Shown here: positions 1 through 64,000 of the stretch, one piece after another
Numbering within the stretch: the stretch's first letter is position 1
Layout of the letters: each line of letters begins with the position of its first letter
NCBI RefSeq assembly: GCF_024204645.1
Contig: NZ_CP100351.1
Location: forward strand, 620,001 to 684,000
DNA: 64,000 bases
Source: Desulfomicrobium sp. ZS1
Lineage (GTDB): Bacteria > Desulfobacterota > Desulfovibrionia > Desulfovibrionales > Desulfomicrobiaceae
Direction of reading: 5' to 3'
Notes under the pieces: model-generated
What the model was told of the DNA's origin: nothing
The model's input: the letters and a program-made list of their open reading frames with translations, nothing else
Databases searched by the model: none
Program-made: the position numbers and the translations under genes

Positions 1-1772
1 AGTTTTTCCACGACTTCGCGGGAGAGGCCGGGGATGCCCGTATAGTGCATGTCTTCGGGCAGCGTGGTCTGCTCCATCTTCTCGAAACGGTCCACCAATT
101 CCTGCTGGCGCCGCAGATATCCTTCGTATTTGGTCTTGATTTCCGCCTCTTCCAATGCTTCCCCGTCAAAATTTTCAAGCTCCGGCCACAGCGGCGTGAG
201 CATGTCGATGGTCAGCTCCGGCTGCCGCAGCAGCTCTTTGAGGCTGACGGCCTTTTGCGGGATGGTGCCGCCCATGGCCTCGACCAGATTCCTGGTCGCG
301 GCATCGGGGCGCACGCGCAGCGCTTCCATTCCGGCCATGATCTCATTCACGGCGGCCTGTTTGCGGGTGAAGCGCTGCCAGCGGCTTTCATCGACCAGGC
401 CCAGGTCGCGGCCGATCGCGGTCAGGCGCTCGTCGGCATTGTCCTCGCGCAGCAGGAGTCGGTGTTCGGCCCTGGAGGTGAACATGCGGTAGGGTTCGAG
501 CGTGCCTTTGGTGACCAGGTCGTCCACGAGGACTGCGATGTAGGCCTGGCTGCGGGTCAGGATCAACTCCGGCTCGCCGCGCAGGGAGAGGACTGCGTTG
601 ATGGCCGCCCACAGGCCCTGCCCGGCCGCTTCCTCATAGCCCGAAGTGCCGTTGATCTGCCCGGCCATGTAGAGCCCGCGCACGAGCTTGCTTTCCAGGG
701 TGGGCCTAAGCTGCGTCGGAGGAACATAATCGTATTCGATGGCGTAGCCGGGCCGGATGATCTGGGCTTTTTCAAGGCCGGGGATGGACGCCACCAGAGC
801 CTTCTGGATGTCCAGCGGCAGACTGGTGGGGATGCCGTTGGGATAGACCTCGTGGCTGGTCAGCCCTTCGGGCTCAACAAAGATCTGATGCCGGTCCTTC
901 TCCGGGAAGCGGGCGATCTTGTCCTCGATGGACGGGCAGTAGCGCGCGCCGGTGCCCTTGATGACGCCGGTGAACATGGGCGAGCGATCGAAACCGGTGC
1001 GGATGATCTCGTGGGTGCGCTCCGTGGTGTAGGTCACGAAGCAGGGTAGCTGCTGAAGCCTGATGCCCGGGCTGTCGAAGCTGAAAGGCCGGGGCGGGTT
1101 GTCGCCGGCCTGTTCCTCCATGACCGAATAGTCCACGCTCGATTTGAGCAGCCGGGGCACGGTTCCGGTCTTGAGGCGTCCCAGCTCGAAGCCCAGTTCG
1201 CGCAGCCTGGGCGAGAGTCCGCTGCTGGCCGGATCGCCGTAGCGGCCGCCGCTAAAATTGTTGAGGCCGACATGGATGAGGCCCTGCAGGAAGGTGCCCG
1301 TGGTCAAAAGGGCCGCCCGGCAGGGGATGGTCTCGCCCAGGGTGGTGACCACGCCTGTGACGCGTCCGTCTTCCACGGTGAGCGAGGCGGCGGTCTCCTG
1401 GCGCACGAAGAGGTTCGGGCAGGTGAAGATGTCCTGCTGCACGACCTTTATGTATTCGGCCCGATCGATCTGGGCGCGACTGGAGCGTACGGCCGGGCCC
1501 TTGCGGGTGTTTAAAATGCGAAATTGGATTCCGGCCTGATCGGCCCATTTGCCCATCATCCCGCCCAGGGCGTCGATCTCCTTGACCATGTGCCCCTTGG
1601 CCAGGCCGCCGATGGCCGGATTGCAGGACAGGTGTCCGATGCGGTCGGCGTTGATGGTCAAGAGGAGCGTTTGCATGCCCATGTGCGCGGCGGCCATGGC
1701 CGCTTCGCAGCCGGCATGGCCTGCGCCGACGACGATGATGTCAAAAATATCGGGCACGGTCGGGATGTTCAT
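1..1772 (-). CDS. mnmG: tRNA uridine-5-carboxymethylaminomethyl(34) synthesis enzyme MnmG (3' end outside window)
   Basis: FAD-dependent half of the MnmE-MnmG complex, which installs the (carboxymethyl)aminomethyl group on the wobble uridine of several tRNAs in the cytoplasm. The N-terminus carries the dinucleotide-binding motif GAGHAG at about residues 16-21. Further on are the family stretches SCNPAIGG, GGRYGDPASS and RYCPSIEDK. About 590 codons lie in the window and the frame is open to the left edge. MnmG proteins are usually about 620-630 residues, so only the end of the C-terminal helical domain is missing. The start is the ATG at 1772, because translation from there begins directly ahead of the FAD fold. 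The M20 peptidase ends 5 bases upstream, so the two are probably cotranscribed. Identification is firm. Confidence 0.96.
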   Translation of the reverse strand, partial: MNIPTVPDIFDIIVVGAGHAGCEAAMAAAHMGMQTLLLTINADRIGHLSCNPAIGGLAKGHMVKEIDALGGMMGKWADQAGIQFRILNTRKGPAVRSSRAQIDRAEYIKVVQQDIFTCPNLFVRQETAASLTVEDGRVTGVVTTLGETIPCRAALLTTGTFLQGLIHVGLNNFSGGRYGDPASSGLSPRLRELGFELGRLKTGTVPRLLKSSVDYSVMEEQAGDNPPRPFSFDSPGIRLQQLPCFVTYTTERTHEIIRTGFDRSPMFTGVIKGTGARYCPSIEDKIARFPEKDRHQIFVEPEGLTSHEVYPNGIPTSLPLDIQKALVASIPGLEKAQIIRPGYAIEYDYVPPTQLRPTLESKLVRGLYMAGQINGTSGYEEAAGQGLWAAINAVLSLRGEPELILTRSQAYIAVLVDDLVTKGTLEPYRMFTSRAEHRLLLREDNADERLTAIGRDLGLVDESRWQRFTRKQAAVNEIMAGMEALRVRPDAATRNLVEAMGGTIPQKAVSLKELLRQPELTIDMLTPLWPELENFDGEALEEAEIKTKYEGYLRRQQELVDRFEKMEQTTLPEDMHYTGIPGLSREVVEK

Positions 1773-1776
1773 GTTT

Positions 1777-3006
1777 CTATGCCTGTTCTTCGAAGAGGAG
1801 ATGGGCGAATACCTGCGAGTCTGCGAGGGTGGCCTTCACAGACGCGTGTTCGTTGGGCTGGTGGGCCGTGTGCATGAGCGTGGACCAGCACACGGCGGGC
1901 AGGCTTCGCTTGCGGAATGCGGCCGCGACCGTACCGCCGCCGATGCCGATCGCGCGTGCTTCAAGCCCGCGCGTCTTTTCAAGCGCGGCGGTCAATCGTT
2001 TGGCGGCTTCGCAGTCCGCCGGAGTCGCCGGAGCGGCCTGTTCCCGGACTACGGGCGCAAAGGCGATGCGCACGCCCCGCTCGGCCTCCACCTTGTCGCA
2101 GATGAGGCGTATTTCCTGTTCGATCTCTTCCAACGGATACGAAGGCAGCACGCGGCAATCGAGATGAAAGACGTCCTGGCCGGGGATGGTGTTCACGTTG
2201 GGCACGTTGGCTTCCATCTTGGTCGGCGCAAAGGTGGACATGGGCGGATCGAAAAGCGGATCGTGAACGTTGAAGACCGTGTGCAGGTGGTCCAAGGCCA
2301 GAATCAGCGCCGAGGCACCGACCAGGGAATTGACTCCGGCCTTCGGGGTCGAGGCGTGGCATTGTTTGCCCTGCACCGTGAACCTGAGCCAGAGCACGCT
2401 TTTTTCAGCGACCTCGATGGCGTCTCCCTCCGGGGTCCCGAAATCCGGGATGACGATGAGATCGTCCGGGGCGAAGACCTGCGGGTGGTTGGTCATGACG
2501 TATTCGATGCCGTACGTGTTGCCTGTTTCTTCGTCGGCCGCGAGCAGGATGCCTAAAGAGAGGTCCGTCTGCGCTGCGGCTGTTTCCAGGGCGCGCAGCA
2601 GGAGCAGCGCGCTGACCATGCCCTGATGGTTGTCTTCCACGCCCCGCCCATAGATGAGGTCGCCCTCCTGACGCAACACGAACGGATCGCTTTCCCACAG
2701 GGCCAGGTCGCCGGTGGGCACGACGTCGGTGTGGGCGATGAACCACAGCGTGCGTGGGCTTTTTCCCGGCCGCCTGATGATCAGGCTGGGGCGGTAGCCG
2801 CATTCGACCCTGTCGTCCGGAGCTTTGATCATTTCCGTCCGGACGCCTGCGAATCGGCTTGCATACTCGGCCAGGTATTCCACCTTGGCCTTTTCACCCT
2901 GGCCTGCGTTGGTCGGCCCGAGGGCGGGGATGGCCACAAGGTCCGTTTGCAGTCGCAGCAATTCCTCGCGGCTGTTTTTCAGGAGTTCAAGTACAGTGCT
3001 GAGCAT
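1777..3006 (-). CDS. M20 family metallopeptidase (ArgE/DapE/dipeptidase type)
   Basis: A 409-residue cytoplasmic zinc hydrolase of peptidase family M20. Metal-site residues are visible: H92 and D94 in AHTDVVP, D125 in GRGVEDNHQG, the glutamate pair at 159-160 in AADEETG, and the late histidines around 379-387. The inserted dimerisation domain (about 205-315) begins with QCHASTP. The ATG at 3006 is preceded by AAGGA at a good distance. The gene runs into mnmG with a 5-base gap, suggesting one transcript. Family members deacylate amino acids or split dipeptides; the sequence alone does not fix the substrate, so ArgE, DapE or dipeptidase names would be guesses. Confidence 0.9.
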   Translation of the reverse strand: MLSTVLELLKNSREELLRLQTDLVAIPALGPTNAGQGEKAKVEYLAEYASRFAGVRTEMIKAPDDRVECGYRPSLIIRRPGKSPRTLWFIAHTDVVPTGDLALWESDPFVLRQEGDLIYGRGVEDNHQGMVSALLLLRALETAAAQTDLSLGILLAADEETGNTYGIEYVMTNHPQVFAPDDLIVIPDFGTPEGDAIEVAEKSVLWLRFTVQGKQCHASTPKAGVNSLVGASALILALDHLHTVFNVHDPLFDPPMSTFAPTKMEANVPNVNTIPGQDVFHLDCRVLPSYPLEEIEQEIRLICDKVEAERGVRIAFAPVVREQAAPATPADCEAAKRLTAALEKTRGLEARAIGIGGGTVAAAFRKRSLPAVCWSTLMHTAHQPNEHASVKATLADSQVFAHLLFEEQA

Positions 3007-3065
3007 GATGGCGTCCTTCGGGGATCAGGATGACGTGAGGTGTCTCTTGTGCCCGGAATTTTGAA

Positions 3066-3093
3066 GAAAAAAAAGGCAGGAAAGTCCTGCCTT
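3066..3093 (-). terminator. Rho-independent terminator after the PxxKW gene
   Basis: A 9-bp perfect stem (3073-3081 with 3085-3093) and a 3-base loop are followed on the minus strand by a run of eight Ts. It lies 25 bases past the stop codon of the PxxKW gene and also separates it from the M20 gene. Confidence 0.85.
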
Positions 3094-3117
3094 GTACGTA
3101 GTCCGTGATGAAAGGCT

Positions 3118-3387
3118 TTAGCGGCCTTTGGCTGCGCGCTTGGATGCCTTGAGCGGGTTGACCTTGGCCTTGCCCTTGCTGGGCGCGGTCTTGGTGTGGG
3201 TCGAGAAATTGCACGTTCCCAGTCTCCACTTGGCGGCGGGCTGGGGATAGGTGCCGCAGTACTTGGCGCCTTCGAATTCCACGATCCGCTCGCAGCCTTC
3301 ACACTGTTCCACAATCGGGTGCATTACAACGCCGTTGACCTGAACGCCTTCGTCGGTCTTGACGGCATTACTGAAATCTACTGCCAT
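3118..3387 (-). CDS. PxxKW family cysteine-rich small protein
   Basis: An 89-residue protein with four cysteines (29, 32, 44, 59), the first pair in a CxxC arrangement, and PAAKW at 50-54. This matches the small PxxKW cysteine-rich family known from Desulfovibrio-type bacteria. The tail (about 65-89) is rich in lysine and arginine. The cysteine pattern suggests a metal or Fe-S site, but the family's function is unknown. The start at 3387 has a strong GGAGGAG upstream. The gene has its own promoter (3476-3504) and terminator (3066-3093), so it is monocistronic. Confidence 0.85.
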   Translation of the reverse strand: MAVDFSNAVKTDEGVQVNGVVMHPIVEQCEGCERIVEFEGAKYCGTYPQPAAKWRLGTCNFSTHTKTAPSKGKAKVNPLKASKRAAKGR

Positions 3388-3475
3388 GAGGCTCCTCCAT
3401 AATTTTGTCCTGAAATGCTGCCGCGTCTTCGGCCGGTGAAAATAGCGGCGTCACGCTGATCACCGGAAACTCGCT

Positions 3476-3504
3476 TTATTTTTCGAATCAAACATAAAAG
3501 TCAA
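3476..3504 (-). promoter_or_regulatory. Likely sigma-70 promoter of the PxxKW gene
   Basis: On the minus strand TTGACT (3499-3504) and AAATAA (3476-3481) are spaced by 17 bases, about 90 bases upstream of the PxxKW start. The rest of the 307-base gap 3388-3694 holds this promoter and the hairpin at 3632-3667; nothing else was recognised. Confidence 0.5.
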
Positions 3505-3631
3505 GCCTTTTTTTCCCATACCAAGAGCGCCTCCCCCTTCCCGTTCAAGATTTCAGGCCCCATTTCCAGGCTGTACGCGGGTCGGTACGTTTCATCCAAG
3601 CACTGTGCGACTCTTTGGCATATTGAGTCAT

Positions 3632-3667
3632 GCATAAAGAAACCAGAGCCTGCAGGAGGCCCTGGTT
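3632..3667 (-). terminator. Probable terminator of the zinc-ribbon gene
   Basis: The arms AACCAG (3641-3646) and CTGGTT (3662-3667) extend inward through GCCT/AGGC. On the minus strand the stem is followed by TTTCTTTAT. It is 28 bases past the stop of the zinc-ribbon gene. The T-tract is interrupted, so strength is uncertain. Confidence 0.45.
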
Positions 3668-3694
3668 CCCTTGCGTGAGTACTTGTGGCTGAAC

Positions 3695-4405
3695 CTATGA
3701 GGATTTCTTGGGATCTTCGAGACTCAGGAAGGATAGGTCGTCGTCGCTTGATTGCCCGGAAGGATTATCCGAAGAATCGGTTCCGAAATCAAGAAGAATC
3801 TCTGTCTCCGGGGAGAATGAAGGTTTCTTGGCCGAAGCGCCTTTAGAGCGAGGCTCGTCATCCAAAGGCGCGAGCATTTCTTCCAGTTCCGGAATGAACA
3901 GGTCTTCGCGCTTCGATTTGGCCGGAGCCGGTGCTTGCGGAGCGGCCGGAGTGTCGAAGGACGCGCTGAAGTCAAGCTCAACCATGTCTTCGGGCGGGAG
4001 TGTATCCAGAAACAAGTCCTCGTCCGCTTTGGGTGCCGGAGCTTTTTGCGCGGGAACTGGGTCCACTGTCGGGGCTTCGGCCATGCTGAAATCCAGATCC
4101 GGAAAATTCGAGACGTCGATGTCGGTATTTTTTGTGGTGGCTGCCGCAGGGTGTGTTGGGGGCGCTGCCAAATAGTCCGCCGCCGAACCGCTCATGCTGT
4201 GTGTATGAGCCTCGACTTTCGCCGGCTTTGCTGAAAACTCGGGAGTGGGCTGTGGTGCAACTGCGTTGTGTACCAGCCAGTTGGTTCCCGAGGCGAGGAT
4301 CCAGTTCAGGTAGAGAGCCTTGCGGGATTCTTCCCAGTCTGCTCCGCACTTGGGGCATGCGCTGACATGATCAAAGGAATGGAATTTACATTTTTTACAG
4401 TACAT
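3695..4405 (-). CDS. Zinc-ribbon protein with long acidic low-complexity region
   Basis: A 236-residue protein of unknown function. The N-terminus has two CxxC knuckles (C3-C6 and C17-C20), a typical zinc ribbon. A short hydrophobic stretch (about 31-50) is followed by a long region rich in Pro, Ala, Asp and Ser, in which short acidic segments repeat (for example DLFLDTLP, DLDFSM, DDDLSFLSLED near the end). Such proteins are often anchors or adaptors, but no function can be assigned. The ATG at 4405 has AGGACACCCC upstream. The gene is isolated between two terminators. Confidence 0.75.
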   Translation of the reverse strand: MYCKKCKFHSFDHVSACPKCGADWEESRKALYLNWILASGTNWLVHNAVAPQPTPEFSAKPAKVEAHTHSMSGSAADYLAAPPTHPAAATTKNTDIDVSNFPDLDFSMAEAPTVDPVPAQKAPAPKADEDLFLDTLPPEDMVELDFSASFDTPAAPQAPAPAKSKREDLFIPELEEMLAPLDDEPRSKGASAKKPSFSPETEILLDFGTDSSDNPSGQSSDDDLSFLSLEDPKKSS

Positions 4406-4589
4406 GGGGTGTCCTGAATTGGCGTTGGTTTATGTTTACGCGTACCCACGTACACTGAAATGCTTCTCTTATGCAAGCTGCCTGACCATTGATGAAAAAT
4501 GAAAAAGCGTCATGTGGGTCGCGTAGAGAGAGTTGGTTCTATACCGGGTGTGCGTGACGGCTTTGGGTACAAGTTGTTCGCGGCGGTTT

Positions 4590-4628
4590 AAAAAAAGAAG
4601 GAGGCGGGAGACTTTTGTTTCCCGCCTC
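4590..4628 (-). terminator. Strong Rho-independent terminator closing an ORF-free transcript
   Basis: A 9-bp GC-rich stem (4601-4609 with 4620-4628) and a 10-base loop are followed on the minus strand by TTCTTTTTTT. No reading frame precedes it for more than 400 bases; the nearest minus-strand gene ends at 5049. It marks the 3' end of the candidate RNA at 4590-5015. Confidence 0.8.
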
Positions 4629-5015
4629 GCGTAAAACCGAGATGACTACATACCAAATGCGATGTGATTCCGGTCTGTTCGCCGGGCCGGTTCTGGGCCG
4701 GCGGTTGGCATCCATGTTGTCATTGTGACTGGAATAAACGCCTCTACAGTCTGTTACCTGTGTTACCTTGGGAGTTTCCTTCCAACGCGCCTTTCAACCA
4801 ACAATTTGTTTTTGGTTTCTGACCAACGCGCCTCTTTCTTCAAATCGAAAGATGTTCCCTAGGGATGTTTACAGCCGACACGCCTGCTTAGAGGTTTTTT
4901 CCTGATTTCCTTCCAACACGCCTCTGCGGTACAGATTTGGTTGTCGGTTTCTTTTGAACGCCACCTTGAGACATTGGAACCATTTTAAATCCGCATACGG
5001 CTGATTCTTGATTTC
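4590..5015 (-). ncRNA. Candidate structured small RNA with six repeated motifs
   Basis: This ORF-free stretch is bounded by a promoter-like sequence (5018-5045) and a strong terminator. On the minus strand the core GGCG recurs six times, with the complementary cores at 4959, 4919, 4881, 4829, 4788 and 4739, about 38-52 bases apart. Three copies share GGCG(C/T)GTTGG, and two of those continue AAGGAAA; other copies are more diverged. The segment also holds about nine GGA triplets, a feature of CsrA-sequestering RNAs, but no CsrA link is shown. It matches no RNA family I recognise. The neighbouring 4406-4589 is the upstream region of the zinc-ribbon gene with no other recognised element. Confidence 0.4.
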
Positions 5016-5017
5016 AG

Positions 5018-5045
5018 CTAGTACTGCAAAGCAAGCAAAAGTCAA
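5018..5045 (-). promoter_or_regulatory. Promoter-like sequence for the candidate RNA
   Basis: TTGACT (5040-5045) is followed after 16 bases by TACTAG (5018-5023) on the minus strand, right after the stop of the 62-residue gene. The -10 match is only partial (3 of 6). Confidence 0.35.
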
Positions 5046-5048
5046 GAC

Positions 5049-5237
5049 CTATTTCTTGCGCATCCTGTCGGCCATGATCTTGGTACCTGCGGCGAAGATG
5101 CCGCAGACGATGCCCATGAAAAAAGCCTTGACCGGCTCATAGCCGAACCAGCTGGCGATCATGCCGATGGAACCGCCGATGATGACTCCGCGCATGACGG
5201 CATGGCTTGGAGTGTTTTCATTTGATCTGTCGCTCAT
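5049..5237 (-). CDS. Small two-helix membrane protein, unknown function
   Basis: A 62-residue protein with a polar N-terminus, two hydrophobic segments (about 15-33 and 36-52) and a basic C-terminus (MADRMRKK). The composition suggests a helical hairpin in the inner membrane with positive ends inside. The ATG at 5237 has GAGGAAAA upstream. It starts 23 bases after the stop of the PEP-synthase-like gene and may be the last gene of that operon. No family was recognised. Confidence 0.65.
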   Translation of the reverse strand: MSDRSNENTPSHAVMRGVIIGGSIGMIASWFGYEPVKAFFMGIVCGIFAAGTKIMADRMRKK

Positions 5238-5260
5238 TTTTCCTCGTATGCGGGCCTGAT

Positions 5261-7924
5261 TCAGGCCGTGTTTTTTGCATCCATCATGGCGTGAAGCTGA
5301 TTCAGGATGCGTTTTTTGTAGAGTTGGACCACGTCTTCCCTGTTCATGATCATGTCCAGTTGCCGGGTATGGATGATGATATGTCCCAGGATCTCCAGAT
5401 GATTTTCGATGAATTTCTGGTCGCAGTCGTCCAGTCGGGCAAAGAGCGCATCTTCCCGGACCCGTGTCTGGAAATTGAACTCGTCAAGTATTTCTCCAAC
5501 GAATTGTGCTCTGCGGACTTTGCGCTGATGGTCCGCGGCCCCGCCTTTGAACTGAAAACGGATGTAGTTTTCTCGCGGCCGCGGCCCTGCCAGGGCTTCC
5601 ACGGAAGTGAAGTGATACCCGAACCTGGACTGCAGATTACAAAAGTGTTTCGAAATCATGAAATAGTTTTTTTCCGAGAACTGGGATGCCATGGCCGGTT
5701 CCAGGTTTCGGTTCGTCGCAGACTGGAAAAGCACTGACATGAAGCCTTTGCAGTCAATGCCGGGAGGACCTTCCCAGGGGTAGGCCACTATACCTCGCCA
5801 GAGCGCAAGCATGGGCACGGAGGTGATCTTGTCCAGCGGGATTGTTTTGTCGCCGGTATCATTTAGAAATCCGTCCTCAAGATTGATGATCCACCATTGC
5901 ATGGGCACGATGGTTTTGAGCTGCTTGCTCGATCTGGGAGAAAAATTGTGGTCGCGGCCGAAGCTGAACATCTCCTGCACGGATTTTTCATGGCAGAAGC
6001 GGGTTATGTCGTGCAGTGTCTTGCAGTTGGCCGGAGTGAAGTCGATGCCGTCGGGGTCGAGAAGCCCCAGTGGCGTGATGAAACGGTTTACATTCAGCAA
6101 GGTCCGAAAAACCGGGCTGCCTTCCATCATGTTCGGCCGCGTCGGGTTCCGGTCCAGCAATGCTTCCTGCAATCCTGCGTAAACGGCCCTGTTGTCGGCG
6201 TCGAGAGTGATCTCCTGACCGGCCTCAAGGATGCTTGTTGCGGAGTGAACGCCGAACAGCGCAGGCACATTGAATTCGCGGGCCACGTTGGCCAGATGGC
6301 CGGCCGCGCTGCCCTGTTCGGTGATGATGCCCTGACATCTGTTCAGGACGGCGGCCCATTTGGGTGTCGCCTCGACACAGACCAGGATCGCCTTTTCCGG
6401 AAGCACGAGAATGTCCACGTCCTTCTTGACGATATGCACAATTCCGTGGGCAGTGCCTGAGCTGGCCGTCTGCCCGTCCTGGACCAGGGGTTGTCCACCC
6501 GGTAGCAATTCCGGCGCAGGCTGGGTCTGGCGAATGTCCAGGGGCCGCGTTTGCAACAGGAACAAGCGACCTGCGGGAGTGTAGGCCCACTCGATGTCTT
6601 GGGGAGTCCCGTAGTGGGCTTCGATGCGAGAGGCCATGGCCGTGAGTTCGAAAATCTGAGCATCGTCCAGGGTCGGCAGTCCCACCAGTTCCGGATCGAC
6701 GGAAATTCTGCAAACGCCTTCGGTCCCGGAGCAGGCCAGGGCGGATTCCTTGCGCGGCACGGACCGTTCGACGATGCGGGGTGGGGCGCCTTTTTCGAGC
6801 AGGAATCGATCGGAAGTGGCGGTGCCATCGACCACGCCCTTGGCCATTCCCCAGGCCGAAGTGATTTGGAGGCGATTGTCCGCAGCGTCGAGCGGGTTGG
6901 ACGTGTACATGACCCCGCCCGCCTTCGAGGTGACCATGCTCAGGCATCCGACGCACATGAGTACGTCGTCGTCCCTGATGCCGAGCATGTAACGGTAGGT
7001 CATGGCGTGGGCCGAATACTTGCTGGCCACGACCTCCTTGTAGCCTTCCAGGAGGCTGTCCCGGTCCAGGTTCAAAAGCGAGCGGTGTTGCCCGGCAAAG
7101 GACGCGCCCGAGCTGTCCTCGCCCAGGGCGCTTGAGCGTAGCGCCACGTTGACCTGCCCGCCTTCGCGTGCGCAAAGGCGGTCGTAGGCGCAGAGGAGAG
7201 CCTCCTCCAGTTCCTTGGGCACCTCTGCCGCGAGGATCATGCCTCGGATCTTGGCGCACATCTCCAGCAGGGCGATGGGCTGGTCGGTTCCGTTATTTTC
7301 CGTCTCGTCTTCGTCATCGGCGGAGTATCCGGGGAGGGTGCAGGCGCCGAATTGTGAGGCCATGGGGTGCCCAAGCACGAGGCAGTTGATCTCGTCCCAA
7401 AGACTGTTCTGTTGCATGAAGACCATGTAGGCCTGCGCGGTGATGGCGAATCCGGCAGGAACAGGGATCTGCAGAGTGTTGCGAAGCTCACCCAGATTGG
7501 CCATTTTGCCGCCGACATCCTCCACGTCATGGGCGGTTATCCGGTCCAGGTCGAGCACAAGCTCCTGACGGCGGCTTGTCTGCTTGAGCGTGAGTTCCTG
7601 TTGAATCTGGTCCTGTATGGTGCGCAGGGCATCGCGCAGCCCCAGATATTTTCCAGGCGCGAGGTAGAGCAGGTTTTCCACGATATTGTAGACTTTGGCC
7701 GTGGCTCCCGTGGCCCTGGACCTGACGAAATGCATGCCGAAATGGAGATGCCCCTGGGCGGCCTCCTCCAGTTCCGTCATGAAGTCCAGCGCGCCGTTGT
7801 TCGCGGACAGGAGCCTGCGAAAGGCCTGATATCTGGCCCTGAAAAGGTCTTCCTGTTCGTTGTCCTGCTCTGTGGTCGGAGCTGGAGGGGAAAAGATGTT
7901 CTTGACGCGTTGGATCAGGTTCAT
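5261..7924 (-). CDS. PEP-synthase-like phosphotransferase with atypical C-terminal domain (copy 1)
   Basis: About 887 residues. Residues 130-465 form the ATP-binding domain of the pyruvate phosphate dikinase/PEP synthase family (GGKMANLGEL 138-147, RSSALGED 263-270, DIEWAY 443-448, LLQTRP 456-461). Residues 485-585 are the swivelling phosphohistidine domain, with the expected histidine at 543 in GSAAGHLANVARE. The usual C-terminal PEP/pyruvate TIM barrel is not recognisable. Instead, residues 600-887 form a region shared only with the adjacent paralogue at 8052. The N-terminal 120 residues are also extra. The final phosphate acceptor is therefore unclear. The start is set at ATG 7924, with GGAG nearby; the in-frame extension to 8029 lacks a ribosome site. 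It is downstream of a kinase gene, inferring one operon. Confidence 0.82.
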   Translation of the reverse strand: MNLIQRVKNIFSPPAPTTEQDNEQEDLFRARYQAFRRLLSANNGALDFMTELEEAAQGHLHFGMHFVRSRATGATAKVYNIVENLLYLAPGKYLGLRDALRTIQDQIQQELTLKQTSRRQELVLDLDRITAHDVEDVGGKMANLGELRNTLQIPVPAGFAITAQAYMVFMQQNSLWDEINCLVLGHPMASQFGACTLPGYSADDEDETENNGTDQPIALLEMCAKIRGMILAAEVPKELEEALLCAYDRLCAREGGQVNVALRSSALGEDSSGASFAGQHRSLLNLDRDSLLEGYKEVVASKYSAHAMTYRYMLGIRDDDVLMCVGCLSMVTSKAGGVMYTSNPLDAADNRLQITSAWGMAKGVVDGTATSDRFLLEKGAPPRIVERSVPRKESALACSGTEGVCRISVDPELVGLPTLDDAQIFELTAMASRIEAHYGTPQDIEWAYTPAGRLFLLQTRPLDIRQTQPAPELLPGGQPLVQDGQTASSGTAHGIVHIVKKDVDILVLPEKAILVCVEATPKWAAVLNRCQGIITEQGSAAGHLANVAREFNVPALFGVHSATSILEAGQEITLDADNRAVYAGLQEALLDRNPTRPNMMEGSPVFRTLLNVNRFITPLGLLDPDGIDFTPANCKTLHDITRFCHEKSVQEMFSFGRDHNFSPRSSKQLKTIVPMQWWIINLEDGFLNDTGDKTIPLDKITSVPMLALWRGIVAYPWEGPPGIDCKGFMSVLFQSATNRNLEPAMASQFSEKNYFMISKHFCNLQSRFGYHFTSVEALAGPRPRENYIRFQFKGGAADHQRKVRRAQFVGEILDEFNFQTRVREDALFARLDDCDQKFIENHLEILGHIIIHTRQLDMIMNREDVVQLYKKRILNQLHAMMDAKNTA

Positions 7925-8051
7925 GCGTGCTCCGCGATATCCGCCCAAAAGCTGGGCCGGGTACTCGTGTTGTGTAAACGAGTAGTGACACAGACCGGCG
8001 GGTCCAGGCAACCGGACAGGAACGCTCATTTCGGAGGGATGCGAAAAGTTA

Positions 8052-10568
8052 CTAGTGGCTGAAGGCGTAATCGCCGTTCATGAACGCATCCACGTACCTG
8101 GCGATTTCCGAGTCGTCGTCGAGCCGCCAATCCAAAGCTCGCACGGCGGCGAGCAGGCGTCCGAGCATGTCCAGGCGCTCCAGAAAACGGAGCTGGTCGT
8201 ACTTGCGGATTTCGGCCTTGAGCGAGTCTGCGCTCTGGATGACCCTGAACCCCTGGCGGCGCAGGATTCCGGCCAAAACCAGCGTCCGCCGGACTCGCTG
8301 CTCGTATTGCGCCGCCCCGCCCTTGAAGGAAAAGGTGATGTAGTTGTCGTTGATGACCGGTCCCGAATACGAGTCGATGGTGGCAAAGTGGTTGCCCAGG
8401 CGCCCGCTTAAATTGACGTAGGTGTCCGATACGACCGCATAGCAGGTGGGAACGGCCTGGTTTTTTGGGGTGCGTCCTGTAACTTCGGGAATCCGGGGAT
8501 GTCCCATGCCTTGGAGCAGGGCGATGAGGGGAGCGCAGCGCAGGTCGGCCAGATCAACCCAGGATGAATCGGCTTTTGAGGCGATGCCTCCTCCCAGATC
8601 AACCAGCAGGACGCGAAAGGGCAGAACTGCCCGCAATTCGCGGGCCACGCCGGTGTGCGGGGAGAGGTCGTCGGAGAGGCGAAACATCTCCTGCATGGCC
8701 ATTTCGTGCGCGAAACGGATGATGTCGTGCAGGCTGCGGCAGCCTTGCGCTGAAAACTCAGGAAGTTGCGGGTCCACCAGATGGAGGGGATTGATGAACT
8801 GCATGGCCTCCTGCAGCGATTTGTACACGGGGCTGCCCTTCATCAGGTTCACGGGTTTGCGCTTGGACAGGATTTCCGCGACCTGGCCGGCATAGACGAC
8901 CTGGTTGGTGGCATCGAGGGTGATTTCCATTCCGTGGGTCAGCAGAGCGGTGCCCGTGCCCGCACCGACCAGGGTCGGGATGCCGAACTCCCGCGCCACC
9001 GAGGCCATGTGACCGTTGGGGCTGCCCACATCGGTGATGATTCCCGCGACCTTGCCCATGGCCGCGACATAGGCCGGGGAAGTCTGCCGGGCCACCAGGA
9101 TGGCTCCCTGTGGAACGGCGCTCAGTTCATGGTCCGGCTCAACGATGTAGACCGGGCCCGAGGCGGCTCCGGGGGAGGCCGTTTGACCTCCGAACAGAAG
9201 CGGAGCCCGGCCCGGCACGAGTTTGCAGCATTCGGCCTGATTCAAGCCGCCGGCGCGTTGCAGGGGCCTAGCCTGAAGGATGATCAACTGGTCTTTTTGG
9301 TCCAGCGCCCATTCGATGTCCATGGGCATGCCGTAATGGGCTTCCAGGCGCAGGGCGTAATCCGCGAGGATGTCGACCTGCGCTGGCGTCAGGCTGGGCT
9401 GCTTCCGCAGTTCCTCCTGCACGGGCCTGGACACGATGCCGCCTTGGGCCAGCACGACGAATTGTTTTTTTTTGTCCGCGATGTGCGTGACAAGAATTTT
9501 CTTGTCCTCTCTGCGCACGCGCCAGAAGTCCACGTCCATGGAGCCGTCGACCACGCTGACTCCAAGGCCCCAGGCCGCCGCGAGCAGCAGGTCGTCGCTG
9601 TGGGCCGAGTTCGGATCGATGGTGTAGAGGACGCCGCTGGCTTTGGACTGGATCATGGTCAGGATCAGCACGCTCATCATTACGTCCTGCTCGGAATAGC
9701 CTTTGGTCCGGCGGTAGAACACCGCTCTGGTGGTGAAGGCGCTGGCAACGACGGCGCTCCAGGCCCGGCTCAAGGTCGCTGGGACGGCTCCGAGAACTGA
9801 GGCGTGCTGGCCGGCAAAGGATGCGTCCGAGTCCTCGCAGACAGCGGATGACCGAACGGCCAGGCGGACTTTCGGGCCGAAGCGGTTGATTATTTCCCGC
9901 GTCTTGTCCATCAAACCCTGTTCAAGGGCAGGAGGGAGCGGCGCGGTCATGATTCGCTCGCTGGCTTTGGCGCAGACCTTTTCCAGGGCCGCGATGTCCG
10001 ATAAATCCATTGCCGCCAGCTGATGTCGCAAGGTGTCGAGCAGGTCCGTCTGTTCCAGGAAGAGGGCGGCCGCCGAGGCCGTGACCGCAAAACCGGCCGG
10101 AGTCGGCAGGCCGATTTTGTTGCGGATTTCTCCCAGGTTCGCGGCCTTTCCTCCAACTTCCTCCAGGTCTTCCAAGGTGATCTCTTCAAGCGGCAGGATG
10201 AGAGTGGAGAAGTCGAAGGTTCTTTGCCGGGTCAGCGCATTCAAGGCGTTACCGGCGGCAGTTTCGATGCTTTCGAAAAGTTCGGGGAATTGACCATCGC
10301 ACAGGGCGTTCATGTCCTGCGCCAGATGACGGCAATGTTCCACCATGGCTTCGACCAGAGTCACGGCCTCTTCCTGGGTGAAGGATCCGCCTTCGTGGAT
10401 CATGCGCTCCAGGGACGTCATTTGTTCCAGAACGATGTTGTTGCGGGAAAGCAGATTTTTGAAAAACCGGTATTTTTGTTCCAGTTTCTGGCGGGCGTCG
10501 GGCGCATTCCCGGACAGTTTGGTGGCTGTTCGCTCCGTCATGTTCAAGCTTTCATCCTTCCTGGTCAC
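8052..10568 (-). CDS. PEP-synthase-like phosphotransferase with atypical C-terminal domain (copy 2)
   Basis: A paralogue of the preceding gene, 838 residues. The ATP-binding part (about 130-436) shows GGKAANLGEIRN, RSSAVCEDSDASFAGQH and DIEW. The phosphohistidine domain follows, with H520 in GSPNGHMASVAREFG. The C-terminal region (about 575-838) matches copy 1 in several blocks: GSPV, SLHDI.RF.HE, and F.FKGGAA...RVRR. As in copy 1, no PEP/pyruvate barrel is seen. The GTG start at 10568 overlaps the stop of the histidine kinase (GTGA), which argues for translational coupling. An ATG at 10541 is an alternative, with AAGGA somewhat far upstream. Its place behind a sensor kinase suggests the phosphotransfer is under two-component control (inference). 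Confidence 0.82.
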   Translation of the reverse strand: MTRKDESLNMTERTATKLSGNAPDARQKLEQKYRFFKNLLSRNNIVLEQMTSLERMIHEGGSFTQEEAVTLVEAMVEHCRHLAQDMNALCDGQFPELFESIETAAGNALNALTRQRTFDFSTLILPLEEITLEDLEEVGGKAANLGEIRNKIGLPTPAGFAVTASAAALFLEQTDLLDTLRHQLAAMDLSDIAALEKVCAKASERIMTAPLPPALEQGLMDKTREIINRFGPKVRLAVRSSAVCEDSDASFAGQHASVLGAVPATLSRAWSAVVASAFTTRAVFYRRTKGYSEQDVMMSVLILTMIQSKASGVLYTIDPNSAHSDDLLLAAAWGLGVSVVDGSMDVDFWRVRREDKKILVTHIADKKKQFVVLAQGGIVSRPVQEELRKQPSLTPAQVDILADYALRLEAHYGMPMDIEWALDQKDQLIILQARPLQRAGGLNQAECCKLVPGRAPLLFGGQTASPGAASGPVYIVEPDHELSAVPQGAILVARQTSPAYVAAMGKVAGIITDVGSPNGHMASVAREFGIPTLVGAGTGTALLTHGMEITLDATNQVVYAGQVAEILSKRKPVNLMKGSPVYKSLQEAMQFINPLHLVDPQLPEFSAQGCRSLHDIIRFAHEMAMQEMFRLSDDLSPHTGVARELRAVLPFRVLLVDLGGGIASKADSSWVDLADLRCAPLIALLQGMGHPRIPEVTGRTPKNQAVPTCYAVVSDTYVNLSGRLGNHFATIDSYSGPVINDNYITFSFKGGAAQYEQRVRRTLVLAGILRRQGFRVIQSADSLKAEIRKYDQLRFLERLDMLGRLLAAVRALDWRLDDDSEIARYVDAFMNGDYAFSH

Positions 10569-12247
10569 GCGGATATGGCCCGCGCTTCGAGGGGAAGGCG
10601 GACCGTGAAGGTTGACCCCCGGCCTGGACGACTTGCCGCGAAGACCTGCCCGCCGATGCGTTGCAGAATGCCGTGGCTGATGGACAAGCCGAGCCCTGCG
10701 CCCTTGCCTGGAGCCTTTGTGGTGAAAAACGGGTCGAAAATCTTGTGCATGTTTTCTTCGGGGATACCAAATCCCGTGTCTTCGACCTGCAGGCAGACGT
10801 CGCCGCCGTCATCGCGTTTCGTGCTGATGGTGATGCTGCCGCCTTCGGGCATGGCGTCCATGGCATTGTTGACCAGGTTGATAAGCAACTGGCGGAGCAA
10901 GGCCGGCTCGCTGAGAATGACAGGCAGGCCCGGTTCAAGTCTTTCGTGAATATCGATATTCTTTTGCGAAGCTTCGCGGCGGCGCAGGGTGGCGACGTCG
11001 GATACAAGGATATTGAGTTGCACGTCGCGGATGGTGCCGTCGGTTTTGCCGCCGAAACTGAGGAGCTTATGCGTGATTTCACGGCTTCGCGCGGTCTGCG
11101 CCACAATTTGGCGCAGGGCGTCCCGCAATTCTCCGGCATCGGGATGGTCCTTGAAGGATTCGCGCTTGAGCACGTCCTGCATCCAGCCCGCCTCCTCGCC
11201 GATGATGGCCAGGGGATTGTTGACCTCGTGGGCGATCCCCACGCCAAGCTGACTTATGGCGTCAAGTTTCCGGACCTGCATGTGATATTCGGCCAGTCGG
11301 GCCCGCTCCTGTTCCATAATTTCCTGCCATGCCAGTATTTTTTTGGTGGTGAGCAGCGCGGCGGCGGTGAGAATGGCCATCCCCAATATTCCGAAAAACA
11401 GGAAACGGACGGTTTGAACGTTGAGCGGCTCACGTAATTCCCGTTCGTCGCGCTGGACCACAAGCCGCCAGTCGGGGTTCCCGGCCACGGAGAGGATGCT
11501 GGACCATAGCATCGTTCCCCTCCATTCCCGCTTAGAAATAACGTCTTTGCGCGGCGCTGTCACGGTCAGGTCCGGGTCCACGCTGTCCAGGATTCCTCCG
11601 TGCAGCACGGATCTGGTTTGCAGGATACCTGCCTTGTTGATCAGGAAAACCTCTCCCGTGCGGCCGATCCTCTCTTTGTCCAGGAGGGCGCTGAACAGGA
11701 CCGCGTTCACGGACAGGCATGCGAGGCGACCGTGCGCATCGTTTCGCAACGGGGCTGCGATCTGAAAATTCGCGAGCCCGTCGGGCCCGGTGCGGATTTC
11801 CGTAATGACAAAGCCGGACGGCGTCCGCGTTCTGCCTGAAAGATCGGAGAGGGTGGGCTTGAGATCCCCAAGATCGGGGTGCCCGGCAACGGCGAGCTGT
11901 TCCCCGTCTTCTGTCGTTATGATGATGCCTTTCAGCCACGCCATGTCCTTGTGCCACGTTTCGTAAGCGTCTGCGAGTTCCGCTTCAAGATTTGTCCCGT
12001 TTTTCAAAGACGGTCCGAGTGCCTGCAACGCTTGCGCGGCTGCATGCAGTTCCCGCTCGACCCGTTCGCGGTATGTATTTGCAAACGTGTGGATTTCGGT
12101 TTCGTGCAGCGCTCGAAATTTTGTTTCCAGGGTCTTAAGTGCGTACGAAAAGATGCAGATAAAGATGAAAAACGTCGGCAGGAGCAGGTACATGGCGACC
12201 GTGTATTTCAGGCTTCGACTTTGTGATGAGCGTCCAGTGTCGAGCAT
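10565..12247 (-). CDS. Membrane sensor histidine kinase with Cache-like periplasmic domain
   Basis: A 560-residue two-component sensor. A first membrane helix lies at about 17-37. A periplasmic domain of double-Cache type spans 45-278, and a second helix lies at about 281-300. The dimerisation/phosphoacceptor helix has H340 in GIAHEVNNPLAII. The C-terminal HATPase domain shows NLVNNAMDAM, DTGFGIPEEN and GAGLGLSISHG. The ATG at 12247 has GGGGACAAC upstream. It overlaps the next gene (PEP-synthase-like copy 2) by 4 bases. The receiver protein at 12479-12922 is the likely partner. A mobile-type inverted-repeat element lies between the two, 24 bases ahead of this start. The ligand is unknown. Confidence 0.9.
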   Translation of the reverse strand: MLDTGRSSQSRSLKYTVAMYLLLPTFFIFICIFSYALKTLETKFRALHETEIHTFANTYRERVERELHAAAQALQALGPSLKNGTNLEAELADAYETWHKDMAWLKGIIITTEDGEQLAVAGHPDLGDLKPTLSDLSGRTRTPSGFVITEIRTGPDGLANFQIAAPLRNDAHGRLACLSVNAVLFSALLDKERIGRTGEVFLINKAGILQTRSVLHGGILDSVDPDLTVTAPRKDVISKREWRGTMLWSSILSVAGNPDWRLVVQRDERELREPLNVQTVRFLFFGILGMAILTAAALLTTKKILAWQEIMEQERARLAEYHMQVRKLDAISQLGVGIAHEVNNPLAIIGEEAGWMQDVLKRESFKDHPDAGELRDALRQIVAQTARSREITHKLLSFGGKTDGTIRDVQLNILVSDVATLRRREASQKNIDIHERLEPGLPVILSEPALLRQLLINLVNNAMDAMPEGGSITISTKRDDGGDVCLQVEDTGFGIPEENMHKIFDPFFTTKAPGKGAGLGLSISHGILQRIGGQVFAASRPGRGSTFTVRLPLEARAISA

Positions 12248-12270
12248 GTTGTCCCCTTTTATGAGGTCGT

Positions 12271-12359
12271 TGCAAAAAGTCGCGATTGAACCTGTGCGTC
12301 ATTCCCGCGAATGTGTGCCCAGCATGGGGAGGCGGGAATGCATTTAACGACTTTTTGCA
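12271..12359. repeat. MITE-like inverted repeat element, copy A
   Basis: An 89-bp element with perfect 12-bp ends (TGCAAAAAGTCG at 12271-12282, its complement at 12348-12359). A nested inverted repeat ATTCCCGC (12301-12308) / GCGGGAAT (12332-12339) lies inside. A related element is at 59652-59764, and the flanking TGACGCC is also shared. No coding capacity. Confidence 0.75.
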
Positions 12360-12403
12360 GTGACGCCCTGCATGCACCGGTGATGAGGAAAATTCTGGAA
12401 TGC

Positions 12404-12427
12404 GGCCGGGGGAGTTCTCCCCCGGCC
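12404..12427 (-). terminator. Strong GC hairpin after the receiver gene
   Basis: An 11-bp perfect stem (12404-12414 with 12417-12427) and a 2-base loop lie about 50 bases past the receiver stop. No T-tract follows, so it may slow or protect transcript ends rather than terminate. Confidence 0.45.
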
Positions 12428-12478
12428 CGTTAAATCAGGTCCCACTCTCGGCGTAACTGCGGCTCAAAAGGGCGTTTT

Positions 12479-12922
12479 CTACACCCATCTTTTCTGCAGC
12501 TTGTCGAGCAGGGCCTTTTCTTCGGCTTTGCGGAGCCTTTCGTCGCGATCTTTTTTGATCTTGTAGGCTTCCTGTATTTTGACCACAAGGTACTCGTACT
12601 CGCATGGCTTCATCAGGTAGTCATAGGCCCCGAGGCGCATGCCTTCCACCGCCGAAGATACATCTCCGTGGCCGGTGAGCATGATTACTTCCACGCTGAG
12701 GTGCTTGGCGCGGATTTCGGCCAGGGTTTCGATACCGCTCATTCCCGGCATCTGGATGTCAAGTATGGCCACATCGAATTTGTTGGTGGCGAGGCGGTCC
12801 AGCGCTTCCATGCCACTGGCTGCGCCGCTCACATTGTATCCGGTTTCCGTCAACCGCTTGGCCAGTGTTTCGCGAAAACGATCTTCGTCATCAATCAGAA
12901 GCAATCTTGGCAGATTATCCAT
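12479..12922 (-). CDS. Single-domain response regulator (receiver only)
   Basis: A 147-residue CheY-like receiver. The acidic pair D11-D12 and the phosphoacceptor D55 in VAILDIQMPG are present, as are the threonine in MLTGHG and the lysine in LMKPCEY. Residues 118-147 form a charged helix (KKDRDERLRKAEEKALL), not an output domain. It probably receives phosphate from the kinase at 10565-12247 and acts by protein contact. The ATG at 12922 has GGAGGATATA upstream. A 7-bp inverted repeat (12940-12960) lies just ahead of the ribosome site. Confidence 0.9.
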   Translation of the reverse strand: MDNLPRLLLIDDEDRFRETLAKRLTETGYNVSGAASGMEALDRLATNKFDVAILDIQMPGMSGIETLAEIRAKHLSVEVIMLTGHGDVSSAVEGMRLGAYDYLMKPCEYEYLVVKIQEAYKIKKDRDERLRKAEEKALLDKLQKRWV

Positions 12923-12939
12923 TATATCCTCCTCGTTTT

Positions 12940-12960
12940 GACCGTCAGTCCGGGACGGTC
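12940..12960. promoter_or_regulatory. Inverted repeat ahead of the receiver gene
   Basis: GACCGTC (12940-12946) and GACGGTC (12954-12960) form a perfect 7-bp inverted repeat with a 7-base spacer, about 18 bases upstream of the receiver start. It could be an operator or a leader hairpin; nothing shows which. Confidence 0.3.
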
Positions 12961-13033
12961 AACCGTTTGTCGTTATTGATGCAATTCTTTCTTTTCACAT
13001 AACGTATCCGAGATGGCGTATCAATGAGCAGGG

Positions 13034-13057
13034 GGGGAGGGACGTTTTTCCCTCCCC
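13034..13057 (-). terminator. Hairpin after the DASS transporter gene
   Basis: A 9-bp GC stem (13034-13042 with 13049-13057) starts 13 bases past the transporter stop on the minus strand. It is followed by C-rich sequence and not a T-tract, so terminator function is likely but not certain. Confidence 0.5.
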
Positions 13058-13069
13058 GTGGACAGAGAC

Positions 13070-14536
13070 TTAGTTGAATCCGATCATCGGCCAGTAGACA
13101 AGGGCGGCGCCCACGCAGATGGCCAGCAGAGTGAGACACCAGGGAATGGCCACCTTGGAGAATTCGATCTGACTGAAGTAGCCGGTGCTGTAGGCGATGA
13201 TTGTCGGAGGGCAACCGATGACGAGCATGATGAAGGAGGTGGTCATGGGGGCGAGAAGACCGACGGTCTCGACGCTCATGTTCATCATGCTGGCCATGGG
13301 CAGGGTCACGGGCAAGCTCAGGGCCACGGCCGCGGAGTTGCTCATCATGCTCGACAGGGCCGAACCGAAGAAACCGATGCCGTAGTAGGTGACAAAGGGC
13401 GACTGGCCTTCCAGCAAAGGCAGGCAGACCGTAGCAAGGTATTTGCCGAGGCCGCTGGAAAGCATGGCCGCGCCGAGAGAGACGCCGGAACCGAAGACGA
13501 TCCAGGATTCCCAGGGAAACTTGTCACAGATGGTCTTGAAAGAGACCCAGCCGGGAGCGCAGAAGCCGGCCAGGGCCAGGGCCGCGACCACGCTGACGTG
13601 CCAGCCAGTCAGATCGCCGGCGAACCACAGGATGAATGCGGCGCTGAAGACTGCGGCCACGCCCTTTTCTGCATTGCTCATGGGCGGCATGGACTCGATC
13701 TTGACGGACGCGGGTAGTTCCTTTTCCTTGGGACGGAAGTAGAGGTAGCAGATGGCCCAGGTTGCCACCGCAGTTAAGATGGAAACCGGAAATTCGACCA
13801 TGGCGTACTTCAGGAAACCGATTTTGACTGCAACGCCGGTAGTCTCCAGAAGGTACTTCTGGGTGATGTCCACGGCCAGGGCGCAGCGACCGCCGCCGAG
13901 CATGGTACCGAAGCCGCCGGCCGAGGCGGCCAGAGGAATGAGGATGATGAAAAACTTGCTTAGGTTGTTGCTCTTTTTCGGGGTGATACCCATTCCTTGG
14001 AATAGGGGCAGGATGGCGAAGAGCATGATGATGGTGATGGTCGCGTCATGAAAGAGGGTCGAGAGCAGGGTGCTGCTCACGGCGATGAAGAAGCTGAGCT
14101 GCTTCACCTTTGTCCCCGCGAATTTCAGGATAAAGAAAAGCAGGCGCTTGGCCAGCCCGACCTCGTTCAGGATGACGCCGAACATGATGATCATCATGAC
14201 GAACATGACGGTGTGATTGGCATAGGGCGCCCAGGCCGCAGATGACTTGGTGACCTTAAAAATGATCATGAGCGCCGTAGCCAGAAGGGCGGTAACGCCA
14301 ATGGGAATGGCTTCGGATACCCAGAGGAACACGATCGGGAGCAGGATGGCGCCCAGACGATGTGCTTCCATCGGGAGAGACTCCGGACGGGGCAGGAAAT
14401 AAACGAAAAGAAACAAGCCAAGCGCGATCAGCAGCTTGATGACCATGACCTTGGTGGATTGGGTCGGACCTTGTGGCTCTTCTTCGTGCATGAGGAGCTC
14501 ATCTGGGGAAGTATCTCGCACGTCTTGTGCACTCAT
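13070..14536 (-). CDS. DASS/SLC13-family anion:sodium symporter
   Basis: A 488-residue inner-membrane protein with about 11-12 hydrophobic segments after a 28-residue polar N-terminus. It has the divalent anion:sodium symporter layout: VSEAIPIGVTALL near the start, a helical hairpin with HDATIT, and a second half with SNSAAVALSLPV followed by GCPPTIIAYSTG. Family members import sulfate or C4-dicarboxylates such as succinate and malate with sodium. The usual SNT motifs are altered here, so the substrate is not decided. The ATG at 14536 has GGAGAGAAT upstream. It is 67 bases behind the CBS gene, and both are probably driven by the sigma-54-type promoter at 15277-15293. Confidence 0.88.
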   Translation of the reverse strand: MSAQDVRDTSPDELLMHEEEPQGPTQSTKVMVIKLLIALGLFLFVYFLPRPESLPMEAHRLGAILLPIVFLWVSEAIPIGVTALLATALMIIFKVTKSSAAWAPYANHTVMFVMMIIMFGVILNEVGLAKRLLFFILKFAGTKVKQLSFFIAVSSTLLSTLFHDATITIIMLFAILPLFQGMGITPKKSNNLSKFFIILIPLAASAGGFGTMLGGGRCALAVDITQKYLLETTGVAVKIGFLKYAMVEFPVSILTAVATWAICYLYFRPKEKELPASVKIESMPPMSNAEKGVAAVFSAAFILWFAGDLTGWHVSVVAALALAGFCAPGWVSFKTICDKFPWESWIVFGSGVSLGAAMLSSGLGKYLATVCLPLLEGQSPFVTYYGIGFFGSALSSMMSNSAAVALSLPVTLPMASMMNMSVETVGLLAPMTTSFIMLVIGCPPTIIAYSTGYFSQIEFSKVAIPWCLTLLAICVGAALVYWPMIGFN

Positions 14537-14603
14537 GGATTCTCTCCTTTTATATTCTATGTGTTAGCTTGTCGGTGACAAATTCGCTTGAGCAAACTGC
14601 GCA

Positions 14604-15158
14604 TCAAAGGCCGCACGAGTCTTTGATTCTGCGACCGATTTCCTTGTACACGTCGGAAAAGCGCAAAAGGCCTATGAGCTTCTTGCCTTCCATGACGAAA
14701 AGAGAGTCATGCTTGAACATGACAAAGCGGTGGAAGGCATTGTTCAGGTTCGCGTCCAGATCAATGATCTGGGACGATTTCGGCGGCTGGATGAAATCTT
14801 TGACCAGGATGTCCTTGGCGGTGGTGCAGAGGTCATCGAGTGGCTTGGCCCACAGGGTGGTCTGCTCCTTCATGGGCTGGATCACGTAACTGAACTTTTC
14901 AACGTACACGCTGCTTTGCTCGTCGACCAGTTTTTCGTAGTCCGGTTCAAGTCCCCGGACCACGTCGAGGGGCGAGAGCTTGCCGACGACCTTGTTTTCA
15001 CTGTCGGTCACCAGCAGGATGCGCTGTTCACGCTTCCCGGAAAGGTATTCCTCGTTGGCCCGTTCCAGAGCCATGACCGCTCCCGAGAAAGTGGCCGTGT
15101 CCGAAATTCTGGGGAATTTGGCTATGGGAACCATAAAATCTTTTACGGATGCTTCCAT
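14604..15158 (-). CDS. Stand-alone CBS-domain-pair protein
   Basis: A 184-residue cytoplasmic protein made of two CBS motifs. The first starts at MEASVKDFMVPIAKFPRI and includes the strand VVGKLSPLDVVRGL. The second starts at DILVKDFIQPP and ends LIGLLRFSDVYKEIG. CBS pairs bind adenine nucleotides and often gate transporters or enzymes. It closely resembles the C-terminal half of the receiver-CBS protein at 22484-23386. The start is set at 15158, with AAGGAG 9 bases upstream; an in-frame extension to 15221 has no ribosome site. As it is immediately ahead of the DASS transporter, it may regulate that transporter (inference). Confidence 0.85.
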   Translation of the reverse strand: MEASVKDFMVPIAKFPRISDTATFSGAVMALERANEEYLSGKREQRILLVTDSENKVVGKLSPLDVVRGLEPDYEKLVDEQSSVYVEKFSYVIQPMKEQTTLWAKPLDDLCTTAKDILVKDFIQPPKSSQIIDLDANLNNAFHRFVMFKHDSLFVMEGKKLIGLLRFSDVYKEIGRRIKDSCGL

Positions 15159-15276
15159 TATCCATCGCTCCTTGGGGTTGGGCCGGAATTGAAGAGTGTG
15201 CACCATCTTCGCTTCCGGCACAGGGTTATTGCCGGTTTCAAGTCTTCAAATAATCTTGCAAACGTTGCGATGAGAT

Positions 15277-15293
15277 AAACAATTCCTGTGCCA
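15277..15293 (-). promoter_or_regulatory. Sigma-54 type (-24/-12) promoter for the CBS-DASS operon
   Basis: The minus strand reads TGGCACAGGAATTGTTT, matching TGGCAC-N5-TTGC except TTGT at the -12 element. It lies about 120 bases ahead of the CBS start and faces away from the sigma-54 activator gene at 15528. The surrounding gap 15159-15527 is very AT-rich (15300-15420) and could hold activator sites; no other element was recognised. Confidence 0.6.
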
Positions 15294-15527
15294 AGTTTTA
15301 TTGCGCGATATGTATTTTTATATTTAATTATTTGTTTTAACTGATAATTATATTGATATAAATTTCACAATGAGTGTTTCGTCTCGATGATGAATTTATA
15401 GAATTGCATAATTATGCTGTTTATTGCTTCTTTTCTGCTTGAACAAAGTACGCTGGGTCTGTTAGCAGGAAGGCTGGTTTGCGCGATTATGCGGCGCGTT
15501 TGAAAGGATCGGAAAGCGGGAGGGAGC

Positions 15528-18056
15528 ATGGTCAAGCTGAAGCCCTTTTTGGAATGGTTGCCCCGGATATGGCGCGCCAGATCTGCGCCTGTCAGGCGCA
15601 AATTGAGGACGCGCCTGCTTGTGACGCTTATCCCCACTTCCCTCATAGTGCTCGCGCTGATGGGGTATGCGACCTATTGGGCTTCTTCGGAGTTCATCTC
15701 CCTCGCTCTTGAGCGCAATTCCCGGATTCATGCCGTGACCACCGCTTACGCGGTGGAAGCGCTGCTGGAACGTTGCAAGCGGAATCTGCTTTTTGCAGCT
15801 CGCAACCCGATGAACGCGGAGGGCGCGGCCGCTTATCTGAAGGATCTTCGAGAGCTTGAGGGTCTGGAGTTTGCGGAGTTTGGCTTCATGCCCCTGCGTG
15901 AAGGGGAGCCTGTCGTTTTTGTGAGCCGCGAAGGGGAAAGCAGGCGATTGGCGCAGGAGGAAGTGGATGGCATTCGGCCTGGTCCAGCGCTTTTGTATGA
16001 GCATGTTCGCGAGTTAAAAGCCGGAGAAGTCTGGCTGTCGGAGTTCGGGGAGGTGGAAACACCGTATCCAAGCGCTGAAAACCCGCGTGAACGTGTGTCC
16101 CGCGTGGCCTTGCGCATGGTGACGCCCTATGTGGGGCCTGCTGGAGAATTGGGCGGGTACGCCTATCTCTCTTTGAACGTTCAGGTGATTCGCAATGTTT
16201 TGTCTCTCTATGAATCATCCAATTCTCCCGTCTTCGCTTTCCCGCGCAATCCAAAGTTTCAACGTTACACCTTTTTTTTCGATGTCGACGGGTGGGCGCT
16301 ATTCCAATCGGAGTCGGAGCTTGATGATGACTCGCCTTTGCGGACCTTGAATATTCGTAAAACGCTATCCGGAACGCTTGGCAGGCCTGGTCTGCCCGAG
16401 GCGTTCCGTCCTTCGGAGCGGAACGAGAACTATTGGCGGACCGTCGAAGACGTCCGCAAGGGTCACAAAGATATTGTCCGCCCGCTCAAACGCATGGATT
16501 CCAGTTCGCCCTACAGTGAGCATTTTCTTGCCTACGCTCCGGTGCGCCTGGGCTTGGCGCCGGGTCAGGATGCAGCGGTCATCGGTGGGATCGCCTACGA
16601 GGACCGTAGCGTGCTGGTCGACCTTGCAGGATACAGGCACATCGATGTCATGCTCATCATCAGTGCCATCTCCGTGCTGGTTCTGGTGCTGGCCATCGCC
16701 TTGGTGGCCAGGGGGACCACGCTCGGCCTGCAGGAGCTCGCCTATGCGGTGAAGAATCTGACGGAAAAAGGAGAGTGGGAGGAGGTCCGCCTGGTCGAGA
16801 CGGGATACGAGGCAGAGATGCTCAAGGACTCGATCAATTCCATGATCAGGACGTTGCAGGCGCAGTTTGAGGAAATTAAATCAAAGGACCTCAAAATCGA
16901 ATCCGTGACCTTGAAAGAGCCTGTGGAGCTCAGCATGGGACCCGCCGCCTCCACGCTGGACGAGAGCTTTCCGGAACTTGTCGGAGCGGGGCCGTTCATG
17001 AAGCAGATGAAGCGGGACATCGTCAAAGCCAGTCAGGTTGAAGTGGACGTGCTTATCGAAGGCGAGACCGGCACGGGCAAGCAGTTGGCCGCCGAAGCCG
17101 TGCACCGTCTTTCCTCGCGAAGTGGCAAGCCGTTCATCTCCATCAATTGCGGTGAACTGGATGAAAATCTTCTGCTCGACTCCCTCTTCGGTCATGTCAA
17201 AGGCGCGTTCACGGACGGCAAGGGGGACCGGCGTGGTGCTTTTCTGCAGGCCGATGGCGGAACGCTCTTTCTGGACGAGATTCAGTCCGCATCCCTGAAG
17301 GTCCAGCAGGCCTTGTTGCGGGCTCTTTCCCTGCGCAAGATCAAACCGCTGGGCAGCGACCAGGATGTGGACGTGAACGTACGTCTGATCACGGCCACCA
17401 ATGTCGATTTGAAGGCCCTGATCGGCGCGGGGAAATTCCGGGAGGATCTTTATTACCGGCTCAAGGTCATCACCATCACGACCCCGTCGCTACGGGAGCA
17501 GCGACAGAACATCCCTCTTTTGGCCATGCATTTCTTGAAAGAGGGGGAGCACATGGCTGGAAGAACCGGCCTGGCCCTTTCACGCGGGGCCTTGAAAGCC
17601 CTGATTTCCTATGATTGGCCGGGCAACATCCGTGAACTCAAACACGTGATCATCACGGCGGCCGTTATGTCCGAGGGGCGGGTGATTCAGTCCGAGCAGC
17701 TCGGCATCAACGGCAAGGCGAGAAATGAGGACGAGGGGCAGGACGAGAGTGCGGATTCTTTTGCGCGGGAGAATGGGGAAGGTTTTGAAAATTCAATGCC
17801 TGCAAAATACGATAACGCGCAGAATGACGGCGGGTTGCCTCTTGACCTGAATTCCCGGCAGGTCATCGCATGCGAATATGTACGGGCGCATGGGAGCATT
17901 TCGAGCAAGGATCTGCTCGGTCTTTTGGACGGTGGAATTTCAAAGCGAACCGCGAGCTATGACCTTCAGGATCTGGTCAACCGGGGACTGTTGACCCGTG
18001 TCGGCCAGGGCCCTGCAACCCGCTATGTGCGTCCGGCCAATAACGGACGAAGTTAG
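15528..18056 (+). CDS. Membrane-bound sigma-54-dependent activator with Cache-like sensor and winged-helix C-terminus
   Basis: An 842-residue regulator. A membrane helix at about 29-51, a periplasmic sensor region (about 55-370), a second helix at 373-394 and a HAMP-like linker to about 445 come first. The AAA+ sigma-54 activation domain follows, with Walker A GETGTGK (512-518), Walker B GGTLFLDE (577-584) and FREDLYYRL near 640. The sigma-54 contact loop reads GAFTDG (559-564) instead of GAFTGA. The end (about 773-836) resembles a winged helix and not the usual Fis-type helix-turn-helix. No receiver domain is present, so it senses directly. The ATG at 15528 has GGGAGGGAGC upstream. It is divergent from the CBS-DASS operon, its probable target. 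Confidence 0.87.
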   Translation: MVKLKPFLEWLPRIWRARSAPVRRKLRTRLLVTLIPTSLIVLALMGYATYWASSEFISLALERNSRIHAVTTAYAVEALLERCKRNLLFAARNPMNAEGAAAYLKDLRELEGLEFAEFGFMPLREGEPVVFVSREGESRRLAQEEVDGIRPGPALLYEHVRELKAGEVWLSEFGEVETPYPSAENPRERVSRVALRMVTPYVGPAGELGGYAYLSLNVQVIRNVLSLYESSNSPVFAFPRNPKFQRYTFFFDVDGWALFQSESELDDDSPLRTLNIRKTLSGTLGRPGLPEAFRPSERNENYWRTVEDVRKGHKDIVRPLKRMDSSSPYSEHFLAYAPVRLGLAPGQDAAVIGGIAYEDRSVLVDLAGYRHIDVMLIISAISVLVLVLAIALVARGTTLGLQELAYAVKNLTEKGEWEEVRLVETGYEAEMLKDSINSMIRTLQAQFEEIKSKDLKIESVTLKEPVELSMGPAASTLDESFPELVGAGPFMKQMKRDIVKASQVEVDVLIEGETGTGKQLAAEAVHRLSSRSGKPFISINCGELDENLLLDSLFGHVKGAFTDGKGDRRGAFLQADGGTLFLDEIQSASLKVQQALLRALSLRKIKPLGSDQDVDVNVRLITATNVDLKALIGAGKFREDLYYRLKVITITTPSLREQRQNIPLLAMHFLKEGEHMAGRTGLALSRGALKALISYDWPGNIRELKHVIITAAVMSEGRVIQSEQLGINGKARNEDEGQDESADSFARENGEGFENSMPAKYDNAQNDGGLPLDLNSRQVIACEYVRAHGSISSKDLLGLLDGGISKRTASYDLQDLVNRGLLTRVGQGPATRYVRPANNGRS

Positions 18057-18063
18057 AAAATGT

Positions 18064-18106
18064 GGCCGTCTCTCACGGACGGCCGACAAGACCGTTTTTT
18101 GTTTTC
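18064..18106 (+). terminator. Probable terminator of the sigma-54 activator gene
   Basis: A 7-bp stem GGCCGTC (18064-18070) / GACGGCC (18078-18084) lies just past the stop. A T-rich tract follows after 10 bases (18095-18106). Confidence 0.5.
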
Positions 18107-18109
18107 TTT

Positions 18110-18138
18110 AAGGGAATGATGATTTTTTGCAGCGTGAC
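18110..18138. repeat. Remnant end of the MITE-like element
   Basis: This stretch resembles the right end of the element at 59652-59764: both have AAGGG(A/G)ATGA(T/C)GATTTTTTGC followed shortly by CGTGAC. The rest of the element is absent. Confidence 0.4.
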
Positions 18139-18161
18139 CTTGTTGCGCACGTCGAAGGGCT

Positions 18162-18193
18162 CATATATGTATACGATGCGCTGTAGATATATG
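18162..18193. promoter_or_regulatory. Inverted repeat upstream of histidine kinase gene
   Basis: CATATAT (18162-18168) and ATATATG (18187-18193) form an inverted repeat with an 18-base spacer, 41 bases ahead of the kinase start. Position suits an operator, but this is weak evidence. Confidence 0.25.
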
Positions 18194-18233
18194 GTAACAA
18201 GGTTCGGCTGGAATTTTGATTGGGGGAACCGGT

Positions 18234-19892
18234 ATGTCAGGACTTGGTCTCAAAGGTCTCGGGGCAAAAATCGCCATAACCGCCCTGAGCTTTTCTCTGG
18301 TTCCGCTCATTGCCTTGGGCGTGACGATGTATTCCATGTTCGCCGCCACCTACAATTCCAAGGTTCAGACGAATCTGGCCACCCTCGCGGAAAACAAACG
18401 TCAGGGTATTGATCTTTTTTTGCGGGAACAGATTGCGCAGCTGCGCACACTGGCCTACTCCCACAGTGTCAAAGACCTCTCTTCTCCGGAGCTGTTGGAA
18501 AGCATTCTCGCCACCATGCAACTCAGTTCCAAGACGTTTATCGACCTCGGGTTGATAAACGAGGAGGGGGTGCATGTCAGTTATTCCGGACCCTACAATC
18601 TGTCCCATGCCAATTACAAGAATGAGAAGTGGTTCAATGAGGTCATGTTGCGCAAGGTCTACGTCTCCGACGTATTCGAAGGTTTTCGTGGCTTTCCGCA
18701 CATGGTCATCGCCGTGCAAAAACAGGAGAAGGGCAAGGTCTGGATTCTGAGGGCCACCATTGACTCCGATATTTTCGATTCCTTGGTGCGCTGGCTGCAA
18801 CTCGGGGATCTGGGTGATGCGTATCTTGTCAATCGTGCCGGGGATCTGCAGACCCGGCCCAGATTCGGCAACAAGAGCCGGGATATCTATGCGCCCCTGC
18901 TTGGCACGCCTTTTTCCGGAGCCAAGGTCATGCAGTACGAGGCCGATCAGAAAGAAATTTTCGTGGGCGGCATCTGGCTTGAGCAAAAGGAGTGGCTCCT
19001 GGTCATTGAAGAGGACAAGCGCGGAGAACTCCAGCCTCTTTTCAAGACGCGGATGGCGACATGGGGCGTTATGGGGGGTGGTTTCGTCGTGATCATCCTC
19101 GGCACCCTCATCATGACGCGTATGATCGTCGCCCAGCAGGAGAATGCGGGCAGACAGCAGGCGCAAATGAACGAGGAGTTGATCCAGTCCAGCAAAATGG
19201 CTGCCTTGGGCAAGCTTGCGGCCGGGGTGGCCCATGAGGTCAACAACCCACTCGCGGTCATTCGGGAGAAGGCCGGCTGGATGCGCGACCTGCTCGAAGA
19301 GGAGGATGTCAAGGCCAGCCCGAATTTTCAGGAGTTCGTGGATGCCGTGGACAAGATTGAGCAGCATGTCGAGCGGGCCGGCACGGTCGTGCATCGCATG
19401 CTTGGTTTTGCGCGGCGCATGGAGCCAGTCTGCAACGACCTTTATATCAACGACGTGCTGAAGCAGACCACCACTTTTCTCGAAAACGAAATCCGATTCA
19501 GAAATATCGAGTTGATCTGGGCGCTGAATCCAGACCTGCCGACCATTCAATCCGACGCCGCCCAGATCCAGCAGGTCATCCTCAATCTTTTCAATAACGC
19601 CATCGACGCCATAGGGCGCAATGGGCACATCACTGTGAAGACCGGATATGAAGCGGAAACGGATATGGTCAGCATTAGCCTCCGTGATGATGGTCCGGGC
19701 ATGGACAAGGAGGTGCAGCGGCGAATTTTCGACCCGTTCTACACCACCAAAAATGTGGGTAAGGGCACGGGCCTGGGCCTGTCCATCAGCTACTCGATCA
19801 TTAACAAGCTGGGGGGAAGCATCCGCTTCGAGTCCGAGGCTGGAAAGGGGACCGAGTTCATAATTCTTTTGCCGGTGAAACATCATGACTGA
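18234..19892 (+). CDS. Membrane sensor histidine kinase with Cache domain (second)
   Basis: A 552-residue sensor kinase. A membrane helix at about 11-35, a periplasmic double-Cache-type region (to about 275) and a second helix near 283-305 come first. The phosphoacceptor helix has LAAGVAHEVNNPLAVI, and the HATPase domain has NLFNNAIDAIG, DDGPGMDKEVQ and GTGLGLSISYS. The organisation resembles the kinase at 10565-12247, and EKAGWM after the histidine matches EEAGWM there. ATG 18234 has GGGGGAACC upstream; an earlier in-frame ATT codon is not needed. The next gene, a receiver, overlaps by 8 bases, so they form a cognate pair. Confidence 0.9.
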   Translation: MSGLGLKGLGAKIAITALSFSLVPLIALGVTMYSMFAATYNSKVQTNLATLAENKRQGIDLFLREQIAQLRTLAYSHSVKDLSSPELLESILATMQLSSKTFIDLGLINEEGVHVSYSGPYNLSHANYKNEKWFNEVMLRKVYVSDVFEGFRGFPHMVIAVQKQEKGKVWILRATIDSDIFDSLVRWLQLGDLGDAYLVNRAGDLQTRPRFGNKSRDIYAPLLGTPFSGAKVMQYEADQKEIFVGGIWLEQKEWLLVIEEDKRGELQPLFKTRMATWGVMGGGFVVIILGTLIMTRMIVAQQENAGRQQAQMNEELIQSSKMAALGKLAAGVAHEVNNPLAVIREKAGWMRDLLEEEDVKASPNFQEFVDAVDKIEQHVERAGTVVHRMLGFARRMEPVCNDLYINDVLKQTTTFLENEIRFRNIELIWALNPDLPTIQSDAAQIQQVILNLFNNAIDAIGRNGHITVKTGYEAETDMVSISLRDDGPGMDKEVQRRIFDPFYTTKNVGKGTGLGLSISYSIINKLGGSIRFESEAGKGTEFIILLPVKHHD

Positions 19893-20298
19893 AAAGACCG
19901 ACGTTCAAATTGCGCTCGTGCATGCAGGACCTTCCGTGCTGGTGGTCGATGACGAGCAGGATTTTGTGGAGACCCTGGTCAAACGCATGGAACGCAGGGG
20001 ATTCAAGGTCACTGGAGTCGGCAGCGGACAGGAGGCGCTGCTGCTGCTTGGAAAAGAGCATTTTGATGTGGTCATCCTCGATGTGATGATGCCGGGGATG
20101 GATGGAATAGAAACCTTGCGCGAAATCAAGCTTGCCTGGCCCAAGATCCAGGTCATCCTCCTTTCGGGACATGGCGGCGAAGAAATGGGAATACGCGGGA
20201 TGGCCTACGGGGCCTATGCCTATCTGCTCAAGCCCGTGGCCTTGAAGACAATCGTCGAGACGGCATACATCGCTTTTGAAGAAGCAGGGGTCCGCTAG
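19885..20298 (+). CDS. Single-domain response regulator
   Basis: A 137-residue CheY-like receiver with an N-terminal tail of about 15 residues. The acidic pair D22-D23, phosphoacceptor D66 in VVILDVMMPG, the serine in LLSGHGGEE and the lysine in YLLKPV are all present. No output domain follows. It overlaps the upstream kinase by 8 bases, which fits translational coupling and a direct phosphate relay. How the signal leaves the receiver is not visible; the CBS and PEP-synthase-like proteins are possible partners. Confidence 0.9.
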   Translation: MTEKTDVQIALVHAGPSVLVVDDEQDFVETLVKRMERRGFKVTGVGSGQEALLLLGKEHFDVVILDVMMPGMDGIETLREIKLAWPKIQVILLSGHGGEEMGIRGMAYGAYAYLLKPVALKTIVETAYIAFEEAGVR

Positions 20299-20307
20299 CG
20301 GTACGCC

Positions 20308-21984
20308 ATGCGCCAGTACACGCGACAAATCATAAAACGGAATTTTTTCGTGGCCATGTTACTGGCTCCGTTCATTCCCGTGTTGCTGGCTTTGGGAACG
20401 GGCGGGTATCTTTTCTGGAATCATGCCCAGCAAAGCGTTCTCGATACATTGACCCTGCTGTCTACGTACAATGCGCGCGTGGTGGATCGTTTTCTGGATG
20501 ACTTTTTGGGCGATCTGGCCATGGCCAGGGTCCAGCTGGAATATCCTGATTCCGCCGGATTGCGCTTCATTTTCGAGACGTTGGCCGTCAAACACAAGGG
20601 GCTTGTCGATGTCGCTCTCGTAAGCCCCAAGGGGCTGGTGCTGGCTTACGCGGGGCCAAGCGTCTACAAGGGAACTCACGTTGTGCCGGGACGATGGCTG
20701 GACGAAGCGTTGGAACGGGGCAGCAGCATCAGCAGCGTGGTATCCGGCCAAATGGGGCTTCCTCTGTGCATTGTGGCTTTGCGGGTCAACGCCGGCGATG
20801 AAATCGTTGTCATGCGAGCTTCTTTGGATCCGGCGGTTTTCACGAGCTTGTTCACGGTTGGACGCGGTGAGGGAATCGATCTGTTTCTCGTCAATCCTGA
20901 CGGGGAAGTCGTTGCCGGAAGCGGCGGACAGGTTCTGACCAGAGACCGGGCGCTGGTCGAGCATGTGTTCATGGAGCGTGTTGGTACGGCATTCCGGGAT
21001 TCACTTTCCGACGCCGCCTATGCAAGTACCGTCATGAGCCATGGTGGGTGGATCCTGGGCGCGCGTAAGCATTGCGGCACACTATTCAGCGCTGCCGATT
21101 CAACGCTGCTTTTTTTGGGAATGTCCCTGCTTTCCGGAGGCATCATTGTCCTTTTGTCGTCATTGTATCTGACTGGATATGTGGAGAAAATGCTGCGGCA
21201 GCGTGACGAAGAACGCGAAAAGCTGCGTGAGCAGCTGTATCGGGCCGGGCGTCTTGTCGAGCTGGGTGAAATGGCCGCCGGGTTTGCGCATGAGATCAAC
21301 AATCCTCTGCAAATCATGAAGAGCGACCAGGCCTATATCGAGATGCTGCTGCAGGATTTCAGGACCAGGGCTGGAGAAGACGCCGAGTTTCTTGGCGATG
21401 TGGACGAGATGGCCGCAAGCGTCAATCAGATCAAGCTTCAGATCGACCGTTGCGCGCGCATCACCCATTCGATTCTGAGTTTCGGACGGGCGGGCAAGTC
21501 CGAGGCGCAGAACATCGATGTGTCCAAATTTATTCCCGAAGTGCTGACCATGATTCAAAAAAAGATTCAGCTCAGCAACATTGCCCTGCGGGTCGATATT
21601 CCTCCAACGCGCCTGGTCGTGCACGTCGATCCTGCCCGGTTGCAGCAGGTTTTACTGAATCTGCTCAATAACGCCATGTACGCCATCAGCGAGATCGCCC
21701 ATGTCCGGCCTGGCGAAATCGGGCTGGCCTGTTTCGCCGAGAGCGCGGACACGGTCCGTATCGAAATCAGGGATAATGGCGCGGGCATTGGCGAAGAGCA
21801 GAAGACGCTGGTTTTCACGCCCTTCTACACCACCAAGCCGGCCGGCAGCGGGACAGGGTTGGGATTGTCGGTCTGTCACGGGATAGTCGAGAGCATGAAG
21901 GGCGTTTTGGATTTTACAAGCGTGAAGGGGCAGGGGTCGACTTTTTATCTCCTTTTGCCCAGAGTTCCGTCTTCCCTGGAGTGA
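20308..21984 (+). CDS. Membrane sensor histidine kinase (third)
   Basis: A 558-residue sensor kinase with a first membrane helix at about 12-35, a periplasmic sensor region to about 255 and a second helix near 268-290. A short coiled linker leads to the phosphoacceptor site in AAGFAHEINNPLQIM. The HATPase domain has NLLNNAMYAI, DNGAGIGEEQ and GTGLGLSVCHG. It begins 9 bases after the receiver gene and is followed by another receiver at 22064, so the region is probably one transcript. The ribosome site before ATG 20308 is weak (AGCGG). It is less like the other two kinases in the sensor region and may see a different ligand. Confidence 0.9.
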   Translation: MRQYTRQIIKRNFFVAMLLAPFIPVLLALGTGGYLFWNHAQQSVLDTLTLLSTYNARVVDRFLDDFLGDLAMARVQLEYPDSAGLRFIFETLAVKHKGLVDVALVSPKGLVLAYAGPSVYKGTHVVPGRWLDEALERGSSISSVVSGQMGLPLCIVALRVNAGDEIVVMRASLDPAVFTSLFTVGRGEGIDLFLVNPDGEVVAGSGGQVLTRDRALVEHVFMERVGTAFRDSLSDAAYASTVMSHGGWILGARKHCGTLFSAADSTLLFLGMSLLSGGIIVLLSSLYLTGYVEKMLRQRDEEREKLREQLYRAGRLVELGEMAAGFAHEINNPLQIMKSDQAYIEMLLQDFRTRAGEDAEFLGDVDEMAASVNQIKLQIDRCARITHSILSFGRAGKSEAQNIDVSKFIPEVLTMIQKKIQLSNIALRVDIPPTRLVVHVDPARLQQVLLNLLNNAMYAISEIAHVRPGEIGLACFAESADTVRIEIRDNGAGIGEEQKTLVFTPFYTTKPAGSGTGLGLSVCHGIVESMKGVLDFTSVKGQGSTFYLLLPRVPSSLE

Positions 21985-22063
21985 TGGGAACACGCCGCCT
22001 AGGCGGTTCTTTTGCCGGATGGACTGACTGTCCGTGAATATTCGAGCTTATGAAGAGGTGATC

Positions 22064-22453
22064 ATGGATGATGCATTGCGGGTTCTGCTGGTCGACGACG
22101 AGGAAAGCTATCTGGAAACCGCTGCCAAGATATTCCGGCGCAAGGGAATCGACGTAGAGTTGTGTTCCATTGGCAAGAACGTGGTGGACATTCTCAAAGA
22201 CAAAAGATGCCAGGTGGTCGTGCTCGATCTGAAGATGCCCGGAATGACCGGGCAAGAGGTGCTTCGGGAAATCAAGGGCAGCCTTCCCGCCGTGCAGGTC
22301 ATCATCCTTACCGGGCACGCCACCTCGGACGATGCCGCAGTCTGTCTGACCAGCGGCGCTTTTGATTTTCTGATCAAGCCGATAGAAATGAGCCACCTTC
22401 TTGACAGGGTCAAAATGGCTTATGAAATGTGGAAGTTGTCTTCCGATAATTGA
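22064..22453 (+). CDS. Single-domain response regulator
   Basis: A 129-residue receiver. The acidic pair at 11-12, phosphoacceptor D55 in VVVLDLKMPG, the threonine in ILTGHA and the lysine in LIKPIE are in place. No effector domain follows. The ATG at 22064 has AGAGGTG upstream and is preferred to a GTG at 22034. Likely partner of the kinase at 20308-21984. Confidence 0.9.
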   Translation: MDDALRVLLVDDEESYLETAAKIFRRKGIDVELCSIGKNVVDILKDKRCQVVVLDLKMPGMTGQEVLREIKGSLPAVQVIILTGHATSDDAAVCLTSGAFDFLIKPIEMSHLLDRVKMAYEMWKLSSDN

Positions 22454-22483
22454 CTTTTTGCAGGACAGACAAGGAGAGGCACG

Positions 22484-23386
22484 GTGAGTAGGTCCCATAT
22501 TGTGATTGTGGACGATGAAGCGCGTTTTCGGGATACGATGGCAAAAATTCTGGAACACAAGCGCTTTGTGGTCAGTTTGGTGGAAAATGGCGATAAAGCT
22601 TTGGAATTTCTGGAGACAATCAGTCCCGACGTTGTTCTTCTCGACGTGCGGATGCCGGGGTTGAACGGAGAGGAAGCCTTGCCGCGAATTTTGGCTATGA
22701 AGCCGAAGACCAAGGTCATCATCCTTACCGGACACGGCGAAGAGCGGGCCGCGCGAAGAGCATTCAAGGCCGGAGCGTTCGATTACCTGTGCAAGCCCTG
22801 CGATGTGGGTGTCCTTGTGGCCCGCATATATGACGCCGTCCGCCCGGTGCCTGAAATCCGGGAGCGGGAGCGGACGATCGCCGAACTCATGATTCCCATC
22901 GACGAGTACACCTGCGTGCAGGCTTCAAGCACTGTCAGGGAGGGCATAGAGCGTCTCAAGATCGCGGCGGAGAATTTCGTTTCCAAAGGCCTGGTCATGG
23001 AATGTGGTCATCGGGCGGTGTTGGTCTTTGAAGGGGAAGAGTTGGTGGGCGTTCTGAACATGCGCAATCTTATCCAGGCGCTCCGGCCGGACTATGTCGC
23101 AGCCGCGCACGGTGGGACGAATCACGCTGTGAAATATTCAGGAATGTTCTGGCAGGGGCTTTTCAACTCGCGGGTGTGCGATCTTGAGTCCAGATGCGTG
23201 CGCGACATCATGAACCCAAGGTCCCCGGTGGTGGATTGCGAAGCCAATCTGATGCAGGTGGCCGACCTTTTGTATGAAGAGAACCGTCGTCGCGTGGCCG
23301 TCGAGCGGGACGGCAGGATTGTGGGCGTCGTGCGCGAGCAGGAGCTCTTTCACGAAATTTCACGCCTAGTCTTGCAGTGCTCATAG
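22484..23386 (+). CDS. Response regulator with C-terminal CBS pair
   Basis: A 300-residue fusion. Residues 1-120 are a receiver with D10-D11, phosphoacceptor D54 in VVLLDVRMPG, ILTGHG and LCKPCD. Residues 133-300 are two CBS motifs (starting ELMIPIDEYTCV and CVRDIMNPRSPVV), similar in order and length to the lone CBS protein at 14604-15158: both have a V(V/L)G.L....(L/V)(I/V)..L.PDY stretch. The output is therefore nucleotide-type sensing or binding and not DNA binding. The GTG at 22484 has AAGGAGAGGCAC upstream. It is the last gene of the kinase/receiver run. The fusion suggests phosphorylation tunes a CBS-controlled target such as the transporter (inference). Confidence 0.9.
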   Translation: MSRSHIVIVDDEARFRDTMAKILEHKRFVVSLVENGDKALEFLETISPDVVLLDVRMPGLNGEEALPRILAMKPKTKVIILTGHGEERAARRAFKAGAFDYLCKPCDVGVLVARIYDAVRPVPEIRERERTIAELMIPIDEYTCVQASSTVREGIERLKIAAENFVSKGLVMECGHRAVLVFEGEELVGVLNMRNLIQALRPDYVAAAHGGTNHAVKYSGMFWQGLFNSRVCDLESRCVRDIMNPRSPVVDCEANLMQVADLLYEENRRRVAVERDGRIVGVVREQELFHEISRLVLQCS

Positions 23387-23411
23387 CCCGCCATCCCGGC
23401 TGGATCGCTGG

Positions 23412-23933
23412 TCAGGATTTGCAGGCGGCGATGATGGCTCGCATGAAAGCGGGGAGATCATCGGGCGTGCGGCTGGTGATCATGTTCCTGTCGATGACGA
23501 CCTCGTGGTCCTGCCATTTGGCCCCGGCGTTGACCAGATCGTCCTTGATGGCAAAAAAGGAGGTCACGGTGCGCCCCTTGAGAATACCCGCCGAAACAAG
23601 CACCCAGCCCGCATGGCAGATGGCCGCGACGATCTTGCCCTGCTGGTCGAAGGCCCTGACCAGGCTGACCGTGTTCTGATCCCGGCGCATGTGGTCGGGG
23701 GCGTATCCGCCGGGAACGATGATCCCCGCGAATTCAGCCACATTGATATCTGTCGGAGCTTTTTCGGATTTGGCCGGAGTTCCGTATTTGCCCTCATAGC
23801 TCTGGCCGGCCTTGCCCGAAACCACCACGACCTGCGCTCCGGCCTCCTTGAGTCTGAAATAGGGGTACCAGAATTCATGGTCGTTGAACTGTGTTTCAAC
23901 CAGAAGCACGAATTTCTTTCCTGTCAGTTCCAT
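23412..23933 (-). CDS. DJ-1/PfpI family protein
   Basis: A 173-residue cytoplasmic protein of the DJ-1/PfpI superfamily. The nucleophile elbow AICHAGW places the reactive cysteine at 106 with a histidine at 107, and the acidic partner is likely E20 in NDHEFW. The family includes proteases, glyoxalases and deglycase-type stress proteins; which activity applies here cannot be told. ATG 23933 has GGAGGAAATA upstream. It converges with the receiver-CBS gene across only 25 bases. Confidence 0.87.
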   Translation of the reverse strand: MELTGKKFVLLVETQFNDHEFWYPYFRLKEAGAQVVVVSGKAGQSYEGKYGTPAKSEKAPTDINVAEFAGIIVPGGYAPDHMRRDQNTVSLVRAFDQQGKIVAAICHAGWVLVSAGILKGRTVTSFFAIKDDLVNAGAKWQDHEVVIDRNMITSRTPDDLPAFMRAIIAACKS

Positions 23934-24008
23934 TATTTCCTCCGTGAAGTTTTAATAGCCATCCCTTGCTCTTGACCCTTTTCGGAATGGTCCGGCGGGA
24001 ATCGAGAT

Positions 24009-24944
24009 TCAGCTTGTCTTCTTACAGACTACGCTTTTCGCCCTGACACAATTCCGGCCTTCGTGTTTTGCCTGATAGAGCAGCTTGTCCGCTTGTTCCA
24101 GGAGAAAGGAGCGGTCGCACTGGGTGACGTCGTTGCAGGTCACCGCCCCAATAGACACGGTGAGGTAATCGGCGACCGAAGAATCCAGGTGTTCGATATG
24201 TAATTCCTTCAGAGCGCAGCGGATATTTTCTGCCAGGTGGAGACAACCCTGCTCTTTTGTGTCCGGAAGCAGGATAATGAATTCCTCCCCGCCGAAGCGG
24301 GCCAAAAAGTCGGCCGGACGGCCCAGAGAAGACTGAAGAACCCGGGCCACGGCCTTGAGACAGTCGTCGCCGGCCATGTGGCCGTAGAGGTCATTGTAGT
24401 TCTTGAAGTGGTCGATATCGATGAAAAGCAGGGACAGCGGTGATTTTGTACGCAGCGCCCTGTTCCATTCCTGGATGTATATTTCGTCAAACCGGCGCCG
24501 GTTGGGAATGTTGGTCAGTCCGTCGAGGGTGGACAGGTTTTCGAGCAGGTCACGATTTCTTTTGAGTTCCAGATGATTGCGTATCCGGGCGCGAATGATC
24601 GGAGGGCTGAAAGGCTTGCGGATATAGTCCACGGCTCCGAGCTCAAGTCCCTTGGCCTCTTCGCTGGTTTCCCATTTGGCGGTGAGAAAAACGACGGGGA
24701 TGTTGCGGGTCTTGTCGCTTTTTTTGAGTTCGGCGCAAACTTCAAAGCCGTCCAGGCCGGGCATGACGATGTCCATGAGGATGAGGTCCGGCTGTGGCTC
24801 TGCGTGAGCCATTTCCAAAGCCATTTCTCCCGTGGTGGCGTAGGTCAGGTTATGCTCATCTCCCAGGACGATTTGGAGGGCCCGGATGTTGACGGGTTCG
24901 TCATCAACGATCAATATCGTGTTTTTGCTCGGAAAAGGGGGCAC
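24009..24944 (-). CDS. Receiver-GGDEF diguanylate cyclase
   Basis: About 311 residues. An N-terminal receiver has phosphoacceptor D58 in LILMDIVMPG and the lysine in YIRKPF. A GGDEF domain follows with the catalytic signature GGEEF (about 218-222) and, five residues ahead, the inhibitory-site motif RPAD (RxxD). It should make cyclic di-GMP from two GTP, with phosphorylation-driven dimerisation and product feedback (family knowledge). GTG 24944 is preferred as the start because GGAGG lies 10 bases upstream; an ATG at 24983 has no ribosome site. The PilZ protein at 27653-27991 is a possible cyclic di-GMP receptor nearby. Confidence 0.9.
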   Translation of the reverse strand: MPPFPSKNTILIVDDEPVNIRALQIVLGDEHNLTYATTGEMALEMAHAEPQPDLILMDIVMPGLDGFEVCAELKKSDKTRNIPVVFLTAKWETSEEAKGLELGAVDYIRKPFSPPIIRARIRNHLELKRNRDLLENLSTLDGLTNIPNRRRFDEIYIQEWNRALRTKSPLSLLFIDIDHFKNYNDLYGHMAGDDCLKAVARVLQSSLGRPADFLARFGGEEFIILLPDTKEQGCLHLAENIRCALKELHIEHLDSSVADYLTVSIGAVTCNDVTQCDRSFLLEQADKLLYQAKHEGRNCVRAKSVVCKKTS

Positions 24945-25145
24945 GGTAATGGCTCCTCCGGGGTGCGAATGGTGAACGTTCATGAGCTTTGAGGACGCTA
25001 TTCTAGTCTACATGGGTTTCTAAACATCTTCAGCAGATCATGCAACCAAAGACCCTTGGCCACTGTGAAAATTATGTACGCCATGCTTGAAGTCGGAGGG
25101 TGCGCGGATTTTTCAAGGCTATCATATAAAACACTAGGATGCTAA

Positions 25146-25913
25146 ATGAATATTGATGGCGCGATGGTTTTTGAACAAAACAGAAAAATACAAATCTACC
25201 ATACGGACGCAACCGGCAGGATAACGCTTTCGGCTCTGTGCCGTTTTGCCCAGGAGAGTGCAGGAGGGCACGCCGAGCGGCTCGGGCTTGGCATGAAGCA
25301 GCTGGCTGCACAGAACACGGCGTGGGTGCTGCGCGAACAGGCCATGCATGTATCGCGGTATCCCGAACTTGGCGAAGTGCTGCGAATTTCGACGTGGCCT
25401 ACCCGGGCCGAAAGGATTCTCTGCCATCGCGATTACCGCATCTGTGATGAAAAAGGTCAGTTGGTCGCTCGGGGGACGAGTGCCTGGCTCGGGCTGGACC
25501 TTGCCACAAGGCACCCGCGCAAGGCCGATTCCTTTTTTTATTTGCCGGCCGAGCTAATGCCGGAGTCGGTCTTTGATCAGCCGCTTGCGGCACTGCAGGC
25601 ACCGCAGGATGATTGCTTCGCGGATATTCGCACTGTTCGCGCAAGCGACATGGATGGCCTCGGGCACATGAACAATTTGCGCTATCTTGACTGGATTGCG
25701 GACCATCTGGCCCTATTCGGCATGAAAACGCCTTTTAGCTGCGTGCGCATTCGTCACGCGCGGGAGGTCAGGGACGGGGAAAAGGTCGAGGTGCGGCATG
25801 CGGTGACAGACGAGGGCGCCGTGCTTCTGCAGATGCGCCACCGTGGGCATGCGAAGGAGGTCTGTCTTGCGCGTCTGGATTTGGGCTCAGCGAGGCACGC
25901 CGCGGGGGAATGA
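25146..25913 (+). CDS. Acyl-ACP thioesterase family protein
   Basis: A 255-residue double hot-dog protein of the acyl-ACP thioesterase type, which releases fatty acids from acyl carrier protein in the cytoplasm. The first half has FAQESAGGHAERLG and the motif VLREQAMHVSRYPELGEV...STWPT, as in plant and bacterial FatA/FatB-like enzymes. The second hot-dog has DMDGLGHMNNLRYLDW. The ATG at 25146 has AGGATGCTAA upstream. A 6-bp hairpin without T-tract (about 25919-25937) follows the gene. Hot-dog thioesterases acting on acyl-CoA are an alternative reading. Confidence 0.83.
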   Translation: MNIDGAMVFEQNRKIQIYHTDATGRITLSALCRFAQESAGGHAERLGLGMKQLAAQNTAWVLREQAMHVSRYPELGEVLRISTWPTRAERILCHRDYRICDEKGQLVARGTSAWLGLDLATRHPRKADSFFYLPAELMPESVFDQPLAALQAPQDDCFADIRTVRASDMDGLGHMNNLRYLDWIADHLALFGMKTPFSCVRIRHAREVRDGEKVEVRHAVTDEGAVLLQMRHRGHAKEVCLARLDLGSARHAAGE

Positions 25914-25991
25914 TCTACGGGCCGAAAAATGGCCCGGTGATGGCGGCAGGCTTTCGCGGGGCGGGTGCTTCGGAACTATCTCCTTGTCCGC

Positions 25992-27404
25992 CTATGGATT
26001 GAATGCGGGGGCCTGCTCCAGTTTTGCGGACTGCACGGGCTCTTCGAGCTGGGCTTTGTACGCGGCCACCACAGCCTTGAAGGCCGGCATTTCCTTGCTC
26101 GCAATGGGCTCGGCCGGCATGGTTTTGAGCTTCAAGGGGTTGATGAGCTTGCCGTTTTGCCTCATGCGGAAGTCAAGATGCGGGCCGGTGGCGTATCCGG
26201 TGCTGCCGACATAGCCGATGGTCGCGCCCTGCTTCACTTTCGCCCCTTTTTTGGAGACTTTGGCGAATTTGCTCATGTGATTGTAGATGGTCTCATAGCC
26301 GTTGCTGTGGATCACGCGTACGAATCGGCCCTGGGACTTGTTGGAGCCCACCTGCGCGATGATGCCGTCGGCGACCGTGCTGATCGGGGTTCCGGTGGGC
26401 GCGGCGTAATCGATGCCCTGGTGCGGACGTCGGTATTTCAGAATGGGGTGCATGCGGCTCATGGAGTAGCCAGAAGAGATGCGTGTGAAGGGCAGCGGTG
26501 ATTTGAGGAAGGCCTTGCGCAACGGGCGTCCTTTTTCGTCGTAATAGGCCGTGTTGCCTTTTTTATCCGTATATTGGTAGGCGTAGTAGGTCTGACCCTG
26601 GTTGGTGAAACTGGCCGCCGCGAGTTGTCCGTACCCGACGAATTTGCCTTCCCGGGATTTCTTTTCGATGATGACCTTGAACGAGTCTCCAGTGCGCAGA
26701 TCTCGCGTGAAGTCGACGTCATAGGCGAAAACATTGCCCAGCCGCAGGGCCAGTTCTTCATTTTCGCCGGCGGTGGTCACCGCTCCGAACAGGCTGCTCT
26801 CGACCACTCCCGATACGGTTTTGGTCTCCATTTCGTAGGGGATGGCTTCGCGCCGGAATTCATAGCCGGAATCGGTCAGGGAAACGACCAGGCGTTCGTT
26901 TGAATCGATCTCGTATTCCAGACCGATCAAGGCCTTGTTGGAATAGATCATGGTCCAGGGCTGGCCAGCCCTGAGATTGTCCAGGGGATAGAAATCTTTG
27001 CTTTCGTTGCACAGGGAATAGATCTCTGGAAGTCCAAGGTGGCCTCCCAGAAGCGTCGAAGGCGTATCTCCGCTTTTTATAGTGTCGCTCATGCGGGTGA
27101 TTTCAGGTTCCCGCAGGGCGTACGCTTCGGGCAGTTCCTGGTCTTCCTGTTGCGGGTCTGCAAACTCCCCGTCGTCTTTGATATCTTCGTATTGGTATTC
27201 GTGCCGGGTGGTTATGCCTTGAACGCTCCAGTCGATGCTGGACTGGGTTTCATTTGGCGCGAGGAAGTTGAAGAAAATGGCGGCCCCGATGAGCGTCACC
27301 CCCAGGAGGGCGAAGAAAGGCATGGTCAGCCGAGAAGACACGGGTTTGCGCTTCAGGGACAGGTTGGCCGGTCGGCGAATTTTATGTCGATTCTTTTTTG
27401 TCAT
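25992..27404 (-). CDS. M23 family metallopeptidase, membrane-anchored
   Basis: A 470-residue envelope peptidase. A basic N-terminus is followed by one membrane helix (about 28-48) and an acidic linker. A central region begins with SDTIKSGDTPSTLL, a LysM/OapA-like segment, and continues as the usual linker domain of this type. The C-terminal M23 domain has zinc-site motifs MHPILKYRRPHQGIDYAAPTG and GPHLDFRM. Such proteins cut peptide cross-links in peptidoglycan during growth or division. An alanine-rich tail of about 45 residues is specific to this copy. The next minus-strand neighbour, PilZ, lies 248 bases upstream; nothing was recognised in that gap. Confidence 0.9.
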   Translation of the reverse strand: MTKKNRHKIRRPANLSLKRKPVSSRLTMPFFALLGVTLIGAAIFFNFLAPNETQSSIDWSVQGITTRHEYQYEDIKDDGEFADPQQEDQELPEAYALREPEITRMSDTIKSGDTPSTLLGGHLGLPEIYSLCNESKDFYPLDNLRAGQPWTMIYSNKALIGLEYEIDSNERLVVSLTDSGYEFRREAIPYEMETKTVSGVVESSLFGAVTTAGENEELALRLGNVFAYDVDFTRDLRTGDSFKVIIEKKSREGKFVGYGQLAAASFTNQGQTYYAYQYTDKKGNTAYYDEKGRPLRKAFLKSPLPFTRISSGYSMSRMHPILKYRRPHQGIDYAAPTGTPISTVADGIIAQVGSNKSQGRFVRVIHSNGYETIYNHMSKFAKVSKKGAKVKQGATIGYVGSTGYATGPHLDFRMRQNGKLINPLKLKTMPAEPIASKEMPAFKAVVAAYKAQLEEPVQSAKLEQAPAFNP

Positions 27405-27652
27405 ACGTCCGTAGGCTTTTTTGGCGATGGCCCGGATGATGCTTTGGTCGGCGGTGTATGGTCACGCCCGGGCTTTGCGTTGAATTAGTCGTGCCCTCAT
27501 AGCTGTGTAAGACTTCAAGCTCAAGTACTTGTTTCTCAGGTGGGCAGGTGCTCGGAAATTTGTCGATGTTCCGGCCTGGGGGGCGCGGTCTTGGCGAAAG
27601 AATCCTTCATACGCGGCTCCAAGAGTCGTTCCGGCTGTCGTGTCCACGTGTG

Positions 27653-27991
27653 TTAGCGGAGTGTTTCGCAGCTGGGAGCTTCCTCGCTTACGCCGCCGAG
27701 CATCTCGACGCCCACTGCAAAATAGCCGGACAGCTGTTCGGGCCGGGGCGAGCACCACCGTACCTTTCCTACGCGTCTGCCAAGTCCTGTCAGCGCGTTC
27801 TCCATGGTCTTTCCCCGTACGTCGATCTTGACGTATTGCCCCTTGCCAAGCGGCATGTCCGTTTCAAGCAGAAGCCCGTTATAGCTGTAGTTGAGAACAC
27901 GTGAGGATTGCTTTCGGGCGCTGTCGGCGCCGGGGTGCATCTCGCAAAGTTCCAGACAGAGGACTCGTGGCCATTTTCTTTTTTCAAACAT
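27653..27991 (-). CDS. PilZ-domain protein
   Basis: A 112-residue protein covering a single PilZ domain. KRKWPRV near the N-terminus stands at the place of the RxxxR cyclic di-GMP contact, and NYSYNGLLLET fits the (D/N)xSxxG motif. It likely binds cyclic di-GMP and acts on another protein. The start is set at ATG 27991, with AGGAG 6 bases upstream; an in-frame GTG at 28006 is less suitable. The first motif is imperfect, so binding is not certain. Confidence 0.8.
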   Translation of the reverse strand: MFEKRKWPRVLCLELCEMHPGADSARKQSSRVLNYSYNGLLLETDMPLGKGQYVKIDVRGKTMENALTGLGRRVGKVRWCSPRPEQLSGYFAVGVEMLGGVSEEAPSCETLR

Positions 27992-28116
27992 TGTCTGCTC
28001 CTGCACCGCCCGTGTGGAGGGTGGAAAAAAGTCCGGGAGACGAGTTTCTGATAAACCTTATGAGAGCAAAAGGGCAATTGGAAAAAATAAGAAAAAAAGA
28101 ACCACGGTGGCTGCGT

Positions 28117-28701
28117 TTATCTCGCTTTGAGTCCGTAAATGACAAATTCGACGATATCGTCGAACAGACCATCATCCCCGTAGGGGGTCAGCAGACCGTG
28201 CCTGATGCCGCCGACCAGGTTGCAGAAAACGACAACCGAGGTTTTGTGAGGGTCGAGACTGCGGATGCTGCCGTCGTGCACCCCGCGCTCGACGCATTCT
28301 TCCAGGATGTCGTAAAGTTCCGAGAATTTGCGGATCATCACATCCTTGTCTTCGACGGTCTTCAGATCGCTGAATGGAGAGCAGCGCACCAAAACCATGA
28401 AATCCTGGCGTGGATTGCGGGCAAAATCAAAATAGGTTTTGGCGAAGAGCCGGACCGCTTCAAGGCCATTGGGAACGCCTTGCAGGTTGGTGCGCATGGT
28501 CTGTACGAGTTCGTGGACGACATCGAGGCCGGCTGTGAGGAAGAGTTTTTCCTTGTTGCCGAAGTGGTGGGTTAGAAGTCCAAGAGCCACGCCGGCCCGT
28601 TCTGAGATTTTCTTGAACGTCGTTTCCGAATAACCGTGTTCGCTGAACAGTTCTTTGGCAGCCTTGAGCAGCAGTTCTTTTTTGGTCGGTCCCGTGGCCA
28701 T
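28117..28701 (-). CDS. TetR/AcrR family transcriptional regulator
   Basis: A 194-residue regulator. Residues 6-55 contain the TetR helix-turn-helix (AAKELFSEHGYSETTFKKIS...GLLTHHFGNKEKLF). The remainder is a helical ligand-binding domain. It probably represses its own promoter: a -35 TTGACA and an imperfect inverted repeat over the -10 lie 114-154 bases upstream. The divergent gene at 28938 could be a second target. The ligand is unknown. The ribosome site before ATG 28701 is weak. Confidence 0.9.
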   Translation of the reverse strand: MATGPTKKELLLKAAKELFSEHGYSETTFKKISERAGVALGLLTHHFGNKEKLFLTAGLDVVHELVQTMRTNLQGVPNGLEAVRLFAKTYFDFARNPRQDFMVLVRCSPFSDLKTVEDKDVMIRKFSELYDILEECVERGVHDGSIRSLDPHKTSVVVFCNLVGGIRHGLLTPYGDDGLFDDIVEFVIYGLKAR

Positions 28702-28814
28702 GTTGATTTTTCTCGTGCGTCTGTTGGTGGATAGCGAAAAAGGGGTTCCAAAATTTCAAAAAAATGTCCGCCCGGCGGACACGAGAATGCGAAAAAACAA
28801 GCTAACTCTTTAAA

Positions 28815-28855
28815 TTGAATACCCAATCAATATGCAACGTCTTGTTTTTTGTCAA
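28815..28855 (-). promoter_or_regulatory. TetR-gene promoter with overlapping operator-like inverted repeat
   Basis: TTGACA (28850-28855) and TATTGA (28827-28832) are spaced by 17 bases on the minus strand. The inverted repeat TTGAATA (28815-28821) / TATGCAA (28831-28837), matching at 6 of 7 positions, covers the -10 element, as expected of a TetR-type autoregulatory operator. Confidence 0.5.
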
Positions 28856-28937
28856 CGCAGCCCGGGATTTCGCATAAATTGACAAACAACGCTCTGATCT
28901 TGAATAAGAAACGTCCACTGTCGGCAAGGAGCAATGA

Positions 28938-29516
28938 ATGAATGCCTTGAAATACTGGTCCGGATACATGCTTTCAGCCCTGCGTGCCCGTGTTTACGGG
29001 CTGCGGCCGGGCAAAAGGCCCTTGGTCAAAAATGACCGGGTTCGCAACAGCCCCCTCTATGACGATGTCTGTGCCTGGCAAAAGACTCAGATGGAGTCCA
29101 TGACGTTTGAAAATGACCGCCCGACCAAAGAGGTCAAGGGTACGGTGGACCTGCCGCTCATGCGCCGCATCCATCGGCGTACCCTGCTTGAGATCCGGCA
29201 CGAACTGGGAGATCTCTGGCGTCCTTCGTCGGTGACCATGAACGAGGGGCGGGGGATCAGCCTGGATCAGTCCATAGCCATCATGCACAGACTGCGTGAC
29301 GCAGGGTTTCCCGACGACTCCCTGGGCGTGGTTTCGGTCGAGTTCGCGGGCAGAAGGCACTCCTTCGCCATTGTCCAGGATCGTGCAGATGATTTCTGGA
29401 TGCTCGACAATGGAAAATTTTCCTACTGTCCGGTACGTGGAAGCGTTTTTCTGTCCGTACGCAAGGATGTGCATGTGCTTATCGGGTTCAATTTCTTTGA
29501 TGTTTGGAATTATTGA
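28938..29516 (+). CDS. Transglutaminase-like (BTLCP-type) protein, catalytic cysteine apparently replaced
   Basis: A 192-residue protein. Residues 94-160 resemble the core of bacterial transglutaminase-like cysteine proteinases. WRPSS is followed by GRGISLDQS at about 104-112, and then by a leucine/arginine-rich helix. A strand with H141 (RRHSFAIV) and D157-N158 in WMLDNGK completes the triad-like pattern. At the place where the family has GDCEDY, this protein has GISLDQ, so the catalytic cysteine reads as Ser108. It may be an inactive or binding-only member. The ATG at 28938 has AAGGAG upstream. Divergent from the TetR gene. The family call is inference from motif spacing. Confidence 0.5.
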   Translation: MNALKYWSGYMLSALRARVYGLRPGKRPLVKNDRVRNSPLYDDVCAWQKTQMESMTFENDRPTKEVKGTVDLPLMRRIHRRTLLEIRHELGDLWRPSSVTMNEGRGISLDQSIAIMHRLRDAGFPDDSLGVVSVEFAGRRHSFAIVQDRADDFWMLDNGKFSYCPVRGSVFLSVRKDVHVLIGFNFFDVWNY

Positions 29517-29551
29517 TTCGGCACTGCAATATGCCGGAAAGGAGAGATAAA

Positions 29552-29902
29552 ATGAAAATCATGCCTACAGCGGCCGCGGAGGCCGTGCATTTTGATTCCG
29601 ATGTCGCCAGAGGGGTGACGGGCAGGGTTGTTATCGGCCGCATCGACGGAGCAAACAATTTTTGCATGCGCCGCTTTGATCTTGCGCCGGGCGGACACAC
29701 GCCGCGTCACGCTCATGCCTGGGAGCACGAGATTTTTTTTCACGCAGGCGAAGGAGAGGTCTTATCTGCCGGCGAATGGATCCGTGTCGCTGGGGGAGAT
29801 GCGGTCTTTGTCCCCGGGGACGAGGAGCATCAAATCCGCAACGCTGGAGACTGCGCGCTGACATTCATTTGTCTGGTACCCGCCGGAGCTCCTGAAATAT
29901 AA
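29552..29902 (+). CDS. Single-domain cupin protein
   Basis: A 116-residue beta-barrel protein. Cupin motif 1 is visible in GGHTPRHAHAWEHEIFFHAG (two histidines and a glutamate as metal ligands), and motif 2 in PGDEEHQIRN. Most of the chain is the barrel itself. Such small cupins bind a metal and may be enzymes or sugar-binding proteins; the role here is unknown. ATG 29552 has GGAGAGATAAA upstream. The CDF transporter begins 10 bases after it, so the two are probably cotranscribed, which hints at metal handling (inference). Confidence 0.82.
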   Translation: MKIMPTAAAEAVHFDSDVARGVTGRVVIGRIDGANNFCMRRFDLAPGGHTPRHAHAWEHEIFFHAGEGEVLSAGEWIRVAGGDAVFVPGDEEHQIRNAGDCALTFICLVPAGAPEI

Positions 29903-29912
29903 GAGGTCCGCG

Positions 29913-30854
29913 ATGTTGGCCCATGCCCGGAAATATGCCTATCTCTCCATAGGCGCTTCTCTTTTGACCATGGCCCTCAAATTCGGGGCGTTTTTCCTGA
30001 CCGGGTCGGTGGGGCTTTTTTCCGACGCCGTGGAGTCCGTGGTCAACCTGACCGCCGGGCTCATCGCGCTCATGGCCATTATTCTTGCGTACCGTCCTGC
30101 GGACCAGAGCCATGCCTACGGGCACGGCAAGGTCGAGTATTTTTCCAGCGGGATGGAAGGCATCTTGATCTGTATCGCGGCTCTGGGTATCGCCTACGCC
30201 TCGGTGCAGCGCTTTTTGCATCCGCAGGAGCTGCATTTTTTGGGGACCGGCATTGTCGTGGCCACGTTGGCCGGAGCCGTCAACTTCGCAGTGGCCAGGA
30301 TAATGCTCCGGGCCGCCCGTGAATATGACAGCATCGTGCTGGAGGCCGACGCGAAACATCTGCTGACCGACGTATGGACCTCGGCCGGGCTGGTGTCCGC
30401 GCTTGTGATCATGCATTTCGCGCCGCCTTCCTGGCAGATACTTGATCCGATCCTGGGTCTCATCATGTCCGTCAACATCATTTGGACCGGCGTGGGTCTG
30501 GTTCGTCGCTCTGCCGCAGGGCTTATGGACGAGGGGCTGCCGATGGATGAAATTTTTTTGATCACGGATGCCATAAAACGCATCGGGGGGAAGGAGGCGG
30601 GCTTTCACGCCCTGCGCACGCGCAAGTCCGGGTCCGTCAGGTTTGTGGATTTTCACCTGCTCGTGCCCGGGTCCATGTCGGTGCAGGAGTCGCATGATCT
30701 GTGCTGCGACATCGAGGAATCCATAAAGGCCGGCTTGCCGGGGAGTCAGACCACCATCCACGTGGAGCCTCGCGAGGATCATGCCTCGTTTGACGGCTGG
30801 AAAGTGGGTGGGCTCTGCGACAGGTCCGCCTGCCAAAAGGGCAGGCAGAGTTGA
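29913..30854 (+). CDS. Cation diffusion facilitator (CDF) family metal transporter
   Basis: A 313-residue inner-membrane transporter of the CDF family, which exports divalent metals (zinc, iron, manganese, cobalt) against protons. Membrane metal-site positions appear in SDAVESVVN (helix 2) and AKHLLTDVWTS (helix 5). HAYGHGKVEYFSS between helices 2 and 3 is the family signature. A cytoplasmic domain follows from about residue 205 and has the histidine-bearing strands FVDFHLLVP and TIHVEP. The metal cannot be deduced. It sits between the cupin and the small lipoprotein. Confidence 0.92.
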   Translation: MLAHARKYAYLSIGASLLTMALKFGAFFLTGSVGLFSDAVESVVNLTAGLIALMAIILAYRPADQSHAYGHGKVEYFSSGMEGILICIAALGIAYASVQRFLHPQELHFLGTGIVVATLAGAVNFAVARIMLRAAREYDSIVLEADAKHLLTDVWTSAGLVSALVIMHFAPPSWQILDPILGLIMSVNIIWTGVGLVRRSAAGLMDEGLPMDEIFLITDAIKRIGGKEAGFHALRTRKSGSVRFVDFHLLVPGSMSVQESHDLCCDIEESIKAGLPGSQTTIHVEPREDHASFDGWKVGGLCDRSACQKGRQS

Positions 30855-30910
30855 ACGAAGCGCGTGGCGGGGCGTTGCATCCGCGGAGCGCATCTGCATA
30901 GGAGGTTTGC

Positions 30911-31063
30911 ATGTGGAGGAAATGGGTGGTGCTGGTCTGCCTGGCGGTCTTTTTGGGGGTAGGTTGTTCGACCGTGGGTGAAGTGACCGGCAAAACGGTC
31001 AAGGGCGTGGAGAACGCGGCGGATGATTTCAAGGATGGATACCGCAGGGGCAAAAGCGAGTAG
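30911..31063 (+). CDS. Small entericidin-like lipoprotein
   Basis: A 50-residue protein. A signal sequence (MWRKWVVLVCLAVFLGVG) ends in the lipobox LGVGC, with the acylated cysteine at position 19. The mature part is about 32 polar residues (STVGEVTGKTVKGVENAADD...), a pattern like the EcnA/EcnB and related small lipoproteins. AGGAGGTTTGC lies directly ahead of ATG 30911. It follows the CDF gene by 56 bases. Function unknown. The next 263 bases (31064-31326) hold a short hairpin at about 31200-31215 and a promoter-like TTGCCA/TATATT pair near 31260-31286. Confidence 0.7.
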   Translation: MWRKWVVLVCLAVFLGVGCSTVGEVTGKTVKGVENAADDFKDGYRRGKSE

Positions 31064-31326
31064 AGGCCTTGTGGCGTGCGCCGGTTTCAGGCGAAGCAAC
31101 GCGCACGGGGGCTGAATGAGGGGGCTTATTTGTCATTTTTGACGAATGATTTAAGCATGTTGATTCGTTTTGCGGACATGTCGTAAATCTTGTGATATTC
31201 GCCTCGGAGCGAGGCCGGTTTCGTCCTGGCATTCATTTGGCCGGGACGCGGCAAAGAGTTTGCCAAATTGGGGAGAGCCGTATATTTTTATGCTCCTTTA
31301 TTGGAGACCATTTTCTGGAGGGAAGA

Positions 31327-31827
31327 ATGAGCAATCCGGTGGTCCTGGTGGATACGACCAAAGGAGAATTTCTGGTTGAACTGTTCGCGGATAAGGCGCC
31401 GCTGACTGTGGCCAATTTTTTGCGTTATGTGGATGATGATTTCTATGTAGGCACCCTGTTTCACAGGGTTGTGAAAGGATTCATGATTCAGGGTGGCGGA
31501 CTCGACAACATGATGCGCGAAAAGCCCACCCGGCCGCCTGTCGCCAATGAGGCCGCAAATGGCCTCGAAAATCTCGAAGGCACCGTGGCCATGGCTCGCA
31601 CCGCCGACCCGCACAGCGCCTGCGCCCAGTTTTTTGTCAACACGGTCGACAACCCGGACCTTGATCACAAGGGCGAGGATGAGTTCGGCTATTGCGTTTT
31701 CGGTCAGGTCATTGACGGGATGGATGTGGTCAAGAAAATTGAAAAAGTCCGGGTCAAACCCCAGGGCGATCACGAACACGCACCCGCCGATCAGGTGTCC
31801 ATTAACTCCATTACCCGTTTTGAATGA
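31327..31827 (+). CDS. Peptidyl-prolyl cis-trans isomerase, cyclophilin type
   Basis: A 166-residue cyclophilin without a signal peptide, so cytoplasmic. Active-site stretches are clear: FHRVVKGFMIQGG, MARTADPHSACAQFF and FGQVIDGMDVV. It speeds proline isomerisation during protein folding. Length is normal for bacterial PpiB. ATG 31327 has GGAGGGAAGA upstream, and the longer in-frame extension has no ribosome site. It precedes the S1-domain gene by 29 bases, possibly as one operon. Confidence 0.93.
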   Translation: MSNPVVLVDTTKGEFLVELFADKAPLTVANFLRYVDDDFYVGTLFHRVVKGFMIQGGGLDNMMREKPTRPPVANEAANGLENLEGTVAMARTADPHSACAQFFVNTVDNPDLDHKGEDEFGYCVFGQVIDGMDVVKKIEKVRVKPQGDHEHAPADQVSINSITRFE

Positions 31828-31856
31828 CGGTTTACGGTGAAGTAAGGTAGTCAATC

Positions 31857-33275
<1,419 letters not shown>

Positions 33276-33281
33276 ACTTTT

Positions 33282-33310
33282 TTGCGAGAGCAGATTCGTT
33301 CACTTTAAAT
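33282..33310 (+). promoter_or_regulatory. Promoter-like sequence for the rubredoxin gene
   Basis: TTGCGA (33282-33287) and TTAAAT (33305-33310) are spaced by 17 bases and end 15 bases ahead of the rubredoxin start. A leader this short is plausible but tight. Confidence 0.35.
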
Positions 33311-33325
33311 ACAATGGAGGCTCCT

Positions 33326-33490
33326 ATGGCCATGGAACGATGGGAATGCCCGTGCGGCTATGTGTATGATCCGGCGGAAGGCGATGCGGAAAACAACATT
33401 CCTGCCGGGACCGCTTTCGAGGATCTGCCCGAAGATTGGGTCTGCCCCAAGTGCGGCGCGGAAAAAGAGTTTTTCGACAAGATGGATTGA
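33326..33490 (+). CDS. Rubredoxin with shortened first metal knuckle (CxC)
   Basis: A 54-residue redox protein that holds one iron by four cysteines. The second knuckle is standard ([13 protein letters not shown]), and the PAEGD and EDLPEDW stretches are typical. The first knuckle reads ECPCGYVYD, which is CxC and not CxxC: one residue between the cysteines is missing. Iron binding with this geometry needs testing. Rubredoxins carry electrons in the cytoplasm of anaerobes, for example to oxygen-reducing and superoxide-reducing enzymes. ATG 33326 has AATGGAGG five bases upstream; ATG 33332 is an alternative. Confidence 0.9.
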
Positions 33491-33586
33491 TGCCGGATTG
33501 TCCTCGGTTTCGTGGGGAGCAGGAAGTGATTCCGCTCCCTTTTTTTCGTTTCCGGGCGGTTGTCCGGGTTGCAAAGGGAGGCTGCG

Positions 33587-34948
33587 ATGGATGAGGTGCT
33601 CAAGCACAAGACGGCAAATTGCTGGGACCGCTATGGGGCAAGCGATGATAGGGCAGGCATGGATTTGTTGGCCAATGAATTCCTGGACTTTCTGACCCGG
33701 TGCAAGACCGAGCGCGAAACCATCGCCTGGGTAGCGGAACAGGCCGCCTCCTGCGGATTTTCAAATGACTTGGGGCAGGATCTGGTCATCCTGCCCTTCC
33801 GCTCCAAGGCCGCGCTGCTGGCCCGGCGGGGAAAAAAGCCCCTGGCGGAGGGCCTGCGCCTGATCACGGCCCATGCCGACAGTCCGCATCTGGATTTGAA
33901 GCAGCATCCGCTGCATGAGGAATGTCGGGTCGCGCTGATGAAGACCCACTATTACGGCGGCCTCAAGAAGTACCAGTGGCTGGCCCGGCCCCTGGCTCTG
34001 CACGGCACCATCGTGGCCATGGACGGCCGGGTCATCCCGGTCTGCATCGGCGAGGACGAGACCGATCCCGTCTTCACGGTGCTCGATTTGCTGCCGCATC
34101 TGGCCCGCAAGCAACGCGAGGAGACCGTGGAGAAGGCTTTCGTGGCCGAAAAACTCAACATTGCCATCGGCCACGAACCGGCCGCCACCGACGAGGACGC
34201 CAAAGTCCGCCAGCGGGTCCTGGAGCTTCTTTTCGAGCGTTACGCCATCCGCGAGGAGGATCTCTACAGCGCCGAGCTGCAGATCGTACCCGCAGGCAAG
34301 GCCCGTTTCGTGGGCCTGGACCGGGCCCTGCTCGGTGGGTACGGTCAGGACGACCGCCTGTGCGTGTTCGCGGCATTCAAGGCCTTCATGGCCGTGCCGG
34401 CAGGGGAGCACACCCAGATTCTGCTCCTGTGGGACAAAGAGGAAATCGGGTCCGACGGTGCCACCGGCGCCAAATCCCGCTTCATGGAATACGCCCTGTC
34501 CGATATCATCGATGCCTGGGAGCCGGACACAAAGCTGCGTCACGTCCTCGGGCGGACCAAGGCCGTGTCCGCCGACGTGCACTGTCCCATGGACCCTGAT
34601 TATCAGGACGTGCACGACAAATATAACGCCTCCCTGCTGGGCTTTGGCCCCGTCTTTTCCAAGTTCACCGGCCACGGAGGCAAGTACGGAGCCAGCGAGG
34701 CCGACTGCGAATACGTGGCCTGGTTCAGAAAGTTGCTGGCAGCCGAGAACATCCCCTGGCAGATGGCCGAGATGGGCAAGGTGGACGAGGGTGGCGGCGG
34801 CACGGTGGCCAAGGAGCTGGCGATTTACGGCATGGAAATCATCGATTTCGGCCCCGGAGTCCTGTCCATGCACAGCCCCTTCGAGATCAGCTCCAAGGCC
34901 GACCTTTTGGCCACGGTGCAGGCCTACAACGCATTCTATCGCAGCTAG
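33587..34948 (+). CDS. M18 family aminopeptidase
   Basis: A 453-residue cytoplasmic zinc aminopeptidase of family M18 (aspartyl aminopeptidase type). Metal-ligand blocks are visible: ITAHADSPHLDLK, LLLWDKEEIGSDG and DVHCPMDPD, with the late block GHGGKYGASEADCEY. The C-terminal histidine lies in GPGVLSMHSPFE. Length fits the family. ATG 33587 has GGGAGG upstream; the upstream extension is not supported. It removes acidic or other N-terminal residues from peptides (family knowledge). The imperfect palindromic repeat 34950-35072 starts right after the stop. Confidence 0.93.
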   Translation: MDEVLKHKTANCWDRYGASDDRAGMDLLANEFLDFLTRCKTERETIAWVAEQAASCGFSNDLGQDLVILPFRSKAALLARRGKKPLAEGLRLITAHADSPHLDLKQHPLHEECRVALMKTHYYGGLKKYQWLARPLALHGTIVAMDGRVIPVCIGEDETDPVFTVLDLLPHLARKQREETVEKAFVAEKLNIAIGHEPAATDEDAKVRQRVLELLFERYAIREEDLYSAELQIVPAGKARFVGLDRALLGGYGQDDRLCVFAAFKAFMAVPAGEHTQILLLWDKEEIGSDGATGAKSRFMEYALSDIIDAWEPDTKLRHVLGRTKAVSADVHCPMDPDYQDVHDKYNASLLGFGPVFSKFTGHGGKYGASEADCEYVAWFRKLLAAENIPWQMAEMGKVDEGGGGTVAKELAIYGMEIIDFGPGVLSMHSPFEISSKADLLATVQAYNAFYRS

Positions 34949-34949
34949 C

Positions 34950-35072
34950 AGGCCGCCCAAAAATGGCAATCTGCTGCGTCAGCGAAAAAATCCAGACCAC
35001 TTATGTATGTCTAATACACCGCGCGTCCTGGTTTTTTTCGCTTCCTTGCATCTCACCATTTTTGAACGGCCT
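34950..35072. repeat. Long imperfect palindromic intergenic repeat
   Basis: A 123-bp imperfect palindrome. AGGCCG and, shortly after, CAAAAATGG on the left are mirrored by CCATTTTTG and CGGCCT on the right, with an AT-rich centre near 35000-35018. Elements of this form are scattered in deltaproteobacterial genomes (from general knowledge). It fills most of the gap between the M18 gene and selB. Confidence 0.65.
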
Positions 35073-35112
35073 GCGGATTTTGAATTTTTCAACAGTCAGC
35101 TAGGAGTTACGT

Positions 35113-37017
35113 ATGCCTGTCATCATGGGTACGGCCGGACATATAGATCACGGCAAGACGAGCCTCATCAAGGCGCTGACCGGCATCAACTGTGACCGGC
35201 TGGCCGAGGAGCAGAAGCGCGGCATCACCATCGAGCTGGGTTTCGCCTACCTGGACCTGACTCCGCAAATTCGCCTCGGCATCATCGACGTGCCCGGACA
35301 CGAGCGCTTTGTGAAGAACATGGTCTCCGGGGCGGCGGGCATTGATTTTGTACTGCTGGTGGTCGCCGCCGACGAGGGCATCATGCCTCAGACCCGCGAG
35401 CATCTGGAGATCTGTTCGCTCTTGGGTATCCGGGCCGGGCTGGTGGCTCTGACCAAGACGGACATGGTCGAAGAGGAGTGGCTTGAGTTGGTGCACGAGG
35501 AAGTGCAGACCTATCTGGCCGGCTCGTTTCTGGAGGACGCGCCCATTGTCCCGGTTTCGGCCCACACGGGGGCGGGGCTGGAAGAGTTGAAAGGCCATAT
35601 CGCGGAACTTTCTTCGACCTTTGCCCCTGACCGGCGCTCGGACCTGTTCCGTCTGCCCGTTGACCGTGTCTTCAGCATGAAAGGACACGGTACGGTGGTG
35701 ACCGGCACGTCCATTTCCGGAGCCCTGCGCCTGGGTGAGGAGATCGAGATCGTCCCGTCGGGGCACCGCTCCAAGGTGCGCGGTCTGCAGGTGCATGGCA
35801 CGGCCGCCGAAGTGGCCCACGCCGGCGAGCGTACCGCCGTCAACCTGTATGGTCTGGAGGTGGCGGAGCTTGAGCGCGGCGAGGTGCTGGCCCATCCCCA
35901 GACCCTTTTCCCCTCCCCGGTCTGGGACGTGGAGATGACGTGTCTGTCTTCCTCGCCCAACCCCTTGAAACACCGCACTGAAGTTCATTTTCACCACGGT
36001 TCGCGAGAGATTTTGGCCAAGCTCTTTTTCCTCGACCGCGACAAGCTCGAACCGGGCGAGACGGCGGTCTGCCAAGTCCGCTTTCCGCGTCCCCTGCCGG
36101 GCGTATTCGGGGACCGCTGCATCGTGCGATCCTTTTCGCCCCTGCAGACCGTGGCCGGCGGCCGGATCATCAACCCGCTGGGCCGCAAGGTTCGCCGTCA
36201 TTCCAAGGACATGGAGACTTTAAGCACTCTGGGGTCCATATCCGGTGAGGAGCTTTTGTTGGCGCAACTGCGCCTGGCCGGGCGCGGCGGCCTGACCGTG
36301 GCCGAACTGCGCATCATGACGGACATGGAGTCCAAGCTGCTGGATAAGACCCTGCAGATCCTGGGCGGCAAGCAATTGGCCTTCCAGTTCGACCGCGAGG
36401 ACAAGCGCTTTGTCGGTACGGACGTGCTCGACGGCCTGGCTGGGGACTGTTTGGCCTACCTTGGCGACTATCATCGCCGCGAACCCATGCGTCAGGGATT
36501 GTCGCGGGCCGAACTGATTTCGGGATTCGGGCGGGGCATGCATCCCAAGCTGGTGCACTTTCTGGTCGAGCGCCTGGTCAAGTCCGGCCAAGTGGTTCTC
36601 GAAGCCGACATCCTGCGTCTGCCGGGGCACGTGGTTTCCCTAGCCTCGGATCAGTCCGGACTGCGTACGCTGATGGAGACAGCCTATGTGCAGGCGGGAT
36701 TCATGCCGCCCACCACCAAGGCGTTTCTGGAGGAGAACGGGTTGACCGCCAAGGACGTGGCGCAGATGTATCGGCTGCTCATGGAAGAGGGCGTGCTCAT
36801 CAAGGTCAGCGAGGAGTTTTATTACGCCAAAACGGCCATGGACGAGATTGTCGTTCGCGTACGTGGCTTCTTCGAATCCAATCAGGAAATGGGTCCCCAG
36901 GATTTTCGCGATCTGACGGACCTGACGCGTAAGTTCGCCATCCCGGTGCTTGAATACCTGGACAAGGAAAAGATCACCATGCGTATTGGAGACAAGAGAC
37001 AGATTCGGAAGCGTTAA
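35113..37017 (+). CDS. selB: Selenocysteine-specific elongation factor SelB
   Basis: A 634-residue translation GTPase that brings selenocysteinyl-tRNA to in-frame UGA codons marked by a SECIS hairpin. The GTP-binding domain has GHIDHGKT (G1), the switch region [21 protein letters not shown] (G3) and TKTD (G4). Two beta-barrel domains follow, then C-terminal winged helices (about 380-634) that read the SECIS element. Length and order match SelB. selA, selC and selD are not in the window, and no in-frame UGA selenoprotein gene was found here. ATG 35113 has TAGGAG upstream. Confidence 0.95.
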
Positions 37018-37043
37018 CAGCCTGATTTTCCGTTTCTTTTATG

Positions 37044-37090
37044 AATGCACGAATTTCCGCGGCAGCGGGAGTTCGTGCATTTTGTTTTTT
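37044..37090 (+). terminator. Terminator of selB
   Basis: A 10-bp stem AATGCACGAA (37044-37053) / TTCGTGCATT (37072-37081), an 18-base loop and a T-rich tract to 37090, starting 27 bases past the selB stop. Confidence 0.75.
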
Positions 37091-37251
37091 GACTTTATCA
37101 GTTGGAAATTGATTTTGCGCGGTCATTTTGTGTTTTTCGTATTAGATAACAAAAACTGTGCGTCGTCCTTGCCTTGCATCCATAAATTGTGCAACTAGTA
37201 CAGTGTAAATCGCGGTTTTTCGTTCAATTTTTATCTCATAAGGAGAATAAG

Positions 37252-37587
37252 ATGGCTGGTAAATTTGAAATGTACAAGGACAAGGCTGGTGAGTTTCGTT
37301 TTCGTCTTAAAGCCGGGAATGGGCAGATCATACTTGGCAGTGAAGGCTACAAAGACAAAAGCGGATGTAAAAATGGGATTGAATCGGTTAAAAAGAATGC
37401 GGCTGATGAAGGGAGATTCAAAAAGATCGACACGAAATCCGGGAAATTTGCATTCAGTCTTCTTGCTGCAAATCATCAGGTCATCGGCACCAGTCAGCAG
37501 TATGAGACAGTGGCCTCAAGAGATAACGGGATTCAGTCCGTCATGACCAACGCTCCCGAGGCCGCAGTGGTGGAAGTTGAAGCATAG
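37252..37587 (+). CDS. YegP-like DUF1508 protein (two repeats)
   Basis: A 111-residue protein made of two copies of the short DUF1508 unit. Each has the pattern F.(MYKDKAGEFRFRLKA / TKSGKFAFSLLA)..N...I..S..Y......NGI.SV..NA. This is the YegP family, widespread and of unknown function. Start at ATG 37252 with AAGGAGAATAAG ahead. The 235-base upstream gap is AT-rich and likely holds the promoter. Base composition is lower in GC than that of its neighbours, which may point to transfer or simply to its lysine-rich content. Confidence 0.88.
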   Translation: MAGKFEMYKDKAGEFRFRLKAGNGQIILGSEGYKDKSGCKNGIESVKKNAADEGRFKKIDTKSGKFAFSLLAANHQVIGTSQQYETVASRDNGIQSVMTNAPEAAVVEVEA

Positions 37588-37612
37588 GCTGCGTTTGATT
37601 TTGCGTGAATCA

Positions 37613-38500
37613 GGGGGTGAGGAAAGAACGGTGAATGGTGCAGGGGGCGCGATGCTTGCCAGCAGGAGACATTTTTGGCGTGAAACGCGTTCCGTCGCGG
37701 GCCGGGCAATGTCTGCCGGAACTCCCTCGCGGGCCTCGTAATGCTTTCCGGCCTTGAGTTTTGGGCAAGGGACAGAGCGTTGTTCGCCAGACGGCCGGGA
37801 AGCAAACGATGCTTGGGCTCGGTCAAACAGCCGACAGCCCTTGCCCGGCCCGCGACGGAACGCTTGAGGTGGCGCGGAAGGGTGTGAGGAAAGATAGAGT
37901 TGAAAGGGGTGCAGGGGGTGAGCCCCCTGCCCGCCGGAGGTATGTTTTGGTCGGAAACGCGCTCCGTCGCGGGCCGGTCAATGTCTGCCGGAACTCCCTC
38001 GCGGGCCTCGTAATGCTTTCCGGCCTTGAGCTTTGGGCAGGGGACAGAGCGTTGTTCGCCAGACGGCCGGGAAGCAAACGATGCTTGGGCTCGGTCAAAC
38101 AGCCGACAGCCCTTGCCCGGCCCGCGACGGAATGCTTGAGATGGTGCGTGAAGGGTGTGAGGAAAGATAGAGTTGAAAGGGGTGCAGGGGGTGAGCCCCC
38201 TGCCCGCCGGAGGCATGTTTTGTTCGGAAACGCGCTCCGTCGCGGGCCGGGCAATGTCTGCCGGAACTCCCTCGCGGGCCTCGTAATGCTTTCCGGCCTT
38301 GAGTTTTGGGCAGGGGACAGAGCGTTGTTCGCCAGACGGCCGGGAAGCAAACGATGCTTGGGCTCGGTCAAACAGCCGACAGCCCTTGCCCGGCCCGCGA
38401 CGGAACGCTTGAGATGGTGCGTGAAGGTGGTGAGAAAGAAAACATGTGAATGGGGTGCAGGGGACGTGTCCCCGTGGGACGAGTCCCGCCCGCCGGAGGC
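37613..38500. repeat. Tandem array of about 273-bp repeats with internal inverted ends
   Basis: Three copies and part of a fourth, with corresponding points at 37613, 37881, 38154 and 38426 (steps of 268, 273 and 272). Each copy holds a 23-bp inverted pair (in copy 1, 37687-37709 and 37841-37863). Two of the copy junctions also hold a GC hairpin, GCAGGGGG/CCCCCTGC. Parts are shared with the 59271-59640 repeat. This array fills the 919-base gap between the YegP-like gene and hrpB. The ORF running through it is explained by the period of 3 x 91 bases. Confidence 0.85.
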
Positions 38501-38506
38501 ATTTCT

Positions 38507-40975
38507 TTATCTGGGCGTCATGGCCTTCTTGGTCTTGGCGGTGGGCATGGCTGTGGCCGGGTCTTCGGGCCAGGGGTGTTTGGGGTAGCGGCCTCGCATT
38601 TCGGCGCGCACCAGGGGGTAGGCGTTTTTCCAGAATGACGGCAGGTTGCGGGTGACTTGCAGCGGGCGTCCAGCCGGGGAGAGCAGGTGCAGGACCAAGG
38701 CGTAGCGTCCGTCAGCCAGGGTTGGCGTGGTGGCGCAGCCGAACATTTCCTGGAGTTTGACCGGGAGGGCGGGGCCGGATTCGAGGCTGTAGTCGATTCT
38801 GCGATGCGCCCCTGTCGGCACGGTCATGAATTCCGGGGCCTGGCGCTCCAGTTCCCGCAGTTTGTCCCATCCAACAAGCGCCTTGAGGGCTTGCAGCAGG
38901 TTGATCTTGCCTAGGTCTGCTTGTGATCGCGCGTCGGTTGCGAAAGGAGCAAGCCATTCATTGATGCTTTCGAGCAACGCCTGGTCAGACATGTCGGGCC
39001 AGGCTGGATCCAGGCCGCGCAGGAACCGAATCCGGTCCCGAAGGTTATTGCATTCCTCGCTCCAGTTCAGGCGCGAGAGGTCTTTTTGTCCCTGGAGCAG
39101 TGCCTCGGTCACGATTTGCGGATCGGCGGCCAGCTTTTCTTCCCGCACGCAGAGCGTATGAAGCATGGTTTTGCGCAGGCTGACGACCCGGTCCTTGAGC
39201 GGATCGAAGCGCACGTCGTTTTTTATTCGGAACAGCTTTTCGAAGTACGTGTGGAGTTCTTCCCAGGAAAGCGGGGCGGATTGCCAGATTTTGGCTCCGG
39301 CCGCGTCTCCGTCGAGATCGGCGATGGCCAGGAATTCGTGTCCGGCCAGGGTGCTCGGTCCGGGCCATACGGCCTTGCGGCCGCTGGTCAGGCGGTAGGT
39401 TCCGTCCTCCTGGCGGCGTGCGATGCGGTCTGGGTAGGCCAGGGCGGTGAGGATTCCGGCGGCCTCGGGGTCGGGTTGCTCCAGATTGATTGAGGCGAGC
39501 CGCGCGATCTGTTCCATGCTGGCGCGCAAGGTGTCTTTGCGTGATATGGAGTTGGGATGAATGCGCAGCGTGTCGCGCAAATCCGATGAGCCGCGCATGC
39601 TCCGGCCCGGTTCGCCGAGGATGGCGGCCAGGACGGCGGCGGTGGGACCGAGGCCGTGTTTTCTGGCGCTCAGCACCATGTGTCCCAGGCGCGGATGCAG
39701 GGGCAGGAGCGCCATTTCCCGTCCATGCTGCGTGATGCGGCCCTGGTCGTCCAGGGCTTCCAGGCTTTGCAGCACCTGCAGGGCGCTCCTGAAATGGCCC
39801 GGCGGGGGCGGCGTGAGCCAGGACAGCGTGCCAGGGTCGGTCGTGCCCCACAGGGCCAGGTCCAGCACCAGCGGAGCCAGATCCGCTTCCAGCATTTCCG
39901 GGGAGGGGAAGGGTTTGCGGCTGACCTCATCGGCCTGATCCCAGATCCGAAAACAGATGCCCGGTTCCGTGCGTCCGGCCCGGCCCCGGCGCTGGGTCAG
40001 GGTGGCCAGGGCGGCCGGTTCCGTGACCAGCACGGTCATGGAGCTCTTGGGGTCGAAGCGCGGTAGCCTTGACAGGCCGCTGTCGATGACGATGCGCACG
40101 CCTTCGATGGTCAGGGATGTCTCGGCGATGGCCGTGGCCAGGACGATCTTGCGCGTGCCGGGAACTGGCGGGGCGATGGCCTTGTCCTGCTCGGTCGCGG
40201 TCAAGGCGCCCAGCAGCGGGTGGATTTCGACTCCGTCTCCGGGGTTGTCGAGCAGTTCCGCCGTGCGCCTGATTTCGCGGGCTCCGGGCAGAAAGGCCAG
40301 GATGCTGCCATGCTCCGTGGCCAGGGCGTGGCGGATGGCGCGGGCCATGCTTTCTTCCAGGAAGCGTCCGGACACGCGCAGATAGCGGGTTTCCACGGCA
40401 TGAGGCTGGCCGGGACAGTTCAATATTGCGCACGGAGCAAGCAGATCGGCCACGGCTGCCGCATCCAGTGTGGCGGACATGACGATGAGGCGCAGGTCCG
40501 GACGTAGGGCGGCGCGGACCTCAAGGCACAGGGCCAGGCCCAGATCGGCTTGCAGGCTGCGTTCGTGGTATTCGTCGAAGATGACGCAGCCGTATCCCGA
40601 CAGTTCCGGATCGTGCTGCAGCATGCGGGTCAGGATGCCCTCGGTTACGACCTCGATCCGCGTGGCGCTTGAAACACGAATATCGAGGCGGGTGCGATAG
40701 CCCACCCGCTCACCGGCTTTTTCTCCCAGTAATCCGGCCATGTGGCGGGCAGCGGCGCGGGCGGCCAAGCGTCTGGGTTCGAGCATGAGAATCTTGTTTT
40801 TGCCTAGCCAAGCAGAGGCAAGCAGCGCCAGCGGGATGCGCGTGGTCTTGCCGCTGCCGGGCGGGGCATGCACCAGACACGCGGTCCCCGTGGTCAGGGT
40901 GTCCGCGAGCTCGGGCAGAATTGCATCGATTGGGAGAGGGGGCATGCAGGCCCGGTCACGCGAATTCGTCGACAT
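38507..40975 (-). CDS. hrpB: ATP-dependent helicase HrpB
   Basis: An 822-residue DEAH-box helicase of the HrpB family. Motif I is PPGSGKTT (about 40-47), motif II is DEYH, and SAT follows as motif III. The helicase C-terminal part has QRRGRAGRTEPG (motif VI). A helicase-associated domain and the HrpB C-terminal domain (ending near KHPWPEDP) complete the protein. Length is standard. The substrate is unknown for most HrpB proteins. ATG 40975 is 3 bases past the pgpA stop and no ribosome site is visible, which suggests translational coupling. The tandem repeat array begins right after its stop. Confidence 0.94.
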   Translation of the reverse strand: MSTNSRDRACMPPLPIDAILPELADTLTTGTACLVHAPPGSGKTTRIPLALLASAWLGKNKILMLEPRRLAARAAARHMAGLLGEKAGERVGYRTRLDIRVSSATRIEVVTEGILTRMLQHDPELSGYGCVIFDEYHERSLQADLGLALCLEVRAALRPDLRLIVMSATLDAAAVADLLAPCAILNCPGQPHAVETRYLRVSGRFLEESMARAIRHALATEHGSILAFLPGAREIRRTAELLDNPGDGVEIHPLLGALTATEQDKAIAPPVPGTRKIVLATAIAETSLTIEGVRIVIDSGLSRLPRFDPKSSMTVLVTEPAALATLTQRRGRAGRTEPGICFRIWDQADEVSRKPFPSPEMLEADLAPLVLDLALWGTTDPGTLSWLTPPPPGHFRSALQVLQSLEALDDQGRITQHGREMALLPLHPRLGHMVLSARKHGLGPTAAVLAAILGEPGRSMRGSSDLRDTLRIHPNSISRKDTLRASMEQIARLASINLEQPDPEAAGILTALAYPDRIARRQEDGTYRLTSGRKAVWPGPSTLAGHEFLAIADLDGDAAGAKIWQSAPLSWEELHTYFEKLFRIKNDVRFDPLKDRVVSLRKTMLHTLCVREEKLAADPQIVTEALLQGQKDLSRLNWSEECNNLRDRIRFLRGLDPAWPDMSDQALLESINEWLAPFATDARSQADLGKINLLQALKALVGWDKLRELERQAPEFMTVPTGAHRRIDYSLESGPALPVKLQEMFGCATTPTLADGRYALVLHLLSPAGRPLQVTRNLPSFWKNAYPLVRAEMRGRYPKHPWPEDPATAMPTAKTKKAMTPR

Positions 40976-40978
40976 GGA

Positions 40979-41467
40979 TCAGAAAAGGGCGCGGCATAAG
41001 AGAAGCGTCATCAGGGCATAAAGTCCCGCGAGCCCGTCATCGATCATGATGCCCCAGCCGCCGGGCAGCCAGCGCTCCGAAGCCCGCACCGGCCAAGGTT
41101 TGGTGATGTCGAAGAGACGGAAGAACAGAAAGGCCGGGATGATCCAGAGCGTGTCCGACACGGCCAGGGGCAGCAGGGTTATCCACTGGCCCCACAATTC
41201 GTCCACGACCACGCAGGAGGGGTCCTTGCAACACATGCTTTTTTCGGCCTTGCCTGCGCACCAACTGCCAAAGGGGAAGAGCAGCAGCAGAACCACAATG
41301 CGGCCCCAGATCGGTAGCGGCAGGAAGAGAAATGGCGCGAGAATCGCCGCGACCAGGGACCCCCAGGTTCCGGGCGCTTTTGGCATGCGTCCGGCCGCGC
41401 CGAGGGTGGCCAGATTGAGTGGCAGCGATTCGAGCCAGTTCCCTTTGCAGCTTGATTTATCGGGCAT
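40979..41467 (-). CDS. pgpA: Phosphatidylglycerophosphatase A
   Basis: A 162-residue inner-membrane phosphatase that removes the terminal phosphate of phosphatidylglycerophosphate in phosphatidylglycerol synthesis. The PgpA features are present: GRMPKAPGTWGS near the start, VVDELWGQW, FRLFDITKPWPV and GGWGIMIDDGLAG with the acidic pair. Several membrane helices lie between. The start is ATG 41467, with GGAG upstream; it overlaps the end of maf by 11 bases. A longer frame to 41560 runs into maf and is not supported. Confidence 0.9.
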   Translation of the reverse strand: MPDKSSCKGNWLESLPLNLATLGAAGRMPKAPGTWGSLVAAILAPFLFLPLPIWGRIVVLLLLFPFGSWCAGKAEKSMCCKDPSCVVVDELWGQWITLLPLAVSDTLWIIPAFLFFRLFDITKPWPVRASERWLPGGWGIMIDDGLAGLYALMTLLLCRALF

Positions 41468-42086
41468 GGGCCACTCCGATGGCTTCGATTTCAAGGAGGA
41501 AATCGAGGACCGAGCGCAGGGGCAGGCCGACAACATTGGTGTAGGAGCCCTGGACCTCATCGACCAAAAAAGCGCCGATGCCCTGGATGCCGTAGGCCCC
41601 GGCTTTGTCCATGGGTTCGCCGGTGGCGATGTAGGCCTGCAGCATGTCGCGGGAATTGTCCGCCATGTGGACCCGTGTGGTCACGGTGCGGCACAGGGAG
41701 ACGCCGTCGCCGTGGCGCAGCACGCAAAATCCGGTCATGACTTCATGCCAGCGGCCCGCAAGGGCGGTGAGCATGTTCAGCGCGTCAGCGGTGTCTTTGG
41801 GCTTGCCCAGGATGCTTGAATCCCGGACCACGATGGTGTCGGCGCTGACGATCACCTTATCCGGGTGTCTGGCCGCGATGTCCTGTCCCTTGATCCGGGC
41901 CATGCGGGCCGCGTAGTCCGCCGGGGCTTCGCCCGGTTCGGGTGCCGGTTCTTTCAAGGTGCTGGGCACGACCTCGAAGCCCAGTCCCTGTCCGGCCAGC
42001 AGGGCTTGCCTCCGGGGCGAGGCCGAGGCCAGGACCAGGGGCAGGAGGGCGCGAAACGGACCCTGCTTTGACAGGCCCGGGTTCAT
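41457..42086 (-). CDS. maf: Maf family nucleotide pyrophosphatase
   Basis: A 209-residue cytoplasmic house-cleaning enzyme that hydrolyses non-canonical or methylated nucleoside triphosphates. LASASPRRQALL near the N-terminus is the Maf signature. SADTIVV with the general base, LGKPKDT and AYGIQGIGA are the other conserved blocks. ATG 42086 overlaps the stop of the lpd-like gene by 4 bases (ATGA), and its own end overlaps pgpA by 11 bases, a tightly coupled operon. Confidence 0.93.
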   Translation of the reverse strand: MNPGLSKQGPFRALLPLVLASASPRRQALLAGQGLGFEVVPSTLKEPAPEPGEAPADYAARMARIKGQDIAARHPDKVIVSADTIVVRDSSILGKPKDTADALNMLTALAGRWHEVMTGFCVLRHGDGVSLCRTVTTRVHMADNSRDMLQAYIATGEPMDKAGAYGIQGIGAFLVDEVQGSYTNVVGLPLRSVLDFLLEIEAIGVAHAR

Positions 42087-43444
42087 TTCTCCTCCTGCGG
42101 GGCGATGAGCGCATCACGCAGGGCCTCGTCCAGAGTGGGGTGGGCGAAGATGTGTTCGTGCGCCGTATGCGCGGTCCAGCGATCGCGGACCATGATCTCG
42201 GCCAGGGTGACCAGATGCGATGCCCCGTGTCCGACGGCGGTCACGCCATGCACCACGCCGTCCACCCACGCGACCTTGACCAGCCCCTGGGCCTGGCCGT
42301 GGGCCTGGGAGATGGGGTTTGCGCCGAGGCTTGCGCGGGAAACGGTCACGGTTTTGCCTTGGGCCGCAAGTTCGGCGGCGGTGTGCCCGGCGCGCATGAC
42401 CTCGATGGAGCCATAGATACAGCCCGGAATTGGGCCTGGCGTGTAGGGCGCGGCCGTTTCACCCAGCGCGTGCAGCACGGCGTAGCGGCCCTGATGTTCG
42501 GCCGCGTGGGCCAGCAGGGTGCGGCCGTTGACGTCGCCGATGGCGTAGATGTTCGGCGTTGTCCGCAAAAAGTCGTCGGTCGTGACCCAGCCCGCGCCGG
42601 TCATGGCAACACCTGCGTTATCGAGCCCGAGGCCCGGAGTGTTCGGTTTGCGTCCAACCGCGACCAGGGCCTTCTCGACCCGGATTTGAGTGCCGTCCTC
42701 CAGCCGCACCAGGACCGATTCGCCTTCATTGACGAGCCCGGCTACCCGTTTGCCCGTGACGATGTTCCATTTTTTGCGCTTGAGCATTCCGCTTAGGGTC
42801 TGCGCGATTTCTTCGTCTTCGGCGGGGGCGATGCGGGGGGCGGCCTCGATGACATGGATGGCCGTGCCCATCCGGTTCCAGAACTCGGCCATTTCTAGGC
42901 CGATGGCTCCTGCTCCGATGACCGCGAGGCTTGCGGGCGCTTCATCAAGATCCAAGAGATCCGTGGAGTCGAGGATTCTCGCATGATCGGGCTCAAGCCC
43001 CGCAAACCAGTTCGTGGAGGAGCCCGTGGCAATGATGAGCGTCGTAAAGCTCAAAGTCTGTTCGGCATCGCTGGCGACACGCACCGTGTTTTTATCGATC
43101 AGGGACGCTTGACCTTGGACCAGAGCGACCCCATGTTTCTCAAGACAGCACCCCATGGCCTTGTGGGTCGCCGCGACAAAGGCGTTTTTTCTTTTCTTGA
43201 GAGCGCCCATGTCCATCTGCACGGACCCTCTGCACAGGCGCAAGCGCGACTGGGCATGCAGGCCCTCGAGATGGGCGGTGGCTCCAAGATAAAGCTTGGT
43301 GGGGATGCATCCCCAGTTCAGGCACGTTCCTCCGAGGTGTTGTCTCTCGATGAGGGCGACCGTTTTTCTTCTTTGACTGGCGAGCAGAGCTGCGGCATAA
43401 CCGCCCGGACCTGCACCTATGACAATGATGTCAAAATGGCTCAT
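42083..43444 (-). CDS. Dihydrolipoamide dehydrogenase family flavoprotein
   Basis: A 453-residue FAD/NAD disulfide oxidoreductase. FAD motif GAGPGGYAAAL (about 9-19), redox-active disulfide GGTCLNWGCIPTK, NAD-binding GAGAIGLEMAEFW and the second FAD motif with AIGDVNG are present. The C-terminal dimer domain has AHTAHEHIFAHPTLDEAL, with the HP...E active-site pair expected of lipoamide dehydrogenase. No other 2-oxo-acid dehydrogenase genes are nearby, so the true electron partner is uncertain. The start is ATG 43444 with GGGAAG upstream. Confidence 0.88.
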   Translation of the reverse strand: MSHFDIIVIGAGPGGYAAALLASQRRKTVALIERQHLGGTCLNWGCIPTKLYLGATAHLEGLHAQSRLRLCRGSVQMDMGALKKRKNAFVAATHKAMGCCLEKHGVALVQGQASLIDKNTVRVASDAEQTLSFTTLIIATGSSTNWFAGLEPDHARILDSTDLLDLDEAPASLAVIGAGAIGLEMAEFWNRMGTAIHVIEAAPRIAPAEDEEIAQTLSGMLKRKKWNIVTGKRVAGLVNEGESVLVRLEDGTQIRVEKALVAVGRKPNTPGLGLDNAGVAMTGAGWVTTDDFLRTTPNIYAIGDVNGRTLLAHAAEHQGRYAVLHALGETAAPYTPGPIPGCIYGSIEVMRAGHTAAELAAQGKTVTVSRASLGANPISQAHGQAQGLVKVAWVDGVVHGVTAVGHGASHLVTLAEIMVRDRWTAHTAHEHIFAHPTLDEALRDALIAPQEEK

Positions 43445-43679
43445 GTGGCTTCCCGTGTGAATTAATTGATGGTCATGCAAGCGAAACATGAAATCCTAAT
43501 CGGAAGCAGGGCGGAACTCAACCCTTGGCGCAGCCTGTGCGACTTGGCCAAAATCAAAGCTGGACAGGTGTCCGGTTTTTTTATTTGGCAGGGCGGGTTG
43601 GCAGGGAATCCAATACCAAAATACTCGGATTTATAAGTCGTTAGCCTCTTCGTCGCGGTGGAGGGTATATGGAGATACG

Positions 43680-44456
43680 ATGCAGGAGAATTTAAAGAAT
43701 CAGAGCAGGGGAAAGCGAAAAGGAGTCGCCTCGCTCTTTGACGATTACGAGATCAAGGATCTTTTTCGCAGATACATCCAGCTCCTGATCGTGGTGGAGG
43801 TGCTTATCTTTCTGGTTTGCTGGGTCTACCAGCTCGGCATCGACGAGGTTGCGGTGACCGGCAAGCCCGTGGATATTCCTTTTCCCTGGAAGGCTTATTT
43901 TCTGGTTTCCTTTACGGCCCCGGTGGCCGTGACATTCCTGGTCGGGATAGTGGTCGTGGCCTTCAACTCTTTTCTTTTCGGACAGAAAAATGGGCCTGTA
44001 TTCAAGGAAACCTCCGCCACAGGAGCAGCGGGCAAGCTTGCCCAGGCGGCCAATTTCTGCTTCCAGCTCCCTTTTTTGCTGACCCTCCTGCTGCTGGGCA
44101 TATTTATAGGGATTGTGTATAATTTGGGCACGATCATGGATTACCTGGCCCGTTTTGGAGAGGCCGCATCCAAGGTCATTCTGATCGGGCTGGGTTGTGT
44201 CCTGGTGGCCGGAACCATTTTCGGGGTCGTGCGCATGATTCTCAACTATAAATTGCGCAAGAAGAACATGGAGTACGATTACAAGCGCGAGGTCATGGAC
44301 CGGCTGGGCATCGCCATTCTTGATGAGCGCACCATGATCGACAGTCAGGGGCAGATGGTCGGGCCGCGAAATATCGAAATATCCGCCGCCGATCAGGATG
44401 TGCTGCCGCCCGCGACGTCGGAGTCCGTGGTTTCTGAAAAGCCTGATTGCCGCTGA
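43680..44456 (+). CDS. Four-helix membrane protein, unknown function
   Basis: A 258-residue protein. A basic N-terminus (about 1-30) is followed by about four membrane helices near 32-50, 70-95, 128-148 and 162-185. A charged cytoplasmic tail of about 70 residues follows. A helix-loop-helix pattern with conserved family motifs was not recognised. ATG 43680 has GGAGATACG upstream. It is closed by the terminator at 44500-44523, so it is not cotranscribed with the tmc genes. It may still belong to the same respiratory neighbourhood (inference only). Confidence 0.75.
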   Translation: MQENLKNQSRGKRKGVASLFDDYEIKDLFRRYIQLLIVVEVLIFLVCWVYQLGIDEVAVTGKPVDIPFPWKAYFLVSFTAPVAVTFLVGIVVVAFNSFLFGQKNGPVFKETSATGAAGKLAQAANFCFQLPFLLTLLLLGIFIGIVYNLGTIMDYLARFGEAASKVILIGLGCVLVAGTIFGVVRMILNYKLRKKNMEYDYKREVMDRLGIAILDERTMIDSQGQMVGPRNIEISAADQDVLPPATSESVVSEKPDCR

Positions 44457-44499
44457 AAAGTCTTTTCGTGTCGCCTTAGGGATTGGTCCCGTGCATAAC

Positions 44500-44523
44500 A
44501 ACCCGGTCTTTCCGGGTTTTTTT
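44500..44523 (+). terminator. Terminator upstream of the tmc operon
   Basis: A 7-bp stem AACCCGG (44500-44506) / CCGGGTT (44512-44518) followed by seven Ts. It lies in the 444-base gap 44457-44900. The rest of that gap is AT-rich and should hold the tmc promoter, but no convincing promoter was seen. Confidence 0.85.
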
Positions 44524-44900
44524 GCGTCTGGGGCTCAGCGTCCGGCATTTTTTGTGGTGAATGGCGGAAATGGGGCGGCTGAAAACATTCTTTTCCTGAA
44601 AATAACTTGCGGGCGTTGTGAGGATGTCCGGATGAAAAGGAGTGAATGTTTATATGCTATTGGGGGAATGTGTATTAAAAAGGTCCGAAATGTTTTGTCG
44701 ACTTATTGGGTCTGAATTGAAAATGATATTTACACATTGCCATTTCTAGGCTAGCCGGTTTGCAAGAAAATTTAGCTAATAAAGTTAGTCTGTGGCATGA
44801 TTTCAAAGCGTTGCCGACGTGGATTGCTTGTCTGCATTCACGCAAAGAAATCATGTTCATGTGAAGCTTTTGCGTAACCTAGTTGGTAAGGAGGGCGTGT

Positions 44901-46163
44901 ATGAGTGAGTATTCTGCCTGGGATTGGGGCATAGGCTCCAGAACCGTGGCCGACCTGTCAGAATGTGACTGTGACGTTGAATGGCGCGAGGAAAACCAGG
45001 CCAGCCCCGATGGGGAACAGGTAGCGGCCGTGGTCAAGACCGGTGACGGGGAGTTCAGTGTGTGCGTCAACAACACATGCTGGGAGCCGAGATACGAGCG
45101 CATCTGGTATCTGCGCTATTCTCCGGACGGACGCTTGGCCGGATTGGCCTGCGACGGCGACTGGACCATGTGCGTGGATGGCGAGCCGTGGGAAGAAACC
45201 TACGGATTCCTGTTCAACACCTTGTTTTCCAAAGATGGTTCGACCATCGCCTGTTGCGTTGCCGATTCCATGACCTACGGAATGGTGGTGGAGGGCGTTG
45301 CCTGGGAGAATCTTTATCCCAACGCCAATAATTTTGAACTCAGTGCCGACGGCAAGCGTAGCGCAGCCGTGGTTCAAACCGTTCCCTTGGGACAGGCTGA
45401 GGTCTTCAAGTTCAAAGAAGGGATCTACTCTGTAGCAGTGGATGGAACTCCTTGGGACGTGAGCTTCGTGAACGCCTGGACCCCGCGCTTCAATGCCGAC
45501 AGCAGTTCGGTTGCTGCTCAGGTTCGTCATACGCTCTTCGATTACACCATTGTCGTGGACGGCAAACCCTGGGCAGAGAGCTTCAACCAGGTCTGGGAAC
45601 CGCTTTTCCACCCCACCAAGAATTCGGTGGCGGCGCCGGTGCGCCTGGCCGGCAAGTGGGGCATGGCCCTGGACGGCAAGGTCATCTGGCAGCCTTCTTT
45701 CTTTCAGGTCTGGCAGCAGCAGTTCAGCCCTTCCGGCGACAAACTCGCCGCCATCGTCTGCCCCAAATACGGGTACTGGACATTGGCCGTGGATGGCACC
45801 CCGTGGAACACGACGTTTGGCGACATGGTCATGGACATGACTTTTAGTCCCGACGGAAAGCGTCTGGCCGCACTTGGCAAGCGGGACGGCAAGTGGACTG
45901 TATTTTCCGACGACAAGGCCTGGAATAGCAATTACGACATGTGTTATGCTCCGGTTTTTTCACCGGATAGCAATCATGTGGCCGCAAGAGTTGAAAAGAA
46001 GGGCCGTTTCACTATCGCGGTGGATGGCAAGGAATATGGCCAGGGTTTCGATCAATGCTTTGACCCGACGTTCAGTCCTGATGGAAGCCGGATTCTCATC
46101 CGTGCCATCGTGGACGGGAAGTACCAAAGAATTGTCGAGTCCGTAGCAAAAATCATCGGATAA
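44901..46163 (+). CDS. tmcD: TmcD-like tryptophan-rich repeat protein
   Basis: A 420-residue protein made of about eight repeats of roughly 45-50 residues. Each repeat has a strand pair like F(S)PDGKRLAA.V...G.W...VDG.PW, giving a WD40/propeller-type pattern. No signal peptide or membrane helix is seen, so it is probably cytoplasmic. In Desulfovibrio the corresponding TmcD is a subunit of the Tmc transmembrane electron-transfer complex with unknown function. It is followed 11 bases later by tmcC. The start is ATG 44901 with AAGGAGGGCGTGT upstream. Confidence 0.83.
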   Translation: MSEYSAWDWGIGSRTVADLSECDCDVEWREENQASPDGEQVAAVVKTGDGEFSVCVNNTCWEPRYERIWYLRYSPDGRLAGLACDGDWTMCVDGEPWEETYGFLFNTLFSKDGSTIACCVADSMTYGMVVEGVAWENLYPNANNFELSADGKRSAAVVQTVPLGQAEVFKFKEGIYSVAVDGTPWDVSFVNAWTPRFNADSSSVAAQVRHTLFDYTIVVDGKPWAESFNQVWEPLFHPTKNSVAAPVRLAGKWGMALDGKVIWQPSFFQVWQQQFSPSGDKLAAIVCPKYGYWTLAVDGTPWNTTFGDMVMDMTFSPDGKRLAALGKRDGKWTVFSDDKAWNSNYDMCYAPVFSPDSNHVAARVEKKGRFTIAVDGKEYGQGFDQCFDPTFSPDGSRILIRAIVDGKYQRIVESVAKIIG

Positions 46164-46174
46164 GGAGGCTAGAC

Positions 46175-46834
46175 ATGCAGGATGTCTATTTATTGGTATC
46201 TGGCCCCCTGGCTTGGGCTGCCTGGACTATTTTTGTACTTGGATCAATATACAAAATCTGGTCGACACTGAATACCGCAAGAAAAAAAGATCAAGTTTTG
46301 CTCAATTATGTCTCATTCAGATATGGAATGAGATCCATCATTAACTGGTCCATTCCGTTCAATACGGTCAACATGAGGTTGAACCCTGTTTTTACCGGAA
46401 TCGCGTTTTTCTTTCACATTGCTTTTTTTGTGCTGCTGATTTTTGTCTCCGCACATCAAATCATGATCGAGGAAGGGTTCGGCATCGGTTGGTTCACTAT
46501 TCCTGATTTTGTGGCCGACATTCTGGCCTTCGCGGTCATTGGCGCGTGCATCTTTTTTGCCGTGCGACGGGTGATGCGTCCTGAAGTGAGTTATGTTACC
46601 GACTGGACGGATTTTGCCCTGCTCGCCCTTGTGGCGGCGCCCTTTGTGACGGGAGTTCTGGCCTACCATCAGCTTGGCAATTACATGCTCATGGTCGTGC
46701 TGCACATGGTCTCGGCAGAGCTTTTGCTCGTGGCCATTCCCTTCACGCGTCTCAGTCATATGCTGCTGGCTCCCTTGACCAGGGCATATATCGGGTCTGA
46801 ATTCGGCATGGTGCGCCACGTCAAGGATTGGTAA
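46175..46834 (+). CDS. tmcC: TmcC, NarI-like cytochrome b subunit
   Basis: A 219-residue inner-membrane protein with about five helices, of the NarI/DsrM/HmcE type. Histidines that may ligate two b haems lie in FFFHIAFF and SAHQIM on one side and AYHQLG and VLHMVSAEL on the other. In Tmc it links periplasmic cytochrome TmcA with the cytoplasmic iron-sulfur subunit TmcB and the quinone pool (family knowledge). It is closely similar in design to HmcE in the same window. AAGGAGG precedes ATG 46175. Confidence 0.9.
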   Translation: MQDVYLLVSGPLAWAAWTIFVLGSIYKIWSTLNTARKKDQVLLNYVSFRYGMRSIINWSIPFNTVNMRLNPVFTGIAFFFHIAFFVLLIFVSAHQIMIEEGFGIGWFTIPDFVADILAFAVIGACIFFAVRRVMRPEVSYVTDWTDFALLALVAAPFVTGVLAYHQLGNYMLMVVLHMVSAELLLVAIPFTRLSHMLLAPLTRAYIGSEFGMVRHVKDW

Positions 46835-46849
46835 AAAGAGGAGAACGCT

Positions 46850-48166
46850 ATGAAAGAACGCGTCTGGATAAAAGATGAAGCTGTTGAACGGGGTGCTGAA
46901 AAGTTGACCCCGGAAAGGATCGAGAAGACGATTAATGCGGTTTTCGACAATGAAGCCGGGGCACGCCTCCAGGCTTATGTCGATACGTGCGCTCATTGCG
47001 GTTTGTGCTCGGATGCCTGCCATTTCTTTGTGTCCCGGGATCGCGATCCCCGCTTTTCCCCTGTGGGCAAGGTCAAGCAGACTATCTGGGAGATGCTCGA
47101 CAAGAAAGGCAAGGTTTCCGCAGAGTTTATGAAGCAGGCGATTCAGGTCGCTCAGACCGAATGCAATCTTTGCCGTCGCTGCGTACAGTATTGTCCCTTC
47201 GGAATCGACATCGCATATATGATGTCATTGGTGCGCCGCATTGGTCACAAATTGGAGATCACCCCCCTCTATATTCAGGATACGGCGCATTCCCATGCCG
47301 CCACCATGAATCAGATGTGGGTCAAAGACGACGAATGGATTGATGCCCTGCTCTGGCAGGAAGACGAGTTGCGTGATGAATTCCCGACAGGACGCATACC
47401 GCTGGAAAAGGAAGGGGCGGACATCATGTATTCCGTTATCGGGCCGGAGCCCAAATTCCGTACCCAGCTTATTTATCAGGCTGCGGCCATCATGAACGAG
47501 GCTGGCTGCAACTGGACCATGCCGGCGACTCCCGGCTGGGACAACTCCGATATGGCCATGTACACCGGCGATTCTGAGATGATGGGGCGCTTGAAGAGGA
47601 TGCATTTCGACACCGCGGCCAGGCTGCGCGTGAAGAAAATCGTCATGGGTGAGTGTGGGCATGCTTTCAGGTCCGTTTACGATACCGGCAACCGCGTGCT
47701 GGGTTGGCAGATGCCGCCCATTCAGGTCGTTCATGCTCTTGAATTTTATTGGGATCTTTTGAACGAAGGTAAAATAAAGGTCGCTAAAAAATTTGAGGAG
47801 CCGGTCACCTTCCATGACCCTTGCAACGTTGTGCGTGGGCGCGGGTTGCACGAAAAGGCGCGTGAGGTGGTGCGGGCTTTTTGTCCCAATTTCATCGAAA
47901 TGACTCCCAACAGGGAACACAATTATTGCTGCGCGGCAGGCGGCGGTGTCATCAACTGCGGTCCGCCATACAAGAACGCTCGCGTGGAAAGTAACAGGGT
48001 CAAGGCTGAGCAGTTACAACGCACCGGCGTCAAGGTCTGTATCGCACCATGTCATAACTGTCATGGTGGTCTTGAAGATATCATCCATGCGTACAAACTG
48101 GGCATCGAGCTCAAGTTCCTTGGGGAGATTATCTATGATTGCATGGAAAAACCAAATGCTGTCTAG
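46850..48166 (+). CDS. tmcB: TmcB, HdrD-like iron-sulfur subunit
   Basis: A 438-residue protein. Two [4Fe-4S] ferredoxin motifs lie at CAHCGLCSDAC and CNLCRRCVQYC. The C-terminal half has two CCG-type cysteine clusters (DPCNVV...YCCAAGGG and APCHNCHGG), as in the catalytic subunit HdrD of heterodisulfide reductase. No signal peptide, so it faces the cytoplasm. It takes electrons through TmcC; its natural electron partner is not established. It is paralogous to HmcF at 53733. AGAGGAG precedes ATG 46850. Confidence 0.92.
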   Translation: MKERVWIKDEAVERGAEKLTPERIEKTINAVFDNEAGARLQAYVDTCAHCGLCSDACHFFVSRDRDPRFSPVGKVKQTIWEMLDKKGKVSAEFMKQAIQVAQTECNLCRRCVQYCPFGIDIAYMMSLVRRIGHKLEITPLYIQDTAHSHAATMNQMWVKDDEWIDALLWQEDELRDEFPTGRIPLEKEGADIMYSVIGPEPKFRTQLIYQAAAIMNEAGCNWTMPATPGWDNSDMAMYTGDSEMMGRLKRMHFDTAARLRVKKIVMGECGHAFRSVYDTGNRVLGWQMPPIQVVHALEFYWDLLNEGKIKVAKKFEEPVTFHDPCNVVRGRGLHEKAREVVRAFCPNFIEMTPNREHNYCCAAGGGVINCGPPYKNARVESNRVKAEQLQRTGVKVCIAPCHNCHGGLEDIIHAYKLGIELKFLGEIIYDCMEKPNAV

Positions 48167-48175
48167 AGGTGAGCA

Positions 48176-48565
48176 ATGAGACATATACTATACAGATACT
48201 TCATTTTCTGCTCTGTCGTGCTCTGCGTCACGTTTTGCAGTATTTCGGCTTTTTCCCAGGACGACACATATTTGAAGGTAGATGCCTTCGGAGGATTGGA
48301 ACGTCCTATTAGTGCATTCGATCATGATGAACACAATGACATGGCTGCTCTGGAAGACTGTTCAGTTTGCCATCATGTCTACGAAGATGGAAAATTAGTC
48401 GAAGGCGAGAGTTCCGAAGATCAGGCTTGTGCTGATTGCCATACCCTCAAGGCGCAGGGCAGCCAGCCCGGCCTCATGATGGCCTACCACCAGCAGTGCA
48501 AGAGTTGCCACGTTGAATCAAAAAAAGGTCCCGTCGCTTGCGGCGAATGTCACGTAAAAAAATAA
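48176..48565 (+). CDS. tmcA: TmcA, acidic type-II tetrahaem cytochrome c3
   Basis: A 129-residue exported protein. A signal peptide covers about residues 1-27, ending in SAFS. Four haem-attachment sites follow: CSVCH, CADCH, CKSCH and CGECH, with several extra axial histidines. The mature part is acidic. TmcA takes electrons from type-I cytochrome c3 and hydrogenases in the periplasm and delivers them to the Tmc complex (literature on Desulfovibrio). GAGGTGAGCA precedes ATG 48176. Its own terminator follows at 48590-48622. Confidence 0.93.
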   Translation: MRHILYRYFIFCSVVLCVTFCSISAFSQDDTYLKVDAFGGLERPISAFDHDEHNDMAALEDCSVCHHVYEDGKLVEGESSEDQACADCHTLKAQGSQPGLMMAYHQQCKSCHVESKKGPVACGECHVKK

Positions 48566-48589
48566 CCGGTTTTCGTTTCCAGACTATTG

Positions 48590-48622
48590 AACCCGGCTTT
48601 CGTTTGAAGGCCGGGTTTTTTT
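48590..48622 (+). terminator. Terminator of the tmc operon
   Basis: An 8-bp stem AACCCGGC (48590-48597) / GCCGGGTT (48610-48617) with seven Ts. It divides tmc from hmc transcription. The remaining gap to 49022 holds a REP-like hairpin and an AT-rich part suited to the hmc promoter, which was not resolved. Confidence 0.88.
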
Positions 48623-48943
48623 GCGAAAATTTTATTATCCTGCTGTTCATCCTGCCGCCATTCCAAAGTGATCTGCATTTTGAAGCAAATTGCTTTAGAT
48701 TAAATTTTTCCATAAAAACAAGTATGTTGAGTTGATTTTTTTTGACCGTTTTCGGCCAAGAGAGCCCAGATATTTGAAATCTCAAGTGATTGTGAAAAAA
48801 TGGATTATCTCTTGACGGGTTAGTTGATATTCTATACCTCCGAGGTCGGAATAAATCATACCCGAATGGTCTGCTTACTCTCAATTTTTTTAGTGGGCTT
48901 TATGTGCAGACGCACACGGTTTGATTTTTTTCCGTTTCAAGGA

Positions 48944-48979
48944 AGGTGCAGGGGGGCGGAGCCTCCGCGCGAGGGAGGT
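48944..48979. repeat. REP-like GC hairpin in the hmcA leader
   Basis: GGTGCAGGGGGG(C)GGAGCCTCCGCGCGAGGGAGG forms a GC-rich hairpin about 45 bases ahead of hmcA. The same opening (GGTGCAGGGGG) occurs at each copy of the array at 37613-38500. Confidence 0.5.
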
Positions 48980-49022
48980 TTCCGGAATTTTCCGGAGCGG
49001 ATTTCAACAAAGGAATTTTCAC

Positions 49023-50567
49023 ATGGAGAAGGGAAGACCAATGCTGCGATGGGTGGGAATCCTGTGCGTAAGCATGGCTGTGGCTGGATTCGGTCTGAAC
49101 GCTCTTGGGGGAAAACAGGAATCGATCGAAACGAAAGCACTGGGCGCGGATCTCATATCCATCGACACGCTCAAGAAGTTCGGTGATCTCGATTATCCTG
49201 TGGTCCGGTTCGAGCATGACAAGCACACCAAGGCTGTGGAGGGGAAGTGCGAATCCTGCCATACTGTGACCGGCAACACGGTTACGGCCAAGTTCAAGCG
49301 TCAGGAAGATACGAATGCCGCGGAAATCAAGGCCATTTATCACGACAACTGCATCGCGTGCCATGACGACACGTCCACGGCCGGCAAGAAAAGCGGACCC
49401 GGCAGCGAGCAGTGCCGGACCTGTCACGCGGGGCCTGCGGATTCGTCACGGACGTTGATCTCGTTCGATAAATCCCTGCATTACCGCCACTCGTCGTCGA
49501 AGATGGTTCTTCCTGCCCCCGGGCAGAAGGAGAACTGCTCCAAATGCCACTCCCAGGACAAGCCTGAAGCGCGCAATCTCGCTTTTGCCGAGAACAAGGA
49601 TCAGGCACATGAAAAATGTCTGTCCTGTCATATGGAGATCGGTAAGGCGCAACAGCCTACCGGCCCTGTGGAGTGCGCCGGCTGTCATGACGCCACTGTC
49701 CGCGCCGGATTCAAGAAGGTCGCGGATGCGCCACGGCTTGAAGCCGGGCAGTCCGATTACGCTCTGCTTATGGCCGCCACGGCTCAGGCCGGAACCGAGC
49801 CCAAGCTGGTCAGCGCCGTGCCTTTCAATCACAAGCTGCATGAAGAAAAGAACGAGAACTGCTCGGTCTGCCATCATAACGCTTCGTCCAAGGGCGTGAT
49901 CCCCTGTTCGCAGTGCCACACGTCATTGGGCAAGGAAGAGGGCGGCTTCATAACCACCGAGCAGGCCATGCACCGCGTGACCGCGCAGACCAGTTGCGTG
50001 GGGTGTCATGCCCAGGCGCAGGCCAAGCCGGAATGCGCCGGATGCCACACCTTCATGGGTCGAACCGGTCAGAACACAGATGCCAGTTGCGTCAAATGCC
50101 ATGTCGACATCACGCCCGGAGCTGAGCTGATCAATGACAGGAACGCCCGCAGCAACACTGCGGCGATGCTCATGAACACCCGCATCAAGAGCGACCCTGA
50201 GATCAAGGTCGGCGAGATTCCCGAGATCGTCGAGATCGGCGTCCTGGCCAACGAGTACCAGGTCAGCAAATTCCCGCATCGCAAGATCGTGCAGAAGATC
50301 ATGGATGGCATGAAGGACGACAGCATGGCTGCGTACTTTCACTCCAGCCCGAACGCTGTCTGTTCCGGTTGTCATCACAACAGTCCAGCTTCAGCCAATC
50401 CTCCCAAATGCGTCAGTTGTCATGGCAAGGTCGCGAGCGCGCAGGATGGAGCCAAGCCAGACCTCAAGACCGCCTATCACCAGCAATGCATCGGTTGTCA
50501 TAGCGAAATGGGCATCCAGAAGCCGGCGGCCACTGCCTGCGCGGAATGTCATGCCGTAAAGCAATAA
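49023..50567 (+). CDS. hmcA: HmcA, high-molecular-weight multihaem cytochrome c (15 haem sites)
   Basis: A 514-residue exported cytochrome. An N-terminal signal (MEKGRPMLRWVGILCVSM...) is followed by 15 CxxCH haem sites: CESCH, CIACH, CRTCH, CSKCH, CLSCH, CAGCH, CSVCH, CSQCH, CVGCH, CAGCH, CVKCH, CSGCH, CVSCH, CIGCH and CAECH. The Hildenborough HmcA has 16 haems; here one site between the fourth and fifth is missing and that segment is short. HmcA sits in the periplasm and passes electrons from cytochrome c3 into the membrane complex. The start is ATG 49023, which aligns with the known N-terminus and has AAAGGAA ahead; ATG 49041 is an alternative. Confidence 0.94.
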   Translation: MEKGRPMLRWVGILCVSMAVAGFGLNALGGKQESIETKALGADLISIDTLKKFGDLDYPVVRFEHDKHTKAVEGKCESCHTVTGNTVTAKFKRQEDTNAAEIKAIYHDNCIACHDDTSTAGKKSGPGSEQCRTCHAGPADSSRTLISFDKSLHYRHSSSKMVLPAPGQKENCSKCHSQDKPEARNLAFAENKDQAHEKCLSCHMEIGKAQQPTGPVECAGCHDATVRAGFKKVADAPRLEAGQSDYALLMAATAQAGTEPKLVSAVPFNHKLHEEKNENCSVCHHNASSKGVIPCSQCHTSLGKEEGGFITTEQAMHRVTAQTSCVGCHAQAQAKPECAGCHTFMGRTGQNTDASCVKCHVDITPGAELINDRNARSNTAAMLMNTRIKSDPEIKVGEIPEIVEIGVLANEYQVSKFPHRKIVQKIMDGMKDDSMAAYFHSSPNAVCSGCHHNSPASANPPKCVSCHGKVASAQDGAKPDLKTAYHQQCIGCHSEMGIQKPAATACAECHAVKQ

Positions 50568-50601
50568 CCTGCCCGGAAGGTCGCAATAACGAGGAGCTAC
50601 T

Positions 50602-51660
50602 ATGAAACGCAGAAAATTCATTGGCATGCTGGCTGGCGCAGGAGCCTGTATGGCGGCGTCAACGGCCACAGCCGGTGGAACACATCATTTTAAGGGTTAT
50701 CCCGAAAGCTTCGGGGTGCTCTTTGACAGCACCAAATGCATCGGCTGCAGAAAATGCGAAGCCGCTTGCAACAAGGTCAACGAACTGCCCGCACAGCCGG
50801 TGCCCTTCGATGACCTGGCAGTATTGGACTCAAGACGGCGTACGCACCACGACACCTTCACCGTGGTCAACAAATACTCCGTCAACGACAAGCCGGTGTA
50901 CCGCAAGCAGCAGTGCAATCATTGCCTGGAGCCTGCCTGCGCTTCGGCCTGTTTTGTCGGCGCCTTTGTCAAGGACAAGACCGGGGCCGTCAGCCACGAC
51001 GCTTCCAAGTGCGTGGGCTGCCGCTACTGCATGATCGCCTGTCCGTTTGAAATTCCCACGTACGAATATCACGATCCCATCACTCCTCGGGTACGCAAGT
51101 GCACCATGTGCCAGCCGCGGATCGAAGAGGGAAAGCTGCCTGGGTGTGTCGAAGACTGCCCCAAGGGCGCACTGGTCTTCGGTCGTCGCGAGGACCTGTT
51201 GAACATTGCCCGCGAACGTATCCGCAAGCATCCAAGCATCTACATCGACCATATCTATGGCGAGCGTGAAATGGGTGGAACGAGCTGGATGTACATCTCC
51301 GGCGTGCCGTTTGAAAAAATCGGCATGCGTGAGGATCTGGGCGTCACCCCTGCTCCGGAACTCACTTCCGGCGCACTTTCCCTTGTTCCGGCCGTTGTGG
51401 GCCTGTGGCCCATGTTTTTGACCGGTGCCTATGCCCTGACCAAGCGTCGGGAAAAGATTGCCGAAGAAGAGCAGCACCATGCCGTGGCAGAGGCCGTGGC
51501 CGAAGCGCAGTCTGAGGCGGCAAAGAAGGCGAAAGCGGCCATGGAAAAGGCGGAACGCGACAAGCAGGCCGCCATTGATCGTGAAGTGAAAAAAGCGCTC
51601 AAGGAAGCGGAAGAGGCCCGGCTCAAAGCCGAAACTCCCGCTGATCCGAGCGAGCAATAA
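50602..51660 (+). CDS. hmcB: HmcB, four-cluster ferredoxin subunit with membrane anchor
   Basis: A 352-residue protein. The N-terminus KRRKFIGML followed by a hydrophobic stretch resembles a Tat signal. Four cysteine sets suit four [4Fe-4S] clusters: [35 protein letters not shown] and CTMC...CVEDC. A membrane helix lies at about 253-275. The last 75 residues are charged, Ala/Lys/Glu-rich and strongly coiled-coil-like ([20 protein letters not shown]). It links HmcA to the NrfD-type subunit HmcC. GAGGAGC precedes ATG 50602. Confidence 0.92.
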
Positions 51661-51672
51661 GGAGGAGTGTTG

Positions 51673-52842
51673 ATGTCTCACCACACCACACCAAGCAAGA
51701 CATTCTGGACTCCGGCGAACATCCTGACTGCCGTCATCCTGGTCATTGGCCTGGTTCTGACCGTGAAGCGGTTCACCATGGGCATCGGCTCGGTGACCAA
51801 TCTGACCGACGACAATCCATGGGGCATCTGGATCGGTTTCGACCTGCTCTGCGGCGTCGCTCTGGCCGCCGGCGGCTACACGACCTCCGCAGCCGTGTAC
51901 CTTTTCGGCATGAAAAAATATCACTCCGCGGTGCGTCCGGCCATCACCACCGCATTCCTGGGCTACGCCTTCGTGGTCTTTGCCCTGCTCTACGATCTGG
52001 GCCGCTACTACCGGTTGCCCTATCCGCTGACCATCTATCCCGGCCCGACCTCCTTTCTTTTCGAAGTAGGTCTGTGCGTGGCCCTGTACCTGACCGTTCT
52101 GGCCATCGAATTCTCGCCTGCGCTGTGGGAAACCCTGCGCTGGAAGAAGCTGCGCTTCTGGGCGCATAGCCTGACCCTGGTGCTGACCATCTTCGGCGTT
52201 GTCCTGTCCACCCTGCACCAGTCTTCGCTGGGCGGGCTGTACCTGCTTGCACCTTCCAAGCTGCATCCGTTGTGGTACTCGCCGTATCTGGCGCTGTTCT
52301 TCTTCGTTTCGAGCATCCCCGCCGGTCTCTCCATGGTCATTTTCGAAGGGGGGCTGTCGCACACGTTCCTGCATCACAAGATGGACGAAACCCACATCAA
52401 GGAAGCTCCCGGCGTAACCCTTGGTTTCGCCAAGGCCGCGGCGGTGGTCCTCTTCACCTACTTCAACCTGAAGTGGATCGGCGTGGCCCTGGACAACAAC
52501 TGGCACTACCTCTCGACGGGTTGGGGCGCATGGTTCCTGGTCGAAATGCTGGGCTTCGTGCTCGTGCCTTGCCTGATGTATGCCGTTGCGGCCCGCGAAA
52601 AGAGCCAGAAGCTGGCCTTCTGGGCCTCCATCGTCACGGTGCTCGGCATCGTGCTGAACAGGCTCAACATCTCGCTGGTGGCCTTCAACTGGCAGCTTCC
52701 GGCCGAACTACGCTACGTCCCTTCCTGGGAAGAGATCATGATCACCGTATTCATCGTCACCCTTGAAATCACCGTGTTGCGGATCTGCCTGAACAAGCTG
52801 CCGATCCTGCATGAACACCCTGAGTTCAAGGGCGCGCACTAA
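51673..52842 (+). CDS. hmcC: HmcC, NrfD/PsrC-type membrane subunit
   Basis: A 390-residue inner-membrane protein with about ten helices, of the NrfD/PsrC quinone-interacting family. The helices at about 16-35, 55-78, 85-107 and onward are separated by short loops; ENPWGIW-like DDNPWGIWIGFD lies near the first periplasmic loop. It anchors HmcB and likely contacts the quinone pool. GGAGGAGTGTTG precedes ATG 51673. The hmcD gene starts 13 bases after its stop. Confidence 0.92.
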   Translation: MSHHTTPSKTFWTPANILTAVILVIGLVLTVKRFTMGIGSVTNLTDDNPWGIWIGFDLLCGVALAAGGYTTSAAVYLFGMKKYHSAVRPAITTAFLGYAFVVFALLYDLGRYYRLPYPLTIYPGPTSFLFEVGLCVALYLTVLAIEFSPALWETLRWKKLRFWAHSLTLVLTIFGVVLSTLHQSSLGGLYLLAPSKLHPLWYSPYLALFFFVSSIPAGLSMVIFEGGLSHTFLHHKMDETHIKEAPGVTLGFAKAAAVVLFTYFNLKWIGVALDNNWHYLSTGWGAWFLVEMLGFVLVPCLMYAVAAREKSQKLAFWASIVTVLGIVLNRLNISLVAFNWQLPAELRYVPSWEEIMITVFIVTLEITVLRICLNKLPILHEHPEFKGAH

Positions 52843-52855
52843 AGGAGGCAGGAAA

Positions 52856-53005
52856 ATGGAATTCATGACACTTCATGACTTCATGTTCTGGACCAAGGGC
52901 ATGGCCTATGTAGGAATGGGCGTTGGTCTGGTGGCATTCGTGGCCTTCTGGCTGTTCTTGTCCGAAAGGGACGAGGACAAGTTCGCCGACACGGAAGAAG
53001 AATAG
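52856..53005 (+). CDS. hmcD: HmcD, small single-helix subunit
   Basis: A 49-residue protein with one membrane helix (about 14-35) and an acidic C-terminus (SERDEDKFADTEEE). Its size and place between hmcC and hmcE match HmcD of the Hmc complex, whose function is unknown. AAAGGAGG precedes ATG 52856. Confidence 0.85.
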   Translation: MEFMTLHDFMFWTKGMAYVGMGVGLVAFVAFWLFLSERDEDKFADTEEE

Positions 53006-53040
53006 GCTCGGGCCTTATCCGACCAATGAAGGAGTAATCT

Positions 53041-53715
53041 ATGTATGAGATATTGACTGGTCCGCTGCTCTGGATTGCCTTTGCGGTTTTCTTTGTCGGC
53101 CTGGCCGCCCGGGTGGTGCTGTACTTCCTCGGGCTCGACTGGAGGCTGGACCGCGTGGCCTACAAGCCGCACATGGCCTACGGACTCAAAGGCGCCTTCA
53201 GATCCGTGTACCGTTGGCTTTTGCCTTTCGGGACATACAGCTGGCGCGCTAAACCCATATTCACGGTAATGTTTTTCGCCTTTCATATCGGCCTTGTCAT
53301 TGTTCCTCTGTTCCTGGAGGGACACGCGGTCATGATTCGCAACGGTCTTGGCATCAACTGGCCGGCCATGCCGCAGATTCTGGCCGATGTGCTCGCCATT
53401 GCGGCGCTGGCCGGCGGTCTTGGCATCGCCGTGCGCCGTCTGGTGCTGCCCGAAGTGCGCATTCTGACCGATTTCAAGGATATCATGCTGCTGGTGCTGA
53501 TTCTGACGCTGTTGGCCTCCGGCATCATCGCCACCTATCATACGGCCAACTATTCGTTCTGGATCACCCTGCACGTGCTGTGCGGCGTGATTGTGCTGCT
53601 GACCGCTCCCTTCACCAAGCTGTCTCATATTGCGCTGTTCTTTTGCACGCGCATTCAGCTCGGCATGGATTTCGGGATCAAGCGCGGCGGAATGAAGTCC
53701 AATTTTGACTGGTAA
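53041..53715 (+). CDS. hmcE: HmcE, NarI-like cytochrome b subunit
   Basis: A 224-residue inner-membrane protein of the NarI/DsrM type. Helices lie at about 5-30, 78-98, 115-135, 145-165 and 172-195. Haem-b ligand candidates are the histidines in [22 protein letters not shown] and LHVLCG. It parallels TmcC at 46175, the same fold and motif order. AAGGAGTAATCT precedes ATG 53041. It passes electrons between HmcC/quinone and the cytoplasmic HmcF (family knowledge). Confidence 0.92.
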
Positions 53716-53732
53716 GCCAAGAGGAATACGAT

Positions 53733-55115
53733 ATGCCCGAAGGTACAATTTGTAATAAGAGACCCGTTGCCTCCCGAGAGGACCTTGACGCCCTCTTGGC
53801 CGACAGCAACGGCAAGAAATACTATGCGGAAATGGAAGAACTGGATGTGGATGCCGAGAAGCTCTGGGCAACCATTCAGAAGACCATGAAGTCACGAACA
53901 AAAACCTGGCTGGACATCTGCGCCCATTGCGGACTCTGCGCCGACAGCTGTTTCCTGTACAGCGTGAACGGGCGCGATCCCAAGCAGGTGCCCTCGTACA
54001 AGATCCAGTCCACCCTGGGCGAGATCGTCAAGAAGAAGGGTAACGTGACCAACGAGTTCATGCGCATGTGCATGGACACGGCCTGGTCCAAGTGCACCTG
54101 CTGCAATCGGTGCGGCTCTTTCTGCCCCTACGGCATCGATATGGGCGTCATGTTCGGCTACCTGCGCGGACTGCTCCATTCCCAAGGTTTCGTGCCGTGG
54201 GAACTGAAAATCGGTTCCGGCATGCACCGTCTTTTCCGCGCCCAGATGGACGTCACCGTCGAAGAATTCGTGGATACCTGCGAATGGATGGTCGACGAGG
54301 CCCTGGAAGAATGGCCTTGCCTGGAAATCCCGGTGGACAAGGAAGATGCCGACATCGTCTACATGATCAACGCCCGCGAGGCCAAGCATTACCCTGAAGA
54401 CATCGTCGAGGCGGCCATCCTCTTCCACGTGGCCGGGGAGAATTGGACCATGCCCTCCGAGGGCTGGGAAATGACCAGCCTCTCCATGTTCGCCGGTGAC
54501 TGGGAGGCCTGCAAGATGCAGGTTGATACCGTGTATGGTGCCATGGAGCGTCTGCGTCCAAAACGCATGGTAGCGACGGAATGCGGCCATGCTTACCGTG
54601 CCACGGTCATTGAAGGCCCGTACTGGGCCGGACGACCGGATGGAAAACCACCTGTAGAATGCTTGCACTACGTCGAATGGGTGGCCGAAGCACTGGAGAC
54701 TGGCAAGCTCAAGATTGATCCGACCAAGAAGATAAAAGAACCGGTCACATTGCAAGACTCATGCAACTATGTTCGTAATGCAGGACTTCGTGATTGCGGC
54801 CGAATCATCATGAAACACATTGCGGAAGACTTCCGTGAGATGGCTCCCAACAAGGAGCACAACTATTGTTGTGGCGGCGGTGGCGGCTTCAATGGTATCG
54901 GACGCTATCGGAAACAGCGCAACGTCGCGCTGAAGATGAAGCGTGAGCAGATTTTGGCTACGGGAGCGAAATTCGTCATTGCCCCATGTCATAACTGCTG
55001 GGATGCCATCCGCGATTTGGAAGAGGAGTTCGAGATCGGCATCCGCTGGAGCTTCCTGAAGCCGCTTCTGATCAAGATGCTGGTTGTTCCGGAGCATCTC
55101 TTGCCGCAGGAATAA
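53733..55115 (+). CDS. hmcF: HmcF, HdrD-like cytoplasmic iron-sulfur subunit
   Basis: A 460-residue cytoplasmic protein. Two [4Fe-4S] motifs are [11 protein letters not shown] and [14 protein letters not shown]-type clusters are DSCNYV...YCCGGGGG and APCHNCWD. It resembles TmcB (46850) and the HdrD subunit of heterodisulfide reductase. In Hmc it is the cytoplasmic end of the transmembrane electron path. AGAGGAATACGAT precedes ATG 53733. It ends the Hmc structural genes. Confidence 0.93.
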
Positions 55116-55129
55116 GTCTGTCCAGACAA

Positions 55130-55159
55130 CGGCATGCCGCTTTTTAAGGCGGTATGCCG
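55130..55159. other. Hairpin between hmcF and the universal stress gene
   Basis: An 11-bp stem (55130-55140 with 55149-55159, one G-U pair) lacks a T-tract. It may stabilise the upstream hmc transcript end or separate expression from the next gene. Confidence 0.35.
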
Positions 55160-55181
55160 CAAACAGAACGGGAGTTGACAT

Positions 55182-56093
55182 ATGTTTACAAAGATTCTGT
55201 TCGCCACCTCCGGCTCTCCCTGTTGTGATGCCGCAGCGCGTGTCGCGTTTGATTTGGCAGCGCGTTATAATGCCAAACTTTTTGTGCACCATGTGCTCGG
55301 AGTGCCCAGCCGGGGTTTCAGTCAGGTTGTGGTCGATGTGCGCACGGGTGAGAAAGTCGAGTTGGACGAAGATTACATAATGTGGGTCAAGGATGAGCTT
55401 AAGAACACCTATGACCGTCAGTTGAAGAGCGGAGTGGATTGCGAGATCGAGACCTCCGTGGGCATCCCGCATCGCGAAGTGCTGCGCAAGGCCCGCCAGG
55501 AAGACGTAGATCTGATCGTCATGGGTGCGAGCACCACCGGCTGCGAGGCCGATGCCGATGCCTATCAGCGCCATTTTGCCGGTTCGACCCTGCAGCGGGT
55601 GGCCAAGGCTTCCAAGGCTCCGGTGCTGGTGGTCAATCGTCCCGTGGCTTCATTTTGGGGCGGATTCACCAACATCGTCTTTGGCGCGGATTTTTCCAAG
55701 GCGTCCGAACATGCGTTCAAGTTCGCCCTCAATACCGCCAAGGAGCTTAATGCCAAATTGCATGTTTTTCATGCCATCGACATCGGCAGTACCCATAGCC
55801 TCATTTCTCAGAAGCAGCTCGATGACCAGATGATCGAGGCCCGGGATCGGATGCGTCGCAAGTACCTGATCCAGGCCGGTGATTTCAAGAATATCACGGC
55901 CGATATCTGGGAAGGCATTCCGTATGTCGAAATCGTCAAGTACGCACGTGAGAAGCAGGCCGATCTCATTGTCATGGCCCACCATTCCAAGGACGTCAGC
56001 GACGAGGACTCCGCGTTTGGGCATACATTGGAGCAGGTGTTACTGCGTGCGACGTGTCCCGTGGCATCGGTCAATCGTGCGGATAAAATCTAA
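55182..56093 (+). CDS. Universal stress protein with two Usp domains
   Basis: A 303-residue cytoplasmic protein with tandem UspA domains (about 1-153 and 160-303). The first domain opens KILFATSGSP, has DLIVMGAS and ends APVLVVN. The second has IVFGADFS, DLIVMAHHS and CPVASVN. The ATP-binding GxxG pattern is irregular in both domains: GASTTG in the first with an unusually long insert, and no glycine at the first position in the second. ATP binding is therefore not assured. It follows the Hmc structural genes and precedes the hmc regulators, so it is probably part of the same regulon. GGGAGTTGACAT precedes ATG 55182. Confidence 0.9.
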   Translation: MFTKILFATSGSPCCDAAARVAFDLAARYNAKLFVHHVLGVPSRGFSQVVVDVRTGEKVELDEDYIMWVKDELKNTYDRQLKSGVDCEIETSVGIPHREVLRKARQEDVDLIVMGASTTGCEADADAYQRHFAGSTLQRVAKASKAPVLVVNRPVASFWGGFTNIVFGADFSKASEHAFKFALNTAKELNAKLHVFHAIDIGSTHSLISQKQLDDQMIEARDRMRRKYLIQAGDFKNITADIWEGIPYVEIVKYAREKQADLIVMAHHSKDVSDEDSAFGHTLEQVLLRATCPVASVNRADKI

Positions 56094-56125
56094 ACTGTGT
56101 AACGTGTAATCATGATTGGGGGTGT

Positions 56126-56482
56126 ATGATGGGCAAGAAGATTCTGATCATTGATGACGATCCCAACATCGTCACGTATCTGGAAGACATTTTTCAGGAC
56201 GCAGGCTACGCAACCTGCAAAGCTTCCGATGGGGCCGACGCGCTGGCCGTCGTGAAAGAGGAAAAGCCTGATTTGATCACGTTGGATCTTGAGATGCCGA
56301 AGGAATGGGGCCCGCGTTTTTACCGGGAGCTGAGCCAGGACGACGAATGCGGCAATATCCCCGTGATCGTCATCAGTGGTCTCTCCGGGAACAAATATGC
56401 AATTCAGAAAGCCGTGGCTTCTTTCACCAAGCCGTTTGATCGCGAAGACCTCCTGAAAGTCATCAAGGAAACAATTGGTTAG
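56126..56482 (+). CDS. rrf1: Rrf1-like single-domain response regulator
   Basis: A 118-residue receiver. The acidic pair lies at IIDDD near residue 9, the phosphoacceptor is the aspartate in ITLDLEMP, and a lysine lies in FTKPFD. No output domain. In Desulfovibrio vulgaris a lone receiver named Rrf1 follows hmcF, and it occurs with Rrf2. The order here (hmc, usp, rrf1, kinase, rrf2) fits that. The kinase at 56545 is the likely partner. GGGGGTGT precedes ATG 56126. Confidence 0.88.
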   Translation: MMGKKILIIDDDPNIVTYLEDIFQDAGYATCKASDGADALAVVKEEKPDLITLDLEMPKEWGPRFYRELSQDDECGNIPVIVISGLSGNKYAIQKAVASFTKPFDREDLLKVIKETIG

Positions 56483-56499
56483 CCGCAACTCAAACGTGA

Positions 56500-56544
56500 A
56501 AAACCCTTGCCCGGGCGCATATGTAAAACGAGCAAGGGTTTTTT
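56500..56544 (+). terminator. Terminator abutting the start of the PAS histidine kinase
   Basis: An 11-bp stem AAAACCCTTGC (56500-56510) / GCAAGGGTTTT (56532-56542), loop of 21 bases, and Ts to 56544. The GTG start of the next gene is at 56545. Confidence 0.75.
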
Positions 56545-58080
56545 GTGGCAAAACATATGCATGACATCGTCATTTCCGAACCCATTGTGATCATAACCCA
56601 GGACCCTGAGCACGGCAGGGTCCTGGCGCATATTCTGAATGAATATGGGTATCAATCTTCCAACTGTGATTATGACGACGCTCTTGTCACCGTAGGCGTA
56701 GTGCGGCCGCGGCTGGCGGTTCTGGGGATCTGCGATTGCCAGCTCGGACAGGAATTGCTGCGGCAGATTCGTGTCGGTTATCCGGAAGTGCGTAGTATCG
56801 TTTTGGTTCCGGATGGCGAATATGACTTGGGTTTGGCTTTTCTGGCTGATGGCGCTTCGGATTTTTTGTATAAACCCGTCTCGGAGAGAGCTCTGCGCAT
56901 AACTCTTGACCGGGCTCTGACCCTGCTTGACCTGCAGCAGGAAAATGGACTCCTGAAGGAAAAGAACAAAATTCTCGGATCCAGCCATCAGCTTTGCCGC
57001 CAACTCTTCGATGAAGTGCCGTGCTATATTTCGGTGCAGAACAGGGACCGTCGCATTGTGCGGGCAAACAGGCAGTTCAAGCTCGATTTCGGTTCGTGCC
57101 TGGGCGAGCGCTGCTATGAAATCTACAAGCACCGCACACACCCGTGTCCGCAATGTCCCGTGGAGGAGACCTTCCGCGACGGCATGGTGCACCAGACCGA
57201 AGAGGTGGTCACCACGCGCGGCGGCCAGCAAAAGATCGTGCTGACCCTGACCGCTCCGCTGCGTGACGAGAAGGGCGAGATTCATGAAGTCATGGAACTT
57301 GCCACGGACATTTCGCAGATCCGCGAGTTGCAGGGCCGCCTGACCTCGCTCGGGCTCTTCATCGGCTCCATCTCGCACGGCGTGCGCGGCATGCTGACCG
57401 CGCTCGATGGTGGACTGTACCGGCTTGAAAAGGGTATCGTGAACAAGGATCTGGAGCTTGTCGCCAACGGCGCCGAGCGCGTCAAGCTGATGATATCCCG
57501 GATTCGTAATTCCGTTCTGGAGATGCTCTATTATTCCAAGGATCGGGACCTTAATATTCAGCTCATCGATGTGCACAGTTTTGGCGACGGGGTGGCCAAT
57601 TTTGTCGAGCCTAAAGCCATCAAGCACGGTGTGCGATTTCAAAAGGAATTTTATGGCGAGCTGGGGCGATTTGAAATCGATCCGGAAGTCATCTCCGCCG
57701 GCCTGGTCAATATCCTCGAGAACGCAGTGGACGCGTGCATCGAAGATGAATCCACAGATCGCCATAGTGTCTCCTTCCTGATCGAAGGCGGCAAGGATTC
57801 TGTTTCGTTCATTATCCGGGACAATGGACCTGGAATGGACCGTGCTACTCAGGAGAAAATGTTTTCCTTGTTTTTCTCTTCCAAGGGTAGCAAAGGTACT
57901 GGGCTTGGACTTTATATAGCCAATGATGTCGTTCATCAGCACGGTGGGCGGATCCATGTCGATTCGACGCCGGGTGAAGGGACTGAATTTCGGGTGGATT
58001 TGCCCCGAAAGCATGTACGATTGGAAAATCGGGCCAATGGTGCCCAAAACGAATCCGGCAAGTCCGGCGGCAATGGCTAG
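56545..58080 (+). CDS. Soluble histidine kinase with pseudo-receiver and cysteine-bearing PAS domain
   Basis: Up to 511 residues, no membrane helix. Residues 1-125 resemble a receiver, but the phosphoacceptor region reads AVLGICDCQLG, with glycine where aspartate is expected. A PAS-like domain follows (about 150-260) and contains CLGERCYEIYK...PCPQCP, four cysteines that could bind a metal or cluster. The phosphoacceptor histidine is in GSISHGVRGML, a diverged H-box. The HATPase domain has NILENAVDAC, DNGPGMDRAT and GTGLGLYIAND. The GTG at 56545 lies on the terminator; ATG 56557 or 56561 are alternatives. It lies between rrf1 and rrf2. Confidence 0.85.
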   Translation: MAKHMHDIVISEPIVIITQDPEHGRVLAHILNEYGYQSSNCDYDDALVTVGVVRPRLAVLGICDCQLGQELLRQIRVGYPEVRSIVLVPDGEYDLGLAFLADGASDFLYKPVSERALRITLDRALTLLDLQQENGLLKEKNKILGSSHQLCRQLFDEVPCYISVQNRDRRIVRANRQFKLDFGSCLGERCYEIYKHRTHPCPQCPVEETFRDGMVHQTEEVVTTRGGQQKIVLTLTAPLRDEKGEIHEVMELATDISQIRELQGRLTSLGLFIGSISHGVRGMLTALDGGLYRLEKGIVNKDLELVANGAERVKLMISRIRNSVLEMLYYSKDRDLNIQLIDVHSFGDGVANFVEPKAIKHGVRFQKEFYGELGRFEIDPEVISAGLVNILENAVDACIEDESTDRHSVSFLIEGGKDSVSFIIRDNGPGMDRATQEKMFSLFFSSKGSKGTGLGLYIANDVVHQHGGRIHVDSTPGEGTEFRVDLPRKHVRLENRANGAQNESGKSGGNG

Positions 58081-58103
58081 ATCTTGAAAATTTGGAGGAC
58101 CGC

Positions 58104-58520
58104 ATGCGTTTGACCACGCGAAGCCGGTATGGAACTCGATTGCTGCTCGATATTGCCTTGAATCAGGACAAGGGTTGGGTCAATACGACGGATATTGCCA
58201 GGCGTCAGAAAATTTCACAGAAATACATCGAAAAATTGATCACGGGTCTTCGGCGTGGCGGGCTCATCGAGAGCAAACGCGGTCCTTTTGGCGGTCACAA
58301 GCTGGCCAAGCCTGCCATGGATATCACTGTTGGGGACGTGGTGCGGTCCTTGGAAGAAAAAGTGGCCCTGACCCAGTGCGCCGAAGGGGAGCCCATCTGC
58401 GGGGAGTGTTCTCTGGCTGGCGAATGCGTGACGCAGTTTGTCTGGATCGAAGCCAGCAATGTGCTCATGCAGACTCTTGACTCCTACCGCCTAGGGGATC
58501 TGATCGCCCGCAAGGGATAG
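58104..58520 (+). CDS. rrf2: Rrf2 family transcriptional regulator
   Basis: A 138-residue regulator, the family founder being the hmc repressor Rrf2 of Desulfovibrio vulgaris. A winged helix covers about 1-75 (RLTTRSRYGTRLLLDIAL...QKYIEKLITGL). Four cysteines at CAEGEPICGECSLAGEC are placed as in the iron-sulfur binding loop of IscR and NsrR. It probably represses the hmc operon and may sense redox state through a cluster (inference from the family). GGAGGACCGC precedes ATG 58104. A strong terminator follows. Confidence 0.92.
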   Translation: MRLTTRSRYGTRLLLDIALNQDKGWVNTTDIARRQKISQKYIEKLITGLRRGGLIESKRGPFGGHKLAKPAMDITVGDVVRSLEEKVALTQCAEGEPICGECSLAGECVTQFVWIEASNVLMQTLDSYRLGDLIARKG

Positions 58521-58541
58521 GGCCCTACGGTTGTCGTGATT

Positions 58542-58588
58542 ACGGCCGCAAGCCTTCCCGGTTGGGTGGCTTGCGGCCGTTTTTTTTT
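58542..58588 (+). terminator. Terminator of rrf2
   Basis: A 13-bp GC-rich stem (58542-58554 with 58568-58580) with eight Ts after it. It overlaps the last bases of the convergent nitroreductase gene. Confidence 0.92.
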
Positions 58589-59168
58589 ATTTTCCGGTTT
58601 TGTGCAGGATGAGTTCGCCTGGGCTTCTCTTGGGCACAAAATGGGTACCGGCTTCGTCCCGGTAGTATTTGATGGAGCCGTCCGCCGGCAGATCGACGAT
58701 GCGCACGTCTTCGGCGGGTTTGCCCAGGGCCAGCACCAGACTGATTTCCAGTTCCGGAGCGAGGGCGAAATGGGCGCGCATTTTTTCCCGGTCAATGGCG
58801 CCGACCATGCAGCCGCCGAGTCCCTTTTCCACCGCACCCAGCAGCATGGTCTGGCCCATGATGCCCAGATCGAACTTGGCGAAATCCCAATCCTTGGCCG
58901 TGTTGAGCATGACTACGTACGCCGAGGGGCGCTCCGTCGGTGTGGGGCCGCCCCAATCCTTCAGATAGGCGGCCCATTTCAGGCAGCCGAAGATGGCGTC
59001 GTTATCCTGCGGCGAGGTGCTCAGAATGAAGCGCAGAGGCTGTTTGTTGGCGGCCGAAGGGCAGATGCGGGCCAGGTCCACGAGATCTTCGAGGGTGGAC
59101 ATGGGGATGGCGACGGAGTTGTCAAATCTGCGGTAGCTGCGGTTTTTGAGAACAAGATCCTTGAGCAT
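58587..59168 (-). CDS. Nitroreductase family protein
   Basis: A 193-residue FMN-type oxidoreductase. The N-terminal KNRSYRRFDNS is the family's phosphate-binding start, PSAANKQPLRF follows, and GLGGCMVGAIDREKMR lies in the second half. Members reduce nitro compounds or other substrates with NAD(P)H; the physiological role is unknown. The start is ATG 59168 with AAGGAGG upstream; the long extension to 59375 runs into a repeat. The gene converges with rrf2. Confidence 0.9.
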   Translation of the reverse strand: MLKDLVLKNRSYRRFDNSVAIPMSTLEDLVDLARICPSAANKQPLRFILSTSPQDNDAIFGCLKWAAYLKDWGGPTPTERPSAYVVMLNTAKDWDFAKFDLGIMGQTMLLGAVEKGLGGCMVGAIDREKMRAHFALAPELEISLVLALGKPAEDVRIVDLPADGSIKYYRDEAGTHFVPKRSPGELILHKTGK

Positions 59169-59270
59169 GAGGGCCTCCTTGTTTGTGCGGACGAGAATAT
59201 AAGAGGTGTGTTTGGGCGGAATGCGGCGCGGCGGACCAGGGTTATGGTCGGGCCGTAACTCCATAAGCGG

Positions 59271-59640
59271 CGGGTCGGTCCGGGGGCCGGGCCGGGCCGG
59301 AACTCCCTCGCCGGCCTCGTAGAGCCGCATCATTGCGTGCTCGGGCACGATACGGCGCTTCGGCCGGGGGAGCAATGATGCGGCAAACGATGCCTGGCTC
59401 GGTCAGACAGCCGACCCGGCCCGGCCCCCGGACCGACCCGCCTTGCGCTTCGTGCGGGGTCTCTTTTCAACTGATTCTGGTAGAGCCGCATCATTGCGTG
59501 CATGGGCATGATACGGCGCTTCGGCCGGGGGAGCAATGATGCGGCAAACGATGCCTGGCGCGGTCAGACAGCTGATCCGGCCCCGCCCCCGGACCGACCC
59601 GCCTTGAGCTTCGCGCGGAGGGATATTTTTTGCCGATGTG
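59271..59640. repeat. GC-rich inverted-repeat unit with partial tandem copy
   Basis: Perfect 26-bp inverted arms (59271-59296 and 59415-59440) enclose an internal pair GCATCATTGC / GCAATGATGC. From about 59482 a second copy begins, 161 bases after 59321. Blocks such as CCGGAACTCCCTCG, GCAAACGATGC and CTCGGTCA are shared with the array at 37613-38500. Together with the next element it fills the 604-base gap 59169-59772; nothing coding is seen. Confidence 0.8.
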
Positions 59641-59651
59641 TTTGAGCGCAC

Positions 59652-59764
59652 TGCAAAAAAGTCGCGAAGGAACCTCGGCGTCATTCCCGCGAAGGCGGGA
59701 ATCCATTCTTTTCAGATGGTTAAAGACATGACCTCTCTTCTTCAAGGGGATGACGATTTTTTGC
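59652..59764. repeat. MITE-like inverted repeat element, copy B
   Basis: Related to 12271-12359. The left end TGCAAAAAAGTCG (59652-59664), the right end CGATTTTTTGC (59754-59764) and the internal ATTCCCGC-GAAG-GCGGGAAT (59683-59702) are shared, as is TGACGCC shortly after the right end. The middle differs. It abuts the tgt stop codon. Confidence 0.7.
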
Positions 59765-59772
59765 CGTGACGC

Positions 59773-61568
<1,796 letters not shown>

Positions 61569-61659
61569 GCGATGCTCCACGTGCAAACGTGTCTGAAGAC
61601 GCCGAGCCTTGCCTGACAGTTTTTTTTCGCAACCTCAAGTTTTTTGCATGGAGGTAAAA

Positions 61660-62028
61660 ATGGGACAGATTCTGGTCTACATGACGTTTCCGGACCAAAA
61701 GACCGCCACGCGGATAGGGCAGGCCTTGCTCGAAAAGCGCCTGGTCGCCTGCGTTAACATCCTGCCGCAGGTCCAGTCCATGTACTGGTGGGAAGACGAG
61801 ATCCAGCACGAGACCGAGGTGGTCGCGTTGGCCAAGACGGCCCAGACCCTGTTCGAGCCGCTCAAAACTTGCGTTCTCGGCCTGCATCCTTATGAAGTAC
61901 CTTGTATCGTGGCGTTGGCGCTGGGCCATGGCCACGAGCCTTTTTTGCGCTGGGTTGATGAACAGACCCGTGACCGTTTGGAGAAATGCCCCCAAAATGA
62001 GTTGACTGGGTTAAAAAAACGTTCATAG
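61660..62028 (+). CDS. cutA: Divalent-cation tolerance protein CutA
   Basis: A 122-residue trimeric cytoplasmic protein of the CutA1 family. Conserved stretches are VYMTFPDQKTA, RLVACVNILP, YWWEDEIQ and HPYEVPCIVAL. It is linked to copper and other metal tolerance in Escherichia coli, though the true role is uncertain. The start is ATG 61660 with GGAGGTAAAA upstream; two earlier in-frame ATGs lack this site. It lies 38 bases ahead of miaB. Confidence 0.93.
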   Translation: MGQILVYMTFPDQKTATRIGQALLEKRLVACVNILPQVQSMYWWEDEIQHETEVVALAKTAQTLFEPLKTCVLGLHPYEVPCIVALALGHGHEPFLRWVDEQTRDRLEKCPQNELTGLKKRS

Positions 62029-62066
62029 CAATGCGCAACGCATAATTGAGGAGGATACCCCTTTTC

Positions 62067-63401
62067 GTGAGGTTTCATATACTGACTTTTGGATGCCAGA
62101 TGAATGTGGCGGACGCCGACTGGTTGACCCAATCTTTGGTCTCCAGAGGCTGGACCGAGGCGGGCGAATCCGACGCCCAGGTTTTCGTGGTCACTACGTG
62201 CAGTGTACGGGAAAAGCCCGAACAGAAAGTGTATTCCCTGCTCGGCCGGTTGAAGAGCTACGCTGACCGCAGTCCGGATGTTTTCGTGGCCGTGGGCGGC
62301 TGCGTGGCTCAGCAGATCGGCGAGGAATTCTGGAATCGCTTTCCTTTCGTTCGCCTGGTTTTCGGCACCGACGGAACGGCCATGGTGCCCCAGGCTCTTG
62401 ATCGGCTGGTAGCCGATCCTGCGCTGCGGATAAGCCTGCTCGATTTTCTGGATCATTATCCTGAACGCGAACAGCCCGAAGGTGGCACTGTCCAGGCTCA
62501 GGCCTTTGTGAACATCATGCAGGGGTGTGATAATTTTTGCACCTATTGCATCGTGCCTTTCACTAGGGGACGGCAGAAATCGCGTAGTTCAGACGCCGTG
62601 GTGGCCGAATGCGAGATCCTGGTGCGTCGTGGCGCGCGCGAATTGACCCTTTTGGGGCAAAACGTGAACAGCTACGGCCAGGACAAGCATGGCGACGGAA
62701 CATCTTTTGCGGCGCTCCTGGAGCGGATATCCGCCATTCCCGGCCTCATGCGTTTGAAATTCACGACATCGCATCCCAAGGACATCGCCCCGGAGGTCGT
62801 GACCGCATTCGGCAAGCTGCTCAATCTTTGTCCGCAGCTGCATCTGCCCGTGCAGTCCGGGTCCGACGCGGTTTTAAAAGCCATGGGACGCAAATACACA
62901 AAGGCGCGTTACCTGGACACGATCCGCGAACTGCGTCGGGTTTGCCCGCAAATTACCTTGACCACGGACATCATTGTCGGTTTTCCGGGCGAGACTCTTC
63001 AGGATTTTGAAGATACGCTGGAACTTATGCGCCAAGTGCGGTACGAGTCCAGCTTCTCCTTCAAGTATTCGGACCGGCCGGGGGTGCGCGCCGAAAAGAT
63101 GGATTTCAAGGTGTCTGAAGAAGAGAAGTCGCGGCGTCTTGCGGTCCTGCAGGAGATGCAGGACCGAATCACCGTCGAGGAGTTGGCCGCGCAGGTGGGG
63201 TCGATGGCCGAGGTGCTGGTCGAAGGGCCGAGCAAGATGCAGGACAGTGAACATGTTTTTTGGAGAGGCCGTGACGGGGGCGGACGAATTGTGAATTTCT
63301 CATCGCCCATACCTTGCCTGACAGGCAGAATGGTTCGCGTGCGCATCGTGGACGCGAAGAAACACTCCCTCGTGGGAGAGATTCGAGGTGAACCGTGGTA
63401 G
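62067..63401 (+). CDS. miaB: tRNA-2-methylthio-N6-dimethylallyladenosine synthase MiaB
   Basis: A 444-residue radical-SAM methylthiotransferase that modifies A37 of tRNAs. The N-terminal domain has three cysteines that hold one cluster (FGCQMN, TTCSVREKP and GGCVAQQ). The radical-SAM site is GCDNFCTYCIVPFTRG (CxxxCxxC). A TRAM domain ends the protein (about 375-440). The GTG at 62067 is chosen because it directly precedes the conserved FHILTFGCQMN; GAGGAGG lies about 12 bases upstream. Its stop overlaps the next gene by 7 bases. Confidence 0.94.
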   Translation: MRFHILTFGCQMNVADADWLTQSLVSRGWTEAGESDAQVFVVTTCSVREKPEQKVYSLLGRLKSYADRSPDVFVAVGGCVAQQIGEEFWNRFPFVRLVFGTDGTAMVPQALDRLVADPALRISLLDFLDHYPEREQPEGGTVQAQAFVNIMQGCDNFCTYCIVPFTRGRQKSRSSDAVVAECEILVRRGARELTLLGQNVNSYGQDKHGDGTSFAALLERISAIPGLMRLKFTTSHPKDIAPEVVTAFGKLLNLCPQLHLPVQSGSDAVLKAMGRKYTKARYLDTIRELRRVCPQITLTTDIIVGFPGETLQDFEDTLELMRQVRYESSFSFKYSDRPGVRAEKMDFKVSEEEKSRRLAVLQEMQDRITVEELAAQVGSMAEVLVEGPSKMQDSEHVFWRGRDGGGRIVNFSSPIPCLTGRMVRVRIVDAKKHSLVGEIRGEPW

Positions 63402-63889
63402 ACATGATGGTTTTCGGATTGGCATTGGACGAGGATTCGCAGATGCCCATCCTTATTTTAAAGGACACATCGGAAGATATCATTTTTCCCATCTGGATCG
63501 GCGCCATGGAGGCCATGTCCATTTCCATGGCTCTGAACAAGGTCGCCGTGCCCAGGCCCATGACTCACGATTTGATTTTGACCATACTGGAGAAAATGGA
63601 AACGCGGCTTGTCGCGGTCGAAATCATTTCTATCCACGAAGGCACCTATTATGCCGAACTTGTGCTGCAAAGCGAGACCGGCGAGCGCCGCGTCGATTGC
63701 CGGCCTTCGGACTCCATCGCCCTGGCCCTCAGAGCCCAGGTGCCCATCCGTGTTTCGGAGGAAGTCATCGCTTTGAACAAAACGCTGCAGAAAGGCGTTT
63801 TTCAGGAGGTTGTCACGGGCGAGGACAGCGACAAGTGGACGGACATCCTCTCCAAGTATAGCCTGGACGATCTCAAGTACAAGATGTGA
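63395..63889 (+). CDS. Bifunctional nuclease family protein (DUF151)
   Basis: A 164-residue protein matching the bifunctional nuclease/DUF151 family. Its motifs are [12 protein letters not shown] near residue 32, RPMTHDLI, and [16 protein letters not shown]. Members from plants and bacteria have been linked to DNase/RNase activity; the bacterial role is not settled. The GTG at 63395 overlaps the miaB stop and has GAGGTG upstream, pointing to coupled translation. ATG 63404 is an alternative. Confidence 0.87.
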
Positions 63890-63896
63890 CGCGGCC

Positions 63897-64000
63897 GTGA
63901 TCGATCTGCATACCCATTCGAGCTTCAGCGACGGGGAGCTGATCCCGGCTGAATTGGCGCGTCGGGCCAAGGTGGCCGGGTACCGGGCCATAGCCATCAC
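63897..64000 (+). CDS. PHP-domain protein (start only)
   Basis: The first 34 codons of a gene cut by the right edge, starting at GTG 63897, 7 bases after the preceding stop. The sequence begins with [14 protein letters not shown], the metal-binding HxH motif of PHP phosphoesterases, followed by [19 protein letters not shown]. Such proteins are metal-dependent phosphoesterases, often nucleases such as the RNase AM type. The downstream gene set is unknown. Confidence 0.85.

Follow-up and report, generated by a model that had tools for sequence, protein, structure and literature searches.

Tandem PEP-synthase-like proteins with a C-terminal domain of unassigned fold are candidate phosphotransferases of oxyanion-sensing modules in sulfate-reducing bacteria

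Dissimilatory sulfate reduction begins with the uptake of sulfate, a step whose control is poorly understood. The window analyzed in this study, a stretch of 64,000 nucleotides from Desulfomicrobium sp. ZS1 (contig NZ_CP100351.1), carries two adjacent genes, called A and B here, whose products resemble PEP synthase at the front and something else at the back. This locus raises the question of what a PEP-synthase-like protein might do with a C-terminal domain of another kind, and of how such a protein relates to the sensor and transporter genes that surround it.

Both genes were proposed in a sequence-only reading of this DNA to encode PEP-synthase-like proteins with an ATP-binding domain and a phosphohistidine swivel domain, and they bear out that description. 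The two frames are present, and Pfam matches PPDK_N (PF01326; E values of 1e-83 for A and 8e-88 for B) and the PEP-utilizers mobile domain (PF00391; 8e-20 and 4e-22, respectively) in each product (Table 1). The frame of gene B is open from position 8029 (8029-5261), and its translation probably begins at the ATG at 7924, which yields a protein of 887 aa. The same scan that detected these domains found no Pfam domain in the C-terminal ~270 residues of A and B. Because the PEP/pyruvate barrel (PF02896) is readily matched in the true PEP synthase (E 4e-63) and PPDK (E 4e-44) of the same genome, each of which has the complete set of three domains, we regard its absence from A and B as real.

Table 1. 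Features of the A/B locus and of the degenerate paralog D. Positions are those of the window unless another locus is named.
Feature	Position	Strand	Basis or remark
Gene A, PEP-synthase-like phosphotransferase (predicted) with novel C-terminal domain	8052..10568	-	838 aa; open frame and Pfam
A residues 23-115, N-terminal helical region, three long helices	10224..10502	-	Structure model; Pfam blank
A residues 120-440, ATP-grasp (PPDK_N) domain	9249..10211	-	K141, R239, E245, E419, Q432, R434 invariant, n=74
A residues 449-565, phosphohistidine swivel domain	8874..9224	-	Catalytic His520 codon 9011-9009
A residues 572-838, novel C-terminal domain	8055..8855	-	Conserved residues and model
Gene B, anciently diverged second paralog	5261..7924	-	887 aa from ATG at 7924
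B ATP-grasp (PPDK_N) domain	6524..7522	-	Pfam
B swivel domain	6191..6400	-	Catalytic His codon 6298-6296
B novel C-terminal domain	5279..6136	-	
Histidine kinase, periplasmic dCache-like sensor	10565..12247	-	Overlaps start of A
Receiver-only response regulator	12479..12922	-	147 aa, no output domain
DASS-family Na+:sulfate-type symporter	13070..14536	-	
CBS-domain protein	14604..15221	-	Relatives near family members in other genomes
Sigma54 activator	15528..18056	+	Full-length relatives adjoin family members at 8 further loci
62-aa membrane-like ORF downstream of B	5049..5237	-	Conserved in D. baculatum
Probable non-coding RNA downstream of B	4590..5030	-	Four 18-nt repeats (AGGCGYGTYGG...), terminator hairpin 4601-4628
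Copy D, degenerate paralog	L010:5324-7024; G000 ~793.3-795.0 kb	+	566 aa; keeps novel C-terminal domain

The earlier reading had also held that the C-terminal region is not the PEP/pyruvate barrel, and it had named a fold search for a diverged TIM barrel as the check. That search was conducted on the C-terminal domain with a negative outcome, and the other analyses agree with it. When the C-terminal domains of 79 diverse family members were compared with Pfam and NCBIfam profiles, only scattered chance matches were obtained, none of them meaningful, and PF02896 was found in none; a search against PDB sequences gave no match. AlphaFold modeling of this domain with 79 relatives yielded a confident structure (pLDDT 90.4, pTM 0.75), as did modeling of full-length A with 74 relatives (pLDDT 90.4, pTM 0.86). 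The domain is predicted to be an alpha+beta fold with a four-stranded stretch and no alternation of beta strands and alpha helices, and so it is not a (beta/alpha)8 barrel. Foldseek found nothing below an E value of 0.01 in the PDB (best E 0.013, TM 0.2); its best rows were pieces of the RecJ/Cdc45 C-terminal domain and of the AlaRS C-Ala domain, and a row for arginine kinase was weak (E 0.36). A VIA fold comparison reached a best Z of 7.1 over 78 residues, which is the level of unrelated models, and a viral structure library produced nothing under E 0.01. A TIM barrel was therefore rejected for the C-terminus, and the sequence and model data support the view that a novel alpha+beta domain has taken the place of the PEP/pyruvate barrel. 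Since the fold-search scores may merely reflect a common arrangement, we call this fold unassigned rather than proven new.

The front of the protein points to a conserved phosphotransfer chemistry. Residues 120-562 of A align structurally with PEP synthase (2ols) and with rifampin phosphotransferase (RPH; 5hv3) at a Z of 40.7 each; the match to 2ols spans residues 122-562 at 33% identity. A and B keep the full catalytic set of these two domains. Seven residues (K141, R239, E245, E419, Q432, R434, and H520) do not vary among the 74 aligned relatives, and D417 is present in 71 of the 74. We take these residues to correspond to the catalytic set of PPDK (K22, R92, D321, E323, Q335, R337, and H455), and PDB titles among the structure matches (K22A and R337A mutants) agree with two of these assignments. 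Such conservation strongly implies that the step from ATP to the swivel histidine is retained. As in PEP synthase and PPDK, the phosphohistidine swivel of A comes immediately after the ATP-grasp domain, and the catalytic residues are shared, whereas A and B carry the alpha+beta domain where those enzymes have the TIM barrel, and A has an extra N-terminal helical region.

RPH had been offered as a precedent for loss of the barrel. This analogy holds in part, because RPH and two-part dikinases such as HpeHI likewise keep the ATP-grasp domain and the histidine swivel while lacking the PEP barrel. It fails for domain order: RPH runs from ATP-grasp through the rifampin-binding domain to a C-terminal swivel, whereas A runs from ATP-grasp through the swivel to the new domain. 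Neither by sequence nor among the fold-search rows listed does the new domain resemble RPH, although a missing match is not proof of a different fold.

The search for relatives that the earlier reading had suggested revealed a large paralogous family. Its proposal that the GSPV, SLHDI.RF.HE, and FKGGAA blocks are shared only by A and B does not stand, as the genome carrying the window encodes two further copies (C and D) and hundreds occur in other genomes. The novel domain was found in 50 of 61 relatives, and a sample of 395 genomes from across the phylum had it in 146, often in three to seven copies per genome. Records with Acidobacteria, Nitrospirae, Thermodesulfovibrio, and Ignavibacteria in their titles contain it as well. 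Eleven of its residues (H614, D615, R618, H621, N742, F748, G750, G751, R761, D781, and D813) show no variation across the 74 aligned members; within the FKGG block, position 749 is lysine in 55 of the 74. A and B are old paralogs of different clades and not a recent duplication, and their tandem joins two subfamilies.

To place this distribution in a metabolic context, dsrA was scored over the 395 genomes with TIGR02064, and a strong match was required. Such a match is present in 139 of the 146 family-bearing genomes compared with 51 of the 249 others (Fisher p ~4e-53, a value that is overstated because it ignores shared ancestry, although the pattern is nonetheless plain). Five of the seven family-bearing genomes that lack dsrA are less than 81% complete. 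The family is found almost only in sulfate-respiring bacteria.

Coupling to a sensory kinase, noted previously for this operon, extends well beyond the locus. At 80 named loci, family genes lie beside Cache histidine kinases, receivers, TauE/SafE permeases, sigma54 activators, DSP phosphatases, CBS proteins, and PhnD-like binding proteins. A histidine kinase, response regulator, TauE, sigma54, DSP, or CBS gene occurs no more than two genes away from 59 of 85 family genes but from only 16 of 259 control genes, which were drawn from 40 stretches of 20 genomes and scored with the same profiles. These profiles were built from family loci and are therefore biased toward the family, yet the contrasts for TauE genes (22 versus 0) and DSP genes (10 versus 0) are still clear. 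Receiver-only regulators are among the commonest neighbors, lying within two genes of 25 of the 85 members. Several layouts recur, namely a sigma54 activator with a family gene, a family gene with DSP, PhnD, and histidine kinase genes, and a histidine kinase and response regulator with two family genes. In the phylogenetic tree, members with an adjacent DSP gene group with copy C in a clade of good support, and members labeled by a sigma54 neighbor do not cluster.

In the window, the genes on the minus strand follow the order CBS protein, DASS symporter, receiver, histidine kinase, A, B, 62-aa ORF, and a conserved RNA-like stretch, and the same block is present in D. baculatum. The orthologue of the DASS symporter is the only full-length DASS match in the latter genome, and we presume that it corresponds to locus tag Dbac_2041. 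A survey of sulfate transporters assigns one DASS protein to D. baculatum and, by citation, describes this species as dependent on sodium for taking up sulfate (PMC5840216). Taken together, these observations make the DASS protein of the window a likely sulfate symporter. Another family member of D. baculatum (G015:C1:2175224-2178352, minus strand) adjoins a 650-aa SLC13/DASS-like protein. Between the receiver and histidine kinase genes of the window, positions 12266-12364 hold a 17-nt inverted repeat with a 65-nt spacer; we rejected it as a multi-copy element because the genome contains only one copy of the arm.

A published fitness screen provides a genetic link to transport. The nitrate cluster of D. 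vulgaris and D. alaskensis comprises a TauE permease, a PtxB/PhnD-like protein, a histidine kinase, a receiver, the gene DVU0246/Dde_0604 (with reported PPDK_N and mobile domains), and a DSP phosphatase, and insertions in the permease, receiver, or PPDK-like gene permit growth in 100 mM nitrate (PMC4001038). The authors suggested a leaky thiosulfate transporter, and the DSP phosphatase mutant behaved differently between the two Desulfovibrio species (PMC4001038). The DSP clade and copy C have most of this gene set, and we liken DVU0246 to that clade on the basis of gene set and reported domains. Because copy C sits with DSP, histidine kinase, and PhnD genes and belongs to the DSP-adjacent clade, a family member is very probably needed for the transport phenotype of the nitrate cluster. 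A and B, in contrast, fall in other clades and sit with DASS, CBS, receiver, and histidine kinase genes, without DSP or PhnD. Downstream of copy C, at L009:4629-6219 (minus strand), a DSP phosphatase is fused to a CxxCxxCC-like cysteine-cluster region and is followed by a CheX-like phosphatase.

Copy D offers a view of what the C-terminal domain may need for its function. This paralog has no swivel and only half of an ATP-grasp domain. It occurs in at least 8 Desulfomicrobium genomes, has 566 aa in most species, and evolves under purifying selection (dN/dS ~0.15-0.20). In its C-terminal domain, R618, H621, H727, N742 (mostly to K), R810, and D813 are altered, whereas H614, D615, R723, R761, and D781 are kept. 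Since D lost these six residues jointly with the swivel, we nominate them as the acceptor site; the pattern suggests that they serve phosphate transfer and that the retained residues serve binding or the fold. The invariant residues and the conserved degenerate paralog together make this site open to mutational test.

Our best reading, to which we give about an even chance, is that A and B are ATP-to-histidine-to-acceptor phosphotransferases serving sulfate reducers as the effectors of modules that sense oxyanions. The ATP-grasp domain would phosphorylate the swivel histidine (H520 in A), and the swivel would then carry the phosphate to the C-terminal domain, where a small molecule or a partner protein would be bound as the acceptor. 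This acceptor would be a new substrate, as the sequence-only reading had also supposed. The enzymes would serve as effectors of modules built from a Cache histidine kinase and receiver, a sigma54 activator, or a dual-specificity phosphatase, and these sensory modules would switch or tune how sulfur oxyanions are taken up by DASS or TauE/SafE transporters. Within this proposal, we infer the phosphotransfer itself, the acceptor site, and the direct control of transport. Gene neighborhood need not equal direct mechanism, the C-terminal fold appears to have no functional analogue that could guide the assignment, and the nitrate-cluster mutants are transposon insertions, with possible polarity, in what is probably a subfamily other than those of A and B.

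The main rival has a small-molecule acceptor and purely transcriptional coupling. In this case the proteins would be ordinary metabolic enzymes, small-molecule kinases like RPH, HpeHI, or phenylphosphate synthase that act on a sulfur or carbon metabolite, and the sensors would regulate their expression only. We consider this a real though lesser possibility, given that the known barrel-less relatives are small-molecule dikinases (PMC4844700, PMC12167813), that the sigma54 activators beside the genes fit transcriptional control, and that several paralogs per genome would fit several substrates. However, the same invariant residues in all 74 C-terminal domains better fit one common acceptor, the neighbors are sensors and transporters and rarely enzymes, and the nitrate-cluster mutants phenocopy loss of the permease. 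The boldest alternative is a phosphorelay in which the swivel phosphohistidine gives phosphate to, or takes it from, the adjacent receiver-only regulators while the C-terminal domain docks. The frequency of such regulators next to family genes, the lack of an output domain in the receiver of the window, and the resemblance of the C-terminal domain to a specific binding module all lean this way; even so, a canonical histidine kinase that could serve the receiver is usually present, many members have no adjacent receiver, and we judge the relay unlikely.

Two further explanations fare worse. The retention of swivel-less copy D under selection implies that some functions of the family need no phosphotransfer, which would suit a catalytically idle scaffold that senses ATP or a ligand and signals by conformation; this is very unlikely, since all catalytic residues are invariant across the 74 full-length members. 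That A and B are diverged PEP synthases or PPDKs with a TIM barrel still in place is scarcely tenable. Their first two domains are indeed those of PEP synthase, but the barrel profile that is strong in the genome's own enzymes is absent from 79 members, and a confident model neither forms a barrel nor finds one.

Returning to the effector reading, one specific form of it would amount to an undescribed branch of bacterial signaling, in which the swivel phosphohistidine of PEP-synthase-type dikinases of sulfate respirers phosphorylates a signaling protein and thereby lets a Cache histidine kinase set the uptake of sulfur oxyanions. Candidate acceptors in such a branch would be the orphan receiver, the transporter, or one of the transporter's partners, the CBS protein or the small membrane protein. 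We regard this form, together with these acceptors, as doubtful. In the broader sense, a multi-copy family that tracks dsrA through the phylum, lies next to sensors and oxyanion transporters, and has a C-terminal domain of unassigned fold is a concrete candidate for uptake control, and it may be a missing part of that control in sulfate respirers. Since a known nitrate-resistance cluster contains such a gene, the family also has a bearing on souring control, through the resistance of sulfate reducers to nitrate. Our literature search returned no paper on the novel domain, and only the nitrate-cluster report (PMC4001038), a fitness screen in which the gene is poorly annotated, touches the family. 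The domain, its dsrA-linked distribution, the sensory linkage, and the degenerate paralog thus appear to be undescribed in the literature searched.

The sequence downstream of B is also conserved. The RNA-like stretch at 4590-5030 has a folding z of -3.6, shares 99% identity with its counterpart in D. baculatum, and is present in 10 of 16 genomes of the genus, mostly directly downstream of a family gene. Rfam gave no match on this stretch or on the operon, and consensus folding showed a compensatory change at only one pair, which leaves its structure a prediction. We consider it a probable unannotated non-coding RNA. Farther along the window, positions 22484-23386 (plus strand) encode a receiver fused to a CBS domain, which two more Cache histidine kinases (18216-19892 and 20308-21984) and a receiver (19885-20298) adjoin; this fusion and its neighbors may belong to the same signaling set as A and B.

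Follow-up and report, generated by a model that had tools for sequence, protein, structure and literature searches.

The hmc gene cluster of Desulfomicrobium sp. ZS1 is followed by a gene in the position of rrf1, whose product is a free receiver, and this raises the questions of which kinase serves such a receiver and on what the receiver acts. We approached them through the window, by which we mean the whole 64,000-nucleotide stretch of DNA analyzed here, and through related loci in other genomes. On the plus strand of the window the genes run in the order tmcD-C-B-A, hmcA-B-C-E-F, usp, receiver, kinase and rrf2:

44883..48565, plus strand: tmcD, tmcC, tmcB and tmcA, upstream of hmc (NF045725, NF045723, NF045724 and NF045722, over cut-off)
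48921..53715, plus strand: hmcA, hmcB, hmcC and hmcE (NF045713, NF045715, NF045714 and NF045716, over cut-off)
53733..55115, plus strand: HmcF, an HdrD/DsrK-like Fe-S subunit and the proposed target of the receiver (NF045711, 929.7 bits)
55182..56093, plus strand: double universal-stress protein that belongs to the conserved cluster (PF00582, 153.6 bits; synteny)
56126..56482, plus strand: free receiver in the Rrf1 position, with intact Asp, Ser and Lys and no output domain (NF045717, or DVU0259, family)
56500..56544, plus strand: conserved, terminator-like hairpin of 11 pairs with a T-run, between rrf1 and the kinase gene (covariation and folds)
56545..58080, plus strand: sensor histidine kinase with a degenerate receiver-like part, PAS, DHp and HATPase (ORF of 511 aa from GTG; probable start at ATG 56557)
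58092..58520, plus strand: Rrf2 regulator with C96, C103, C106 and C112 (PF02082, 130.3 bits)

The free receiver scores 198.5 bits against the NF045717 cut-off of 160, which places it in that family, and is the one receiver of this genome to exceed it; the Rrf2 regulator likewise belongs to its family, for which the PF02082 cut-off is 30 bits. Among the 14 loci of the window's family (L153-L166), 12 show the order hmc-usp-receiver-kinase-rrf2 and two, on short contigs, show usp-receiver-kinase-rrf2, with tmc upstream on the same strand in 8 of the 14. The same hmc-usp-receiver-kinase-rrf2 order, without tmc upstream, is found in many Desulfobacterales contigs. The window has tmcDCBA directly upstream of hmc, and L161 and L164 have tmc on the opposite strand. 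Upstream of tmcD there is also an ORF of 258 aa with hydrophobic stretches (43680-44456), which occupies the same place in 8 loci (L153-L160).

The kinase gene and its domains

An earlier note on this DNA had placed a kinase gene between rrf1 and rrf2, and the ORF, its domains and both of its neighbors bear this out. The parts of the kinase are as follows:

56584..56940, plus strand: degenerate receiver, about residues 14-132 (sub-cut-off PF00072 and fold match)
56992..57330, plus strand: cysteine PAS domain, residues 150-262, with C151, C160, C185, C190, C201 and C204 (PAS_4, model and conservation)
57376..57378, plus strand: codon of His278, presumed to be phospho-accepting, in GSISHGVRGMLTALDGG (conserved in aligned relatives)
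57700..58011, plus strand: HATPase_c domain, residues 386-489 (PF02518, 79.8 bits)

The ATG equivalent to 56557 is retained in all 14 relatives compared, and the GTG recurs at the matching place in only some of them, being out of frame in L158; a kinase of 507 aa is therefore likelier than one of 511. With a DHp histidine and a HATPase_c domain, the protein is a two-component sensor histidine kinase and hence a member of a known broad class; Pfam also recognizes its PAS_4 domain (50.4 bits) and returns no HisKA-type model at E 0.1. We compared it with two collections of relatives, namely 80 recovered by means of peptide seeds (contig set) and 102 distinct ones recovered with a profile (order-wide set), and in the latter His278 is a histidine in 102/102. 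An AlphaFold model of the full-length kinase, built from 111 sequences, has a mean pLDDT of 90.2. The window genome holds no second close kinase (the next match scores 91 bits versus 1153), and a search for plasmid-borne relatives at E 1e-60 returned none.

The N-terminal part is recognizable as a receiver chiefly by its fold. Response_reg (PF00072) reaches 24.6 bits at residues 14-119, under its cut-off of 30.2, and residues 11-131 of the model adopt the receiver fold (e.g., YycF receiver 2zwm, Z 20.6, rmsd 1.5, 118 aligned). This fold is retained without the full residue set of a receiver (Asp, acidic pair, Thr/Ser and Lys): Gly61 stands at the phosphoacceptor position, just as the earlier note had read it, Q19-D20 at the acidic pair and V88 at the Thr/Ser, with K110 kept. 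At the phosphoacceptor position the order-wide set has Asp in 81 rows, Gly in 14, Asn in one and gaps in 6 (Asp in 81/96 rows with a residue), and all 14 Gly rows are the loci L153-L166 of the window's family. The 80 rows of the contig set have Asp in 47, Gly in 10, Asn in 3, one each of Ser, Ala and Glu, and gaps in 17 (Asp in 47/63 rows with a residue), with 8 of the 10 Gly rows being the window's kin and the others L021 and L024. Hence, among the aligned sequences the receiver Asp is kept by most relatives that have the domain and is lost in the window's lineage and some others. Gly61 as an exclusive trait of the window's family is ruled out both by the Gly of L021 and L024 and by L242 and L244, which are window-family kinases with the Asp kept.

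The tmc-locus kinases of the order set differ from the window kinase in being longer and in having retained the receiver Asp, and the kinases of loci with a receiver fused to an HmcF-like protein (see below) have no N-terminal receiver. We predict that the kinase's own receiver is a regulatory domain whose phosphorylation site has been lost here. A receiver at the N-terminus is likewise seen in the REC-kinase LvrB of Leptospira (8vc9; Z 21.4 over 308 aligned residues at rmsd 35.3, and hence a match domain by domain only), from which the window kinase differs in having a cysteine PAS between the receiver and the kinase core and in the loss of the receiver Asp.

The hairpin that separates the kinase gene from that of the free receiver shows compensatory changes in 8 of its 11 pairs among 13 sequences; its absence from the terminator scan goes with that scan's loop limit of 8. 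It probably acts as a terminator or attenuator and so holds the level of the kinase below that of the receiver. RNA-seq of D. hydrothermalis delineates a co-regulated block made up of hmcA-F, UspA, a single CheY-like receiver and a gene without known function; the table of that study names no gene beyond the receiver (PMC4162548). A block ending at the receiver fits a stop of transcription after the receiver, the link being one across species, by analogy with the window locus.

The cysteines of the PAS domain

The earlier note had described a four-cysteine PAS domain, taking the four from the motifs CLGERC (C185/C190) and PCPQC (C201/C204). Both motifs are present, and it is the membership of the set that changes. 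In the seed-derived contig set, C190, C201 and C204 are each found in 80/80 and C185 in 10/80, and in the order-wide set the former three are found in 98/99 rows with a residue (3 further rows are gapped), C160 in 93/99 and C185 in 17/99. The sole exception for C190, C201 and C204 is L252, a weak match of 157 bits. These counts point to a conserved set of C160-C190-C201-C204, of which three are essentially invariant, with C160 nearly always present in the place that had been given to C185. The absence of the conserved cysteines from orthologs, which the earlier note had named as counting against its idea, is thus seen for C185 only. A four-cysteine site of C185, C190, C201 and C204 is ruled out by the rarity of C185. 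Strict invariance of C160 is also rejected: it stands at 80/80 in the seed set, where one of the search seeds (FDEVPCYI) contains this very residue, and at 93/99 in the profile-found set. His196 as a universal fourth ligand is excluded too, being a histidine in 55/80 and 67/99. Five loci (L028, L033, L039, L042 and L043) have Gly in place of His196 and an extra Cys two residues on, possibly a swap of ligands.

The PAS domain is confidently modeled (pLDDT 91.7), and fold searches with it return ordinary PAS folds. A phmmer search for a solved relative of the cysteine PAS gave only nuclear-receptor zinc fingers, none of them with an E-value better than 0.25. The three-cysteine pattern C-x(8-12)-C-x2-C occurs in 10/18 PAS matches of the window genome, the kinase included (loci L268-L285), and 12/13 aligned kinases from the more distant loci have a tandem of two such PAS domains, the first of them without an equivalent of C160 in two. 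The three-cysteine PAS is therefore a widespread subtype of the domain as read from these sequences and not special to this kinase. NreB-type Fe-S PAS kinases have four PAS cysteines with the spacing CX2C-X11-CX2C. The window kinase is cytoplasmic and has clustered PAS cysteines as they do, and differs from them in its spacing, C190-X10-C201-X2-C204 with C160 far upstream.

Sensing of redox or metal state by the cysteine PAS is plausible, and the case that the earlier note had made for it is weakened by how common the three-cysteine pattern is elsewhere in the same genome. That the cysteines serve instead as a structural zinc site or pair up in a reversible disulfide, and hold no Fe-S or redox cofactor, is a reading to which we give serious weight, only a little short of calling it probable. 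A set in which three cysteines hardly ever vary and the fourth is less constant would suit it, as would the recurrence of the pattern in many PAS domains of the window genome. The frequent company of redox complexes speaks for a cofactor, though it does not decide the matter, and so does the presence among the closest folds of the FAD-binding PAS of NifL (2gj3, Z 13.6, rmsd 2.6, 107 aligned), but many PAS domains with other ligands lie equally among the nearest folds.

Kinase and receiver across genomes

In a survey of 150 genomes of the order (NF045717-like receiver at E 1e-30, kinase at E 1e-70), we found the receiver in 80, the kinase in 82 and both in 79, with the receiver only in G147 and the kinase only in G002, G023 and G038. 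An NF045717-like receiver lies within 3 kb upstream of the kinase and on the same strand in 94/104 kinase hits; counted by distinct kinases, the receiver adjoins the kinase in 94/98 of the order set and 75/83 of the contig set, these two sets overlapping. The link that the earlier note drew from the kinase to Rrf1 and Hmc is in keeping with this, the Rrf1-type receiver being the kinase's conserved neighbor and the kinase standing beside hmc. The relatives of the receiver have the phosphorylation Asp intact in 175/176 and the Lys in 176/176. Judged from these gene neighborhoods, this soluble sensor kinase is most likely the cognate partner of the Rrf1-type receiver.

The pair is found at Hmc, Tmc or a third type of locus. 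Upstream of the kinase there is HmcF in 43 and TmcB in 13 of the order set (n = 98), and HmcF in 36, TmcB in 10 and an HmcF-like gene in 16 of the contig set (n = 83). At the third type, seen for 17/98 kinases of the order set, one or more rrf2 genes lie upstream of the receiver and kinase; L193 (10076-11731), the sole locus of this type scanned, has a CoA-disulfide-reductase-like protein with a rhodanese domain in between. The window kinase has same-family counterparts beside receivers of the NF045717 (DVU0259) family at tmc loci. The kinase neighboring the DVU0259-family receiver at tmc bears the locus number DVU0258.

The kinase is missing from nine hmcA-F-rrf1-rrf2 loci (L259-L267), and all nine genomes hold it elsewhere, seven of them in the arrangement tmc-usp-receiver-kinase and the other two as usp-receiver-receiver-kinase with tmc nearby on the opposite strand. 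The tmc-locus kinase is thus the natural candidate for the missing kinase of Rrf1 in these genomes. As the receivers encoded there share 41-51% identity with that of the window, the orthology of the window receiver with Rrf1 of D. vulgaris is positional only, and the assignment of a kinase to Rrf1 at the kinase-less loci rests on genome content. The window genes resemble rrf1 and rrf2 of D. vulgaris in lying after hmcF and in encoding a receiver without an output domain and an Rrf2 family regulator; unlike the window, the hmc locus of D. vulgaris has rrf1, rrf2 and DVU_0528 and no kinase among the genes named in a figure legend (PMC10924467).

The Fe-S subunit as a candidate target of the receiver

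The most distant kinase loci come, by their record titles, from Gemmatimonadota, Acidobacteria, Planctomycetota, Kapaibacterium and some Deltaproteobacteria. Here the kinase follows a gene for an HmcF/TmcB/DsrK-like Fe-S protein, often with an HmcE-like gene before it. In loci fetched for the kinase and receiver, 16/192 HdrD-like ORFs carry a C-terminal receiver and adjoin the kinase, whose presence beside these 16 fusions is by construction, given how the loci were fetched. Both the L075 and the L068 protein match CCG, Fer4 and Response_reg of Pfam, and the receiver of the L075 fusion (8573-10396) resembles NF045717 (74 bits). The L075 fusion is like HmcF, TmcB and DsrK in scoring 331, 305 and 253 bits, respectively, and unlike them in carrying a receiver and in staying below those curated cut-offs. 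Across 13 aligned fusion receivers, the acidic pair, Asp and Lys never vary. A fusion is present somewhere in each of the 17 genomes from which the distant kinase loci come; in the L070 locus itself none was seen, and the gene before the kinase encodes an unfused DsrK-like protein.

We also searched without reference to the kinase, using a profile of the Fe-S-receiver protein on 297 genomes from each of the phyla of L086 (Acidobacteria) and L066 (Deltaproteobacteria). At E 1e-180, 15 and 17 genomes matched, and 30 loci were fetched, the two starting loci being left out; as the profile includes the receiver, it favors fused proteins and does not favor the kinase. The receiver is fused in 17/30 and not fused in 13/30. 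Downstream of 14 of the 17 fusions lies a cysteine-PAS kinase of 552-774 bits on the same strand, adjacent in 13 and placed after another kinase and receiver in L303; of the other three, L304 and L314 are stretches that end too early, and L315 has only a weaker kinase of 339 bits on the other strand. Among the 13 unfused loci, six from the phylum of L066 have a free receiver and then a kinase of 412-447 bits, with a weak universal-stress hit between them in four, five from the L086 phylum lack any kinase of the family, and two (L322 and L323) are stretches that end early. Across these loci the receiver thus comes in two forms, as a separate gene next to that for the Fe-S subunit or as one of the subunit's own domains. 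In Gemmatimonadota, the phylum of L075, a fusion was found at E 1e-120 in 2/121 genomes, one being the starting genome and the other matching only to position 449, so that the fusion is rare there.

The module of HmcF, receiver and kinase is hence present in the window as hmcF-usp-rrf1-kinase and in fused form elsewhere. Comparative evidence of this kind suggests HmcF and TmcB as the target of the receiver, an idea absent from the earlier note. In the open-licence literature, outside which most subscription papers lie, we found no description of a kinase-Rrf1 pairing or of a receiver-HmcF fusion.

From the domains, residues, neighborhoods, fusions and hairpin we infer a scheme of phosphotransfer, cofactor, docking and gating, which as a whole we hold to be somewhat probable. 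The PAS domain, with three or four cysteines (C160, C190, C201 and C204), would sense the redox or metal state of the cytoplasm and set the autophosphorylation of His278, from which the phosphate would pass to the Asp of Rrf1. Since Rrf1 has no DNA-binding part, Rrf1-P would most likely dock on the cytoplasmic HdrD/DsrK-like Fe-S subunit (HmcF, or TmcB at tmc loci) and there gate the flow of electrons between the membrane module and the reduction of sulfite in the cytoplasm. A separate transcriptional arm, probably Fe-S dependent, would be formed by Rrf2. Direct gating is what the fusion and the neighborhood would suggest, both being evidence of association and not of mechanism.

The cysteine triad of the Rrf2 family has a recognized role, and C96, C106 and C112 are found in 46/46 kinase-adjacent Rrf2 proteins. 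A gene for rrf2 follows the kinase in 28/98 (order set) and 25/83 (contig set), and no Rrf2 gene is tagged beside 53/98 and 51/83 kinases, some of them on short contigs; Rrf2 is by these counts a less constant neighbor of the kinase than the receiver. In D. vulgaris, rrf1 and rrf2 are referred to as regulators of hmc expression (Keon 1997, cited in PMC10924467). This cited role and the position of rrf2 after the kinase make a transcriptional output possible, in which Rrf1-P would alter hmc expression by modulating Rrf2 or a different regulator, the adjacency to HmcF reflecting the operon only. The rrf2 gene directly 3′ of the kinase in the window and in the loci just counted, and that upstream of receiver and kinase at the third locus type, would agree with such an output. 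We nevertheless consider it unlikely, as the partner to which the receiver is fused, in 16 ORFs and in 17/30 further loci, is an Fe-S subunit and no DNA-binding protein, and over half of the kinases have no Rrf2 tagged beside them. That the kinase signals chiefly to other receivers (a second receiver, or nearby hybrid kinases in Desulfovibrionales), with Rrf1 as a sink or bystander, draws on the two receivers before the kinase at many loci and the further receiver after it at most fused loci, but is very improbable given that each of the 14 loci L153-L166 has a single Rrf1-type receiver ahead of the kinase and that nearly all receiver relatives have their phosphorylation residues intact.

Returning to the gating of HmcF and TmcB by Rrf1-P, we put forward tentatively, as something not quite probable, the wider view that Hmc, Tmc and related HdrD-like complexes have their own dedicated two-component system, with a cysteine-PAS kinase that would read the redox state of the cytoplasm and with a receiver that would be no transcription factor but a docking or built-in regulatory subunit of the Fe-S protein, its phosphorylation directly opening or closing electron flow across the membrane. 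Sulfate reducers would then possess a direct switch for the choice among the parallel electron routes of Hmc, Tmc and Dsr, and a respiratory complex with a phosphorylated receiver among its subunits would be an unusual case; the fusion in other lineages suggests that cells may switch an Hmc-type complex by phosphorylation. In D. alaskensis, Tmc matters for hydrogen oxidation, and Hmc was detrimental on hydrogen and important for survival of oxygen exposure, the effects varying from one medium to another (PMC4215793). DsrC- and DsrK-like genes are present as well in the fused locus L075.
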